This document shows, in pieces, positions 1 to 45,646 of a stretch of DNA of 45,646 nucleotides. The stretch comes from Myceligenerans pegani (GTDB taxonomy: Bacteria > Actinomycetota > Actinomycetes > Actinomycetales > Cellulomonadaceae). A model generated the notes under the pieces. That model saw nothing but the letters and a program-made list of their open reading frames with translations. It had not been told where the DNA came from and did no database searches. How positions within the stretch are numbered: position 1 is the first letter of the stretch; each line of letters opens with the position of its first letter. Both the position numbers and the translations under genes were made by a program. The DNA lies in assembly GCF_014892515.1 (NCBI RefSeq), contig NZ_JADBGR010000023.1:1-45646 (forward strand), given 5' to 3'.

Positions 1-755
1 ACGGCGTCGGCCGCGCGGCGCTCGTACTCGGGCGCGCCCGGCTCCCGGTCGGACACGAGGACACCGGCGAGCCGGCGCCGGTCGTCGGCGTGCAGGCGGG
101 CGACGTCGGCCGTCCCGTCGCCGACGGCGGACAGCGCCTCGGCCCAGGCGGCGACCTGGGCACGCATCTCCGTCGGCGGGACGGTGCGCAGCGCGATCGA
201 CCGGGCGCGACGTCGTCTCGCCTCCGCGCGGACCAGCCGGCGGCGGGACGACCGTGATCCGTCGAGGAGGCTCTGCGCCCGGAACAGGTCCTCGGTCGTC
301 AGGAACAGGGCGTGCATCCGCCGCGCCTGGCGCATGCCGGACCAGGACATCCCCGTGGCCAGGTGGCGGTCCCCGATGAGGGCCAGGTGCCACATCAGGG
401 CGGCCAGCAGCGGCACCAGGAACCGGAAGATGGCCGCGCCGAGCGGGTGGCCGATGAAGATCTCGTGCCAGGCGGCGAACGCCCCGGACGCCGACGAGAG
501 CGCCCAGGTCAGGGTGAGCAGCGTGCCGCCCGGCCGGTTGTCCTTGGCCGCCTCGCGCGCCAGGAGCGCCACGGTCACCAGGGAGAGCTCGAAGACGCCG
601 GCGGTGGCGTACGCCGTGGCCGGGTCCATGGCCAGGACGTCGATGCCGAACTGCACCATCGCCAGGTAGGCGGAACCCGTGGAGACCAGTGCGACGGAGA
701 CGGCGGCAGTCAGCACGAGTCCGCGCGAACGGAGCTGCTGCGGATTCGAGGGCAC
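1..755 (-). CDS. Multi-spanning membrane protein, DUF2637/SpdA-like, partial (3' end outside window)
   Basis: Reading from the GTG at 755 leftwards gives about 251 residues before the window edge. About four hydrophobic segments are visible (roughly residues 12-32, 43-62, 70-88 and 96-114), then a basic, Arg-rich cytoplasmic region from about residue 150. The layout and the segment ending SGAFAAWHEI resemble the DUF2637/SpdA-like membrane proteins of actinobacterial plasmids and chromosomes; this is my pattern match, not a proven assignment. The GTG start was chosen because a strong Shine-Dalgarno GGAGGAG lies 6 nt upstream. An in-frame ATG at 824 has no good ribosome site. The gene is divergent from the L,D-transpeptidase gene at 892. 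Function unknown. Confidence 0.6.
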   Translation of the reverse strand, partial: MPSNPQQLRSRGLVLTAAVSVALVSTGSAYLAMVQFGIDVLAMDPATAYATAGVFELSLVTVALLAREAAKDNRPGGTLLTLTWALSSASGAFAAWHEIFIGHPLGAAIFRFLVPLLAALMWHLALIGDRHLATGMSWSGMRQARRMHALFLTTEDLFRAQSLLDGSRSSRRRLVRAEARRRRARSIALRTVPPTEMRAQVAAWAEALSAVGDGTADVARLHADDRRRLAGVLVSDREPGAPEYERRAADA

Positions 756-891
756 TGGATTCTCCTCCGGGGGAACTGGGGTTCGAGTGGCCTGCGGCAG
801 AAAGATATCGGACTTGTGTGACATGCCGTTTTCGCGGGGCGACGGGCGAGGGATCCTCCGGCAGAATGAGTGCGGATGGAGGTGACAGGGG

Positions 892-1836
892 ATGAACGCT
901 TCCGTGGGACCGCATGACGGCGGCCCGCCCCGGCACGGCTCGGTCCCGGGCTCCGCGGGCGCGCTGAGCCGGGGCTGGATGATGGCGCTCATCGGGGGCG
1001 TCGTCGCACTGCTCCTGATCGCCGTGACCGGGACGATCACGATGCTCCGCGACGATCCCACGGCGCGCTGGGCGGCCGAGGCCGCGCCGCCGAGCCCCAC
1101 TCCCACCCTGAGTCCGTCACCGAGGCCGAGCCCCACGCCCGCCGAGTTCGATCTGGCCGCGCTCGAGGTCCCGACCATCGAGTCGGTCCTGCCGCAGATG
1201 CCGCGGTCGAAGGTGGCCACGCTGGACGATCTGCCGGGCAAGGCCGCCGTGCCGAAGGGGGACCGCACCCCGGTCTGGGTCGAGCCCGACGTCTCGACGA
1301 AGCCGCGCCTGGCCCTGGCCGCCACCCAGTATGAGTACGACGCACGCTGGCTCGTGCTGCGGACCAGGGACGACTGGGTCCAGGTGCTCCTGCCCTACGG
1401 CCGTGGCGCGCTCCCGTCCTCCGACCCGGGCGCCGTGAACGGCGTGGCCGGGTGGGTCCAGCGGGAGGCCGTCCGTGTCGAGGAGGAGGACCGCTCGATC
1501 GTCGTCGACCTCTCGGATCGCGCCGTGGTCGTCAACGGGGACGGCGGCCAGGTCACCGTTCCCGCCGGCGTCGGGGCGCCCAGCACGCCGACGCCCCAGG
1601 GCGTGTCGCAGGTCATGACGGTGGCCGTGGCGTCGAACACGGGCCTGAGCCTGTTCCTGTCGGCGCAGTCGGAGACGCTCGACACGTTCGCGGGCGTGAA
1701 CTACGCCGCGACCGCGCTGCACGTCGGCGTGGGGCAGGGGCAGGAGATCAGCAACGGGTGCGTCCGGCTCACGCCGGACGGGTTCGACGCGGTCAAGGAC
1801 TTCCCGGCGGGCGTACCGGTCGTCGTGCGGGCGTGA
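892..1836 (+). CDS. Membrane-anchored L,D-transpeptidase (YkuD domain)
   Basis: The 314-residue protein has a short cytoplasmic N-terminus, one membrane segment (about residues 27-49), a Pro/Ser/Thr linker (63-85) and an extracytoplasmic region. It ends in the YkuD signature: His277 in ALHVGVG and catalytic Cys290 in SNGCVRLT. YkuD enzymes make 3-3 cross-links in peptidoglycan through an acyl-enzyme on this cysteine. The stretch around residues 125-190 looks like a small SH3-type wall-binding region, which is inference. GGAGGTG about 8 nt upstream supports the ATG at 892. It stands alone, divergent from the DUF2637-like gene and upstream of tRNA-Arg. Confidence 0.88.
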   Translation: MNASVGPHDGGPPRHGSVPGSAGALSRGWMMALIGGVVALLLIAVTGTITMLRDDPTARWAAEAAPPSPTPTLSPSPRPSPTPAEFDLAALEVPTIESVLPQMPRSKVATLDDLPGKAAVPKGDRTPVWVEPDVSTKPRLALAATQYEYDARWLVLRTRDDWVQVLLPYGRGALPSSDPGAVNGVAGWVQREAVRVEEEDRSIVVDLSDRAVVVNGDGGQVTVPAGVGAPSTPTPQGVSQVMTVAVASNTGLSLFLSAQSETLDTFAGVNYAATALHVGVGQGQEISNGCVRLTPDGFDAVKDFPAGVPVVVRA

Positions 1837-1844
1837 CCGCGCTT

Positions 1845-1860
1845 CCGGCGGCCACGCCGG
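1845..1860. terminator. Small hairpin after the L,D-transpeptidase gene
   Basis: CCGGCG - GCCA - CGCCGG forms a 6-bp GC stem 9 nt past the stop codon. There is no T-run, so termination is only possible. Confidence 0.3.
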
Positions 1861-1902
1861 AGGGCGGTACCCCACCCTGGCTGCGCCGACTCCTTTTCAC
1901 GC

Positions 1903-1908
1903 TAGGCT
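1903..1908 (+). promoter_or_regulatory. Likely -10 box of the tRNA-Arg gene
   Basis: TAGGCT fits the actinobacterial TANNNT -10 consensus and ends 10 nt before the mature tRNA 5' end. No convincing -35 is visible. Confidence 0.35.
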
Positions 1909-1918
1909 GTGTGCCCGA

Positions 1919-1994
1919 GCGCCTGTAGCTCAGTGGATAGAGCACCGCTCTCCTAAAGCGGGTGTCGTTGGTTCGAATCCAATCAGGCGCACCA
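1919..1994 (+). tRNA. tRNA-Arg (anticodon CCU)
   Basis: The 7-bp acceptor stem GCGCCTG/CAGGCGC, a D arm starting GCTC, an anticodon stem CCGCT/AGCGG around the loop CTCCTAA (anticodon CCT), and a T arm with GTTCGAATC are all present. The 3' CCA is encoded at 1992-1994. A recombinase remnant begins 49 nt downstream, so this tRNA end may once have been a mobile-element target. Confidence 0.95.
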
Positions 1995-2042
1995 AATCAG
2001 GCATTTTCGAACTTTCACCCCCCGCAACGGGGGTGGCAGGGT

Positions 2043-2564
2043 TCAACCGAAGGCCCCCAGCGCTCCGGGGGTCTTCGCGTTGGCGTCGTTGTCCGCGATG
2101 CGGTTCAGAGTCTCTGCCATGGACGGTGCGCCGTGCCCGCCGTTCTCCTGGATTGCTCGTCCGGCGTCGAGGACGTTGTCGTCGAGCAGCGTGGCGAACG
2201 GTTCGGCGTACTCGCCGTGGATGCCGTCCTCGTCGATGTAGAGGTGGGTGAAGAACGCCTGGTTGAACAGGCGGCGGAGACGGGGCTCGGCTGCCGCGTA
2301 GGCGGTGTAGCAGTCGCGAGCGAGGTCCAGTGCGCGTGTGAGGTTCGTCTCAATCACGTCGAGTTCGGTCGTGGCGGCGTTCAGCCTGCCCTCGATGGTC
2401 GTGAGTTGGTCGGTGATGCGCTGCTGCTCGCCGGCGATCAGGTCCATCGGCACTGCACCGGTGTAGATCGCGTCCAGGAGCTTCTTGCGCTGGTTGGTGA
2501 GCTTGGTCTTCTCCGCCGTCAGGTGCCGCTGCTCGTCTTCAGCCTCCTTGCGGGCGCCGGGTCT
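2043..2564 (-). pseudogene. C-terminal remnant of a large serine recombinase
   Basis: About 173 codons on the minus strand match the coiled-coil and C-terminal tail typical of large serine recombinases: a Lys/Glu/Gln-rich helix (EDEQRHLTAEKTKLTNQRKK region), then DAIYTGAVP, and a final part with RRLFNQAFFTHLYIDEDG. The catalytic N-terminal domain, with its Ser nucleophile, and the zinc-ribbon domain are absent. Recognisable similarity stops at about 2564, inside an inverted repeat. The reading frame continues to an ATG at 2678, but those residues (Arg/Pro-rich) do not look like recombinase. It is a dead fragment, presumably left by an excised or decayed element beside tRNA-Arg. It could in principle still be expressed as a short coiled-coil protein. 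Confidence 0.75.
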
Positions 2565-2603
2565 GTCTGAGTAACGGCTCTGTAGCACTATCGGACAGAC
2601 CCG
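2558..2603. repeat. 46-bp imperfect inverted repeat at the recombinase truncation point
   Basis: CGGGTCTGTC (2558-2567) and GACAGACCCG (2594-2603) are perfect 10-bp inverted arms separated by 26 nt. The recombinase similarity breaks exactly here. It could be an attachment-site scar, an insertion-sequence end or a stem-loop. Confidence 0.55.
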
Positions 2604-2786
2604 CCAAGTCGGGTTCCAGCCCCTGTGTGGGTCTGCACATCGAGCCGGTCCTCGCGGCGGCGAAGGGATTTCACCCACAAGACCCGTTATCCCGGTATGG
2701 ACATCGGTGTCTGGTTTACGTAGTTTGGTGAATGGCCGTCACCACCGAGCGTTCCGGACTGTTCGGGGCGCAGAGAGGACGATGGA

Positions 2787-4217
2787 ATGTCGCCAATTCA
2801 TCGACGACGTGGGGCTGCGGTGGCCCTTGCAAGTTTCGTGATGATCGCTGTCGGGCTGGGCTCGTCAGCGGTCGCGGCTGACGGGGGAGCACCGTTGGCC
2901 GGGAAGATCGATCCCGCACCGCTGTCGGACGAAGCGCGTGAGCTCGCTTTCGATGACGGCTCCCTGGCAGGCCTGTTCGCCCACGCGGAGAAGCAGCCCG
3001 AAGGCAGTCTTCCGGGAGTAGAGGGGCAGGCCCCGGTGGCTGTCGCGGACCTCGCGATGTATCTGCGGACCGGGTACCAGGCCATGTTCGGTGACGTCGA
3101 GTGGGACGCTGCCAACGAGCGTGTGACGATCTGGTGGCACGGCACCCCGCCGAAGAAGGTCGCTGAGCGCGTCGCCGACCTAGGCGTTCCCGCCGAGTTC
3201 AAGTCCATGCGCTACTCGCGTCAAAAGCTCGAGGTGGAAGCGAAGCGGCTTCTGGCCGCCGGAGGCGACACGTTCGAGACAATCGCCGTCAAGACCGACG
3301 GCACCGGCCTTGAGGCCACGGTGAGCGACCAGCAGGACAAGGCGCAGGCGACGACGGACACCGACCTCGCCAGCGCGTACCCGCTCGAGATCGACGTGGT
3401 GGACGGCGGAGTGATGACAGCGGCGTCTCCCGACGACCGCAAGTACACGCCGTACGTTCCGTACGCGGGTGGCGCCAACATCATCCACGAGTCGGGTGTC
3501 ACAGGATGCTCGACGGGCTGGCCAGTGATGATCGACGCCCCGCACAGCAGCAGGCCGCGTAACTACGGCATGTTGTTCGCTGACCACTGCATCGATGGGC
3601 AGCCGGACCAGAACGATGACATCTGGGCGACCTACCCGGATCCCCAGGACAACAACAACTCCTACTTCTACGGAGCGACGTCGTCGTACATGTACCGGAG
3701 CCACGACCAGGACGTCGCCATCATGGTGAACATGCCCAACTGGACTGGGATCGAGAACCCCAACATGCTGTACTTCCCGTACGTGTATGTCGGTCCGCAT
3801 GTGAATGCGAGCCGGTACATCGTCACGGCGTCCAGGGTCGCGGTCATCGGGGAGAACTGGTGCCTCGGCGGCGCGTTCAGCGGCACGAACTGCGGCAACC
3901 AGGTTACTTCCACGGCCGTGTACTACAACGGTGAGCACGGGCAGGTCGGTCCGATGGTGCGAACGGTGAACCCCACCCAGTCCGGTGCAGGTCAGGGCGA
4001 CAGTGGGGGGCCGGTCCACACGATCACGATCGACTATCCATACGCCCAGGTGGGAGGCATTATTTCGGCCATCGAGCCGCCGTTCGACTCATGCCGGGCC
4101 AACGACGACGGGCGGCTGTGCAGCCATACGGTGCTGAGCTCGCAGTACTGGTCGATCCAGGACAACGGACTCGCGATCCGCGCGATGACCGCCTCCAACT
4201 ACGACGAGGACATGTAA
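2787..4217 (+). CDS. Secreted trypsin/chymotrypsin-like serine protease
   Basis: The 476-residue product begins with a classic signal peptide (MSPIHRRRG then a hydrophobic stretch ending near SSAVAA, about residue 30). A long pro-region of some 190 residues follows, then an S1-type protease domain. The triad is visible: His267 in FADHC, Asp309 in HDQDVAIM and Ser406 in GQGDSGGPV. The usual TAAHC is replaced by FADHC. Several Cys pairs (for example CLGG/NCGN and CRANDDGRLC) suggest disulfides in an exported enzyme. The ATG at 2787 follows AGAGGA about 8 nt upstream; an ATG at 2782 is out of frame. It is monocistronic and closed by the hairpin at 4233-4268. Substrate unknown. Confidence 0.85.
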   Translation: MSPIHRRRGAAVALASFVMIAVGLGSSAVAADGGAPLAGKIDPAPLSDEARELAFDDGSLAGLFAHAEKQPEGSLPGVEGQAPVAVADLAMYLRTGYQAMFGDVEWDAANERVTIWWHGTPPKKVAERVADLGVPAEFKSMRYSRQKLEVEAKRLLAAGGDTFETIAVKTDGTGLEATVSDQQDKAQATTDTDLASAYPLEIDVVDGGVMTAASPDDRKYTPYVPYAGGANIIHESGVTGCSTGWPVMIDAPHSSRPRNYGMLFADHCIDGQPDQNDDIWATYPDPQDNNNSYFYGATSSYMYRSHDQDVAIMVNMPNWTGIENPNMLYFPYVYVGPHVNASRYIVTASRVAVIGENWCLGGAFSGTNCGNQVTSTAVYYNGEHGQVGPMVRTVNPTQSGAGQGDSGGPVHTITIDYPYAQVGGIISAIEPPFDSCRANDDGRLCSHTVLSSQYWSIQDNGLAIRAMTASNYDEDM

Positions 4218-4232
4218 CCCTCGTCGAACGTG

Positions 4233-4268
4233 GTGATGCCGGTCTGCTCACGGGCAGACCGGCATCAC
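4233..4268. terminator. Bidirectional hairpin terminator
   Basis: GTGATGCCGGTCTGC (4233-4247) and its exact complement (4254-4268) form a 15-bp perfect stem with a 6-nt loop, 15 nt after the protease stop. It overlaps the last codons of the convergent small gene at 4248-4412, so it may serve both. No T-run is present on either side. Confidence 0.7.
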
Positions 4269-4412
4269 GCGTTCCACGCCATCTTCGGTCGAGCGAGAAA
4301 GCTCACAAGACGGGAATCCGGGACCGAGGCTGGTGAGCCAGACAAGCACCGCCAGGAGCAGGACCACGACGCAGATCAAAGTGACGACCCACCATCGCAA
4401 TCGCTTCAGCAT
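4248..4412 (-). CDS. Small single-span membrane protein (54 aa)
   Basis: From the ATG at 4412 the frame gives 54 residues: a basic start (MLKRLRWW), one strongly hydrophobic span (about residues 8-26) and a short Ser/Glu-containing tail with two Cys ending in MPVCP. AGGGGG lies about 7 nt before the ATG. A longer version from 4460 is possible but adds a low-complexity leader. The last codons sit inside the terminator stem shared with the protease gene. No family recognised; it may be a real small membrane protein or a chance frame. Confidence 0.4.
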   Translation of the reverse strand: MLKRLRWWVVTLICVVVLLLAVLVWLTSLGPGFPSCELSRSTEDGVERVMPVCP

Positions 4413-4544
4413 CCCTAGCCCCCTTGTCGATGTTGATGCTTGCGGACGTACCGCCCTCATACGTTGCCTTGGGGAGAATCACAGGTCAAGCCCCTGGTCG
4501 TGTCGGCTGCGTAGGTGCGTGAGTACTCCGCACTCGCTGTGCTT

Positions 4545-4672
4545 CTACGGATCGCCGTCGCTGCTCGGCGGCGGCCGAAGCCCTGTGACCAACTCGCCCG
4601 GGTCGCCCCCGAGCGCATCCGCGACCTTGAGGATGTTGTGCAGCGTCAAGTTCCGCCGGCCCACGGCGCGCG
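4545..4672 (-). pseudogene. C-terminal remnant of an XRE-type HTH regulator
   Basis: About 40 codons ending at the TAG at 4545-4547 include RRNLTLHNILKVADAL followed by GDPGELVTGL. This is the typical last helix pair of an XRE/Cro-CI DNA-binding domain and its short tail. The recognition helices and start codon are missing. The frame upstream runs into the solute-binding protein remnant in another reading frame, so a deletion fused the two genes. It has no promoter of its own and is not expected to function. Confidence 0.6.
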
Positions 4673-5272
4673 TCAGCCGTCGGCGGACTCGGACGCCGAT
4701 CGCGTGAGGTGCCGCACCAGGTCGACGGCGGCCCGGTGGTCGGGCGAGTCCGCGGCGATGCCCCAGCATTCCAGGGACGACGCCGTACCGGTCGGCGCTC
4801 CCGCGGGTGACGCTCCGGCGTCGTACGCCGCATCCGGGTCCTTCGGTGCGCAGACCAGGGCGCCGTCGACGGTGAACGCCTCGACGAGTGCCGGGTGGAG
4901 GTGTCCCGCTCCGGCGAAGTCGTCGCCGTACGGGCGCAGGAATCCTCGTGTCGCGTAGGCCGCGAACTCCTCGGTGCCGAGGGCGAACACGTCGGGCGGG
5001 TTGCCGTTCGCGAACCCGCGGGACAGCTGGCGGGGCATGTCGGCGGCGACAGCCACGCTCGCCTCCCGTCCCGAGTCGGCCGACCACGCCCGCACGGCCG
5101 CGCGCACCGACCTCGTCTCGCCGCCGCTGCCGGCTCCGATGAGCACGCGGAGTCCGTCCTCCGCGTCCCTGCCCGGGCCGTCGAGCCCGGGGCCCCATGC
5201 GGCGGCCGAGAGCACCAGCGCGCTCACCGACGCGGCTACAGAAATGCGAATGCGAAGGATCTTCCGATCCAT
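4673..5272 (-). pseudogene. Solute-binding lipoprotein-type gene (sugar ABC importer), internally deleted
   Basis: The frame starts at ATG 5272, with AAGGGGA about 8 nt upstream, and a hydrophobic signal-like N-terminus. Residues resembling the N-lobe of carbohydrate-binding proteins follow: LRVLIGAGSGG, then GFANGNPPDVFALG and RGFLRPYGDDF. After VCAPKD the sequence jumps to a segment (ECWGIAADS, then AAVDLVRHLT) that belongs near the C-terminus of such proteins. About half of a usual 400-residue protein is therefore missing internally, and the extreme C-terminus is lost as well. No permease genes accompany it. The protein could be made (199 aa) but should not bind sugar. It is joined to an XRE remnant downstream. 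Confidence 0.65.
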
Positions 5273-5497
5273 GATCACGGTCCCCTTTTCTGTGGCGCGG
5301 AACTGTCCGCACCTTCGCCAGTGTCGGTCGGGTGCGGCCTGAGCGCATGTGATGTGCCAGAACCCCCTTTTGGCCATAAATCAGGCGTGGCGCGAGGGTG
5401 AGGGGTGTGCCGGCGCCGGGCCCAGCCGCGTCATGATGCGGTGTCGCGGTCGGTGCGCCGGCCGGTGTGTCGCGCCGGACCGGGGGCGGGCGGCGGT

Positions 5498-5503
5498 TAG
5501 TTT
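5498..5503 (+). promoter_or_regulatory. -10 box placing the helicase-like mRNA start on its GTG (leaderless)
   Basis: TAGTTT lies exactly 6 nt before the GTG at 5510 and no Shine-Dalgarno is present. This is the geometry of a leaderless actinobacterial transcript. Confidence 0.5.
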
Positions 5504-5509
5504 GCTGGG

Positions 5510-8500
5510 GTGAACGCCGCACGACGCCAGACCGCAGCCGCCCGGAAGCCGGGGGCGGACGACGATCTGTCCGGCGAACTCACGGCGGCGCTGTCGGAGG
5601 ACCTCGCGGAGTCGGCCGAAGACCTCGCCGCAGCGGAGATGTCGCACCCCGGGGACGGCGGCGGGAGGCCTACCGGCGCCGAGAGCCTGAGCCCCGAGCT
5701 GGCCGAGGCGGTCGCGGGCTGGCGGGCGGGACTGGTCGAGCTGGCCGGCGGCTCCTCGCTCTCGGACATCGGCCTGCTCGGCGACGCGGTCATCGACCTG
5801 TCGGCGGCGCATCCCTCGGGCGTCGCGCAGCTCTTCGCCGGCCGGCCCACGCGGTTGTCCAACCTGGTGCGCGAGGCCGGCGCCCTGCCCGCGGCACGGC
5901 GTCGGGCACAGGCTGTCGCCGCACGGTCGGCCGAGCACGCCCAGCGTTACGGCGTCGCCCCCACCTACCTCGCGATCGGCGTCGCGACCTGGACGGAGCG
6001 ACCGGCGCCCGGCCGGGCCGGCGACGACATGGAGGCGCTCGCCCGGGTCATGGGGCGCGCCGAGGACGCGGACGATCCAGGAACGACGCCGGACGGGGGC
6101 GAGGAGACGCCGGCCGCCCGCCCCGCCCCACCACCGTCGGACACGTCCTCCGGCACGGTGGGCGACGAACCCCGTGTGGTGCGTGCTCCCGTGCTGCTGC
6201 GGCCTGTGACCCTGACGCCGCGCGGTGACACCGAGGCCGACTACGACATCACGCTCGAGGCCGCCGCGGAGATCAACCCCGTGGTGGCACGGACCCTGCG
6301 CGCGCACGGCGCGCTGCTCGACCCCGCCGCGCTCGCGAAGGCGGCGTTCACCATCGCGGGCTTCGACCCCACCGACGTCATGCGTCGCGTCGCGTCGCTC
6401 GGCGGGGCGGTGCTCGGCGACTTCGAGCTGGACCAGCGCGTCCTGGTCGGCACGTTCGTGCACCCCGGCCAGGTGCTGGTCGACGACCTCGACGAACTCA
6501 CGCCCGGACTCGGACGTCACGAGGTGGTGGCGGCCGCGGCCGGCGTCGACGAGGCGGTCGGCGCCCTCAGCGCCCTCGAACTCCCCGAGGCCCGGGTCGG
6601 CGACGCCAACCCCGCACGGGAACGCGGTGTCGGGGATCTCGACCCGCGGCAACGACACGTCGTCGACGTCCTGGCCACCGGGAACCACCTGTTCGTGGAC
6701 GCCCCCGTGGGCTCCGACGTCGCCGGGACGCTGGCGGCCGTCGTCGCCGAGGCCAACGCCTCGGGCCGGTCCGTGCTGTACGTCCCCGGGCACCGCCGCG
6801 CCGCCGACGCACTCATCGCGCGTCTCGAGGCGCTCGGGCTCGACGGGCTGCTGCTCGACGTCGCGCCGACGCCCTCCTGGCGCAAGATCGTGTCGCACCG
6901 CCTCCTCACCGCCATGACGGCCGAGGCCGACCCCGTCGACACCGACGCCATCGCCCGCGTGCGTGACGCGCTCATCGGCGCCCGGTCCCAGCTCGCCGGA
7001 TACATCGACGCCCTGCACGAACCACGCGGACCGCGACGGATCAGCGCCTACGACGCCCTGCAGGCGCTCGCGCGGCTGACCTCCCAGAAGCCGCCGCCGT
7101 CCACCACCGTGCGGCTGTCGCCCGACACCGTCCACAGCCTCACCGAGGGCAAGCGCGCCGACCTCGCCCGCGACCTCGCCCGCGCCGCCGAACTGGGCGC
7201 GTTCTCCCTGAAGTCCTCGACCTCGCCCTGGTTCGGCGCGCAGATCACCACCGACCGCGCGGCGCGGGACGCCCTCACCCGCGTCCGGCGGCTGCGCGAC
7301 ACGACCCTGCCCCGGCTGCGCGAACAGATCGAGTACGTCGTCCAGGTGACCGGACTGGTGCCCGCGACGAGCCTCGCGCAGTGGGCGGAACAGCTCGCCA
7401 TGCTGGCCGGCATGCGCGGCACGCTCGATGTCTTCCAGCCCATGGTCTTCGAACGGACCGCCGACGACCTCGTCCACGCGACCGCCACCGGCCGCTGGCG
7501 TGCCGAGCACGGCATCGAGATGGGCTGGCTGGAACGGCGCCGTCTGCGCCGGCGCGCACGCGGGATGGTGCGCCCCGGCGTGCGCCTGGCCGACATGCAC
7601 CAGGCCCTCCTGGAGGTGGCCGCGCAGCGCGAGGTCTGGCAGGAGCAGTGCCCCCGCGGCGGCTGGCCGACCCTGCCCGAGGGACTCGCGGGCATCGAGG
7701 AGACCTACGAGGCCGTCCGGATCGACATCGAGGCGCTCGAACCCGCGCTCGCGACGTCGTACGCCGGCGGCGGGCTCGCCGAGCTCGACCTCGACGCGCT
7801 GCTGCAACGGCTCGAGACGCTGGCCGGTGACGCAGACGCCCTCACCAACCTTCCCGAGCGCACCGCGATCCTGCTGCGGGCACGCGCCGCGGGCCTCGAC
7901 GGCCTGGTCGACGACCTCGCCGTGCGGCGCGTCGAGCCGGCGCAGGTGGGCGCGGAGCTGGACCTGGCGTGGTGGTCCTCGGTGTTCGAGGAGATCCTCG
8001 GCTCCGAACCGGTCCTCGCCGAACAGGACGGCGCAGGGCTCGACGCGCTCGCCGGGCGGTTCCGCGAGCTCGACGTGCGGCACGTCGACGCCCTGCCCGG
8101 GCCGGTGCGCGTCGCCGTGCGGGCGCACCTGGGCAGCGCGCTGCGCGAGGAACGCGACGACGCCGAGGCGCTGTACACCGAGCTCGTCGACGGAAAACTG
8201 ACGTCGGTGCGGGACATGGTCGCGAGCCACGGGGCCGTCGCCCGGCGCCTGCGCCCCACGATGATCTCCACACCCACCCTCGTGCCGCACCTGCTGCCGC
8301 CGGAGCGCTGCGCCGATCTCGTCGTGCTCGATGCCGTCCAGCACGTGCCCCTCGAGGTCGTGATCCCGGCGATCGCCCGCAGCCGCCAGGTGATGGTTGT
8401 CGGCGACCCGCGTTCGGCGTCGGGCACGGCGGTCCGGGAGCTGTCCGAGCTGCTGCCCGCGGTCTCGCTCGCGTCGGAGCCGAGCCGCCGGGACCCCGCC

Positions 8501-9529
8501 CTGACGGCGCTGCTGGCCGAGCACGGGTACGACGGCGTGCTGAGGCCCGCCCCCGTCCCGCGCACCGAGGCGCTGGTGCGCCACTGGCTCGTGGACGGCA
8601 CGGGGATGCCGGACCCGGTGTCGGGCGCCGTCGAGTCGACCCGCGCCGAGGTGGACCGTGTCGTGGAGCTCGCGATCGACCACGCGATGACCCGGCCCGA
8701 GGAGACGTTCGGGATCGTCACCGTGACGACGACCCACGCGGACCGTATCCGCGAGGCGCTGCTCGCCGAGGTGCGGTCCAACCCGGCTCTGGCGCCGTTC
8801 TTCTCCGGGAAGCGCGCCGAGCCGGTGGTGGTCGCCGACGTGTCCGGCGTGGCAGGCCTGCAGCGGGACACGATCGTGCTGACCCTCGGGTTCGGGCGGA
8901 CGCCGCACGGCCGGGTGCTGCACCGGTTCGGTGCGCTCGGCGAGGCGGGCGGCGACGGCATGCTGCTCGGCGCGCTCGGCGCCACCCGCAAACGGCTCCA
9001 CGTGGTCTCGTGCTTCGGCGCCGACGACATCGACCCCGAGCGCCTGCGCGGACCCGGGCCGAAGCTCCTGCGCGACGTGCTCGCCTTCGCGGCCGCGCGG
9101 GACGGCCAGGCCGACGAGGTCGAGCTCGGCAACGGGGTGGACGTCGCCCGGGAACCGGACCGGCTGGTGGGGGACCTCGGCGAACGGCTGTGGAAGGCTG
9201 GGCTCGTCGTCGAGACCGACTACGGGATCGGGGACGGCGAACGGATCCCGCTGGCCGTGGGGCATCCGGACCTGCCCGGAGAACTGCTGGTCGCCGTGCT
9301 GACCGACGACGCCGCCTACGTGGCCGAGCCGTCCATCCGGGTGCGGGACCGGCAACTGGCGAACCGGCTGGAGAAGCTCGGATGGGTCGTGGCGCAGGTG
9401 TGGTCCGCCGCGGCGTTCCTGGATCCGGAGGCGGAGGCGGAGCGGGTTCGGCGAGTGGTGCTCGGGGTGCGGGATGCTCGGGTGGGGAGCGGGGGTGTGG
9501 TGGCGGTGCCCCAGGTTGTGGAGGGGTGA
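5510..9529 (+). CDS. Large SF1-helicase-like protein with degenerate ATPase motifs and a C-terminal nuclease-like domain
   Basis: The product is 1339 residues. Residues about 380-470 look like the start of a superfamily I helicase core (DPRQRHVVDVL then FVDAPVGSD), but the Walker A Gly-Lys-Thr is absent (about residue 397). The DEAQ box is replaced by LDAVQH and the following GDP motif reads VGDPRSAS. Later helicase-type motifs remain (VVADVSGVAGLQRD, GALGATRKRLHVV). The last 100 residues, with YGIGDGERIPLAVGHP, VRDRQLANRL and GWVVAQVWS, resemble the Vsr/DUF559-type restriction-endonuclease fold. The long central helical region is unassigned. Chromosomal relatives occur in Actinobacteria; the loss of ATP-binding residues suggests a structural or regulatory role. 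The following 110-aa gene may be functionally linked. Confidence 0.75.
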   Translation: MNAARRQTAAARKPGADDDLSGELTAALSEDLAESAEDLAAAEMSHPGDGGGRPTGAESLSPELAEAVAGWRAGLVELAGGSSLSDIGLLGDAVIDLSAAHPSGVAQLFAGRPTRLSNLVREAGALPAARRRAQAVAARSAEHAQRYGVAPTYLAIGVATWTERPAPGRAGDDMEALARVMGRAEDADDPGTTPDGGEETPAARPAPPPSDTSSGTVGDEPRVVRAPVLLRPVTLTPRGDTEADYDITLEAAAEINPVVARTLRAHGALLDPAALAKAAFTIAGFDPTDVMRRVASLGGAVLGDFELDQRVLVGTFVHPGQVLVDDLDELTPGLGRHEVVAAAAGVDEAVGALSALELPEARVGDANPARERGVGDLDPRQRHVVDVLATGNHLFVDAPVGSDVAGTLAAVVAEANASGRSVLYVPGHRRAADALIARLEALGLDGLLLDVAPTPSWRKIVSHRLLTAMTAEADPVDTDAIARVRDALIGARSQLAGYIDALHEPRGPRRISAYDALQALARLTSQKPPPSTTVRLSPDTVHSLTEGKRADLARDLARAAELGAFSLKSSTSPWFGAQITTDRAARDALTRVRRLRDTTLPRLREQIEYVVQVTGLVPATSLAQWAEQLAMLAGMRGTLDVFQPMVFERTADDLVHATATGRWRAEHGIEMGWLERRRLRRRARGMVRPGVRLADMHQALLEVAAQREVWQEQCPRGGWPTLPEGLAGIEETYEAVRIDIEALEPALATSYAGGGLAELDLDALLQRLETLAGDADALTNLPERTAILLRARAAGLDGLVDDLAVRRVEPAQVGAELDLAWWSSVFEEILGSEPVLAEQDGAGLDALAGRFRELDVRHVDALPGPVRVAVRAHLGSALREERDDAEALYTELVDGKLTSVRDMVASHGAVARRLRPTMISTPTLVPHLLPPERCADLVVLDAVQHVPLEVVIPAIARSRQVMVVGDPRSASGTAVRELSELLPAVSLASEPSRRDPALTALLAEHGYDGVLRPAPVPRTEALVRHWLVDGTGMPDPVSGAVESTRAEVDRVVELAIDHAMTRPEETFGIVTVTTTHADRIREALLAEVRSNPALAPFFSGKRAEPVVVADVSGVAGLQRDTIVLTLGFGRTPHGRVLHRFGALGEAGGDGMLLGALGATRKRLHVVSCFGADDIDPERLRGPGPKLLRDVLAFAAARDGQADEVELGNGVDVAREPDRLVGDLGERLWKAGLVVETDYGIGDGERIPLAVGHPDLPGELLVAVLTDDAAYVAEPSIRVRDRQLANRLEKLGWVVAQVWSAAAFLDPEAEAERVRRVVLGVRDARVGSGGVVAVPQVVEG

Positions 9530-9690
9530 TACCGGGGTCTGGTGCTGGTTCTTGTTCGGGTTCGCGGCCTCGGGGTCAGGTCGGGGAGGGCCGCCGCGGC
9601 CCTTGGTTTCGTGGGGGCGTGTCCACCGGAGGTGGTGGGGAGGTCGTGGTGGGGACTCGGCTTTCGGTGGGGGCGGAGCCTGGTGGGAGA

Positions 9691-10023
9691 ATGGGGGCCG
9701 TGGGCGAGGGATCGGACTTCGGTGAGGGCTCGGATGGCGCGGACGTCGGCTCGGCGCCGCGTCGGTCCTTGTCGCGGGATGTAGAGGCTGGTTCCGCGGG
9801 AGACCGGGGTTCACGGCTGGACGCTGATGGCGGCGCGGGACCGGCTCGGCGGAGTCGGCGGCGGGCCGTGCGGCGGGGGAACGAGCGGGAGGCCGTGCTC
9901 GGGGTGAGTGCCGACGAGCGCGGGGACGGCTGGGGTGAGGTCGGCGGTGAGCCGGCCGGCGGCGGCTCCTCGCGCGAGAGCAACGACGAGCGCCTGCTAC
10001 GGGACGTGCCGCCCCACTGGTGA
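9691..10023 (+). CDS. Small acidic conserved hypothetical protein (110 aa)
   Basis: The frame from ATG 9691, or GTG 9700, to the TGA at 10021-10023 gives a charged, disordered-looking protein. It has a Gly/Asp/Ser-rich first half, an Arg-rich middle and a tail reading SSRESNDERLLRDVPPHW. This type of ending, NDERL...D(V/R)PPHW, recurs in short actinobacterial proteins that follow helicase-like genes, and it is the main reason for calling the frame real. GGGAGA is close to the ATG and better spaced for the GTG at 9700. It lies 161 nt after the helicase-like gene on the same strand. Function unknown. Confidence 0.55.
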   Translation: MGAVGEGSDFGEGSDGADVGSAPRRSLSRDVEAGSAGDRGSRLDADGGAGPARRSRRRAVRRGNEREAVLGVSADERGDGWGEVGGEPAGGGSSRESNDERLLRDVPPHW

Positions 10024-10073
10024 CGGACCGGCGGTTCGACGGGGGCGCGTGGCGGCTGCCGTGGTCGGTCCTT

Positions 10074-10151
10074 CCTTGAGCGATCGGCAGATCGAACTAC
10101 CGATCACTCAAGCAAGTGCCGACCGCTCAAGCAAGTGCCGACCGCTCAAGG
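10074..10151. repeat. Tandem 19-bp repeats with a flanking inverted copy
   Basis: GCAAGTGCCGACCGCTCAA occurs twice in tandem (10112-10130 and 10131-10149). The segment CCTTGAGCGATCGGCA at 10074-10089 is a one-mismatch reverse complement of TGCCGACCGCTCAAGG at 10136-10151. The cluster sits between the small acidic gene and the 3' end of mscL. It could fold into a stem or bind a protein; no function is known. Confidence 0.7.
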
Positions 10152-10228
10152 GAGGACCGATCGGGCGAGGATCGATCGGGCGCGCTGTCCGGTCGCGTGG
10201 CGGCCTGGCAAGGTGTGGGTCTCGCCGG

Positions 10229-10645
10229 TCAGCGGGTGGTGACCTGGGCGCGGAGGAGGTCACGGATCTCGGTGAGGAGTTCGACGTCCTTCTCCAGCGT
10301 TTCCTCGATCTCCTCCGCGGTGGACCTCCGCAGCTCCATCAGCTTCCTGATCGGAGTCACCACGAAGAAGTAGAGCGCGGCCGCGACGATGACGAAGTTG
10401 ATCAGCGCCTGGAGGAAGAGGCCGATCGGGAACAGCGTCTCCCCGTCCTGCCAGTTCGGGACGTGGAAGCCGGCGCTCGAGATGTCGGGCGAGCCGAAGA
10501 GCCACGCGATGAGGGGGTTGAGGACACCGTCCATGAGGCCGGTGATGACGCCGGTGAACGCCGCGCCGATGATCACCGCGACCGCGAGGTCGACGACGTT
10601 GCCGCGGGTGATGAAGTCCTTGAAACCGTTGAACAGGTTGCGCAT
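10229..10645 (-). CDS. mscL: Large-conductance mechanosensitive channel MscL
   Basis: The 138-residue protein has the canonical MscL layout. It has an amphipathic N-terminus (MRNLFNGFKDFITRGNVVDL), a pore-lining first membrane helix with AVAVIIGAAFTGVI, a periplasmic loop, a second membrane helix (LINFVIVAAALYFFVV) and a charged C-terminal bundle helix (EEIEETLEKDVELLTEIRDLL). MscL opens under membrane tension to release solutes during hypo-osmotic shock. The length is normal and no key part is missing. It lies downstream of the SAF-domain gene on the same strand, separated by 207 nt that contain a triple repeat, so it probably has its own promoter. Confidence 0.97.
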   Translation of the reverse strand: MRNLFNGFKDFITRGNVVDLAVAVIIGAAFTGVITGLMDGVLNPLIAWLFGSPDISSAGFHVPNWQDGETLFPIGLFLQALINFVIVAAALYFFVVTPIRKLMELRRSTAEEIEETLEKDVELLTEIRDLLRAQVTTR

Positions 10646-10806
10646 GCGGAGTCCTTCGATTCGTTCCGTACGGGGCGTGCGGCGATTCCGGTGAGGTACC
10701 GGTGGCCGGAGGGCTCGGCATGGTGCCGGTGCCCGGGGAGATTCTGGGGGCGAATCTCACGCCGCGCATCTCGGAACGGGCGAAGAGGACTGTTTGCCCA
10801 GGTCGA

Positions 10807-10860
10807 TCGATATCAATCAAGAGCTCGATGTCCATCAAGTACTCGATGTCGATCAACGTA
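10807..10860. repeat. Three imperfect 18-bp tandem repeats
   Basis: TCGATATCAATCAAGAGC, TCGATGTCCATCAAGTAC and TCGATGTCGATCAACGTA follow each other without gaps at 10807, 10825 and 10843. The last unit overlaps the final codons and stop of the SAF-domain gene. They are AT-richer than the surroundings and lie upstream of mscL, so a regulatory role is possible. Confidence 0.7.
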
Positions 10861-11641
10861 CGAGGATGGCCGACACGGCTCCCATTCCGGCTATCGCCGA
10901 CAGATCTGGTGCCTCTGCCGGGTCCACCGCGACGAGCGTGACGGGCGGCGGGGCCGCTCCACCGCCGAGCAGGCCGGCGGCGTCGTCGCCGGGCGTGCGC
11001 CGCGCGGGCGTCGGCAGCACCAGGGCCCGGCGCGCGAGGTAGGCGATCGCCGGTTCCGGGTCGCCCGCCGGCGCGGGTCCCGGTCGGGCCGCCACGGAGC
11101 CGGCAGCGCCGGGAGCGAGCAGGTCCACCCGGTCCCCGGGGCGCAGGAGCGCGGCGACGCCGTCGTCGGCCAGTGTCACGGGGACCACGACCGTGCCGTC
11201 GGGTGCGGAGGAGAGCACGCCACCGTCCGACAGGACGCCCGGATGCAGGGCCGCGCCGGCCGGGAGCGGGACGACGGCCGTCAGGCCGACTGCCTCGGAC
11301 CGGTCGCCGAGCGCGGCGGGCGGGGCGACACTCGTCGCGATCTCGCGCAGCGCGACATCGTCGGCGCCGAGCCGGTCCCCCGAGTCCACCGTGCGGGTGG
11401 TGACGAGAACCCGCGACGACGGTGGCGGCGCCGGCCGCAGCGCCTCCACGGCGCTCGTCGCGGCGAGCCCGCAGCAGATCGCCGCGAGCAGGACACGGTG
11501 GCGCCACACGAGGCGCCGGGCGCGATGTGCGAGCCAGGCCGCCCCGCGTCGTCCGGGCCGGGCCGCACCGTGCGGAGCGCGTCCGGCCACTCCGCGCTGA
11601 CGAGGGCTACCGCGCCCGTGGAGGCTGCCGAGGAAGGTCAT
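10853..11641 (-). CDS. SAF-domain protein (CpaB/RcpC-like), membrane anchored
   Basis: The 262-residue product has a basic, Arg-rich cytoplasmic start of about 45 residues, one membrane segment (VLLAAICCGLAATSAVEAL) and an extracytoplasmic SAF-type domain. Recognisable features are RVLVTTRTVDSGDRLGADDVALREI, then AVVPLPAGAALHPGVL and LLRPGDRVDLLAPG. CpaB/RcpC proteins with this domain belong to Flp/Tad pilus assembly, but no tad genes are nearby, so a pilus role is not supported. Conserved SAF proteins of this kind occur next to the FmdB gene in several high-GC actinobacteria. It is separated from the Ruc-like gene by 124 nt. The start codon (ATG 11641) has a weak ribosome site. Confidence 0.75.
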   Translation of the reverse strand: MTFLGSLHGRGSPRQRGVAGRAPHGAARPGRRGAAWLAHRARRLVWRHRVLLAAICCGLAATSAVEALRPAPPPSSRVLVTTRTVDSGDRLGADDVALREIATSVAPPAALGDRSEAVGLTAVVPLPAGAALHPGVLSDGGVLSSAPDGTVVVPVTLADDGVAALLRPGDRVDLLAPGAAGSVAARPGPAPAGDPEPAIAYLARRALVLPTPARRTPGDDAAGLLGGGAAPPPVTLVAVDPAEAPDLSAIAGMGAVSAILVR

Positions 11642-11765
11642 GCCACGACGCTAGGCGAGCACCCCCGAACGACGCCGGACACGGCAACGAGGTTGTGCAC
11701 AACGCGGCGGAACGGGTCCTTGTGGTCGGTGTCGGACCGTGGCAGCACCGCGAACGGGTGTCGGA

Positions 11766-12089
11766 TCAGGCGGTCTTGGCGGGGGCCGAGCCGGCAGGCG
11801 ACGAACTGCCGGACGACGAGCCGCCGGAGCTCGACGTGTCGGCGGCCTTCGACCCGTTCGACCCCGAGCCACCGGACGACGAGCCGTTCGACGACGTGCC
11901 CGACTTCGACGAGCCACGCGAGTCGTTGCGGTAGAAGCCCGACCCCTTGAAGGACACGCCGATCGAGCCGAACACCTTGCGCAGCCGGCCGGAGCACTCG
12001 GGGCAGGCGGTGAGCGCCTCGTCGGTGAACTCCTGGTGGATGTCGAAGGCGTGGCCGCACTCGGTGCACCGGTACGCGTACGTTGGCAC
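11766..12089 (-). CDS. ruc: FmdB-family zinc-ribbon protein, homologue of the redox-regulated chaperone Ruc
   Basis: Starting at GTG 12089, with AGAGGAGA just upstream, the 107-residue protein opens with PTYAYRCTECGHAFD and contains a second CPEC. The four Cys form a zinc ribbon. GSIGVSFKGSGFYRNDSRG follows, then a long Ser/Gly/Asn-rich disordered tail. This matches M. tuberculosis Rv0991c (Ruc), a zinc-bound chaperone that is activated by oxidation and controlled by heat-shock repressor HrcA. A CIRCE operator lies directly upstream here as well. The neighbourhood (mscL, 5-formyl-THF cyclo-ligase, RimJ) also matches the mycobacterial locus. A longer frame from an ATG at 12149 would run through the operator and is unlikely. 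Confidence 0.85.
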   Translation of the reverse strand: MPTYAYRCTECGHAFDIHQEFTDEALTACPECSGRLRKVFGSIGVSFKGSGFYRNDSRGSSKSGTSSNGSSSGGSGSNGSKAADTSSSGGSSSGSSSPAGSAPAKTA

Positions 12090-12100
12090 GGGGTCTCCTC

Positions 12101-12125
12101 TGGCACTCAGGGTTTGCGAGTGCCA
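12101..12125. promoter_or_regulatory. CIRCE operator (HrcA binding site)
   Basis: TGGCACTC-N9-GAGTGCCA matches the CIRCE consensus TTAGCACTC-N9-GAGTGCTAA, with exact 9-nt spacing and perfect inner arms. It lies 12 nt upstream of the ruc start, between it and a -10 box, so bound HrcA would block transcription of ruc. Confidence 0.88.
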
Positions 12126-12131
12126 ATCATA
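12126..12131 (-). promoter_or_regulatory. -10 box of the ruc promoter
   Basis: On the minus strand this reads TATGAT, a strong -10 hexamer, directly abutting the CIRCE element. The transcription start would fall inside the operator. Confidence 0.6.
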
Positions 12132-12225
12132 ACGCCGTCCGCACCGCAAACCTTCCGTTCGCGCGGCCGGTGGACGGGTGCGTCAACTCCTCCGGTACCG
12201 GTTCGGGAGCGTCAGCTACTACCGG

Positions 12226-12231
12226 TAGTCT
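12226..12231 (+). promoter_or_regulatory. -10 box of the penicillin-acylase gene (leaderless start)
   Basis: TAGTCT is followed by 7 nt and then the GTG at 12239, with no Shine-Dalgarno. This suggests a leaderless mRNA. Confidence 0.45.
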
Positions 12232-12238
12232 CACCTGC

Positions 12239-15019
12239 GTGTCAGCGCCCACGTCCCACGAGACCGCCACACCCGACGCGACGGAGGCCGTCGAGCCGAC
12301 GCGTCGCGCGATGTCCCGCCTCCGCAAGCTGGCGATCGGAACCGCCGTCGTCGTCGTGCTGGTGCTGGCGGCGGTCACCACCTTCGGCTGGGCGATCGGG
12401 CGTCGCGCACTGCCCAGCACGTCCGGCGAGGTGCAGGTCGAGGGTCTGACGGCGGACGTCCGCGTGCTGCGCGACCAGCAGGGCGTTCCGCACATCTACG
12501 CCGACCAGGCCACCGATCTCTTCCGCGCGCAGGGATACGTGCACGCCCAGGACCGCTTCTTCGAGATGGACTTCCGGCGGCACGTCACGGCGGGCCGCCT
12601 CGCCGAACTCGTCGGCGAGCAGGAGTCCGCGATCTCGGCGGACAAGCTGATCCGCACCTTCGGCTGGCGCCAGGTCGCCGAGCAGGAACTGGACCTCCTC
12701 ACCCCGGAGACGCAGGAGTATCTGCGTGCCTACGCGGACGGCGTGAACGCCTACATCGCGGACCGGTCCCCCTCGGAGCTCGGCGTCGAGTACACGGTGC
12801 TGGGCGCGACCGTCGAGGTCGAGAGCCCGGAGCCGTGGGATCCCGTGGACTCGCTCGCCTGGCTCAAGGCGATGGCCTGGGACCTGCGGTCCAACTACAA
12901 CGACGAGCTGGATCGCGCCATCGCGTACAGCGCCCTGGACGATCCGAGCCGGGTGGCGCAGCTCTTCCCGGACTACGGAACCGCCGGCAACCGGCCGATC
13001 CTCACCGCCCCCGCCCAGCCCGGCGCCGGATCCGGCGAGCAGACCGGCGCCGAAGGCCCCGGAACCGACGGCACCGGCACGGAGGGCGCGACCACCGAGG
13101 GCACCGGCACGGACGACGCCTCCGGCGAGACCGGAACCGAACAGGCCTCGGCAGGCACGGGCACGACGTCGGACACCGTGAACGGCATGTTCCGCGACAA
13201 GGCGCTGCGCGACGCCCTGGCAGCGACGCAGAAGGCGCTCGCCGCCGTCCCGGAGCAGATCGCGCGCGGCGACGAGGGGACCGGGTCGAACTCGTGGGTC
13301 GTCTCCGGGCAGTACACCGAGTCGGGCCGGCCGCTCCTGGCCAACGACCCGCACCTGAGCCTGCAGGCCCCGGGGATCTGGCACCAGGTAGGGCTGCACT
13401 GCAACACCGTCTCGGACAGCTGCCCGTTCGACACCGCCGGGTTCGGCTTCTCCGGCTTCCCGGGCGTCGTGATCGGGCACAACGCCGACCTCGCCTGGGG
13501 CCTGACCAACATGGGCGCCGACGTCACCGACTTCTTCATCGAGCGCGTGCGCGGGGACACCTACAAGCGGGGCGACCAGTGGATCGACCTGGAGACGCGG
13601 GAGGAGACCATCCGGGTGAGCGGCGGATCACCGGTCGACCTCACGGTCCGCAGCACGGTCCACGGCCCCCTGATCTCCGACGTGCTCGACGACGACAAGG
13701 CGGGCGCGGCCAGCATGGACGCCCTGGTCCAGTCGCCCACCCAGGAGGGCACCGAGCTCGGCGACTACGCCATCTCGCTGCAGTGGACCGCGCTCGAGCC
13801 GGGCCGCACCGCCGATGCCGTCTTCGCGTTCGACACCGCGCGGAACGCCGAGGACATCCGCGAGGCGGCCGCCCTGTTCGACGTCCCGGCGCAGAACATC
13901 GTGTATGCCACCACGGACGGGCACATCGGCTACCAGGCGCCGGGCCGGGTTCCGCTGCGTGCCGACGTCCCCGGCCCGGTCAGCTCCGACGGTTCCTGGC
14001 CCCGTCCCGGCTGGGACGCGCGCTATGACTGGACCGGCTACGTGAAGCCGGAGAACATGCCACGCGCGCAGGACCCGGGCGAGGGATTCATCGTGGCGGC
14101 GAACCAGGCGGTGCTGCCGGGCGGGTCGGGCCCGAGGCTTGCCCGGGACTGGGACTACGGCTTCCGCTCGGAGCGCATCCGGACGCTGCTCACGGAGCAG
14201 ATCGACTCCGGTCGCCGCTTCACCGCCGAGGACATGGCGGCGATCCAGAACGACGACTGGAGCGCCTTCGCGGACCTCCTCGTGGGTGTGCTGCTCGAGA
14301 TCGAGCTCGAGGACGACTACGACGCCGACGGCCAGCGTCTCCTGCGTGACTGGGACCGCACCATGGACAAGGACTCGGCGGCCGCGGCCTACTTCGCGGC
14401 CGTCTGGCAGAACCTGCTCCGCGCGACCTTCCAGGACGAGCTGCCGGAGAGCATGTGGCCGGCCGGCGGGGACCGCTGGCTCGCCGTCGTGCAGGGGATG
14501 CTCGACGACGAGAACAACGCCTTCTGGGACGACAAGACCACGGTCTCGGTGCGGGAGAGCCGCAACGAGATCCTCACCCAGGCGCTCAAGAGCGCGCGCC
14601 AGGACATGACCGTCGAGATCAGCAAGGATCCGGGGGACTGGTCCTGGGGCATGCTGCACCAGCTCGAGCTGGAGCACTCCGCGCTCGGCGGCGAGGGAGT
14701 CCCGTCGCTGATCCGCACCTACATGAATCCGTCACCGCACCCCGTGTCCGGGGGTACCTCGATCGTGAACGCGACGTCGTGGGACGCGGCGTCGGGCAGC
14801 TACTCCGTGACGTCCGGCCCGTCGATGCGGATGGTCGTGGACCTGGCCGATCTGGACGCCTCCACATGGGTGACCGTCACCGGCGTGTCCGGCCACCCGG
14901 CGTCGAACCACTACGACGACCAGATCGACGAGTGGGCGAACGGCGAGACCTTCGCCTGGCCGTTCACCCGGGAGGCGGTCGAGGCGGTCACCGAGGACGA
15001 GCTGACGCTCACGCCGTAG
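12239..15019 (+). CDS. Penicillin-acylase-family N-terminal nucleophile hydrolase
   Basis: The 926-residue protein has a cytoplasmic start, one membrane anchor (about residues 31-51) and the alpha-chain signature of penicillin/acyl-homoserine-lactone acylases (DVRVLRDQQGVPHIYA, GYVHAQDRFFEMDF). A Gly/Thr/Glu-rich linker follows (about 262-315). The autocatalytic cleavage site lies in EGTGSNSWVVSG, making Ser350 the new N-terminal nucleophile of the beta chain. SGHPASNHYDDQIDEW near the C-terminus is typical of the family. Such enzymes hydrolyse amides of beta-lactams, acyl-homoserine lactones or related compounds; the substrate here is unknown. The GTG at 12239 fits a leaderless transcript; ATG 12311 is an alternative. 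The gene is divergent from ruc. Confidence 0.88.
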   Translation: MSAPTSHETATPDATEAVEPTRRAMSRLRKLAIGTAVVVVLVLAAVTTFGWAIGRRALPSTSGEVQVEGLTADVRVLRDQQGVPHIYADQATDLFRAQGYVHAQDRFFEMDFRRHVTAGRLAELVGEQESAISADKLIRTFGWRQVAEQELDLLTPETQEYLRAYADGVNAYIADRSPSELGVEYTVLGATVEVESPEPWDPVDSLAWLKAMAWDLRSNYNDELDRAIAYSALDDPSRVAQLFPDYGTAGNRPILTAPAQPGAGSGEQTGAEGPGTDGTGTEGATTEGTGTDDASGETGTEQASAGTGTTSDTVNGMFRDKALRDALAATQKALAAVPEQIARGDEGTGSNSWVVSGQYTESGRPLLANDPHLSLQAPGIWHQVGLHCNTVSDSCPFDTAGFGFSGFPGVVIGHNADLAWGLTNMGADVTDFFIERVRGDTYKRGDQWIDLETREETIRVSGGSPVDLTVRSTVHGPLISDVLDDDKAGAASMDALVQSPTQEGTELGDYAISLQWTALEPGRTADAVFAFDTARNAEDIREAAALFDVPAQNIVYATTDGHIGYQAPGRVPLRADVPGPVSSDGSWPRPGWDARYDWTGYVKPENMPRAQDPGEGFIVAANQAVLPGGSGPRLARDWDYGFRSERIRTLLTEQIDSGRRFTAEDMAAIQNDDWSAFADLLVGVLLEIELEDDYDADGQRLLRDWDRTMDKDSAAAAYFAAVWQNLLRATFQDELPESMWPAGGDRWLAVVQGMLDDENNAFWDDKTTVSVRESRNEILTQALKSARQDMTVEISKDPGDWSWGMLHQLELEHSALGGEGVPSLIRTYMNPSPHPVSGGTSIVNATSWDAASGSYSVTSGPSMRMVVDLADLDASTWVTVTGVSGHPASNHYDDQIDEWANGETFAWPFTREAVEAVTEDELTLTP

Positions 15020-15038
15020 GAGACTCCGTCGCCGGCAG

Positions 15039-15698
15039 CTAGCCCGCGACGCCGTCGCCCAGCCAGCGCCAGTCGGCCGTGGTCGCGACGGCGTGCACCG
15101 GGCGGTCGTGCTGTTCGAAGGGCAGGGGGCGCTCCGCGGCGTCGTACACCTCCTCGGGGAACACGATCGCCACGACCTTCGTCCCCGGCCGGGCGTGCGT
15201 GAGCACGCGGTCGTACCAGCCGCCGCCCTGACCGAGCCGTACTCCGCGGGTGTCGACGGCGAGGGCGGGTGCGATGACGACGTCGGCCAGCTTGAGGGCG
15301 TCCTGGCCCAGGGTCGGGCCGCCGGGCTCGGGAGGCCGGCCGGGCGCGCGCTCGAGAAGGTCCTCGGGCCCCGTGTAGTCCGCCCAGTCACGGGCAAGAC
15401 CCGTCCCGAGCACCGGGAGCAGGACGCGCGCACCGCGGCCGGCCAGGAGTTCCATCAGCTCGCCCGTCGCGGGCTCGCCGGCGCGCGCGGCATACATGCC
15501 GACGACGGCGGCGTCGCGCACCTCGGGGATCGACGAGACCACGTCCGCGAACGCCGACTCCGCCTGCGCCCGATGTTTCGGGGCCCGGCCGTTTCGCTGC
15601 TTGCGGATGGCGCGGCGGAGTTCCTCCTTGGCGTCCGCTGGTTCCATCCCGGCTTGAACCGGGTACGGCTGTGATGTCGGAATCCGGGCGCCCTTCAT
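15039..15698 (-). CDS. 5-formyltetrahydrofolate cyclo-ligase
   Basis: The 219-residue protein belongs to the family that converts 5-formyl-THF to 5,10-methenyl-THF with ATP. It has an N-terminal helix rich in basic residues (KEELRRAIRKQRNGRAP), a core with DVVIAPALAVDTRGVRLGQG and the family signature GQGGGWYDRVL (nucleotide and substrate binding), then VVAIVFPEEVYD. Length is normal. The first codons are uncertain: ATG 15698 and the in-frame ATG before EPADAKEELRR are both possible, and neither has a strong ribosome site. The stop lies 20 nt from the convergent acylase gene. Its partner loci (ruc, RimJ) are the same as in mycobacteria. Confidence 0.93.
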   Translation of the reverse strand: MKGARIPTSQPYPVQAGMEPADAKEELRRAIRKQRNGRAPKHRAQAESAFADVVSSIPEVRDAAVVGMYAARAGEPATGELMELLAGRGARVLLPVLGTGLARDWADYTGPEDLLERAPGRPPEPGGPTLGQDALKLADVVIAPALAVDTRGVRLGQGGGWYDRVLTHARPGTKVVAIVFPEEVYDAAERPLPFEQHDRPVHAVATTADWRWLGDGVAG

Positions 15699-15837
15699 AG
15701 CCGCTATTGTTCCAGGATTCCCGGATGCCCCGGTGAAGTGGGCTTCGGCAGGTCAGCGTCCGCCGGTCGTGGTAGACCTCTGCAGGCAAGCACGAGGGCG
15801 GCCGGTCGGTGGGCGTATCTGGGGGTGCGAGGAACGA

Positions 15838-16494
15838 ATGTCGGAGACGACGGGGCTCGTCGTGAAGGGATGGACCGTGTCCAAGCCATGGCCCGTGACG
15901 CTACGGGAGGACACCCCCGGCGGTGTCGTGGTGCTGCGTCCCCTGCGGCGGCGCGACGGCAAGGAGTGGTCGCGGCTGCGCGCCGACAACGCCGCCTGGC
16001 TCGAGCGGTGGGAGGCGACGTCGCCCCTCACCGGTGAGAACCGGATGACGGCGGCGTCGTTCCACGAGTACGTGCGCACGCTGTCCAACCAGGCGCGCTC
16101 GGGAACCTTGCTGCCGTTCGGCATGGAGCTCGACGGCGAGCTCGTCGGCCAGCTCACCGTGGCGTCGATCACGTACGGGTCGCTGTGCTCGGCGAGCATC
16201 GGCTACTGGGTGTCCGAGCACGTGGCCGGGCGGGGTGTGACCCCGACCGGCGTCGCCATGGCGACCGACTACTGCTGGTTCGTGCTGGGGCTGCACCGCA
16301 TCGAGATCAACATCCGTCCCGAGAACAAGCCGAGCCTGCGCGTCGTGGAGAAGCTCGGTTTCCGGGACGAGGGTGTGCGCGAGCGCTTCCTGCACATCCA
16401 GGGCGACTGGCGCGACCATCGCACGTTCGCACTCACCTCGGAGGAGGTGCCGGGCGGCCTGCTGGCCCGCTGGCAGGCGACGCGCGAGGGGTAG
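15838..16494 (+). CDS. rimJ: RimJ-type GNAT N-acetyltransferase
   Basis: From ATG 15838, preceded by GAGGAA, the frame gives 218 residues with a GNAT fold of the ribosomal-protein-alanine acetyltransferase type. It shows VVLRPLRRRDGKEW at the start, ELVGQLTVASI, then SIGYWVSEHVAGRGVTPTGVA (acetyl-CoA pyrophosphate loop), LHRIEINIRPENKPSLRVVEKLGF and the C-terminal HIQGDWRDH. These enzymes acetylate protein N-termini such as ribosomal S5. An upstream extension to 15733 is open but lacks a start signal. It is divergent from the cyclo-ligase gene and convergent with the MarR gene. The target is inferred from family only. Confidence 0.85.
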   Translation: MSETTGLVVKGWTVSKPWPVTLREDTPGGVVVLRPLRRRDGKEWSRLRADNAAWLERWEATSPLTGENRMTAASFHEYVRTLSNQARSGTLLPFGMELDGELVGQLTVASITYGSLCSASIGYWVSEHVAGRGVTPTGVAMATDYCWFVLGLHRIEINIRPENKPSLRVVEKLGFRDEGVRERFLHIQGDWRDHRTFALTSEEVPGGLLARWQATREG

Positions 16495-16509
16495 GCGCAG
16501 CTCCACCCG

Positions 16510-17055
16510 TCATCCGGCAGGTGGCGTCGCCGCGCGGGCGACCACCCCGCAGGGGTCGTCGTCCTCGGTGATGCTGCTCGCGGCGCGTTCGAGCAGATCC
16601 CGGAATCGCACCCGGTCCTCGGGCGGCAGCCCGGAGAGCAGGTCCTCCTCGGCGTCCGCGACCCGGACGTCCACCTCGGCCAGCTTGGTCCGGCCGCGCG
16701 CCGTGGCGACGATGCGCCGCGCCCGGCGGTCCGCGGGATCCTGCCGCCGCTCGACGAACCCGCACTCGACGTACCGGTCGATGAGGTAGGTCATCACGGT
16801 CCGGTCGATACCGAGCCGCGCGGCGAGCGATGCCTGCGTGGGCGGCGCGTCGTGCACGACGACGCGGAGCACCTGATAGCCCCGCATCCCGTCGGGCAGA
16901 TCCTCGGTCGCGGCCTCGACACGCGTGCTCCATTCGCGCAGCAGCGCGACGAGTGACCAGCTCAGCCCCAGGCTCGGGCCGGGGACGGCGTGCTCGTGGG
17001 CGGCGGCCGGCGCCGTCGGCTTGCGAACGGTGCTCGCGCGGGTGGACATGGACAT
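16510..17055 (-). CDS. MarR-family transcriptional regulator
   Basis: The 181-residue product has the winged-helix core of MarR proteins: a dimerisation helix (LGLSWSLVALLREWSTRVEAA), QVLRVVVHDAPPTQASLAARLGIDRTVMTYLIDRYV as the helix-turn-helix, and the wing with ERRQDPADRRARRIVATARG. A C-terminal dimer helix follows. MarR proteins repress divergent or own genes and are released by small aromatic ligands or oxidants. The divergent gene at 17186 encodes a flavin oxidoreductase, and the 130-nt gap holds a perfect palindrome. It therefore most likely controls that gene and itself. Ligand unknown. Confidence 0.9.
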   Translation of the reverse strand: MSMSTRASTVRKPTAPAAAHEHAVPGPSLGLSWSLVALLREWSTRVEAATEDLPDGMRGYQVLRVVVHDAPPTQASLAARLGIDRTVMTYLIDRYVECGFVERRQDPADRRARRIVATARGRTKLAEVDVRVADAEEDLLSGLPPEDRVRFRDLLERAASSITEDDDPCGVVARAATPPAG

Positions 17056-17105
17056 GTGGCCATCCTACCCGGAATCAGCTGCCGACAAGATGAGTTGTGG
17101 CTGAT

Positions 17106-17126
17106 ATCGTCTGTCGAGCAGACGAT
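17106..17126. promoter_or_regulatory. Palindromic operator between MarR gene and flavin oxidoreductase gene
   Basis: ATCGTCTG-TCGAG-CAGACGAT is a perfect 8-bp inverted repeat with a 5-nt centre, the size of a MarR dimer site. It lies 50 nt upstream of the marR-type start and 59 nt upstream of the oxidoreductase start. Confidence 0.65.
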
Positions 17127-17185
17127 CGCCGCTCACCGTATGCCGGTCGGGCGGCACCATCGAGAGAATCGCAGGGCACATCACC

Positions 17186-19477
17186 ATGACGGACTACGGG
17201 CACGAGCTGCAGTTCGGTACGTTCCTCACCCCGGCCAACGCGGACCCGCAGGTGCCGGTCCAGCTGGCGCGGCTCACCGAGCGGGCCGGGCTCGATCTGG
17301 CCACGTTCCAGGACCATCCCTACCAACCGGCCTTCCTCGACACGTGGACCCTCCTGACCTGGGTCGCCGCCGCGACCGAGCGGATCACGGTGTCGGGCAA
17401 CGTGCTCAACCTGCCGCTGCGCCCGCCCGCGGTGCTGGCCCGTTCCGCGGCCAGCCTGGACCTCCTGTCCGGCGGCCGGTTCGCGATGGGACTGGGCGCG
17501 GGCGGCTTCTGGGACGCGATCGAGGCCATGGGCGGCCCGCGCCGCTCGCCGGGCGAGGCGGTCGAAGCGCTCGAGGAGGCGCTGCGGGTCATGCGCGGCA
17601 TCTGGGACCCGCACGACCGCACCCCGCTGCGCGTGCCGGGCGACCACTACCGCGTCGCCGGCGCCAAGCGCGGCCCGGAGCCGGCGCATGACATCCCGGT
17701 GTGGCTCGGCGCCTACAAGCCGCGCATGCTCCGGCTGATCGGCCGGCAGGCCGACGGCTGGCTTCCCTCGCTCGGCTACATGAAGGACGGCGACCTGGCG
17801 CGGGGCAACGCCGTCATCGACGAGGCCGCCGCGGAGGCGGGGCGCGACCCGGCGGAGATCCGCCGCCTGCTCAACCTGGGCGGTGCGATCCGCCCCACGA
17901 GCTCCGGATTCCTCCAGGGACCGGTGGACCAGTGGATCGAGGAGCTGACCCGGCTGGCGCTGGAGGACGGCATCGGCACGTTCATCTTCATGGCCGACGA
18001 CCCGGAACTGATCGAGACCCTCGGCGGCGAGATCGCGCCCGCGGTGCGCGAGGCGGTCGCCGCCGCGCGGCGCGCCGCCGGCACCACCCCGGCGTCGGCC
18101 CGACGCGGCACGAAGGCGCTGGCTGCGCGTCGTGACGGCATCGACTACGGCTCTCTCCCCGCGGACCTGGCCGAGCGTGCCGTCGAGCCCGGCGACCGCG
18201 AGTACGAGTCCGTGCGCCACAACTACCTGCGGGAGGGCGCACCCGGCATCGTGCTGCGCCCGCGCGGTGCCGGCGAGATCGTCTCGGCTCTCGACTGGTC
18301 GCGCGAGCAGGCGGTGCCCTTCGCGGTGCGCTCGGCCGGGCACGGTATCTCGGGCCGGTCGACCAACGACGGCGGCATCGTGCTGGACCTGGGCGCGCTG
18401 CGCTCCGTCGAGGTGGTCGACGAGGCGACACGCCGGGTGCGGATCGGCGCGGGCGCCACGTGGGGCGAGGTCGCGGAGGCGCTGGCGCCGCGCCGCTGGG
18501 CGATCACGTCGGGCGACTACGGCGGCGTCGGCGTCGGCGGGCTCGGCACCACCGGCGGCATCGGGTTCCTGGGCCGGCTGCAGGGCCTGACCATCGACCG
18601 CGTCGTCGCCGCCGAGATGGTGACCGCGTCCGGCGACGTGCTGCGGGTGTCCGCCGACGAGCACCCGGACCTGTTCTGGGCGCTGCGTGGCGCGGGCGGC
18701 AACATGGGCGTGGTGACCTGGCTGGAGGTCCGCGCCGGGGAGGTGGGCGACGTCGTCTTCTCGCAGATGACGCTCGATGCGACGGACACCGCGGGACTGC
18801 TCGAGAAGTGGGGTGCGGCCGTGGAGGCGGCGCCACGCGGACTCACGTCGTTCCTGTACCTCGCCGCCGCCCGGCGGGACCAGGGGCCGCTCGCGCAGCT
18901 CATGACCATGTACGCCGCCGAGAGCGCGGACGCCGACCCCGACGCCGCGATCGCCGCGTTGGAGACGCTCGCCGACGCCGGCCCGCTGCTCGCCCACCAG
19001 GCGCAGCTCCTGCCCTACTCGGCCGTGGTCTCCCGGCAGTCCCGGCACCACTCCGGCGGCGGGACCCCGGCGGCCCGGTCCGGCCTGCTCGCGCACCTCG
19101 ACCGGGACGCGAGCCGCGCGGTCGAGAGGCTGCTCGCCTCGGGCGCGTCGCACTTCACGGCGATCCGTGCCACGGGCGGCGCGGTGCACGACGTCGATCC
19201 GGACAGCACGGCCTACGCCCACCGGCACCAGAACTTCGCGCTCTCGGCCCTGTCGTCCCGGCAGTCGACGATCAACGAGGTGTGGGACGCGGAGATCCGC
19301 CCGGTGCAGGACGGCTCGTACCTGTCCTTCGACACCGACACGCGCCCGGAGCGGTTGCTGGAGGCGTTCCCCGAGCCGACCCTCTCGCGGCTGCGCGAGG
19401 TCAAGGCCACCTACGACCCGGCGAACGTGTTCCGGTCGAACTTCCCGATCCCGCCGGCAGAACTCCTGGCCGCGTGA
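17186..19477 (+). CDS. Fused LLM-class flavin oxidoreductase and FAD-linked (BBE-type) oxidase
   Basis: The 763-residue protein joins two flavoenzymes. Residues 1-295 are a luciferase-like (LLM, F420/FMN) domain with LDLLSGGRFAMGLGAGGFW and IPVWLGAYKPRMLRLIGRQADGW split over that region. After an Ala/Arg linker, residues about 350-525 form a PCMH-type FAD domain: VRSAGHGISGRSTNDGG, where His386 is placed like the FAD-linking His of BBE enzymes, then GLGTTGGIGFLGR. The last 50 residues carry the BBE ending YDPANVFRSNF. The second Cys of bicovalent enzymes is not seen. Similar fusions exist in Actinobacteria. It probably oxidises a small organic molecule and is likely controlled by the adjacent MarR protein. 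Substrate unknown. Confidence 0.88.
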   Translation: MTDYGHELQFGTFLTPANADPQVPVQLARLTERAGLDLATFQDHPYQPAFLDTWTLLTWVAAATERITVSGNVLNLPLRPPAVLARSAASLDLLSGGRFAMGLGAGGFWDAIEAMGGPRRSPGEAVEALEEALRVMRGIWDPHDRTPLRVPGDHYRVAGAKRGPEPAHDIPVWLGAYKPRMLRLIGRQADGWLPSLGYMKDGDLARGNAVIDEAAAEAGRDPAEIRRLLNLGGAIRPTSSGFLQGPVDQWIEELTRLALEDGIGTFIFMADDPELIETLGGEIAPAVREAVAAARRAAGTTPASARRGTKALAARRDGIDYGSLPADLAERAVEPGDREYESVRHNYLREGAPGIVLRPRGAGEIVSALDWSREQAVPFAVRSAGHGISGRSTNDGGIVLDLGALRSVEVVDEATRRVRIGAGATWGEVAEALAPRRWAITSGDYGGVGVGGLGTTGGIGFLGRLQGLTIDRVVAAEMVTASGDVLRVSADEHPDLFWALRGAGGNMGVVTWLEVRAGEVGDVVFSQMTLDATDTAGLLEKWGAAVEAAPRGLTSFLYLAAARRDQGPLAQLMTMYAAESADADPDAAIAALETLADAGPLLAHQAQLLPYSAVVSRQSRHHSGGGTPAARSGLLAHLDRDASRAVERLLASGASHFTAIRATGGAVHDVDPDSTAYAHRHQNFALSALSSRQSTINEVWDAEIRPVQDGSYLSFDTDTRPERLLEAFPEPTLSRLREVKATYDPANVFRSNFPIPPAELLAA

Positions 19478-19676
19478 GGGTAGGCGACCGCGTCGCGTGA
19501 GTGCGCGACGGCGGATCGGGGCGGCAGGCCGGGACGGCACGCCCGAAATTGGCTGGCCCCCGGCGCCGTCGTCGGACATCGTGAGGAACCCACCGCGTCA
19601 TGACCGATCCGCACGGCATATCGGGCACTACCAGGTCCCCGGGCGTGTCGATCACAGGAGGGCCTTGACAACCGCC

Positions 19677-19682
19677 TAACGT
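19677..19682 (+). promoter_or_regulatory. -10 box of the sepX-like gene (leaderless start)
   Basis: TAACGT is followed by 6 nt and the GTG at 19689; no Shine-Dalgarno precedes the start. The nearby TTGACA at 19665 is too close to be its -35. Confidence 0.45.
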
Positions 19683-19688
19683 CGTGTC

Positions 19689-21107
19689 GTGGAATCGGCC
19701 GCAGGGGTGACAGTCGTGGCACTGTTTGTCCTGTGGCTGGGGTACTGGGCGCCGTACCTGATCCGCCGGCGCGGGGATCTCGCGGCCGCCCGGATCGACG
19801 ACCGGTTCTCCGGTGGGTTGCGGGTCGTCGCCGTGAGCGGCGGCACGGTGTTCCGCACCGGGCGTACCGGACCAGGGCCGGACGGACCGAGGCCGACCAG
19901 CAGGAATCCGACCACGAGGAATTCGACCGGGCGGGACGTGACCGGACAGGATGTGACCGGACGGCGTCTGACTGGACAAGGGCGAGGAGGAGCCATGACG
20001 ACCGGGACCGATGGTTCGCGCCTGACCGGCGCGCGCCCGGCTCCGCTCGTGCGCACTCCGGACGACGTCGAGACCCCGGCACAGCGCCGGGCGCTGGCGG
20101 AGCAGCGTGCCCGCCGGGCCGTTCGTGCCCGACGACGGTTCGTGCTGACCCTCTTCCTTCTCGTGACCTTCCTCGCCGCCTGGGCGGCGGTGGTCGCGGT
20201 CCCGGTGCACTGGGGCGTCGCGGTGGCGCCGACCGCGCTCCTGGCGGTGGCCCTGGCGCTGGGGCGGCGCGCGGCTGTCAGGGCACGCCGGGCCGAGGAC
20301 GCGATCGAGGCGGCGCGACGTGCCGCGCGGCAGCGGGCCACGCAGGCGCGTGCGCTGGCGAACGGGGGGCCGTACGCGCCGCGCAACCGGATGCGGGTCA
20401 CGGGCGCTACCGAAGAGGTGGTGCCCGCGGCGAAGAAGGGTGGCGTGCTCGACGAACTGCTGACCGTGCCCGAGCCGGCGTCCGCGAAGATCGTGGACGA
20501 GAGCGGGGCGCCGGCCGTCGAGGGCGCGACGGACGGCGCCGCGGGCGAGGAGGGCGCGGGCGTCGGCGGTGGCGCCTGGGCCCCCGTCCCGGTGCCCCTG
20601 CCGACGTACGTCACGAAGCCGCCGGCGCCACAGGTGACGGCGAGACCCGCCGCCGCGCGGGTGCCGGACGGCAAGACGACGGACGGTGCGGCGACGGACG
20701 GTGCGGGCCGGGCCGGTACCGGGAAGACCGGTGCGGGCCGGGCCGACGGCACGAGCCGTGCGGGCAGGTCCGACGAGGCCTCGGCTCGGCTGGCCGCCGC
20801 CATGCGGGCGTCGGCCGGGAAGCCGGTGGTGTCGGGTGACCCGGTGGCTGAGCGGTCTGCTGCAGAGCGGTCCGCCGGTGAGCGGTCCGCCGGTGAGCGG
20901 CCTGCGGGTGAGCGACCGGCCGAGCATGTGCGGCCCGGCGCCGAGGTCGCCGACGGCCGAGGAACCGAGCACGCGCCCGCACCGTCGTCGGACACGGCGA
21001 TGCACCCCGACGAGGAGGAACTCATGCGGCCGACGCCGCGCGTGCGCGACGAGACGCTCGCGCAGCCGCTGGAGCAGATCCTGGCGCGCCGCCGAGCGGC
21101 GGGCTGA
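19689..21107 (+). CDS. sepX: SepX/GlpR-family divisome membrane protein
   Basis: The 472-residue protein begins with a membrane segment (TVVALFVLWLGYWAPYLI) followed by RRRGDLAAARIDDRFSGGLRVV. This matches the N-terminus of the actinobacterial division protein SepX, called GlpR in Corynebacterium. A variable linker follows, then two adjacent membrane helices (about residues 150-169 and 173-193) and a long acidic/Ala-rich disordered C-terminus ending EEELMRPTPRVRDETLAQPLEQIL. SepX/GlpR works with FtsZ and the gephyrin-like Glp/MoeA protein at the septum. Its place downstream of rimJ agrees with the locus in other Actinobacteria, although a MarR/oxidoreductase pair is inserted between them here. 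The linker contains 15-bp tandem repeats. The GTG fits a leaderless transcript. Confidence 0.7.
   Translation: MESAAGVTVVALFVLWLGYWAPYLIRRRGDLAAARIDDRFSGGLRVVAVSGGTVFRTGRTGPGPDGPRPTSRNPTTRNSTGRDVTGQDVTGRRLTGQGRGGAMTTGTDGSRLTGARPAPLVRTPDDVETPAQRRALAEQRARRAVRARRRFVLTLFLLVTFLAAWAAVVAVPVHWGVAVAPTALLAVALALGRRAAVRARRAEDAIEAARRAARQRATQARALANGGPYAPRNRMRVTGATEEVVPAAKKGGVLDELLTVPEPASAKIVDESGAPAVEGATDGAAGEEGAGVGGGAWAPVPVPLPTYVTKPPAPQVTARPAAARVPDGKTTDGAATDGAGRAGTGKTGAGRADGTSRAGRSDEASARLAAAMRASAGKPVVSGDPVAERSAAERSAGERSAGERPAGERPAEHVRPGAEVADGRGTEHAPAPSSDTAMHPDEEELMRPTPRVRDETLAQPLEQILARRRAAG
20850..20924 (+). repeat. Five 15-bp coding tandem repeats in the sepX-like gene
   Basis: Units starting at 20850, 20865, 20880, 20895 and 20910 (consensus GAGCGGTCCGCCGGT) encode a repeated Glu-Arg-Ser/Pro-Ala-Gly pattern in the cytoplasmic tail. 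Copy number changes would stay in frame. Confidence 0.75.
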
Positions 21108-21122
21108 CCGGCTCCGCGGGAA

Positions 21123-21159
21123 CGGCTCGCCGGCGGGGAGATGACCCGTCGGCGAGCCG
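21123..21159. terminator. Hairpin between the convergent sepX-like and pectinesterase genes
   Basis: CGGCTCGCCG (21123-21132) pairs perfectly with CGGCGAGCCG (21150-21159) around a 17-nt loop, in the 57-nt gap between the two stop codons. No T-run. Confidence 0.55.
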
Positions 21160-21164
21160 CGACG

Positions 21165-22676
21165 TCAGCCGATCGACGGCTGCGGGCCCGCGCTCGCCGA
21201 CAGGATCGCCGGCATGTCCGCGCCGGACCGGTCGATCGGGTCCCAGCCGTCGTCGCCGGCCAGGTACCGCTCCGGGGTGTAGTTCGCGGCCTGGGCGGGC
21301 GTGAGCTGCGGGCGGTTGTTGTTCTCCGTGGCGCCGGGTCCGGTGTTGGCGTACTCGAAGTAGCGGGCGTTCTGCCACGTGGCGTCGCCCATGTTGATCC
21401 AGGGCTGAGCCGTCTCGATCGTCGCCGACAACTCCGACTCCCGGTACACCACCTGGGCGCCCTGCCGCCACGGGCGGCCCAGCTGCGTGGTGCCGTCCGT
21501 GGCACCCCTGATCTCCGACCGGTAGAAGAGGAACCCGTACGGGTTCTCGGCCGGGGTGCTCGCCGCGGTGATCGGACCGCCGGTGGAGCGCTTCTCGTAG
21601 ATCAGGCAGCGGTGGAAGACGGCGATCCCGCCCCCGAAGATGAAGTCGACCGTGCCCTCGATGTAGGTGTCGCTCACGTAGGCGCGGGCGTCGTTGTTCA
21701 CGAGGAACGTGTCCTGGTCGCCGAGCAGGCGCAGGTCGTCGAGGACCGCGCGGTCCGCGTTGAGGTAGAGGGCGAGGGCCTGGGACTGCCCGTTCGCCGC
21801 CTCGTCGTAGTCGTTCTCGATCGTCAGGTTGTCGGCGAAGAAGTCGTGGCCCAGGACGACGGCGGTCGCGCTGCCTCGAAGGCTGCCCGCCTGGCCCGCG
21901 CTCACGTTGTTCACGATGACGGTGTCCGCGGCCCTGCCACCGCCGATCAGCGAGACGTACGGCTTGTTCGACGGCACGATCACCGTCTCGCGGTACGTGC
22001 CCGGCTTGATCGTGATCGTGACGGGCTGCGTGTTGCCCGCCGGGACGGCGTCGATCGCCGCCTGGACGGTGGTGTACGTGCCGGTGCCGTCGGCGGCGAC
22101 GGTGTACTCGCCGTCGTTCCCGCTGCCTCCCCCGCCGGCCGTGGTGAAGTGCCACTTCTTGTCGTCGGCCGTGGTGCACTGCCCCTGGACGGTCTGCGCG
22201 CCCGACGACGTCGAGCCGTTCCGCACCGTGAGGCACAGGCCGCTGTGCACGTTGACGACCTGGTAGGCACCCTCGCTGCCCTCCACCAGCGTCCAGTGCT
22301 GCCAGGCCGACCCCTTGCAGGACCACTGCAGCACCTCGGCACCGATCGCCGTCGAACCGCCCGCCACATCGAGGCACAGGCCGTTGTCGGCGTTGACGAT
22401 CTCGAACGCGCCCGACCCGGCGTCGATCAGGCGGAACCGCTGCCAGGCGGCGCCCTCGGCGCAGCCCCACTGCTGGAGGACCGTGCCCGGGTCGTCGGAG
22501 GCGTCGGAGACGTCGAGGCACATGCCGGTGTGGCCGGCGGTGAGGGTGTAGGTGCTGCCCGCCGTGGGTGAGTCGGCGCGGGCGACAGTGCTCGCGGTGA
22601 GGGTGGCGGCGGCCGTCAGGGCTGCCGCGGCGATGACGGCTACGGCGTTTCTGGCGCGTCGAGGCATGCGTTTCAC
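21165..22676 (-). CDS. Secreted pectinesterase with N-terminal ricin-type lectin (CBM13) domain
   Basis: The 503-residue protein has a signal peptide ending at about residue 35 (TVARADS). A beta-trefoil ricin-type domain spans about 38-180 and shows repeated Q-W motifs (GTVLQQWGC, AEVLQWSC, SAWQHWTLVEG). A Gly/Ser linker and a family 8 pectin methylesterase domain follow. Catalytic residues are visible: Asp322 in GDQDTFL, Asp344 in GTVDFIFGG and Arg404 in LGRPWR. It demethylates homogalacturonan outside the cell, with the lectin domain probably holding it on polysaccharide. It stands alone. A LacI-type operator-like site lies about 115 nt upstream. Confidence 0.95.
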   Translation of the reverse strand: MKRMPRRARNAVAVIAAAALTAAATLTASTVARADSPTAGSTYTLTAGHTGMCLDVSDASDDPGTVLQQWGCAEGAAWQRFRLIDAGSGAFEIVNADNGLCLDVAGGSTAIGAEVLQWSCKGSAWQHWTLVEGSEGAYQVVNVHSGLCLTVRNGSTSSGAQTVQGQCTTADDKKWHFTTAGGGGSGNDGEYTVAADGTGTYTTVQAAIDAVPAGNTQPVTITIKPGTYRETVIVPSNKPYVSLIGGGRAADTVIVNNVSAGQAGSLRGSATAVVLGHDFFADNLTIENDYDEAANGQSQALALYLNADRAVLDDLRLLGDQDTFLVNNDARAYVSDTYIEGTVDFIFGGGIAVFHRCLIYEKRSTGGPITAASTPAENPYGFLFYRSEIRGATDGTTQLGRPWRQGAQVVYRESELSATIETAQPWINMGDATWQNARYFEYANTGPGATENNNRPQLTPAQAANYTPERYLAGDDGWDPIDRSGADMPAILSASAGPQPSIG

Positions 22677-22791
22677 GATCCAACTCCTTCGTCGGGCTCG
22701 GCGCTCGCGGGCCGGACGAGTGCTGATGGCCGCGCGACAGGCTCTACAACGTAGTAAACGGACATTCAGGCGGCAAGGGAGGTGCGGCGGA

Positions 22792-22803
22792 TTAAACGGT
22801 TAA
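22792..22803. promoter_or_regulatory. LacI-family-type operator upstream of pectinesterase
   Basis: TTAAACGGTTAA contains the AAACGNTT core common to LacI-family operators in Actinobacteria and is nearly symmetric. No LacI gene is in the window, so any regulator would be encoded elsewhere. Confidence 0.4.
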
Positions 22804-22965
22804 GGCGTTGTGGGTTGGGTGGCCGCTGGGGCCTTGGCCAAGAGGTTGGCGTCGCGGCCACGAGGTTCTCGGGCGTCGGTCGAGAGCGCCTGTCGCCAAG
22901 CCCGTGGTCGTGTCGCTGACCTTGCGGTCGCGGTGCCCGGTGTGGCGCGTACCACCCGGTTTGAT

Positions 22966-22996
22966 TTGCGGACCTGGTCAGGTGGGGTGCTAACCT
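22966..22996 (+). promoter_or_regulatory. Promoter of tRNA-Ala
   Basis: TTGCGG (22966-22971) and TAACCT (22991-22996) are spaced by 19 nt, and the mature tRNA begins 13 nt after the -10 box. Confidence 0.45.
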
Positions 22997-23008
22997 GTTC
23001 CAGCACTC

Positions 23009-23081
23009 GGGGCTATGGCGCAGTTGGTAGCGCGTCTCGTTCGCAATGAGAAGGTCGGGGGTTCGAATCCCCCTAGCTCCA
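23009..23081 (+). tRNA. tRNA-Ala (anticodon CGC)
   Basis: The acceptor stem GGGGCTA/TAGCTCC carries the G3:U70 wobble that marks alanine tRNAs. The anticodon loop is TTCGCAA (CGC), and the T arm is GGGGG-TTCGAAT-CCCCC. CCA is not encoded. An excisionase/integrase pair follows, so its 3' end is the likely attachment site of the element to the right. Confidence 0.96.
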
Positions 23082-23089
23082 CCCGGTGA

Positions 23090-23122
23090 AAGGCCGCTGA
23101 TCCGCAGATCAGCGGCCTTTTT
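23090..23122 (+). terminator. Rho-independent terminator after tRNA-Ala
   Basis: AAGGCCGCTGATC (23090-23102), loop CGCA, then GATCAGCGGCCTT followed by TTT: a perfect 13-bp stem with a T-run. It lies between the tRNA and the integration genes. Confidence 0.9.
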
Positions 23123-23273
23123 CGTGCCCTCACGGGAGCTCGCAGGGCATCGGACATTTAGGGACGATGCGATGACGATGACACGGTTCGTGACACGGTT
23201 GGGGTGCCGACCGTTGGCCGCAGTTGCCCACGATGGCGCTCGCGGCCAGGGGCGCCAGGCGCACCTGGAAGGC

Positions 23274-23528
23274 ATGAGCACGACGCACTCACCCGAGGGG
23301 CCGATGGACCGCAGCGCGCCCCTGTGGACGCTGGACGAGCTGTGCGCGTTCCTGCGTACGACGCCGGCCACGGTGCACACCTGGCGCAAGAGCGGGCGTG
23401 GTCCGCGCGCGTACCGGGTGGGCCGGCACCTGCTGTTCGCCGAGCCCGACGTGCGCGCGTGGCTGGCCGAGCACGCCGACCGGATGGACGACGCCGGTCA
23501 CAGCGACGCTGACGGGTCAGGGTGGTGA
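23274..23528 (+). CDS. xis: Excisionase-like helix-turn-helix protein
   Basis: The 84-residue protein has the MerR/excisionase winged-helix pattern: LWTLDELCAFLRTTPATVHTWRKSG followed by GPRAYRVGRHLLFAEPDVRAWLAEH. Such proteins bend DNA at attachment sites and direct integrase toward excision. The start is uncertain: ATG 23274 has GGAAGG too close to it, while the ATG at 23304, with GAGGGG just upstream, may be the real one and gives 74 residues. Its stop lies 6 nt before the integrase ATG, so the two are co-transcribed. Confidence 0.82.
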   Translation: MSTTHSPEGPMDRSAPLWTLDELCAFLRTTPATVHTWRKSGRGPRAYRVGRHLLFAEPDVRAWLAEHADRMDDAGHSDADGSGW

Positions 23529-23534
23529 TCCGCC

Positions 23535-24878
23535 ATGGGCAAGCAGATGCTGAAGCCGGGCGAGCACGGCGAGATCTTCCTGAAGGAGACGAGCACAGGC
23601 TCCTGGCGCGGGCGGGCGCGCCTGCGCCTGCTGGACGGTGACTACACCTCCGTGTCGCGGAGCGCGTCGAACCGGGATGCCGCGCGCCTGCGGGTGCAGG
23701 AGGGCATCACCGAACGCCTCAACGCGCCGAAGGGCTCGGAGTCGCTGACGCCGACCTCGAAGTTCGGGCTGGCGTGCCGTGAGTGGGTGAACGAGATGCG
23801 GGTGCGGGCGACCTGGCCGCGTCCGCCGATCCGGCCGCAGACGATCGACGAGTACGAGCGGTTGCTGGGGAACCACGCGGTGCCGAGGCTCGGGAAGCGG
23901 TGCCTGAACGAGCTGACTCCGGCGGTGTGCCAGGGGCTGTTGGACTCGATCGTCGAGCGTGGCAAGGACGGGAAGTTCGACCTGGTGACGACCGCGTCGC
24001 AGGTGCGTAGCGCGGTGAACCAGGTCCTGGACCGTGCGGTGATCCATGACGCGTTGCGGGACAACCCGATGCGCAAGACGAAGGCCCCGGCGCCGAGGAA
24101 GCCGGATCCGAAGGCGTTGACCGTCACGGACGTGTACCGGCTGCGGGCCGCCGTGCGGGCGTGGGAGGAGGTCCGTCGGGGCAAGCCCGGGCCGAAGCCG
24201 CGCGGGCACCTGCCCGCGGCGGTCGACCTGATGCTCGGGACCGGCATGCGGATCGGGGAGGTGATGGCCCTGCAGTGGGGCGCGGTGAACCTGTCGCCGG
24301 ACGGGCTGCCGACGGTCGCCGTCGAGGCGACGATGGTGGATATCAAGGGGCAGGGCACGGTGCGGCAGGAGATGCCGAAGACCGACGCGGGGGAGCGCAC
24401 GATCATCGTGCCGCCGTTCGTCGTCGCCTCGTTGAAGGCGATCCGGCCGGAGGTCACGACGGCGCAGACGGCGGTGTTCGCCTCGCGGCGGTTCAAGGAC
24501 GGCCGGAACGTGGGTCGCCCGGTGACGACGCACAATATGCGGCGCATGCTGCGGGCCGCCCTGGAGCTGGCGGGTATGGCTGGCGAGGTGCATCCGCACC
24601 TGCTGCGGTCGACGGTCGCGACGTTCGTGGCGCGCAGGATGAGCTCTGCCGAGGCGTCGGCGTTGCTGGGGCACAAGATCGGGACCGGGGTGACCGAGCG
24701 GCACTACATCGAGCGGCTGCGACTGGCGCCGGACACGTCGGCGGTGCTGCAGGCGATGATCGAGATCGGCGAGGAGGAGGCCAGGAGCGCTGTGTCCGGG
24801 AAGGCGGAGCGGGAGCCTGTGGCGGGGCGGGTGAGCGTCGCGGTGGCGGTCGCCGATCCGGACGAGTCCGGTTGGTAG
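23535..24878 (+). CDS. int: Tyrosine-family site-specific integrase
   Basis: The 447-residue protein has an N-terminal arm-binding region (about 1-70), a SAM-like core-binding domain (about 75-190) and a catalytic domain. The conserved residues are Arg239 (GTGMRIGEV), His355 and Arg358 (HPHLLRSTVAT), His380 (LLGHKIG) and nucleophile Tyr391 (TERHYIERL). All are present, so the enzyme looks active. It inserts the element at the tRNA-Ala locus, judged by adjacency. The C-terminal 50 residues are Ala/Val/Glu-rich and variable. A perfect hairpin follows at 24901. Confidence 0.95.
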   Translation: MGKQMLKPGEHGEIFLKETSTGSWRGRARLRLLDGDYTSVSRSASNRDAARLRVQEGITERLNAPKGSESLTPTSKFGLACREWVNEMRVRATWPRPPIRPQTIDEYERLLGNHAVPRLGKRCLNELTPAVCQGLLDSIVERGKDGKFDLVTTASQVRSAVNQVLDRAVIHDALRDNPMRKTKAPAPRKPDPKALTVTDVYRLRAAVRAWEEVRRGKPGPKPRGHLPAAVDLMLGTGMRIGEVMALQWGAVNLSPDGLPTVAVEATMVDIKGQGTVRQEMPKTDAGERTIIVPPFVVASLKAIRPEVTTAQTAVFASRRFKDGRNVGRPVTTHNMRRMLRAALELAGMAGEVHPHLLRSTVATFVARRMSSAEASALLGHKIGTGVTERHYIERLRLAPDTSAVLQAMIEIGEEEARSAVSGKAEREPVAGRVSVAVAVADPDESGW

Positions 24879-24900
24879 CCAGAGCGTCATGCCTGCTCGC

Positions 24901-24927
24901 ACGGTGGTGCCAATTCGGCACCACCGT
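24901..24927 (+). terminator. Hairpin terminator after the integrase gene
   Basis: ACGGTGGTGCC (24901-24911) and GGCACCACCGT (24917-24927) form a perfect 11-bp stem with a 5-nt loop, 23 nt past the integrase stop. There is no T-run. Confidence 0.7.
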
Positions 24928-25001
24928 CAGCGTCCGCGTTGTCCCTCCGATCGAACTGGGCCGTTCAGCTCGTGGGCGGGACCTGAGATGAGGTTAGGGA
25001 T

Positions 25002-25036
25002 GGATGTCCCCCGGGATGTCCCCCATGGTGTCCCCC
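25002..25036. repeat. Three short direct repeats (GGATGTCCCCC)
   Basis: GGATGTCCCCC is exact at 25002-25012 and 25014-25024, with a third near-copy GGTGTCCCCC at 25027-25036. The spacing of about one helical turn suits protein binding on one DNA face. Confidence 0.6.
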
Positions 25037-25139
25037 TCGGGGGCGCGACACTCTCCGCGGGCAGGAAGAACCTCGCGGCTCAGCCGGACTGCGGGGCTCG
25101 CTACCCGGAGCGCCGCAACTTTGCCTGGTTCCTCCGGTG

Positions 25140-25154
25140 GTGTTGATTCAACAC
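25140..25154. promoter_or_regulatory. 15-bp palindrome, possible operator
   Basis: GTGTTGATTCAACAC has 7-bp arms around one central base. No gene starts immediately downstream, and its partner is unknown. Confidence 0.4.
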
Positions 25155-25367
25155 AACCGGATCCGCCCGAATCATCCTGGGGGTTCCCTCCGCTGGTTGT
25201 CCGGCGGGGCGTCGCCCTTGTCTTCCCGTCCATCGTGCGCGGCCCTCGATGCGGCGTCAACGATCCGCGATGTTCGTCCTGCTGGACCGGCGTGGCGACC
25301 CGCGTTCCGGCGGGTGAGCGCGTCGTGGGCCCTAATAAGTTCGTGCTCGCGAACGAGGCTGCGCAGA

Positions 25368-25892
25368 TCAGTCAGTGAAGACGAGGCCGAAGAGCCCGTC
25401 GGGCACGCTCACGTGCTCGTCGGCCTTCGCCACTCCGTCGACCCATGCACGTGGATACTCGGGGAACCCGGTCGACGGGCCATCGCCGACCAAGCCCTCC
25501 AACGCGAACGCGACCGGCGCGGTGACCTGCGGACGCACCGCCGCACCCGCACCGTCGAGCAGCTCGGTGAGCACGGGCCAGGCACCTTCCGGCAGCGTGC
25601 CACCGACCTGCTCGCACCAGAGCCGGACTTGGCGCGACGGTTTGACGCCAACGGCGATGAAGATCCCCAATGACCCGTGGTCCTGTTCGAGCTGGTTGAG
25701 GAACTCATTGCACGTCCAGGCCAAGGTCTGGGCATAGGCGGCAACTTCGCCGACGCCGTCCGGCAGTCGAACGCTCAGCTCGTCGTCGGGCTGGTAGAGC
25801 CGGAGGGATCCAAGCCGGAAGGCCGGGTCTGGAGATTGGGCCATGGCCGCGTTCGCAGAGGGGCGTCGCGTGCGTCGCCGGAAGATTGCCAT
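25368..25892 (-). CDS. Hypothetical protein (174 aa), element cargo
   Basis: From ATG 25892 the product starts MAIFRRRTRRPSANAAM and continues as a soluble mixed alpha/beta protein. It includes the motifs LRLYQPDDELSVRLPDGVG, then DHGSLGIFIAVGVKP and VRLWCEQVGG, and ends VSVPDGLFGLVFTD. No signal peptide or membrane span is present. The pattern is typical of small conserved actinobacterial proteins of unknown function, perhaps an immunity-type or cell-surface-toxin-partner protein; that suggestion is weak. Upstream, the divergent membrane protein gene begins 153 nt away. I do not recognise the family. Confidence 0.65.
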   Translation of the reverse strand: MAIFRRRTRRPSANAAMAQSPDPAFRLGSLRLYQPDDELSVRLPDGVGEVAAYAQTLAWTCNEFLNQLEQDHGSLGIFIAVGVKPSRQVRLWCEQVGGTLPEGAWPVLTELLDGAGAAVRPQVTAPVAFALEGLVGDGPSTGFPEYPRAWVDGVAKADEHVSVPDGLFGLVFTD

Positions 25893-26045
25893 GGCCGGAG
25901 TCTGCCATCCACGCCAGATCAGATCGCCAGTGGGAAGGGCGCGCAGCCTCCGGCGGACACCTGCCGGGTTCGATTGGTTAGGGCGATGTAGAGACTCGGT
26001 GGGGACTGGTGATGACAACCGGTCGTGCGCGATGTGGATGGTCGA

Positions 26046-26735
26046 ATGTGGCGCGTGACAGAGGCGAGAGAGGAGTTCGACGACACGAGGGCCGACAGGA
26101 AGAGGCGTCGCGGTTGGGTCGGTCCGACGCGGTCGCTGCTGCTCGCCGTGGGTGGCTATGCGGCGGCCGTGGCGCTCTTCCTCTGGAGTCAGGGCTCCGG
26201 CCAGAGGCTCGTGGTCGCCGGTGTCACCGACCTGACGTTCGTGCTCGTCCTCCTGGGCGTCGGCGTCATTGGCGTGGTGGGCCTTCTCGCGGCAGCGTGG
26301 CGATGGCTTGTCTCGGGGTACGAGTTCGTGACCGCGACGCTGGCGGCCCTGTTCCTGATCGCCTGCGCCATGGTTGCGGTCGTGGTGACCGGGTTCGCAG
26401 GGCTGCTCGTATCGCTCGGGATGGAGGGCTCGTACGAAATCGTGGACGCTCCGGACCGTCCGATGGGCCGGCAGGTCTTGGTATGGAAGAAATACGCGCT
26501 GCATGACACGTACTGGCACGTGTACATCGGTGGTCCCTTCCTGTACACCGAGGTCACTGACGAGACCTTCCTCAACGAGGGCTGTTCGCGTCCTGGCGCG
26601 AACAGTCGGCAGGGCGACGAGCCTGCCGGATACACGCTGGTGACCGATGGGCACGGTCGCAACATCCTGACGATCCCCGTGGAGTACGCGCACTGTGACA
26701 GCGGTGGGGAGTTCCGGTTCGCCATCCCGGAATAG
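26046..26735 (+). CDS. Hypothetical membrane protein (229 aa)
   Basis: The frame encodes a basic N-terminal tail (DTRADRKRRRGW), three hydrophobic spans (about residues 30-46, 56-85 and 95-122) and an extracytoplasmic C-terminal domain with LVWKKYALHDTYWHVYIGG, two Cys and the end EYAHCDSGGEFRFAIPE. GTG 26025 is an alternative start; ATG 26046 was preferred because the hydrophobic region lies well inside either way. No ribosome site is strong. It is divergent from the 174-aa gene and may form a pair with it. No family recognised. Confidence 0.65.
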   Translation: MWRVTEAREEFDDTRADRKRRRGWVGPTRSLLLAVGGYAAAVALFLWSQGSGQRLVVAGVTDLTFVLVLLGVGVIGVVGLLAAAWRWLVSGYEFVTATLAALFLIACAMVAVVVTGFAGLLVSLGMEGSYEIVDAPDRPMGRQVLVWKKYALHDTYWHVYIGGPFLYTEVTDETFLNEGCSRPGANSRQGDEPAGYTLVTDGHGRNILTIPVEYAHCDSGGEFRFAIPE

Positions 26736-26879
26736 CTACCTGACGGGCCCATCTTGCCTGCCGTTCGGCTCAGCAGCGGTTCGTAGACAGCGCGGTTCTT
26801 GCCCGGCCCTGTGGGCCCTTTCGACTGATCTCGTTGGGAACGTGGCGCCTCGCTCGCTCGCGGGACACACCGGGGTGCT

Positions 26880-28082
26880 TCACCCGGCCCGACCTGCCAA
26901 CGTCTGGCTGGCGAGCGTTGCGAGTGCTGCGGCCTGGTCGCCGAGTATGGAGTCGTCGAAGCGGACGACGGCGGAGTGGTTCGAGGGAGCGGTTTCGGCG
27001 GGGACGTCGTCGGGGCGGGCGCCGAGGAGGATGTGGCATCCGGGGACGCGTTCGAGGATGTAGGAGAAGTCTTCGGCGCCCATGATCGGGTTGTCGCGTT
27101 GCTGGACGCGGTCGGGTCCGAAGGTATGGGCCAGGAGGGTCTTGGCGTAGTGCCACATGTCGGGGTCGTTGACGGTGACGGGGTAGTCGGGCTGGAAGTC
27201 GACGTCGGCGGTGGCGCCGTGCGCGGCGGCGATGCCGTGGATGAGGCGGGGGAGCTCGGCCGAGAGTTGTTCGACAGTCGCCTGGGAGAGGGTGCGGACG
27301 GTGGCGGCGAGTTCGGCGGTGGCGGGGATGATGTTGGGTGCGGTGCCCGCATGGAACTGGCCGACGGTGATGACGACGGGATCGAAGACGTCGTGGCGGC
27401 GGGTGACGTAGGACTGCAGGGCGGTGACGATCTCGGCGGCGACCGGGACGGGATCGAGGGACATCCATGGGGACGAGCCGTGCCCGCTCCTGCCGTGGAC
27501 GGTGACGCGCAGGATGTTGGCGCCGGCCCAGGCGGGGCCGGGCTTGGTGAGGAACAGCCCCTTGTCGTAGAGGCCGGAGACGTGGATGCCGAACGCAGCG
27601 TCCACAGGTGTGCCAGCGGCGTCCAGGACGCCTTCCTCGATCATGGGCAGTGCGCCGCCGGGACCTTCCTCGCCGGGCTGGAACATGAACACGACGTTCC
27701 CGGGCAGCTCATGCTTCTTCGCGGCGAGCAGGCGGGCGGCACCGACGAGGCCGGCGACGTGCAGGTCGTGCCCGCAGGCGTGCATGGTCCCGGTGGTGGA
27801 GGCGAATGGCTCGCCGGACTTCTCCATGACGGGTAGGGCGTCCATGTCTCCGCGCAGGAGGACGGTGGGGCCGGGCGCTTCCTGGTTGTCTCCGCGCAGG
27901 ATGGCGACCACGGAGCTGAGGCGCGTGCCGGTGGTGATCTCCAGCGGCAGGCCGTCCAGCGCTTCCAGGACTGCGGCCTGCGTCTTGGGCAGGTGCAGCC
28001 CGAGTTCCGGTTCCTGATGGATCCGGCGTCGCAGAGCGACCAGGTCGTCACGGATCAGTGCCGCGTCCTCAACGAAGCCCAC
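26880..28082 (-). CDS. M20-family metallo-amidohydrolase (N-acyl-amino-acid/hippurate hydrolase type)
   Basis: The 400-residue protein starts at GTG 28082, with GGAGGAG 5 nt upstream. It has the M20D signature: DLVALRRRIHQEPELG at the start, RGDMDALPV, the metal ligands in MHACGHDLH (His101, Cys103, His105), MFQPGEEGPGG with the catalytic Glu, a dimerisation domain near HGRSGHGSSPWMSLDP, and NPIMGAEDFSYIL near the end. These enzymes hydrolyse N-acylated amino acids or amino-acid conjugates. A longer upstream frame is not translated in a sensible family context. It is divergent from the SDR gene at 28276. Cargo of the element, with no clear link to the lanthipeptide genes. Confidence 0.92.
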   Translation of the reverse strand: MGFVEDAALIRDDLVALRRRIHQEPELGLHLPKTQAAVLEALDGLPLEITTGTRLSSVVAILRGDNQEAPGPTVLLRGDMDALPVMEKSGEPFASTTGTMHACGHDLHVAGLVGAARLLAAKKHELPGNVVFMFQPGEEGPGGALPMIEEGVLDAAGTPVDAAFGIHVSGLYDKGLFLTKPGPAWAGANILRVTVHGRSGHGSSPWMSLDPVPVAAEIVTALQSYVTRRHDVFDPVVITVGQFHAGTAPNIIPATAELAATVRTLSQATVEQLSAELPRLIHGIAAAHGATADVDFQPDYPVTVNDPDMWHYAKTLLAHTFGPDRVQQRDNPIMGAEDFSYILERVPGCHILLGARPDDVPAETAPSNHSAVVRFDDSILGDQAAALATLASQTLAGRAG

Positions 28083-28263
28083 GCTGCTCCTCCGGGGGAT
28101 GTGTCGGGGTGTGGTGACAGTCTCCCGGAGGTGTCGAGCCTCATGCGATCCAGACCTCTGCGAGCCTCGCCCGGGACGACAGCGATACGGCCGCAGCCGT
28201 CGCAGCAGGTTGGGCATCCGGACACGGGTCCCGTCCGGATCGACCTTCGAAGCCGACGTGCGG

Positions 28264-28269
28264 CATGAT
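28264..28269 (+). promoter_or_regulatory. Possible -10 box of the SDR gene (leaderless)
   Basis: CATGAT is one base from TATGAT and sits 6 nt before the ATG at 28276, with no Shine-Dalgarno. Confidence 0.35.
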
Positions 28270-28275
28270 CGATTT

Positions 28276-29301
28276 ATGCGGATTCTCGTGCTGGGTGGCA
28301 GTTGGTTTCTCGGGCGTGCGCTGGTCAGCGATGCTCTGGCGCGCGGGTGGACGGTCACGACGTTCACGCGCGGACGGTCGGGGATGCCCCCGGAGGGCGC
28401 GGAGCACGTGCGCGGCGATCGTCGGAACCAAGACGACCTGGCACGCCTGGTCGAGTCGGGCCCGTGGGACGCGACGATCGACACTTCCGTCTACGAGCCC
28501 GCCGACGTTCTCGCGGTCCTCGACGCGCTGGGGACGAGTGCCGGGAAGTATGCGCTGCTGTCGTCGGTCTCGGCCCATCGCGACTGGCCCCACGAGCCCG
28601 TCGAGGAGGACTCGCCCCTGTGGCCTTCACGGGTTGACGCTGCCGAGACGGACCCGGATATCGCAGCGCAGTCGGTCCCGGCGCAGTACGGGATCCTGAA
28701 GGCCGGGTGCGAGCTCGCGGCCGGGACGGCGCCGCTGGGGACGTTGATCTTCCGTCCGGGCGTCATCCTGGGCCCGGGCGAGTACACGGGCCGGATGCTG
28801 TCGCTGTTCGAGCGCGCGCAGCGCGGCGGGCGGTGGCTGCTGGGCGGTTCGCCGTCGGACCAGATCCAGCCCGTGGACGTCCGCGACGTGTCCCGGTTCG
28901 TGCTGAACCGCATCGCGATTCACGACGAAGGCGCATACAACGTGGTCGCGCCCAGGGAGCCGGAACGGAACTACGGAGCGTTGATCGACGCGTGCCTGGA
29001 GGTCACCGGAGGCACTGCGGAACTCGTGTGGGGCGAGCCGGAGTGGCTGCTGGAGCAGGGGGTGCGGGAGTGGACGGAGATCCCGCTGTGGCGCACACCG
29101 CGTGGAACCTGGGCCGTCTCGGGCCAGAAGGCAGCCGACGCGGGCCTGCACTGCCGGTCCCTGCGCGAGACGGTGGCCGACACGTGGGCCGACTTCCAGG
29201 AGCATCCGCCGGTTCCACACCCACGCCAGGCAGAGCATGGCATGGACCCGGCCAGGGAAGCGGAGCTGCTGGAGCAGTACGACCTATTCCGCGCCCGGTA
29301 G
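28276..29301 (+). CDS. NAD-dependent epimerase/dehydratase-family (extended SDR) protein
   Basis: The 341-residue protein opens with a Rossmann fold (MRILVLGGSWFLGRALVSDAL). DTSVYEPADVLAVLDAL and the active-site pair Tyr138/Lys142 (AQYGILKAG) follow, then FRPGVILGPGEYTGR and IQPVDVRDVSRFVL, as in reductases and epimerases acting on nucleotide sugars or isoflavone-like substrates. The substrate is unknown. The start at ATG 28276 appears leaderless. The 3' end overlaps the end of the convergent TPR-regulator gene by 18 nt. Confidence 0.85.
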   Translation: MRILVLGGSWFLGRALVSDALARGWTVTTFTRGRSGMPPEGAEHVRGDRRNQDDLARLVESGPWDATIDTSVYEPADVLAVLDALGTSAGKYALLSSVSAHRDWPHEPVEEDSPLWPSRVDAAETDPDIAAQSVPAQYGILKAGCELAAGTAPLGTLIFRPGVILGPGEYTGRMLSLFERAQRGGRWLLGGSPSDQIQPVDVRDVSRFVLNRIAIHDEGAYNVVAPREPERNYGALIDACLEVTGGTAELVWGEPEWLLEQGVREWTEIPLWRTPRGTWAVSGQKAADAGLHCRSLRETVADTWADFQEHPPVPHPRQAEHGMDPAREAELLEQYDLFRAR

Positions 29302-30747
29302 TCCGGCCAGGGTGGCGCGGTGGGCGGCGGCCTCTTCGTTGAACGTGACGATCTGGTCGCGCAGGTTCCCGGCCGGGGCGTGGTCTGTCCAGGTGCTATC
29401 GACGAGCGTGGCAGCGAGACCGTCCAGGCGTGAGGTCAGTCCGAATCGCCGCTGGTCGACGGGTGTAGACCACACGGGCGACAGGGCGTCGATCGCTCCC
29501 GAGAGGTCGCGGTCGGCGAGCCGGGCCGATGCCAGGTCCACCCGGGCGCGGTCTGCGACCCGCGAGCCGTCGGTGTCCACGATGACGGCCAGCCGTTCGG
29601 CCGCGGCCTGTGGGTCGCCGGCCTGGACCAGCGCCGTTCCGGCGCACATGTCGTGACGGTGCTGGTCCCAGCCGAACTCGCCACCGAACTCGTCATGCAG
29701 TTCTTCGGTCGCGCCTGAACCGAGCGCCTCGTCCGCGGCCCCGAGCGCCCGGGTGACCTGCCGCTGTTCTCCCTGGAGCGCCCAGGCACGCGCGCGGATC
29801 GCCTGCAGTCGTGCCGTGGCCGCACCGCCGGGTGCGTGCGGGAGCGCCGCCTCGATCGCTTCGACGGCCTCGCCGGGACGCCCGTCCCAGTAGGCCAGCA
29901 GTCCCGCGAAGCCGTTGCTCCATGCCCGCAGCCCGCTGTGCCCGGACAGGTCGGCGTACCGCAGGGCGGCGCGCGTCTGCGCGGTGGCGGCGGTGGACTG
30001 GCCGAGGTCGAACGAACTGCTTGCAAGGAGCGCGCACGACATACCGGCGGCCAGATACAGGTCCATCTGCTGGGCCGGGACCTTGGTCTGGTCGAGCATC
30101 TGGATCGCCAGGTTCCGGGTGCGACGTGCCTGCTCGAGCACGATCACGGGCGTCGTCGAGGTGTAGGCGCGCGACAGGTCGCGGACTTGGTCGTGCAACA
30201 TTTCCATTCCTATCGGGTCGATCGCGATGGCGATGGACGCGAGATGGTCCCAGGACTCACGGGCGGCCTGCGCCGCCGCGGCTCGGACCGTCTCGGAAGC
30301 CACGCCGAGTTGAGGGCTCCGGGCTCGTCTGGCGAGCCCGTTGCCAAGCACGGGAGGGTCAAGGGTCGCGGCCTCGAGCACCTGACGTTCCGCGGGCGTG
30401 TAGCGCGCCAGGTCGGCGTCGTCGATCAGGTCACGGACCGTGCATCCATGCCCGAAGGCACGGGCCAGCCCCATGATGTGTTCCACCCGTGGACGGGTGC
30501 CGCCGCTGCCGATCGGCCACGACTCCCACCGCGAGACACGGCTGCTGTCGAGCTTCGCCCCGGGATTGACTTCCAGGTAGCGCTGCACGACCTGCCACAG
30601 GGTCAGATCCAGCGCGAGCCGCCAAGCCGTGCGTGGCCGGACGCGGTATCGCTCTCCCATCGCGACGGCGATCTGCGGCCAGCTCTTTCCGCTTTCCAGA
30701 AGGGCAGCCCGGAAGGCGTCCCGTCCGGCTTTCTCGCTCCGAGCCAT
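29284..30747 (-). CDS. HTH regulator with TPR-like sensor region
   Basis: The 487-residue protein starts at ATG 30747, with GGAAGG about 9 nt upstream; a TTG at 30777 is an alternative. Residues about 1-100 form an XRE-type DNA-binding module (GKSWPQIAVAMGERYRVRP, then SSRVSRWESWPIGSGG). The rest is a string of Ala-rich helix pairs resembling tetratricopeptide repeats (AAGMSCALLASSSFDLGQ, AYWDGRPGEAVEAIEAAL, ALVQAGDPQAAAERLAVI). Such fused regulators are common beside actinobacterial RiPP and secondary-metabolite clusters and sense peptide or small signals. It is divergent from the operon starting at 30981, which it may control through the repeats in the gap. Confidence 0.82.
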   Translation of the reverse strand: MARSEKAGRDAFRAALLESGKSWPQIAVAMGERYRVRPRTAWRLALDLTLWQVVQRYLEVNPGAKLDSSRVSRWESWPIGSGGTRPRVEHIMGLARAFGHGCTVRDLIDDADLARYTPAERQVLEAATLDPPVLGNGLARRARSPQLGVASETVRAAAAQAARESWDHLASIAIAIDPIGMEMLHDQVRDLSRAYTSTTPVIVLEQARRTRNLAIQMLDQTKVPAQQMDLYLAAGMSCALLASSSFDLGQSTAATAQTRAALRYADLSGHSGLRAWSNGFAGLLAYWDGRPGEAVEAIEAALPHAPGGAATARLQAIRARAWALQGEQRQVTRALGAADEALGSGATEELHDEFGGEFGWDQHRHDMCAGTALVQAGDPQAAAERLAVIVDTDGSRVADRARVDLASARLADRDLSGAIDALSPVWSTPVDQRRFGLTSRLDGLAATLVDSTWTDHAPAGNLRDQIVTFNEEAAAHRATLAGLPGAE

Positions 30748-30813
30748 CCGCGCACCTTCCGCCGTCTTGGTGCTCAACGGTATCCAGGCCCCCGGGCGAA
30801 CGGTAGGTCGAAT

Positions 30814-30844
30814 GCAGGAAATTGCAGGCCCTACAAATTCCTGC
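30814..30844. promoter_or_regulatory. Inverted repeat between the TPR regulator and the 30981 operon
   Basis: GCAGGAAATT (30814-30823) and AAATTCCTGC (30835-30844) are inverted with one mismatch. Further TGCAGG/CCTGCA words occur at 30822, 30880 and 30900. This is a plausible multi-site operator for the divergent regulator. Confidence 0.45.
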
Positions 30845-30980
30845 CCAATCTCATGTGTCGCCGCAGGTCAGGCCGCTGTTCCTGCATTTCACACAGTTTG
30901 CAGGACCACCGGGGTCGATGCGGCCGCTCTCCAGGAAAGCTGAGGCCACGCAATAGCCGATCAACCCGAGGAGATCGCCG

Positions 30981-31388
30981 GTGGTCCTGAGACAGCACAT
31001 GACCGACGTGTCGATCCTGGTGCTCGAAGCCAGCTACCAGGCCGACGTGGCGGTCTCCAAGGTCTCGGTCAGCATCGAGCCCGGCGAAGGAGACGAGACA
31101 GGGCACGTCGAAGTGTCCGTCCACGCCGTGGAGGAGCGCGGCGCCGCGCTGTTCGCCGAGCGCCACGGCCTCAGCGAGGACCCCAGCAAGGCCGAGCGCC
31201 TCGCCCCCGGCTCTCGCGCGTGGTCCGGCTGGGCACGACCCGGAGGCATCCCGGCGGTGCGGTACGTCCTGTACTCCACCCCGGCCACTCCGAAGACTCC
31301 CGACAGCCTCAGCGACAGGCAGCAGGACGCCGCGACCGACGCGTCAGCTCCGACGGCCACGCGCACCACCCACGAGGAGAAGAAATGA
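30981..31388 (+). CDS. Hypothetical protein, first gene of a cargo operon (135 aa)
   Basis: GTG 30981 follows GAGGAG with 7-nt spacing. The product has a beta-rich N-terminal half (VSILVLEASYQADVAVSKVS and VEVSVHAVEERGAALFAE) and a charged, disordered C-terminal tail ending THEEKK. It has no membrane span and no known motif. Its stop overlaps the ATG of the HAD gene (ATGA-type junction at 31385), so the two are translationally coupled. The neighbouring small genes appear to form one operon up to about 33666. Function unknown. Confidence 0.65.
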   Translation: MVLRQHMTDVSILVLEASYQADVAVSKVSVSIEPGEGDETGHVEVSVHAVEERGAALFAERHGLSEDPSKAERLAPGSRAWSGWARPGGIPAVRYVLYSTPATPKTPDSLSDRQQDAATDASAPTATRTTHEEKK

Positions 31389-32178
31389 CACAGGAACGCG
31401 ACGACGCGGCCGGGCAGTATCTCCTGGCACTCGACATCGACGGGACACTCCTGGAGACAGGACAGAAGCCCGTCCCACTTGTGGTCCGGACACTCGCAGA
31501 GGTGCTCGCCGCCGGGCACGTGGTCGTCCTCGCCACCGGCAGATCCCTCGCCGGCGCGCTCCCCGTCGCAGCGCAGCTCGGGATGCGCGACGGCTGGCTC
31601 ATCACCTCCAACGGCGCGGTCACCACCCGGGTCCGCGGCGGCAAGGCGCGGATCGTGGAGCGGCACGCGGTCGACGCCGAACGGGTCGTGCGGTTCCTGT
31701 CGCCCAAGGCTCGCCTGCGGATGGCCGCCGAGTCCCTGGTCACGGCTACCGGGTCAGCGACCCGTTCACGTCAGACGAGCTCTCGGGCGTACGGCAGCCC
31801 TCGAACCTCGAAGGACTGTGGGCGGCCCCCACCCCGCGTCTGGCGCTGGTCGGTGACGCCGCGGCCTGGTTCATCGACGACCTGCGCGCCATGGGCTTGA
31901 CCGTGAACACTCCGCATCCCGGATGGGTCGACGTCACACCCGGCGGCGTCTCCAAGTCCTCCGCGCTGGAGCGCGTGCGGATCACGGAGAAGGTCTCGGC
32001 GACCCGCACGATCGCGGTCGGCGACGGCGGCAACGACATCGACATGCTGACCTGGGCGGCCCACGGCGTGGCGATGGGACATGCCCCGTCCGAGGTCCAA
32101 GAGGCCGCCGACCACGTCACCGGGACCCTGGCCGAAGACGGCGTGGTGCCCGTCCTGGCACTGGCGGCGACACGATGA
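31385..32178 (+). pseudogene. HAD-superfamily (Cof-type) phosphatase with a one-base frameshift
   Basis: Motifs of a Cof/sucrose-phosphatase-type HAD enzyme are split over two frames. Frame A carries LLALDIDGTLLE (nucleophile Asp) and VVLATGRS. Frame B carries GGVSKSSALERV (motif III Lys) and AVGDGGNDIDML (motif IV). The switch lies near 31733-31738, within GAGTCCCTGG. Adding one C restores a continuous reading (ESPGHGYRVSDPF, then ELSGVRQPSNLEG and LWAAPTPRLALVGD) of about 264 residues, the normal length. As it stands, frame A runs on to a stop at 31898-31900. It is a disrupted gene, a sequencing indel or, less likely, a programmed shift; no classical slippery heptamer is present. Both ends are coupled to neighbouring genes. 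Confidence 0.8.
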
Positions 32179-32489
32179 GCGTCGAAGCCCGCGAGACGCG
32201 CGCGACGGACCCGCTCACCAGGGTGCTTGCCGCGCACACGGCCAAAGTCCCCGTCGGCTACGAAGCCCGGCTCGGCGAGGCCGGCATCTGCTCCTCGTGC
32301 GGCAGTGAGATCCGCCTGCGGCATGTCGGAGACGACCTGTGCCTGTGGATCGCCGACGGCGAACCGGCCGACAAGGAGTCGCGCTGCAACGCACGCGGCC
32401 CCGCCCGGCTGGCCGAGTTCCGGCCGCCGCGCCATCACGCCAGGAACCGGCTGCAGTCCTACCACTACTCCGCCGTCGTCCGGCCCTGA
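32175..32489 (+). CDS. Small Cys-containing hypothetical protein (104 aa), possible zinc knuckle
   Basis: The ATG at 32175 overlaps the stop of the HAD gene (ATGA), implying translational coupling. The product contains AGICSSCGSEIRLRHV, a CxxC pair, and a later single Cys in SRCNARG. Zinc binding would need a fourth ligand such as the His residues in PPRHHARNRLQSYHY. It is basic at the C-terminus and has no membrane span. I do not recognise the family. Its place between a phosphatase and a tiny membrane protein suggests a shared, unknown pathway. Confidence 0.6.
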   Translation: MSVEARETRATDPLTRVLAAHTAKVPVGYEARLGEAGICSSCGSEIRLRHVGDDLCLWIADGEPADKESRCNARGPARLAEFRPPRHHARNRLQSYHYSAVVRP

Positions 32490-32504
32490 CACGAGGGAGG
32501 CCCC

Positions 32505-32582
32505 ATGCTCACCGGCGTCCTGATCCTCATCTACACCGCCATCCTCGTCGTGACTTGCCTGGTCCGGCTTCGGTGGCACTGA
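32505..32582 (+). CDS. Tiny membrane protein (25 aa)
   Basis: A strong ribosome site (GAGGGAGG, 4 nt before ATG 32505) leads into 25 codons: MLTGVLILIYTAILVVTCLV then RLRWH. It is a single hydrophobic helix with a positive C-terminus. It lies 15 nt after the previous stop in the same operon. The strong ribosome site argues that it is translated. Function unknown. Confidence 0.55.
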   Translation: MLTGVLILIYTAILVVTCLVRLRWH

Positions 32583-32616
32583 CCCACTCGCTCGCTCGCA
32601 CCTGGAAGGGATGGCC

Positions 32617-32994
32617 ATGGCCTCCAACGCTGTCGCAGTCGGCTACGCCCGTGACGCCGCGCAGCTCGCCGTCGTACAGGGCCACGCACGCAACCACGGC
32701 TACCTGCTGGCGCACGTCGTCGAAGACGGGCGCGACGCGGCCACCATCAGCCAGCTCACCCAGCACGCCGCGGACCAGAGCGCCCAGGTGGTGATCCTGC
32801 CCGGCGATGCGCTGCTGTCGGCCGCGCGGACGAAGCTGGAGAAGGAACTCGCTGGCGTCGGTGCGCAATGCATTGTGCTCGGTGCTCCGAGCGCGCCCGC
32901 CAGTGGCGTGTTCGAGCGGGTCATGCCACGCCGCGACTTCGACGCCGCCCGCGGTAGACACTCCAAGCGGCCAGGCGAGCAGCATCCGATCTGA
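32617..32994 (+). CDS. Hypothetical protein with recombinase-like alpha/beta pattern (125 aa)
   Basis: GGAAGGG immediately precedes an ATG at 32611, but its spacing favours the next ATG at 32617. The sequence VAVGYARDAAQLAVVQGHARNH, then GYLLAHVVEDG, has the alternating pattern of a resolvase-type N-terminal fold (compare VGYARVS). The catalytic Ser is not present in that place, so enzymatic recombination is not supported. The C-terminus (RGRHSKRPGEQHPI) is basic. It is the fifth gene of the 30981 operon. Family unknown. Confidence 0.55.
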   Translation: MASNAVAVGYARDAAQLAVVQGHARNHGYLLAHVVEDGRDAATISQLTQHAADQSAQVVILPGDALLSAARTKLEKELAGVGAQCIVLGAPSAPASGVFERVMPRRDFDAARGRHSKRPGEQHPI

Positions 32995-33192
32995 CTCCCC
33001 GAGAACTTGCGGCCGGGCGCGCACCCCCAGGAAGTCCCTTCCCTTCCTGCACCTCCCGCCTGGCGTCCGGCCGCAAGCCCGCCACCCCTGGCGGGCGACC
33101 CCGTAGCAGGCCAGGACCCACGCCCTGAGCCCTGGCCTGCTACGGGCCCACGTCCCGCACCGCCTCGCACCACCGACAACGCGGAGGAAAGC

Positions 33193-33666
33193 ATGCGCAG
33201 CACGGGAACGAATCGCACGCCCCGCATCGTCGACCGCCTGCCCCAGCGTCTCGAAGAGCTCATCGGCGAGTCCGTGGCGCGGGCCGTCATCATCGTCGTC
33301 GACGCCGGAACTGCGGCCGAACTCGGCCTCGTCACACCTTCGAGCGCGGCTGGCACAGGCGACTCATCGAGAGCCGGCCGGCGCCCTGGTCTGGCCCGGC
33401 GGCGGTACGAGATGGGCCTCACCCAAGAGGGCCTGGCTCGCGAGATCGGTGTGCAGCCCTCGACCGTCGGCAGATGGGAGAGAGGCGTCACCGCGCCGTC
33501 ACTCTGGGCGCGCGCCCCGTTGTGCCGCGCCCTGGACGTGCCACGGACCGAACTCGACGTGCTCCTGGGAGAAGGCGGCGCTGCCGAACCAACCCGGCTA
33601 CTCCACGTCGTGGAGACGCCCGACGACGGTACCGACGACGCGATGCCCGCTGTGGGCATCGCATAG
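33193..33666 (+). CDS. XRE-family transcriptional regulator (157 aa)
   Basis: ATG 33193 is preceded by GGAGGAAA. The first 70 residues are of unknown fold (LPQRLEELIGESVARAVIIV). An XRE helix-turn-helix follows: RRRYEMGLTQEGLAREIGVQ, then PSTVGRWERGVTAPSLWAR, and the closing helices LCRALDVPRTELDVLLGEGG. Such proteins bind DNA as dimers. The gene ends 91 nt before the lanthipeptide methyltransferase, with direct repeats and a promoter in between, so it is a good candidate to regulate that gene or the whole cluster. Confidence 0.82.
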   Translation: MRSTGTNRTPRIVDRLPQRLEELIGESVARAVIIVVDAGTAAELGLVTPSSAAGTGDSSRAGRRPGLARRRYEMGLTQEGLAREIGVQPSTVGRWERGVTAPSLWARAPLCRALDVPRTELDVLLGEGGAAEPTRLLHVVETPDDGTDDAMPAVGIA

Positions 33667-33680
33667 TCCTCCGGCCGGAT

Positions 33681-33700
33681 CAGGCATCTGGCAGGCATCT
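33681..33700. repeat. Direct repeat CAGGCATCT upstream of the methyltransferase
   Basis: CAGGCATCT occurs at 33681-33689 and 33692-33700, 11 bp apart (one helical turn). It is 45 nt upstream of a -10 box, a position that suits activator binding. Confidence 0.5.
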
Positions 33701-33745
33701 CGCGCATGTCGCCGGTTCACGGGCGTGTCGCGATGCCCCGGCTCG

Positions 33746-33751
33746 TAGCCT
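33746..33751 (+). promoter_or_regulatory. -10 box of the methyltransferase gene (leaderless start)
   Basis: TAGCCT is followed by 6 nt and the GTG at 33758, with no ribosome site. Confidence 0.45.
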
Positions 33752-33757
33752 CGACGC

Positions 33758-34975
33758 GTGGACACGACAGAACGAGCTGCTTCGCTGCGGGCCGGAATGC
33801 TGGAGCGCTTCCGGGAACGGATCGCCGACGACGTCGCCGAGGCGATGCTCACGGTGCCGCGACACGTGTTCGTGCCAGGGGTCCCGTTGGAGCGGGCCTA
33901 CGGCTCCGGGCCGGTGGTGACGCACCGGGATGCGCAGGGCGTGCCGACCAGCTCGGCCTCCGCGCCGGGCACGGTGGCCGGAATGCTGGAACAGGCCGAG
34001 GTCCGCCCGGGTCACCGGTTGCTGGAGATCGGGGCGGGCACCGGCTACAACGCCGCCCTGCTGAACCACCTGGTCGGCCCCGACGGTGCGGTCACCACGA
34101 TCGAGTACGACCCGCAGGTCGCCGACGCCGCCCGCTCCGCACTGGCCGCCTACGGCGCCGACCGGGTGCGAGTGATCACCGGGGACGGCACCCTCGGCGC
34201 GCCGGAGGACGGCCCGTTCGACCGCATCCTGGTCACCGCCGGAGCCTGGGACGTCGCACCGGCCTGGCGCGAACAGCTCGCACCCGGCGGCCGGCTCGTG
34301 CTACCGCTGCGGTTGAACGGCTTGACCCGCGTCGTCGCGTTCGAGCATTCCGACCACGGCCTGCGCAGCGTGTCCGCCCACGAGGACGGGTTCATCCCGA
34401 TGAAGGGCATCGGTGCGGTCCCCGAGCAAGAGGTCCCGATCGGTCCGGACCGCGAGTTGACCCTGTCCATCGACGATGAACGCCCGGTCGACGCCGACGC
34501 CCTGGCCGACGTTCTGGACAGCGAGCCGCACATCGTGTGGACGGGCATCACCAGGCCGTGGGCGTGGACGCAGAACGTGGACTTCTGGCTCGCCAGCCTG
34601 CCCGGCTTCTGCCGCGTCTTCGTAAACTCCGAGGCCGTGGCCGCCGGACAGCTGCCACGGCCGAAGGACATGTGGGGCGGTTCCTGGGGCACGTTCTCGG
34701 GCGGCACGATCGCCTACCTGACGGCACGCCGGACCGGCGGCACCGATGAGATGCCGATCTTCGAAGTCGGCGTCTGCGGACTCGGGCCGCAGGGCGAGAG
34801 CCTCGCCGCTCAGGTCGTCGAACGGATCACCGCCTGGGAGAACGAGGCCGGTGACCGGGTCGATCTGACAATCGAGGCGTTCGCCAGGGACGACGAAGCG
34901 CCCACCGGGGACGGGCATATCCTGGTGGTGGTCGAGAAGAAGGACAACACGTTCATCGTGCGCACGACGGTGTAG
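33758..34975 (+). CDS. FxLD-system methyltransferase (PIMT-like), lanthipeptide tailoring
   Basis: The 405-residue protein has the protein-isoaspartate-methyltransferase (PCMT) layout: LTVPRHVFVPGVPLERAYG, then VPTSSASAPGTVAGMLEQ and the SAM motif LLEIGAGTGYNAALLNHLVG (Glu90 within it), followed by TTIEYD and ITGDG. A C-terminal extension of about 200 residues distinguishes the FxLD-associated group. In related class I lanthipeptide pathways, PIMT homologues methylate an Asp side chain of the modified peptide, leading to aspartimide or isoaspartate. The precursor here has an Asp39-Gly40 just before its first Cys. The gene ends 7 nt from the convergent lanC. Confidence 0.88.
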   Translation: MDTTERAASLRAGMLERFRERIADDVAEAMLTVPRHVFVPGVPLERAYGSGPVVTHRDAQGVPTSSASAPGTVAGMLEQAEVRPGHRLLEIGAGTGYNAALLNHLVGPDGAVTTIEYDPQVADAARSALAAYGADRVRVITGDGTLGAPEDGPFDRILVTAGAWDVAPAWREQLAPGGRLVLPLRLNGLTRVVAFEHSDHGLRSVSAHEDGFIPMKGIGAVPEQEVPIGPDRELTLSIDDERPVDADALADVLDSEPHIVWTGITRPWAWTQNVDFWLASLPGFCRVFVNSEAVAAGQLPRPKDMWGGSWGTFSGGTIAYLTARRTGGTDEMPIFEVGVCGLGPQGESLAAQVVERITAWENEAGDRVDLTIEAFARDDEAPTGDGHILVVVEKKDNTFIVRTTV

Positions 34976-34982
34976 CGGCCGG

Positions 34983-36230
34983 TCAGGACACCAGCAGCAG
35001 GGCGTCCCACCTGGTCTGGACGGGAGCGGCGGGAAGGCCGGCGCGGTCGGCCAGCGCGAGAGCGACGCCCGCCGCTCCGGTCAGGAATCCGGGGTTGTCG
35101 TGGGCTTGGCCGTAGTCGTGGTGGGCGAAAGTGAAGGGCCTGCCCGGTTCGGTGAACCGTTCCAGCGCGGCAGCCGCGACGGCCGCCACGACGTCGTCCC
35201 GCCCGGCGGCGCACTGCATCACCCCGGCCTGCCCGTGGCACAACGTCAGCCCCTCGGCATCCCACACCTCGGGCCGGTGGGCCAGGCTGGACAGAGCAGC
35301 CGAGCCGACGGCGGTGACGGCGGGGTCGTCGAGGGCGTCACCGGCCAGCATCAGAGCGCGACTGATCCCGGGGATGCCGTAGCACCACGCGGCCCGGCGT
35401 CCGAGCCGGGGTGCGGCCAGGCCGGCGTCGAGTTCGTCGCCGTTCACGTACGGCGGCCAGGCGCCCTCCGACTGCCAGTCGCGCAGCCAGTTCGCGGCGT
35501 GCCGCACCGCAGCTCTCTGCCCTGAGACCGCGTAGCCGGCGGTGATGGAGGCAGCCAGCAGAGCCAGGGGTCCGGCCACGCCATGGGCGAGGCCGGTGGT
35601 CGCCGTCCCGGTGGGCTCGGTTCCTCTTGTTCCGGTGGCCGAGGAGAGTTGGTCTGGCGCGGTCCACCAGCCGGGGCGTCGTCCTGGCGGCTCAACGAGA
35701 ACTCCGGTGAGGGTGCCGAGTGCGGCGTGAAGTCCCCGCTCCGCGTCCGGGTGGCCTTCATGGGACACGGCCAGCAGTATGCGCCCGATGCCAGCGAGAC
35801 CGGAGATCGCGTCATAGACGTGCCAGGGCGCGCCGGTCCCACCCGACTGCACGAACGCGTCGTGCTGCTCGGCAACGGCGACGGCGTAGGCCGCCATCCA
35901 GCGCACGGCGCGTTCCGTCGCAGCCTTGTTGATCTCGGGATCGGGCAGGTACGGCGAACCGATGACCAGCGAGGCGGCCAAGCCGCCGACGGTCGCGTAG
36001 ATGCCGCCGGTACCGGGAGTGCGCCGCGCGAGTTCCGCCGCTCGGGTCCAGTGCGCGCCGGCCGCTCTCACGAACCGCGGGTCTACGCTCGCCAGCCGCG
36101 CGTGCAGCAGGGCTGTTCCCGGCAGGCCGTCCGCGAGCGAGGCGGCCGCACGCGGTCTGACATGAGCGAGCACCACTTCCGGATCCAGCATGCGATCGGC
36201 GACACCGATCGCCGTTGCACCCGCGTTCAC
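34983..36230 (-). CDS. lanC: LanC-family lanthionine cyclase
   Basis: The 415-residue protein shows the LanC toroid repeats and zinc site: GTGGIYATVGGLAASL, LAHGVAGPLALLAASI, WCYGIPGISRALML (Cys283) and LTLCHGQAGVM (Cys331, His332). The enzyme adds Cys thiols to dehydrated Ser/Thr in the peptide to close thioether rings. The start GTG 36230 overlaps the lanB stop as GTGA and is preceded by AAGGAGAG, giving tight translational coupling. An upstream frame continues but is the lanB 3' end in another phase. It is the last gene of the minus-strand lan operon. Confidence 0.9.
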   Translation of the reverse strand: MNAGATAIGVADRMLDPEVVLAHVRPRAAASLADGLPGTALLHARLASVDPRFVRAAGAHWTRAAELARRTPGTGGIYATVGGLAASLVIGSPYLPDPEINKAATERAVRWMAAYAVAVAEQHDAFVQSGGTGAPWHVYDAISGLAGIGRILLAVSHEGHPDAERGLHAALGTLTGVLVEPPGRRPGWWTAPDQLSSATGTRGTEPTGTATTGLAHGVAGPLALLAASITAGYAVSGQRAAVRHAANWLRDWQSEGAWPPYVNGDELDAGLAAPRLGRRAAWCYGIPGISRALMLAGDALDDPAVTAVGSAALSSLAHRPEVWDAEGLTLCHGQAGVMQCAAGRDDVVAAVAAAALERFTEPGRPFTFAHHDYGQAHDNPGFLTGAAGVALALADRAGLPAAPVQTRWDALLLVS

Positions 36231-39124
36231 CGGCTCTCCTTCGCCAGCATCTGGACGGCAAGTGCCCGGGCGATGCGTTCGGTGGCGCGGTCGGCGCCCA
36301 TGCGGTTGGCGTGCATGTGGATGAGCGAGGAGGCGCAGTCCGCCCGGCGGGAGACGGGGACGACCGACCGGTAGGCCGACAACGATGCGGCCCGTCGAAC
36401 CCACGCCTCGCGCTCGTCCTCGGGCAGACCGACCGGCTGGGCGGACGCGACGGCGCGGAGCGTGTTGACGCGACGTCGTGCCGTCCTGTCCAGGCGTGGA
36501 CGCCCGAGCGCATCCAGGTCGCCGTCGGCCACGAGCCGGGTGATCTCGACCGCGGACGCTGCGATGCGCATCAGCCGATCGTCCTCGTCACGCGATCCCG
36601 CCAAGGCCGCAAGGACGTTGTCGCCGTCGGCGTGGAAGACATGCTCGGCCGCCTCGATCGCGCGGGGCCCGCCGTACCTGTCGATCTCGGGCACGTACGG
36701 TTCGAGCGCGAGCGTGCCGACCAGGCCCTGGCTCATGAGGACCGCACTCCAGTCGGACACCGCAGGTAGGACGCGACCGGTGAGGGCTTCGGGCTTCCCG
36801 GCGAACCGCAGTCGCAGATGCGGGCCGTGGCCGGGGCTGTCGTAGCGGAGCCAGAACCAGCGGTCGACATCGTCGCGGACTCGCCCTGCCAGCTCACCGA
36901 CGTGCTCGAGGAGTTCGTCGTGATAGGCGGTCGGTGCTGCCACCACACACGACAGCCACTCGCCCCCGGGCAGATGGGTCACCCGCTCGGCCGACATCGA
37001 CGGCGTCGGCTTCGGCGTCGGATGCTGCCGCGGTTTCGCGGTGGCTCGATGGTCCCGAAGGGGAATGACGAGTTCCAGCGCATGCCGGCCGTCGGGGCCG
37101 GGGACGACGCCCTGCACCGCGTCCGGGCCGCCGGGCAGCTCAGCGACGCGGTCCGTTCCGCGCCGGGTGTAGCGGCGCAGCAGTTCACGGTCGCGCCCGT
37201 CGTCCAGGTCCAGGGGCACGAACCGGTCGCCGTTCTCGACGAGCACCGTCCTGGGAAGACGTGGCCGTGCCGTCGACCGCCAGCGATCCAGCTCGACCTT
37301 CCAGCGCGAGGGAACCTGGGCGGCGGTCAGCAGCAGGTCGGGCAGCCGCCACCGCGCCGGCGACACGATCGTGTTCCGCCACCGCACACGCGGCAGGAAC
37401 ATCGCCTCGGACATCCCGCCCCAGGACCAGGTATGACACGGCCGCGTACCGGACCTCGCCAGCAGCCGCAGCAACCGCGCGACCCGTGGGATGTACGCCG
37501 ACCCGATCCGCGAGTACAACGCCGGAGTGATCTGCCGATCCAGGGCACGCGACCAGAGGCTCAGATGGTGACCGTCCGAGGCGACCTCCAGGTCGTCCAG
37601 CGGAAGGTCGCCGGGCTGCGGTTCCACGCCGACGCCGATGCGCATCGAGGCGAAGCCGGTCGGCACAGCGACCGTGTCCAGTCGCGACGAGCGAGGACGA
37701 ACCACCACCTCCGCCAGTGCTGATGACTCGTCGTGCGTGAGCCCCCGGACCTCGCCGGGCAGCAGCGACGCGAACCGGCCGACGCTCGACCCGGCATCCG
37801 CGGTGCATCCGAAGTACGCCGCCAGCCGATACCGCCCGGCGACAAGGTCTTCCTCCGACGCCGCGACGACACGGGCGTAGAGCTCACCACCCGGCGCAGG
37901 CCGGACCCCATCATCGGGAACGCGCAGCGCGGCAACGGTCGCGTCGTCGAGAACGACCTCGGACCCGCCATCGGCCACGGCGGTAGCCACGAGCTCCGCC
38001 AGGACCCGCATGCGGCGCCGGTCGGGTTCCTCGCGCCCCCGGTTCAGGTCGACCTCGGGGTCACCCAGGCCGACGACGGGATCGACGACGTCGAGCAGCG
38101 GAACACGCCTGCTCGTGCCGTACTTCTCGACGAACCGGGCATGGTACGAGTCCAGCGTGGTCTCCGTGGGCGTGATGCTCCACAACAGCCCGGCCACATC
38201 CGCCGCCTCGCGCACCAGCCGGGCCGGAAGGCGGATATCGGCGTCGGCCACCACGTCCACGGTGATCGCTCCTTCATGGCGGGCGATCGTGTCGCACAGA
38301 TCGCGAGCCGCCGTCAGCGCGGCGACCCGCTCCGGATCGCCCGGCGGGTACAGGTCCGCCTCGTGCAGCCGCTTACGGAGCGCGGACAAGGGCTCGGCCA
38401 GCTCACAATCCACAGGAAGCCGCGACAACACATGTCCCAGCGGATCGTCGGCGACGTCACCGGGGAGCAGATCCGTCAGCAGATGGCCTCGCCGGACCAT
38501 TTCCAGCACGGTCTCGCGCACCAGCTCCTCGGGAGCCTGCGGCCACGGCACGGTCACCGTCGTGACGACGTCACCGAGACTGGCGCCGTTCCGGCACGCG
38601 TCCAGGATCAGGCTGACGGCCGGCGTCGCGCGCAGAGTGATACGCGCCGACGACGTCGTCTCGGCCGACTGCTCGTTCTCGTAGCGGTCTCCGCGTCTCA
38701 CGATCAGGTTGTTCGACGTCAACCGCAGACGCGGCAGGACTCCCGGCTCCTGAACGAGCCGCGCTGCCAGAGCGCCCAGCCAAGCCGATGACGGCATGCT
38801 CCGTGCCCGGTGGGCCGTGCCCATGGCGAACCGCGCCGGCCCCTCGTCCACGTCGGCGACCTGGACACCGGCGAACGCCCCGCGCGGTGTCGCGCGCATA
38901 CGAGCCCGCAACTCGTATGCGCGGACCGTCGCCGCGAGGCGGTCGTCAGAATCCAGGTCCGCCGAGGTGACGTGGCCAAGGGAACGAGAAGCGAACCGCA
39001 CCGCTTCAAGAAGCGGCCCGGCCAAGACGTCCCCCTCTGCGTCCCCCGGACTCACCGGAAGCATCGGGATACGCGCCAGGACCGGAAGCCTCTCGTCCCA
39101 GGTGTACGTCCGCAGCCGGCCCAT
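36227..39124 (-). CDS. lanB: Full-length class I lanthipeptide dehydratase (LanB)
   Basis: The 965-residue protein combines an N-terminal glutamylation domain (about 1-690; ARIPMLPVSPGD, RMRATPRGAFAGV, TLDSYHARFVEKYG, RVRWRNTIVSPARWRL) with a C-terminal elimination domain of the SpaB_C/thiopeptide type (about 715-960). The latter shows WFWLRYDSPGHGPHLRLRF and EPYVPEIDRYGGPRAIEAAEH. Such enzymes use glutamyl-tRNA to dehydrate Ser/Thr. ATG 39124 lies 11 nt after the precursor stop, with AGGCGG 7 nt upstream; an upstream ATG at 39181 would overlap the precursor gene. The 3' end overlaps lanC by 4 nt. Confidence 0.92.
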   Translation of the reverse strand: MGRLRTYTWDERLPVLARIPMLPVSPGDAEGDVLAGPLLEAVRFASRSLGHVTSADLDSDDRLAATVRAYELRARMRATPRGAFAGVQVADVDEGPARFAMGTAHRARSMPSSAWLGALAARLVQEPGVLPRLRLTSNNLIVRRGDRYENEQSAETTSSARITLRATPAVSLILDACRNGASLGDVVTTVTVPWPQAPEELVRETVLEMVRRGHLLTDLLPGDVADDPLGHVLSRLPVDCELAEPLSALRKRLHEADLYPPGDPERVAALTAARDLCDTIARHEGAITVDVVADADIRLPARLVREAADVAGLLWSITPTETTLDSYHARFVEKYGTSRRVPLLDVVDPVVGLGDPEVDLNRGREEPDRRRMRVLAELVATAVADGGSEVVLDDATVAALRVPDDGVRPAPGGELYARVVAASEEDLVAGRYRLAAYFGCTADAGSSVGRFASLLPGEVRGLTHDESSALAEVVVRPRSSRLDTVAVPTGFASMRIGVGVEPQPGDLPLDDLEVASDGHHLSLWSRALDRQITPALYSRIGSAYIPRVARLLRLLARSGTRPCHTWSWGGMSEAMFLPRVRWRNTIVSPARWRLPDLLLTAAQVPSRWKVELDRWRSTARPRLPRTVLVENGDRFVPLDLDDGRDRELLRRYTRRGTDRVAELPGGPDAVQGVVPGPDGRHALELVIPLRDHRATAKPRQHPTPKPTPSMSAERVTHLPGGEWLSCVVAAPTAYHDELLEHVGELAGRVRDDVDRWFWLRYDSPGHGPHLRLRFAGKPEALTGRVLPAVSDWSAVLMSQGLVGTLALEPYVPEIDRYGGPRAIEAAEHVFHADGDNVLAALAGSRDEDDRLMRIAASAVEITRLVADGDLDALGRPRLDRTARRRVNTLRAVASAQPVGLPEDEREAWVRRAASLSAYRSVVPVSRRADCASSLIHMHANRMGADRATERIARALAVQMLAKESR

Positions 39125-39135
39125 CAGCGCGCCGC

Positions 39136-39315
39136 CTACTTGCAGGCGTTGCAGGTCGGCGTGCAGGTGCAGCTCGGGCACTCCGTCCCGGTGCAGCCAT
39201 CCTTCGTCGTGTCCGTATCGGCAGCGTCCCGCACGCCAGGCACGGGCATGACCCGCACATCCAGGTCGAACAGATCGGCCGTAGCGCGGTCCAGAACCGC
39301 GACGTTCTCGCTCAT
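39136..39315 (-). CDS. lanA: FxLD-family lanthipeptide precursor (59 aa)
   Basis: ATG 39315, with AAAGGG about 9 nt upstream, begins a 59-residue peptide. The leader contains LFDLDVRV (Phe16-Asp-Leu-Asp19), the FxLD box that LanB recognises. The C-terminal core starts after KDG and carries six Cys (41, 46, 49, 51, 55, 58) and six Ser/Thr (42, 44, 48, 50, 52, 54), an unusually dense CTGTECPSCTCTPTCNACK pattern. Up to six thioether rings are conceivable, though full closure is not implied. Asp39-Gly40 is a favourable site for aspartimide formation by the neighbouring methyltransferase. The cleavage site and activity are unknown. Confidence 0.9.
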   Translation of the reverse strand: MSENVAVLDRATADLFDLDVRVMPVPGVRDAADTDTTKDGCTGTECPSCTCTPTCNACK

Positions 39316-39706
39316 CGAATGCCCTTTCGGCTGGTCATGACAGCGGTCACCGACCATCGAACCCGCGCAGATCCTGGCGAACCAGAGCATCCACCGGGCA
39401 CCTTCCGGGCACTTCGTATGACGGACGCGCGGCGGGGGCACGGACCAACTCAGCTCCCAGATCTCGCCCCTCCATCCCCACCACCCACACACCCACATCC
39501 CCTTCCCCCAAATCCCCCACACCACCCCCAACCCACCTATCCCCCATCCCACATACCACCCCACCCACACCACCACACCAACCCCCCTCCCCACACCCAC
39601 CAGACCCCTCCTCCCCTCCACACCAGCACGCCTCTTGCAGATCGAGGAGCACAAGCGGCACTGCGCATGCTGGTGCGCGGGGCCGCGAAGCTGCCATGCT
39701 CCTACG
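39316..39706. other. Upstream region of the lanthipeptide operon with a G-free tract
   Basis: This 391-nt divergent intergenic region serves lanA (minus) and the nuclease-like gene (plus). It contains the 136-nt G-free tract (separate entry) and no reliable gene; frames through the tract give low-complexity Trp/Gly/Val peptides. A TACGAT at 39703-39708 could be a -10 box for the right-hand gene. Confidence 0.6.
39467..39602. repeat. 136-nt G-free, C-rich low-complexity tract (G-rich on the lan strand)
   Basis: Not one G occurs on the + strand from 39467 to 39602. It consists of C-runs of 2-6 separated by A or T (for example ACCACCCCCAACCC and CACCACACCAACCC). A further G-poor stretch runs to 39625. 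On the minus strand it is a long series of G-tracts that could form quadruplexes. As + strand RNA it would be C-rich and G-poor, like a Rho-utilisation region. It ends 152 nt upstream of the lanA start. Confidence 0.85.
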
Positions 39707-40726
39707 ATGCTTCAGCAGCCGGCGTCTGGTCGTGTGTCCGATACCACCCATTCGAGCTTGCAACGGTCGCCCGCGATGCCTACCGGGCCGACGAGGGCTG
39801 CCATGCGCGAAGCGATCGCCGAGGCGCTCTGGCACCACGTAAAGGCACCCCGTCTCGCTGACGAGTGTGATGATCTGCAACTGCCACAGCGTGACGATCT
39901 GCCTGATCCGATGGCAAGCAAGCGCGTCTATGTGAAAGCCCGGTTACGCGGGTTGGGCATCGATCAACTGATCGAAGTCGGACGGCAAGTTCACCACGAG
40001 TTCCCACACAGCGATCTGGAGCGTCTACTCAATCCTGGCGCAGCTCGGAGCGTCGACGGAGAGGTGAAGAACATCATCTTCGCGGCCGTGGGGGCAAAGC
40101 CAACGATCGTGATCAGGGATGCGCTCTCAAATCTCCTTGAGATCACCGATGGCTCGGATCGCGTGCTGGTCTATGACCGCGAGGTCGGCGAGGCGGGTCT
40201 GACGTGGTCGTCGCTGACGTCGTGGTGGGTGGAACGCCAAGTACTGCGAAGCTCAGGCGATACGGACGGTGCAAGGCAACTCTACGGTCGTCTTGTCGGA
40301 TCTGTTGCCAACGAGGCAGAACGAATGATTTTCAGAGCCTACTGTGGACTTTATGGTACTCATGGTGGTGACATACCGGCAATGCTGCCGCAGGTCTATC
40401 TGCACTACGATCCCTACGCTCGTGGCCGCGGAGGGACACTTGTAAGACAGCGCATGGACTTCCTGCTATTGCTGCCGCACGGGCGTCGAGTCGTCATCGA
40501 ACTGGACGGTGTGCAGCATTATGCAGACCACGAACGAGCATCGTGCGGGCACTACGCCGCTCGGCCAGCAAAGTACGCCGAGATGGTCAAGGAGGATCGG
40601 ACGCTCCAGCTTCACGGGTATGAGGTCTACCGGTTCGGTGGTGCCGAACTCGTGAATCGTGAGGAAGCGCAAGCGATGTTGGGCGACTTCTTCCGGGCAC
40701 TGCTTGACCTACCGAGTCAGGGTTAG
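39707..40726 (+). CDS. Putative AbiJ-related/PD-(D/E)XK nuclease-like protein
   Basis: The frame gives 339 residues from ATG 39707, or 316 from ATG 39776; neither start has a ribosome site. The N-terminal part (AMREAIAEALWHHV, KRVYVKARLRGLGIDQLIEVG) resembles the small helical N-terminal domain of AbiJ-type abortive-infection proteins, which is a tentative match. The C-terminal part has LVRQRMDFLLLLPHGRRVVI then ELDGVQHYADH, followed by KYAEMVKEDRTLQLHGYEVY and RFGGAEL. This is a pattern of the PD-(D/E)XK nuclease fold (Asp in RMDFLL, Glu-Leu-Asp, Lys/Asp later). Codon use is less GC-extreme than its neighbours, suggesting separate acquisition. A phage-defence role is inference. Confidence 0.65.
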   Translation: MLQQPASGRVSDTTHSSLQRSPAMPTGPTRAAMREAIAEALWHHVKAPRLADECDDLQLPQRDDLPDPMASKRVYVKARLRGLGIDQLIEVGRQVHHEFPHSDLERLLNPGAARSVDGEVKNIIFAAVGAKPTIVIRDALSNLLEITDGSDRVLVYDREVGEAGLTWSSLTSWWVERQVLRSSGDTDGARQLYGRLVGSVANEAERMIFRAYCGLYGTHGGDIPAMLPQVYLHYDPYARGRGGTLVRQRMDFLLLLPHGRRVVIELDGVQHYADHERASCGHYAARPAKYAEMVKEDRTLQLHGYEVYRFGGAELVNREEAQAMLGDFFRALLDLPSQG

Positions 40727-40827
40727 CGTCCACGTCAGCATGTCCGTGCGACTGGCGGAGACATCCCCCGTCTGCACGTACCTACGAAGTCGTCAGATCG
40801 CGGCCTGAGTTCCTGGTTCCCCCTGCA

Positions 40828-40847
40828 CACCTCCGTCCTAGGAGGTG
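40828..40847 (+). promoter_or_regulatory. Hairpin covering the relaxase ribosome binding site
   Basis: CACCTCC (40828-40834), loop GTCCTA, GGAGGTG (40841-40847): a perfect 7-bp stem whose right arm is the Shine-Dalgarno of the gene starting at 40856. If formed in mRNA it would reduce relaxase translation. Confidence 0.6.
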
Positions 40848-40855
40848 GGCAGCGG

Positions 40856-43800
40856 ATGACGGTGTCGATGAAGAAGATGTCGGCCGGGGACGGCTACCGG
40901 TACTTCATGGAGTCGGTCGCGGTTGGCGACGGGGACCGGTCGATGGCGACTCCGCTGACCCGCTACTACGCCGAGACCGGAACCCCGCCGGGCCGGTGGC
41001 TCGGTTCCGGCGTCAAGGACCTGGGTTCGGACAAGGCGGGCCGCCTGGCGGTGGGGGACATCGTGACCGAGGCGCAGATGGCGCGCCTGGCGGGCAAGGG
41101 CATCGACCCGATCACCGGCGGCAAGCTCGGGCGCTCCTACCCGGACTACGAGCCGGGCTCGAACAGGACCGCGGTGGCCGGATACGACTTCACGTTCTCC
41201 CTGCCCAAGTCCGCCTCCGCGCTGTGGGCGGTCGCGGACGCAGACCTGCAGGAAGCGATTGTGGAAGCTCATCATGGCGCGGTCGGGGATGTGTTCGCGG
41301 TCATGGAACGCGAACTGGCCGCCACCCGGGTCGGCGCGGCGGTGGCGGGCAACGCGGTGCGGGCGGCGGGGGAGGGCGGGGCAGTCGCCCAGGTCCCGGT
41401 CACGGGTCTGATCGCGATGGCGTTCGATCACCCGGACTCGCGCGCGAACGACCCGCACCTGCACACCCATGTGGTGGTGTCGAACAAGGTCAAGACGGTG
41501 CTGGACGGCAGGTGGCGGTCCCTGGACGGGCGGCCCCTGCACGACGCGACCGTGGCCCTGTCGGAGCTGCACGAAGCGATCGTCGCCGACCGCCTGACCC
41601 GTGCACTGGGCGTGGAGTGGGAGCCGCGCAGCCGCGGGACCGACCGCAATCCGGCCTGGGCCATCGCCGGGGTGCCGGAGGAGTTGGTGGAGGCGTTCTC
41701 GAGCCGGTCGGCGCAGATCGATGCCCGCACCGACGAACTCATCGCCGAACACCGCGCCACCCACGGCCGCGCGCCGACATCCAAGCGGATCGTGAAGTAC
41801 CGCGCCCAGGCCACCCTGGAAACTCGCCCCGAGAAGGTGCAGCGCTCCCTGGCGGACCTGACCGGCGCATGGCGCAACCGCGCCGCCCGGATCCTCGGCC
41901 GCAGCCCCGCCGACTGGGCCAGGCAGGTCGCTTCTGGCGGGCGGGTGCGGTTGCTGCGGGCCGATGATGTCCCCCAGGACGTCATCAACGATGTCGCGGC
42001 GACGGTGTTGATCGCGGTGGGGGACAAGAAGTCGACCTGGCGCCGCTGGAACCTGGTTGCCGAGGTTGCTCGGCAGACCAAGGCCTGGCGCTTCGCCAGC
42101 ACCGCCGACCGCGTCACCGTCACCATGGCCGTCACCGACCAGGCGCTGGAGGGCTCGGTCCGGTTGACGCCGTTGGACTTCGAGGCCACCCCGGCCGCGT
42201 TCCTGCGCGCGGACGGGACCAGCATCTTCCGGGCAAAGGACTCGGCCGTCTTCACCTCCCAGGCTCTGTTGGATGCGGAGGAACGCCTGGTCAAGTGCGC
42301 CGACACGCGCACCGCACCCACCCTGGATCTGGCCGCCGTCGACCACGCGATCGTGAAACGAGGCGGCAGGTCGCGGGACGGGCGTCCGGTGCGGTCGGTG
42401 TCGGTCGAGCAGGCCGAGGCCGTCGCCCGCATCGCGGGCTCGGGCCGCCAGGTCGATCTGCTCGTCGGTCCGGCCGGGGCCGGGAAGACCACCACCATGT
42501 GCGCCCTGCGCGCCGCGTGGGAACACCAGCACGGGCGCGGCTCCGTGGCCGGCCTCGCGCCGTCGGCCACGGCCGCCGAGGTGCTGGCCGGGGATCTCGG
42601 GATCGGGTGCGAGAACACGGCCAAGTGGCTGTACGAGCACTTCAACGGCCGGGCACGCTTCCGGGAGGGGCAGCTCGTCATCGTGGACGAGGCCACCCTG
42701 GCCGGGACGTTCTCGCTGGACCGGATTACCGCGCACGCCGCCGCGGCCGGGGCGAAGGTGCTTCTGGTCGGCGACCCCGCACAGCTCCAAGCCGTCCAGG
42801 CCGGCGGCGCCTTCAGTCTGCTGGCCGCAGAACGCGCCACCCGGGATGGCGTGCCGAAGCTGACCGAGGTGCACCGCTTCACGAACGACTGGGAGAAACG
42901 CGCCTCCCTCGCCCTGCGCCACGGCCGCATTGAAGCCGTCGGCGCCTACCTCGCCCACGACCGAGTCCGCGACGGCGAGACCGACCAGATGATCGAGTGC
43001 GCATACGACGCCTGGCGGGGTGACCTCGCCCAGGGCAAGGCGTCTGTCCTGGTCGCCACCGACACCGAAACCGTCCGCGCGCTGAACGAACGCGCCCGCG
43101 CTGAACGCCTGCACATCGGAGCCACCGACGCCGGTCGGGCCGTCCGGCTGGCCGACGGCCTGGATGCCTCTGCCGGTGACGTGGTGATCACTCGGCGCAA
43201 CGACCGGCGGCTGCGAACTCGCAGCGGCGACTGGGTGCGCAACGGCTCCCGGTGGACCGTCGCCAAGGTCCGCGACGACGGCTCCGTCGTCGTCCGCCAG
43301 CCCGGCGCGAAGTACGGCAGAACCGTTGTGCTCCCGGCCGACTACGCCGCCGAGCACCTGGACCTGGGGTACGCGATTACCACCCACCGCACCCAGGGCG
43401 TCACCGTCGCCACCGCACACTTGCTCGCTGCCCCGGGCATGACCCGTGAACACCTGTACGTCGGTCTGACCCGCGGCCGGGAGAACAACACCGTCTACCT
43501 CGCCACTGACACCGGCGCCGACATCACCCCGGACGACTACGAGGAACCCACCGCCCGCGCCATCCTCACCGCGATCCTCCACACCAGCGGCGCTGAGAAG
43601 GCCGCCACCCAGACCCGACGCGACGAACACGAACGCTACGGGACGATCGCGCGGCTCGCCGCCGAGTACGAAACCCTGGCCGCCGCCGCACAACGCGACC
43701 GCTGGACCCGGCTCCTGCACAACTCCGGCCTCACACCGGACGAGGTCGACCAGGTTGTCACCGCGCCCGCGTTCGGAGCCCTGACCGCCGAACTTCGACG

Positions 43801-44377
43801 AGCCGAAGCCGACGGCTACACGGTCGAAGCCGTCCTGCCTGCCCTGGTCGCACAGCGCAGCCTGGACGACGCCGAGGACCCGGCCGCAGTCCTGCACCAC
43901 CGGCTCGCACACGCCACTGCCCGGCCGCGACGCTCGGACGGGCTCACTCCGCGCTTGACACCGCAGCCGCGACGGATCGCCGGGCTCATCCCCCAGGCGA
44001 CCGGACCCATGCCCGCCGAGTACGAGCAGGCGCTCCAGCAACGCGAACGGCGCATCGAGCAACGTGCCGACGAACTCGTTGCCCGCGCTCAGCGCGACGA
44101 CGAACCCTGGTTCACCCAGCTCGGACCCGAACCCGCCGACCAGCGAGGCCGCCACGCCTGGCGCACCGCGGCCCGGACGGTGGCTGCCTACCGCGACCGC
44201 TACAACATCATGAGCGAGGCTTCCCTTGGCGTCGAGTCTGTTGCCACCGGCATTCAGGCGGTCGACGCCCGACGAGCTACAGCAGCCCTGCACACCACCG
44301 AGCCTCCGTGGTCAGCGCCACCGGCCCATTGGCATGGTGGTTCCGGTCCTGAGGCCGACTACGGGGTCGACCTGTGA
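40856..44377 (+). CDS. MobF-family (TrwC/TraI-like) relaxase-helicase
   Basis: The 1173-residue protein has an N-terminal relaxase domain with tyrosines at GYRYFMESV and TRYYAETG and the three-histidine metal site DPHLHTHVVVSN (His201, 203, 205). An SF1 RecD/TraI-type helicase follows: GPAGAGKTTTM (Lys544), VDEATLAG (Asp611-Glu612), LLVGDPAQLQAV, and late motifs GYAITTHRTQGVT and YVGLTRGRENN. The C-terminus is a charged, Ala/Arg-rich tail. It nicks oriT and unwinds the transferred strand. The ATG at 40856 is preceded by GAGGTGGG held in a hairpin. No mating-pair genes are seen, so the element may rely on a helper or on genes beyond the window. Confidence 0.95.
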   Translation: MTVSMKKMSAGDGYRYFMESVAVGDGDRSMATPLTRYYAETGTPPGRWLGSGVKDLGSDKAGRLAVGDIVTEAQMARLAGKGIDPITGGKLGRSYPDYEPGSNRTAVAGYDFTFSLPKSASALWAVADADLQEAIVEAHHGAVGDVFAVMERELAATRVGAAVAGNAVRAAGEGGAVAQVPVTGLIAMAFDHPDSRANDPHLHTHVVVSNKVKTVLDGRWRSLDGRPLHDATVALSELHEAIVADRLTRALGVEWEPRSRGTDRNPAWAIAGVPEELVEAFSSRSAQIDARTDELIAEHRATHGRAPTSKRIVKYRAQATLETRPEKVQRSLADLTGAWRNRAARILGRSPADWARQVASGGRVRLLRADDVPQDVINDVAATVLIAVGDKKSTWRRWNLVAEVARQTKAWRFASTADRVTVTMAVTDQALEGSVRLTPLDFEATPAAFLRADGTSIFRAKDSAVFTSQALLDAEERLVKCADTRTAPTLDLAAVDHAIVKRGGRSRDGRPVRSVSVEQAEAVARIAGSGRQVDLLVGPAGAGKTTTMCALRAAWEHQHGRGSVAGLAPSATAAEVLAGDLGIGCENTAKWLYEHFNGRARFREGQLVIVDEATLAGTFSLDRITAHAAAAGAKVLLVGDPAQLQAVQAGGAFSLLAAERATRDGVPKLTEVHRFTNDWEKRASLALRHGRIEAVGAYLAHDRVRDGETDQMIECAYDAWRGDLAQGKASVLVATDTETVRALNERARAERLHIGATDAGRAVRLADGLDASAGDVVITRRNDRRLRTRSGDWVRNGSRWTVAKVRDDGSVVVRQPGAKYGRTVVLPADYAAEHLDLGYAITTHRTQGVTVATAHLLAAPGMTREHLYVGLTRGRENNTVYLATDTGADITPDDYEEPTARAILTAILHTSGAEKAATQTRRDEHERYGTIARLAAEYETLAAAAQRDRWTRLLHNSGLTPDEVDQVVTAPAFGALTAELRRAEADGYTVEAVLPALVAQRSLDDAEDPAAVLHHRLAHATARPRRSDGLTPRLTPQPRRIAGLIPQATGPMPAEYEQALQQRERRIEQRADELVARAQRDDEPWFTQLGPEPADQRGRHAWRTAARTVAAYRDRYNIMSEASLGVESVATGIQAVDARRATAALHTTEPPWSAPPAHWHGGSGPEADYGVDL

Positions 44378-44489
44378 CCTCCTCGGCGAGGATGCTCGAG
44401 CTATCACCCTCCGGCCGTCATCCTCTGTGGGTCCCGGTTCCCTCTCGCGCACCCCGGCGAGCATCACCCACATGATGGGCCACGCTGCC

Positions 44490-44495
44490 TAGAGT
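44490..44495 (+). promoter_or_regulatory. -10 box of the 44503 gene (leaderless start)
   Basis: TAGAGT is followed by 7 nt and the GTG at 44503, with no ribosome site. Confidence 0.45.
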
Positions 44496-44502
44496 TCGCC
44501 TG

Positions 44503-44886
44503 GTGATAGATGAATGGGAAGGCTGGCCACCTCCTGGAGAGCGGGTGAGGTCTGAGTCGCCCCGAGAATTCGCCGCGACTGGGCGAGAGGTCGACTTCTT
44601 CCTCCCTGTTGTCTGTACCGACCGGGGACAACACCGACAGACGCGGCTGACGACGGTGATCCGAGAGCTGGACGGTGGACGGCACATGTCGCAGGCGTTG
44701 GTGGCGTTTGCACCACCAATGGGGGCTGAAGCTCGACCTCGGAGCTTGATGAGCCAGAACTCTTACACGTTCATCTGTCCTCGCTGTCGACGAACGCCGT
44801 TGGTGGAGAGCCGTCGATGGTGGGACGTCGTGCTGCGACACGCTTGCGCCGATGCTCGCTGGATCGATGTCTCATATCTAGACTGA
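44503..44886 (+). CDS. Hypothetical protein with CPRC zinc-like motif (127 aa)
   Basis: The GTG at 44503 lies 7 nt after a -10 box, fitting a leaderless transcript. The product is soluble, with an acidic start (DEWEGWPPPGERVR), a middle with VVCTDRGQHRQTRLT and a C-terminal CPRCRRTPLV, then RHACADARW. The Cys residues could hold one zinc ion. It is downstream of the relaxase but has its own promoter. I do not recognise the family; small zinc proteins of this kind are frequent in actinobacterial integrative elements. Confidence 0.6.
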   Translation: MIDEWEGWPPPGERVRSESPREFAATGREVDFFLPVVCTDRGQHRQTRLTTVIRELDGGRHMSQALVAFAPPMGAEARPRSLMSQNSYTFICPRCRRTPLVESRRWWDVVLRHACADARWIDVSYLD

Positions 44887-45007
44887 CGCCATCTCCCTGT
44901 TGGGAGCCCCAGGCGTCGGTGGGGTTACCTCCGAGCCACCGAGGTGGCCTTGCGCGCGCAGCCCGCTCACCGGTGGGTCCCTTAGGGGTACCCACTGGAG
45001 GAAATCG

Positions 45008-45202
45008 ATGGGGCGTAAGGCACGAGTAGAGAGCGCCGCGGCGTCGCCGCAGACGAGCCCGATTCTTGTTGCTGCACGTGAAGGCTGGGGCACTACGTTC
45101 CGCTATGCCGTCTTGTTGACGGTGAGTCGCGTCATCCCAAGTGCGCTGGCGATCGGCATGTTGGGGTTGATCAAATGGTGGTTCTGCGACGGAGCGAGCT
45201 AG
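45008..45202 (+). CDS. Small membrane protein (64 aa)
   Basis: A strong GGAGGAAA sits 4 nt before the ATG at 45008. The 64-residue product has a polar N-terminus (MGRKARVESAAASPQTSP) and a hydrophobic C-terminal half (TFRYAVLLTVSRVIPSALAI, then GMLGLIKWWF). One membrane helix and perhaps a re-entrant segment are likely. The ribosome site argues strongly that it is translated. It resembles the short membrane proteins often found in actinobacterial mobile elements, but no function can be assigned. Confidence 0.65.
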   Translation: MGRKARVESAAASPQTSPILVAAREGWGTTFRYAVLLTVSRVIPSALAIGMLGLIKWWFCDGAS

Positions 45203-45336
45203 CCTTACAGTCCTATCTCCTGTGTCTCCTTGTCGACCCCGGCCACCGGGGCAGGGGGCGCCGGGTGAACGTGCGTATTCGGAGCGCCCGGGGTGAATCA
45301 TCGGGTGGGAGGGAGCAAAGCGACGTCGTATCCAGC

Positions 45337-45564
45337 TCACTCGTTCGAATGCCCATTCTCGGAGCCACGCCCGTGAAACAGGTCGACGAGGTCACGCCGC
45401 TTCTCCTGCGACATTCGGATGAAGATGGCGAGGAATCCGAGCGCGGTCGAAACGGCGACTGCCCAGATCGCCAGAGCCACCCATGCGTCGCCGCCGGAAA
45501 AAGCCCAACCGCCCAGGCCGGTAGCGGCCAGGGTGCTAATGCCGCGGATGATCTTGTGCTTCAT
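45337..45564 (-). CDS. Small two-span membrane protein (75 aa)
   Basis: From ATG 45564, with GGAGG 6 nt upstream, the 75-residue product starts MKHKIIRGISTLAATGLGGW. A hydrophobic stretch AWVALAIWAVAVSTALGFLA follows, and a charged tail (MSQEKRRDLVDLFHGRGSEN). One strong and one weak membrane span are visible. It is on the minus strand, convergent with the 64-aa gene, and lower in GC than the core genes. Function unknown. Confidence 0.65.
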   Translation of the reverse strand: MKHKIIRGISTLAATGLGGWAFSGGDAWVALAIWAVAVSTALGFLAIFIRMSQEKRRDLVDLFHGRGSENGHSNE

Positions 45565-45646
45565 TTCTGCCTCCGTGAGGGTTCGAGGGCGGCAGGCTGA
45601 GCCAACGAGGCACCTACCGTCCTTTCCTGCTGGTCGGTGGTGCCCG

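Follow-up and report, generated by a model that had tools for sequence, protein, structure and literature searches.

What does a lanthipeptide encoded on a mobile element do for its host? The question is raised by a 45,646-base stretch of DNA from the actinomycete Myceligenerans pegani (hereafter the window), which is the whole of contig C11 and ends inside an integrative element. Its positions 33758–39315 hold a class I lanthipeptide cluster with genes for a precursor, a LanB, a LanC and a convergent PIMT-type methyltransferase. The initial annotation had listed a precursor with an FDLD leader, LanB and LanC on the minus strand and the convergent methyltransferase, and all of these are present. 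Our best reading of the whole, which we hold with a probability of roughly 0.55, is a mobile class I lanthipeptide system whose peptide would be modified at aspartate and would have an intracellular role, most likely as a defence against phages.

The methyltransferase (33758..34975, plus strand) is an FxLD-system PIMT-like O-methyltransferase of the LanS_A/PAMT type. It scores 397.6 bits with TIGR04364 (methyltran_FxLD; cut-off 320) over model positions 1-389 of 394, while four housekeeping PIMT models all stay below their cut-offs (top 137.9 bits versus 282). The closest solved structure is 1dl5 (E=8.4e-30), with the PIMT resemblance located in the N-terminal half, and this half is what would speak for an ordinary housekeeping repair PIMT standing next to the cluster by chance. 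Against this stand the scores with both kinds of models and a separate short PIMT-like gene on contig C91, which occupies a very long branch away from every FxLD row of our tree, its exact placement being unsure. A housekeeping identity was rejected on these grounds and is hardly credible; the earlier assignment to the FxLD type holds in both the models and the tree.

The LanC cyclase (34983..36230, minus strand; PF05147, 124.9 bits), when aligned to NisC, keeps the Asp, His, Cys and Cys-His residues, which we take to be the active and zinc site. The LanB dehydratase (36227..39124, minus strand; scanned as 36227-39181) is full length and comprises the glutamylation and elimination domains, with 484.2 bits for PF04738 (Lant_dehydr_N) and 138.4 bits for PF14028 (Lant_dehydr_C); its closest solved structure is 5ehk (E=1.5e-77). 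The more likely start of LanB is the ATG at 39124 (965 aa), 11 bases past the precursor stop, rather than the GTG of the open reading frame list, since the gene caller places the LanB ATG shortly after the precursor in loci L019 and L126.

The precursor gene (39136..39315, minus strand), recognised from its sequence, encodes 59 residues with FDLD at residues 16-19 and core cysteines at positions 41, 46, 49, 51, 55 and 58. Residues Thr37-Lys38-Asp39-Gly40-Cys41 form a TxDGC motif, as reported for PAMT (PIMT-tailored) lanthipeptides in PMC10787088 and PMC13001092. In an alignment of 11 precursors, D39, C41, C46 and C51 are invariant. Precursor homologues beside LanB and LanC elsewhere, on which the initial interpretation depended, are represented by candidate ORFs with an FxLD leader in 55 of 62 loci carrying LanB, LanC and the methyltransferase, and 49 of these 55 contain [ST]xDxC. 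Of the two TIGRFAM assignments foreseen, the one for the methyltransferase stood and the one for the precursor did not: the window precursor gave no match to TIGR04363 at E ≤ 1, and those of its relatives on C44 and in L126 reached 19.2 and 16.9 bits, respectively, both under the cut-off of 30. Its membership in the FxLD precursor family was thus rejected. The window therefore shares with the NCBIfam FxLD system a methyltransferase passing TIGR04364 and the FDLD leader box, but differs from it in a precursor that falls below TIGR04363.

In the pathway that we propose, the precursor would be recognised via its FDLD leader, LanB would dehydrate Ser and Thr residues of the core, and LanC would close (methyl)lanthionine rings onto up to six cysteines, including a Thr37-Cys41 ring enclosing Asp39-Gly40. 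The FxLD methyltransferase would methyl-esterify Asp39 within this ring, leading to an aspartimide that may be kept or opened to isoaspartate. The dehydration, cyclisation and Asp methylation/aspartimide steps are established for OlvA and others according to PMC13001092 and PMC10787088, which also bear out the earlier statement that this enzyme family converts Asp to aspartimide or isoaspartate; the same chemistry is very probable at this locus. Like the lanthimiditides (OlvA with OlvS_A), the window combines LanB, LanC and a LanS_A-type methyltransferase with a conserved Asp-Gly in TxDGC. The window differs from them in its six core cysteines, a number that no other precursor counted here reached, in its convergent gene order and in its position beside a MobF gene.

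Next to the methyltransferase lies the gene of an XRE-type regulator (33193..33666, plus strand; PF01381, 42.1 bits), and beside it that of a small conserved protein (32611..32994, plus strand), which could be aligned in 7 loci. This protein has no Pfam match, and its AlphaFold model (mean pLDDT 72) gave no Foldseek match at E ≤ 0.001; a by-eye reading as a resolvase relative was supported by neither search. A HAD-type hydrolase frame (31385..32178, plus strand) falls into two pieces (31385-31900 and 31891-32178), of which the first matches PF08282 and both match a homologue on C44. Since the frame is broken in this way, it is probably non-functional as sequenced. An NsdA-family TPR-like regulator (29284..30747, minus strand; scanned as 29284-30777) reaches 107.3 bits with NF053720 (cut-off 75) and has no Pfam match. 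On the precursor side, a DUF559-like protein (39803..40726, plus strand) matches PF04480 weakly (18.1 bits, under the cut-off of 20.6). The stretch from the precursor to this divergent gene contains a G-rich tract (39467..39636, minus strand; 65% G, 1.8% C), which is absent upstream of the precursors in four relatives and was dropped as a conserved regulatory element. A scan for promoters and terminators found nothing exceeding shuffles.

LanB, LanC and FxLD methyltransferase genes are grouped in 59 of 101 screened loci, more than expected by chance, while 42 failed this rule; the 101 loci comprise the window, L019, L021, 80 phylum-wide loci and 18 more, with L023 and L125 being one contig. 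In a tree of 66 rows (40 of the 80 phylum-wide loci, that is every second one, together with own, family and Streptomyces-type rows), the window methyltransferase belongs to a separate clade of six rows with a support of 100/100, confined to the host family among the sampled loci. The three intact precursors of this clade have 6-8 Cys among their last 35 residues, compared with 2-4 in the other candidates, and none attains the curated precursor cut-off. LanB is missing in three of the six clade members (L020, L125/L023 and L128), where LanC is missing or partial as well. Pathways of this type are known and common: PMC10787088 reports 1305 PAMT-lanthipeptide clusters, and an FxLD-type pathway is present in 162 of the 392 genomes of a genus that is probably Streptomyces. 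Therefore, the initial description of the product as probably undescribed can be kept for this peptide and its subfamily, but not for the pathway.

That the cluster lies between an integrase at tRNA-Ala and a MobF relaxase was corroborated by ARAGORN, PF00589, NF041492 and a 36-base att copy. The tRNA-Ala (CGC) gene, the putative integration site, was located by ARAGORN at 23009..23083 (plus strand). The 36 bases at its 3' end (23048-23083) have an exact copy at G000:C40:4158-4193 and are likely the att core. They are followed by the gene of a small HTH protein (23304..23528, plus strand; PF12728 HTH_17, 41.5 bits), which judging from its position is probably the excisionase, and by a tyrosine integrase gene (23535..24878, plus strand; PF00589, 49.4 bits). 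The MobF relaxase-helicase (40856..44377, plus strand; NF041492, 228.1 bits, cut-off 100) lies beyond the precursor. The other end of the element is probably on contig C40, which we infer to be joined to C11, and insertion at tRNA-Ala(CGC) by the window integrase is strongly suggested. In G189, a genome of another genus, a homologous element is found at the same tRNA-Ala(CGC), together with an integrase homologue, the cluster and MobF; this genome has no exact att copy, and two copies with one mismatch lie 55-59 kb off. As for an empty site, a full match to both flanks was obtained in none of 19 genomes. G020 has one piece (query 61-175) that spans the tRNA to 40 bases into the right flank, but its contig also carries a MobF and a 36-base att copy, which suggests an occupied site here, too. 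With its several att copies, the tRNA-Ala site resembles a hot spot.

In the host family, 12 of 27 FxLD methyltransferases lie within 12 kb of a MobF gene, compared with 0.36 expected; the P value of this comparison ignores relatedness. LanC was unusable as a control for this linkage because 12 of 15 LanC matches have an FxLD methyltransferase at a distance of no more than 10 kb; NRPS condensation domains were taken instead, and none of 16, as read from the match lists, was near a MobF. One genome carries five FxLD-type methyltransferase genes, three of them near a MobF, and mobile spread could explain this number. Among the 80 phylum-wide loci, a MobF HMM match was found in just six (L023, L050, L052, L058, L077 and L094), several of them weak or partial; a general linkage across the phylum was thus not seen, MobF being rare outside the host family. 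An even phylum sample, with a match in 14 of 396 genomes, was too sparse for use. No paper on a linkage between FxLD systems and MobF was found among papers that treat lanthipeptides together with actinobacterial ICEs or with relaxases, a search with most subscription journals outside its reach.

According to secondary sources (PMC12715929, PMC12360287), lanthiphages are LanBC class I lanthipeptides of Actinomycetota with anti-phage action, located in defence islands and so far active intracellularly only, without obvious antibiotic activity. The lanthiphage_Sco of S. coelicolor is the lan cluster adjoining the cvn8 conservon; as reported in the literature, SCO6931/6932 are its precursors and linked to anti-phage defence, SCO6930 is LanB, SCO6929 is LanC, and SCO6928 appears on a list of putative methyltransferases that the list's authors took for DNA methyltransferases. 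The window agrees with lanthiphages (lanthiphage_Sco, SCO6927-6938 region) in its LanBC class I type and in coming from Actinomycetota. Of five regions examined in the probable Streptomyces genus, L149, L150 and L152 showed a lanthiphage-like precursor and L151 and L153 did not. The cluster of G855 (probably Streptomyces) is arranged like the lanthiphage_Sco locus and adjoins a complete conservon (HATPase, Roadblock, DUF742, GTPase) and a GAF protein, as determined by Pfam in this one of the five regions. Its methyltransferase is above the TIGR04364 cut-off (416 bits), and its precursor has the same invariant core residues as that of the window. Unlike in the window, LanB is split, the methyltransferase carries a fused Lant_dehydr_C domain and falls into another clade, and the precursor is TIGR04363-positive with 4 Cys. 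Since the window methyltransferase lies outside the lanthiphage branch in a clade of its own, its function may differ. The picture drawn in the initial annotation was that of a tailored natural product; publications on related clusters instead favour intracellular anti-phage peptides.

Defence genes were found nearby in 3 of 22 loci, namely a type I methylase, a Gabija pair and a DISARM-like helicase (10 proteins scanned singly), which is thin evidence for a defence setting. In PADLOC, 20 random regions gave matches too (42 families versus 128; helicase, WYL, mads_3 and PDC-M23B among those shown). Beside the window cluster, a PADLOC scan of seven proteins in full length and of one HAD fragment revealed no known defence system; the matches were generic only, mad2 for the methyltransferase and RmrA-type for the HTH protein. 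On C40, the contig presumably joined to the window, a 1499-aa NTPase matches PDC-M54A (E=1.8e-17).

Class I lanthipeptides are classically antibacterial, and the main rival to an anti-phage role is a secreted bacteriocin (lantibiotic) as competitive cargo on the mobile element, with export and leader removal by host proteins. The MobF linkage, an M20-type peptidase in the element (26880-28082) and the parallel of the ICE-borne nisin cluster (cited in PMC12715929) would fit such a peptide. However, an ABC or MFS gene wholly within 3 kb was found at 0 of 59 loci in a weak test (single-query phmmer, four queries), and any ABC/MFS match at all in only three loci; an MFS gene of L021 that starts 2.1 kb from the methyltransferase went uncounted under the whole-gene rule. 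An ABC motif check overlooked known ABC genes, and of that run only the count of 59 loci was used. In a Pfam scan of 137 of 168 neighbour proteins, the 31 omitted including the small genes of the window, MobF and all six proteins of L019, ABC_tran did not rank among the 25 most frequent families; random regions also had only 2/122. By these weak tests, no exporter was seen to be conserved with the clusters. Neither an immunity gene nor a typical leader protease nor a transporter was recognised among the scanned window genes, which are part of all. The conjugative nisin element is likewise an integrative mobile element that carries the genes of a class I lanthipeptide, and the window differs from it in these three unrecognised functions and in host phylum. 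Combined with the intracellular action reported for lanthiphages, these observations make a bacteriocin rather unlikely.

A role in signalling or development, with the peptide controlled by NsdA-type and XRE regulators and steering element transfer or host differentiation, would agree with NsdA-family regulators being the commonest NCBIfam neighbours (17 of the 137 proteins) and with the XRE and MobF genes flanking the cluster. Nevertheless, any cluster is expected to have regulators and no receptor or secretion gene was recognised, leaving this explanation quite improbable. Decaying cargo whose product is no longer made is conceivable because the HAD gene is split and LanB is missing in half of the clade members, yet in the window none of the four frames (precursor, LanB, LanC, methyltransferase) is interrupted. 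Moreover, a HAD gene was detected in only 1 of the 80 phylum-wide loci (single-query phmmer) and is therefore probably not required, so that we consider decay very improbable.

In the intracellular anti-phage reading that we prefer, the peptide would work intracellularly and most likely counter phages, as related lanthiphage peptides do, and its genes would travel with the MobF relaxase on the element integrated at tRNA-Ala(CGC). By analogy with the lanthiphages, the intracellular site of action is probable, and for the anti-phage role itself the odds appear about even. Since the broad family includes known anti-phage peptides, the cluster may serve as mobile immunity and not as the source of a secreted antibiotic. 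More tentatively, the FxLD systems of the host family would constitute a mobile chemical immunity, in which anti-phage lanthipeptides that act within the cell are acquired, exchanged and spread by MobF elements and the aspartimide/isoaspartate ring is part of the mechanism; as part of this tentative picture, the window would represent an undescribed, Cys-rich subfamily of mobile anti-phage FxLD peptide systems. If true, a large class of modified peptides, mostly without a known role, would be tied to mobile anti-phage immunity, and the window would offer a cassette of four genes with Asp39 as the predicted site of modification. Even without an anti-phage role, the linkage to MobF and the subfamily of Cys-rich precursors would be new with respect to how these clusters spread.

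All the genes named in the initial annotation, i.e. the precursor, LanB, LanC, methyltransferase, tRNA-Ala integrase and MobF relaxase, were found in the window (contig C11, 45,646 bases, of a 5.87 Mb genome in 111 contigs). A full-length LanB (36227-39124, minus strand; PF04738 and PF14028) begins 11 bases downstream of the 59-residue precursor, read from the sequence (39136-39315, minus strand), and LanC (34983-36230, minus strand; PF05147) overlaps the LanB stop. The 405-residue methyltransferase (33758-34975) is convergent to the lan genes, ending 7 bases beyond the LanC stop. A tRNA-Ala(CGC) gene (23009-23083) with an HTH_17 protein and a tyrosine integrase lies to the left of the cluster, and the MobF relaxase (40856-44377) to the right. 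A profile search bore out the proposed FxLD type of the methyltransferase, which passes TIGR04364 (methyltran_FxLD) with 397.6 bits (cut-off 320; model positions 1-389 of 394); four housekeeping PIMT models also matched, all below cut-off. The cluster is genuine and belongs to a known type, and we infer all steps of its biochemistry.

The surroundings hold further features. On the lan operon strand, a 170-base tract (39467-39636, minus strand) has a G content of 65% against 1.8% C, and it holds, edges included, 21 of the 22 starts of G-quadruplex motifs on that strand of the window; the 400-base stretches preceding the L019, L021, L126 and L129 precursors held no such motif. The HAD-type hydrolase at 31385-32178 is split over two reading frames. 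Homologues with open frames adjoin two further clusters of this genome, on contigs C44 and C88, and HAD matches were present at 16/23 host-family loci versus 1/80 phylum-wide loci (L023, on the same contig as L125). A small conserved protein (32611-32994) also stands beside FxLD clusters in the host family; it had no Pfam match, and its predicted fold, of modest confidence, had no significant structural match.

Residues 37-41 of the window precursor read T-K-D-G-C. According to PMC10787088, a TxDGC core motif is present in most precursors of PAMT-associated lanthipeptide clusters, and PMC13001092 describes an enzyme route in which Asp is methylated after cyclisation, giving an aspartimide and then isoAsp/Asp. 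LanB, LanC and the methyltransferase occurred together at 59 of 101 loci screened (the window, L019, L021, 80 phylum-wide and 18 host-family loci; L023 and L125 denote the same contig). With three loci of probable Streptomyces genus added, 62 loci were searched for open reading frames that combine a leader of the form F-x-[LIVMF]-[DE] with two or more Cys. Candidates were obtained at 55 loci, and 49 of these contain [ST]xDxC; among the other six, L071 and L077 look spurious, L053 has Asn for Asp, and L024, L029 and L032 read T-D-N-G-C. Seven of the 62 loci gave no candidate under this rule, including L021, whose precursor was readable by eye. Across 11 aligned precursors, D39, C41, C46 and C51 never vary, and T37 is nearly invariant.

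In a tree of 66 methyltransferases, the window enzyme forms one clade (support 100/100) with five others, all from the host family: L019 (contig C44) and L020 (C56) of the same genome, L126, L128 and L023. When the genome collection was scanned with the window methyltransferase, L023 was the best match at 66% identity and the next reached at most 48%; therefore, no close relatives were seen outside the host family. Among the last 35 precursor residues, Cys occurs 6, 7 and 8 times in the clade members with intact clusters (window, L019 and L126), compared with 2-4 times in the remaining 52 candidates. L020, L128 and L023/L125 lack LanB and have an absent or partial LanC. The expected assignment of the precursor to the FxLD TIGRFAM model (TIGR04363, cut-off 30 bits) did not hold, as the window precursor gave no match and those of L019 and L126 scored 19.2 and 16.9 bits; the precursors of L130 and of C88 in the window's own genome pass this model.

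At E<=1e-60, that genome encodes five FxLD-type methyltransferases, and the four of the window, C44, C56 and C88 exceed the TIGR04364 cut-off. C44 carries a complete cluster adjoining MobF, C88 a complete cluster of different architecture, and C56 a methyltransferase without LanB/LanC; the fifth enzyme, on C75, stays under the cut-off, and it lies about 8 kb from a MobF, with LanB absent from its vicinity. The C44 relaxase is accompanied by a DUF4917 protein that weakly matches SIR2_2 and by a tyrosine integrase (L148, 138-1217 and 5269-6561), which points to a second element carrying another integrase.

After an identical tRNA-Ala(CGC), genome G189 (same family, different genus) carries a homologous integrase, ParB_N and regulator proteins, a window-type cluster and MobF; at a distance of 55-59 kb it has two copies of the tRNA 3' end that match at 35/36 positions. 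The window's genome has a perfect 36-base copy on contig C40, which is likely the right end of the window's element; on the element side beyond this copy are a 1499-residue NTPase (L017, 4590-9089; PADLOC PDC-M54A match) and a transposase. No clean empty tRNA-Ala site was found among 19 genomes. Only G020 matches in one piece from the tRNA to 40 bases into the right flank, and its site is probably occupied too, because the same contig holds a 36-base att copy and MobF.

Within the host family as delimited in the genome collection, to which all family counts refer, 27 FxLD methyltransferase genes at E<=1e-60, some below the family cut-off, occur in 14/221 genomes, and these 14 contain MobF at 35 places. 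Twelve of the 27 lie within 12 kb of MobF (start to start), against a chance expectation of 0.36 based on genome sizes (P ~2e-16, a value that ignores relatedness and contig ends). They come from several branches: the window type (window, C44 and G189:C4), other lanthipeptide clusters (G195:C30 and G021:C69), 6 of the 9 retrieved clusters without LanB, and one further case in G186, which is outside the 23/27 family loci whose surroundings were examined. As a control, comparison of the lists by eye placed none of the 16 NRPS condensation domains of these 14 genomes within 12 kb of MobF. The linkage is weak beyond the host family, with MobF HMM matches, several partial or weak, in the flanks of 6/80 phylum-wide loci; 54 plasmid records carry a methyltransferase relative at E<=1e-30.

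FxLD-like methyltransferases without LanB nearby (L022, L135-L142) form one clade of nine rows (96/94). L022, L136 and L139 share radical SAM, exonuclease-like and thymidylate-kinase-like proteins and an aldo/keto reductase, with Pfam matches for three L136 proteins alone, the radical SAM one falling under its cut-off. These loci may belong to the rSAM-PAMT clusters that PMC10787088 lists without a known product.

The closest rival reading of the window product is a bacteriocin. No conserved exporter was detected: an insensitive search, with any ABC/MFS match at three loci, gave none situated wholly within 3 kb at the 59 loci; an MFS gene at L021 starts 2.1 kb away, outside the whole-gene rule, and the ABC motif check missed known ABC genes. 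ABC_tran was not among the 25 commonest families of 137 neighbour proteins (22 loci), and random regions gave just 2/122. A type I methylase, Gabija pair or DISARM-like helicase neighbours 3/22 loci. PADLOC families numbered 128 at FxLD neighbours versus 42 in 20 random regions (122 proteins), where the 25 families listed comprise helicase (HamB, GajB, RTasHel), WYL, mads_3 and PDC-M23B, with weaker best scores. NsdA-family regulators are common neighbours (17/137), and the same set holds eight phosphotransferases (APH, PF01636) and seven Lant_dehydr_C proteins. Nine phage records (H41-H49), eight of Streptomyces phages, contain a PIMT-like methyltransferase region covering 31-40% of the query.

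Lanthiphages are described in reviews and research articles, among them PMC12715929 and PMC12360287, as LanBC class I lanthipeptides of Actinomycetota, located in defence islands and protecting Streptomyces from phages, which act intracellularly as far as tested and without obvious antibiotic activity. The S. coelicolor locus comprises precursors SCO6931/6932, LanB SCO6930 and LanC SCO6929 and adjoins the cvn8 conservon; SCO6928 appears in a published list of putative methyltransferases, which its authors took for DNA methyltransferases. In genome G855, a complete conservon (HATPase, Roadblock, DUF742, GTPase) together with a GAF protein adjoins a cluster that encodes a precursor, LanB, LanC and a fusion of Lant_dehydr_C with PCMT. 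Since this arrangement matches that described for S. coelicolor, G855 was taken to be Streptomyces. Its methyltransferase passes TIGR04364 (416 bits), its precursor passes TIGR04363 (57.8 bits), and the precursor core has the invariant residues of the alignment; thus, the lanthiphage type is very probably among the clusters with FxLD methyltransferases. The window methyltransferase belongs to a different branch from these loci, so that a lanthiphage function for the window is one that we infer. Combined, the window represents a new Cys-rich FxLD lanthipeptide subfamily on MobF elements, so far seen in one family, and its function would most likely be anti-phage, with a probability of about 0.5.
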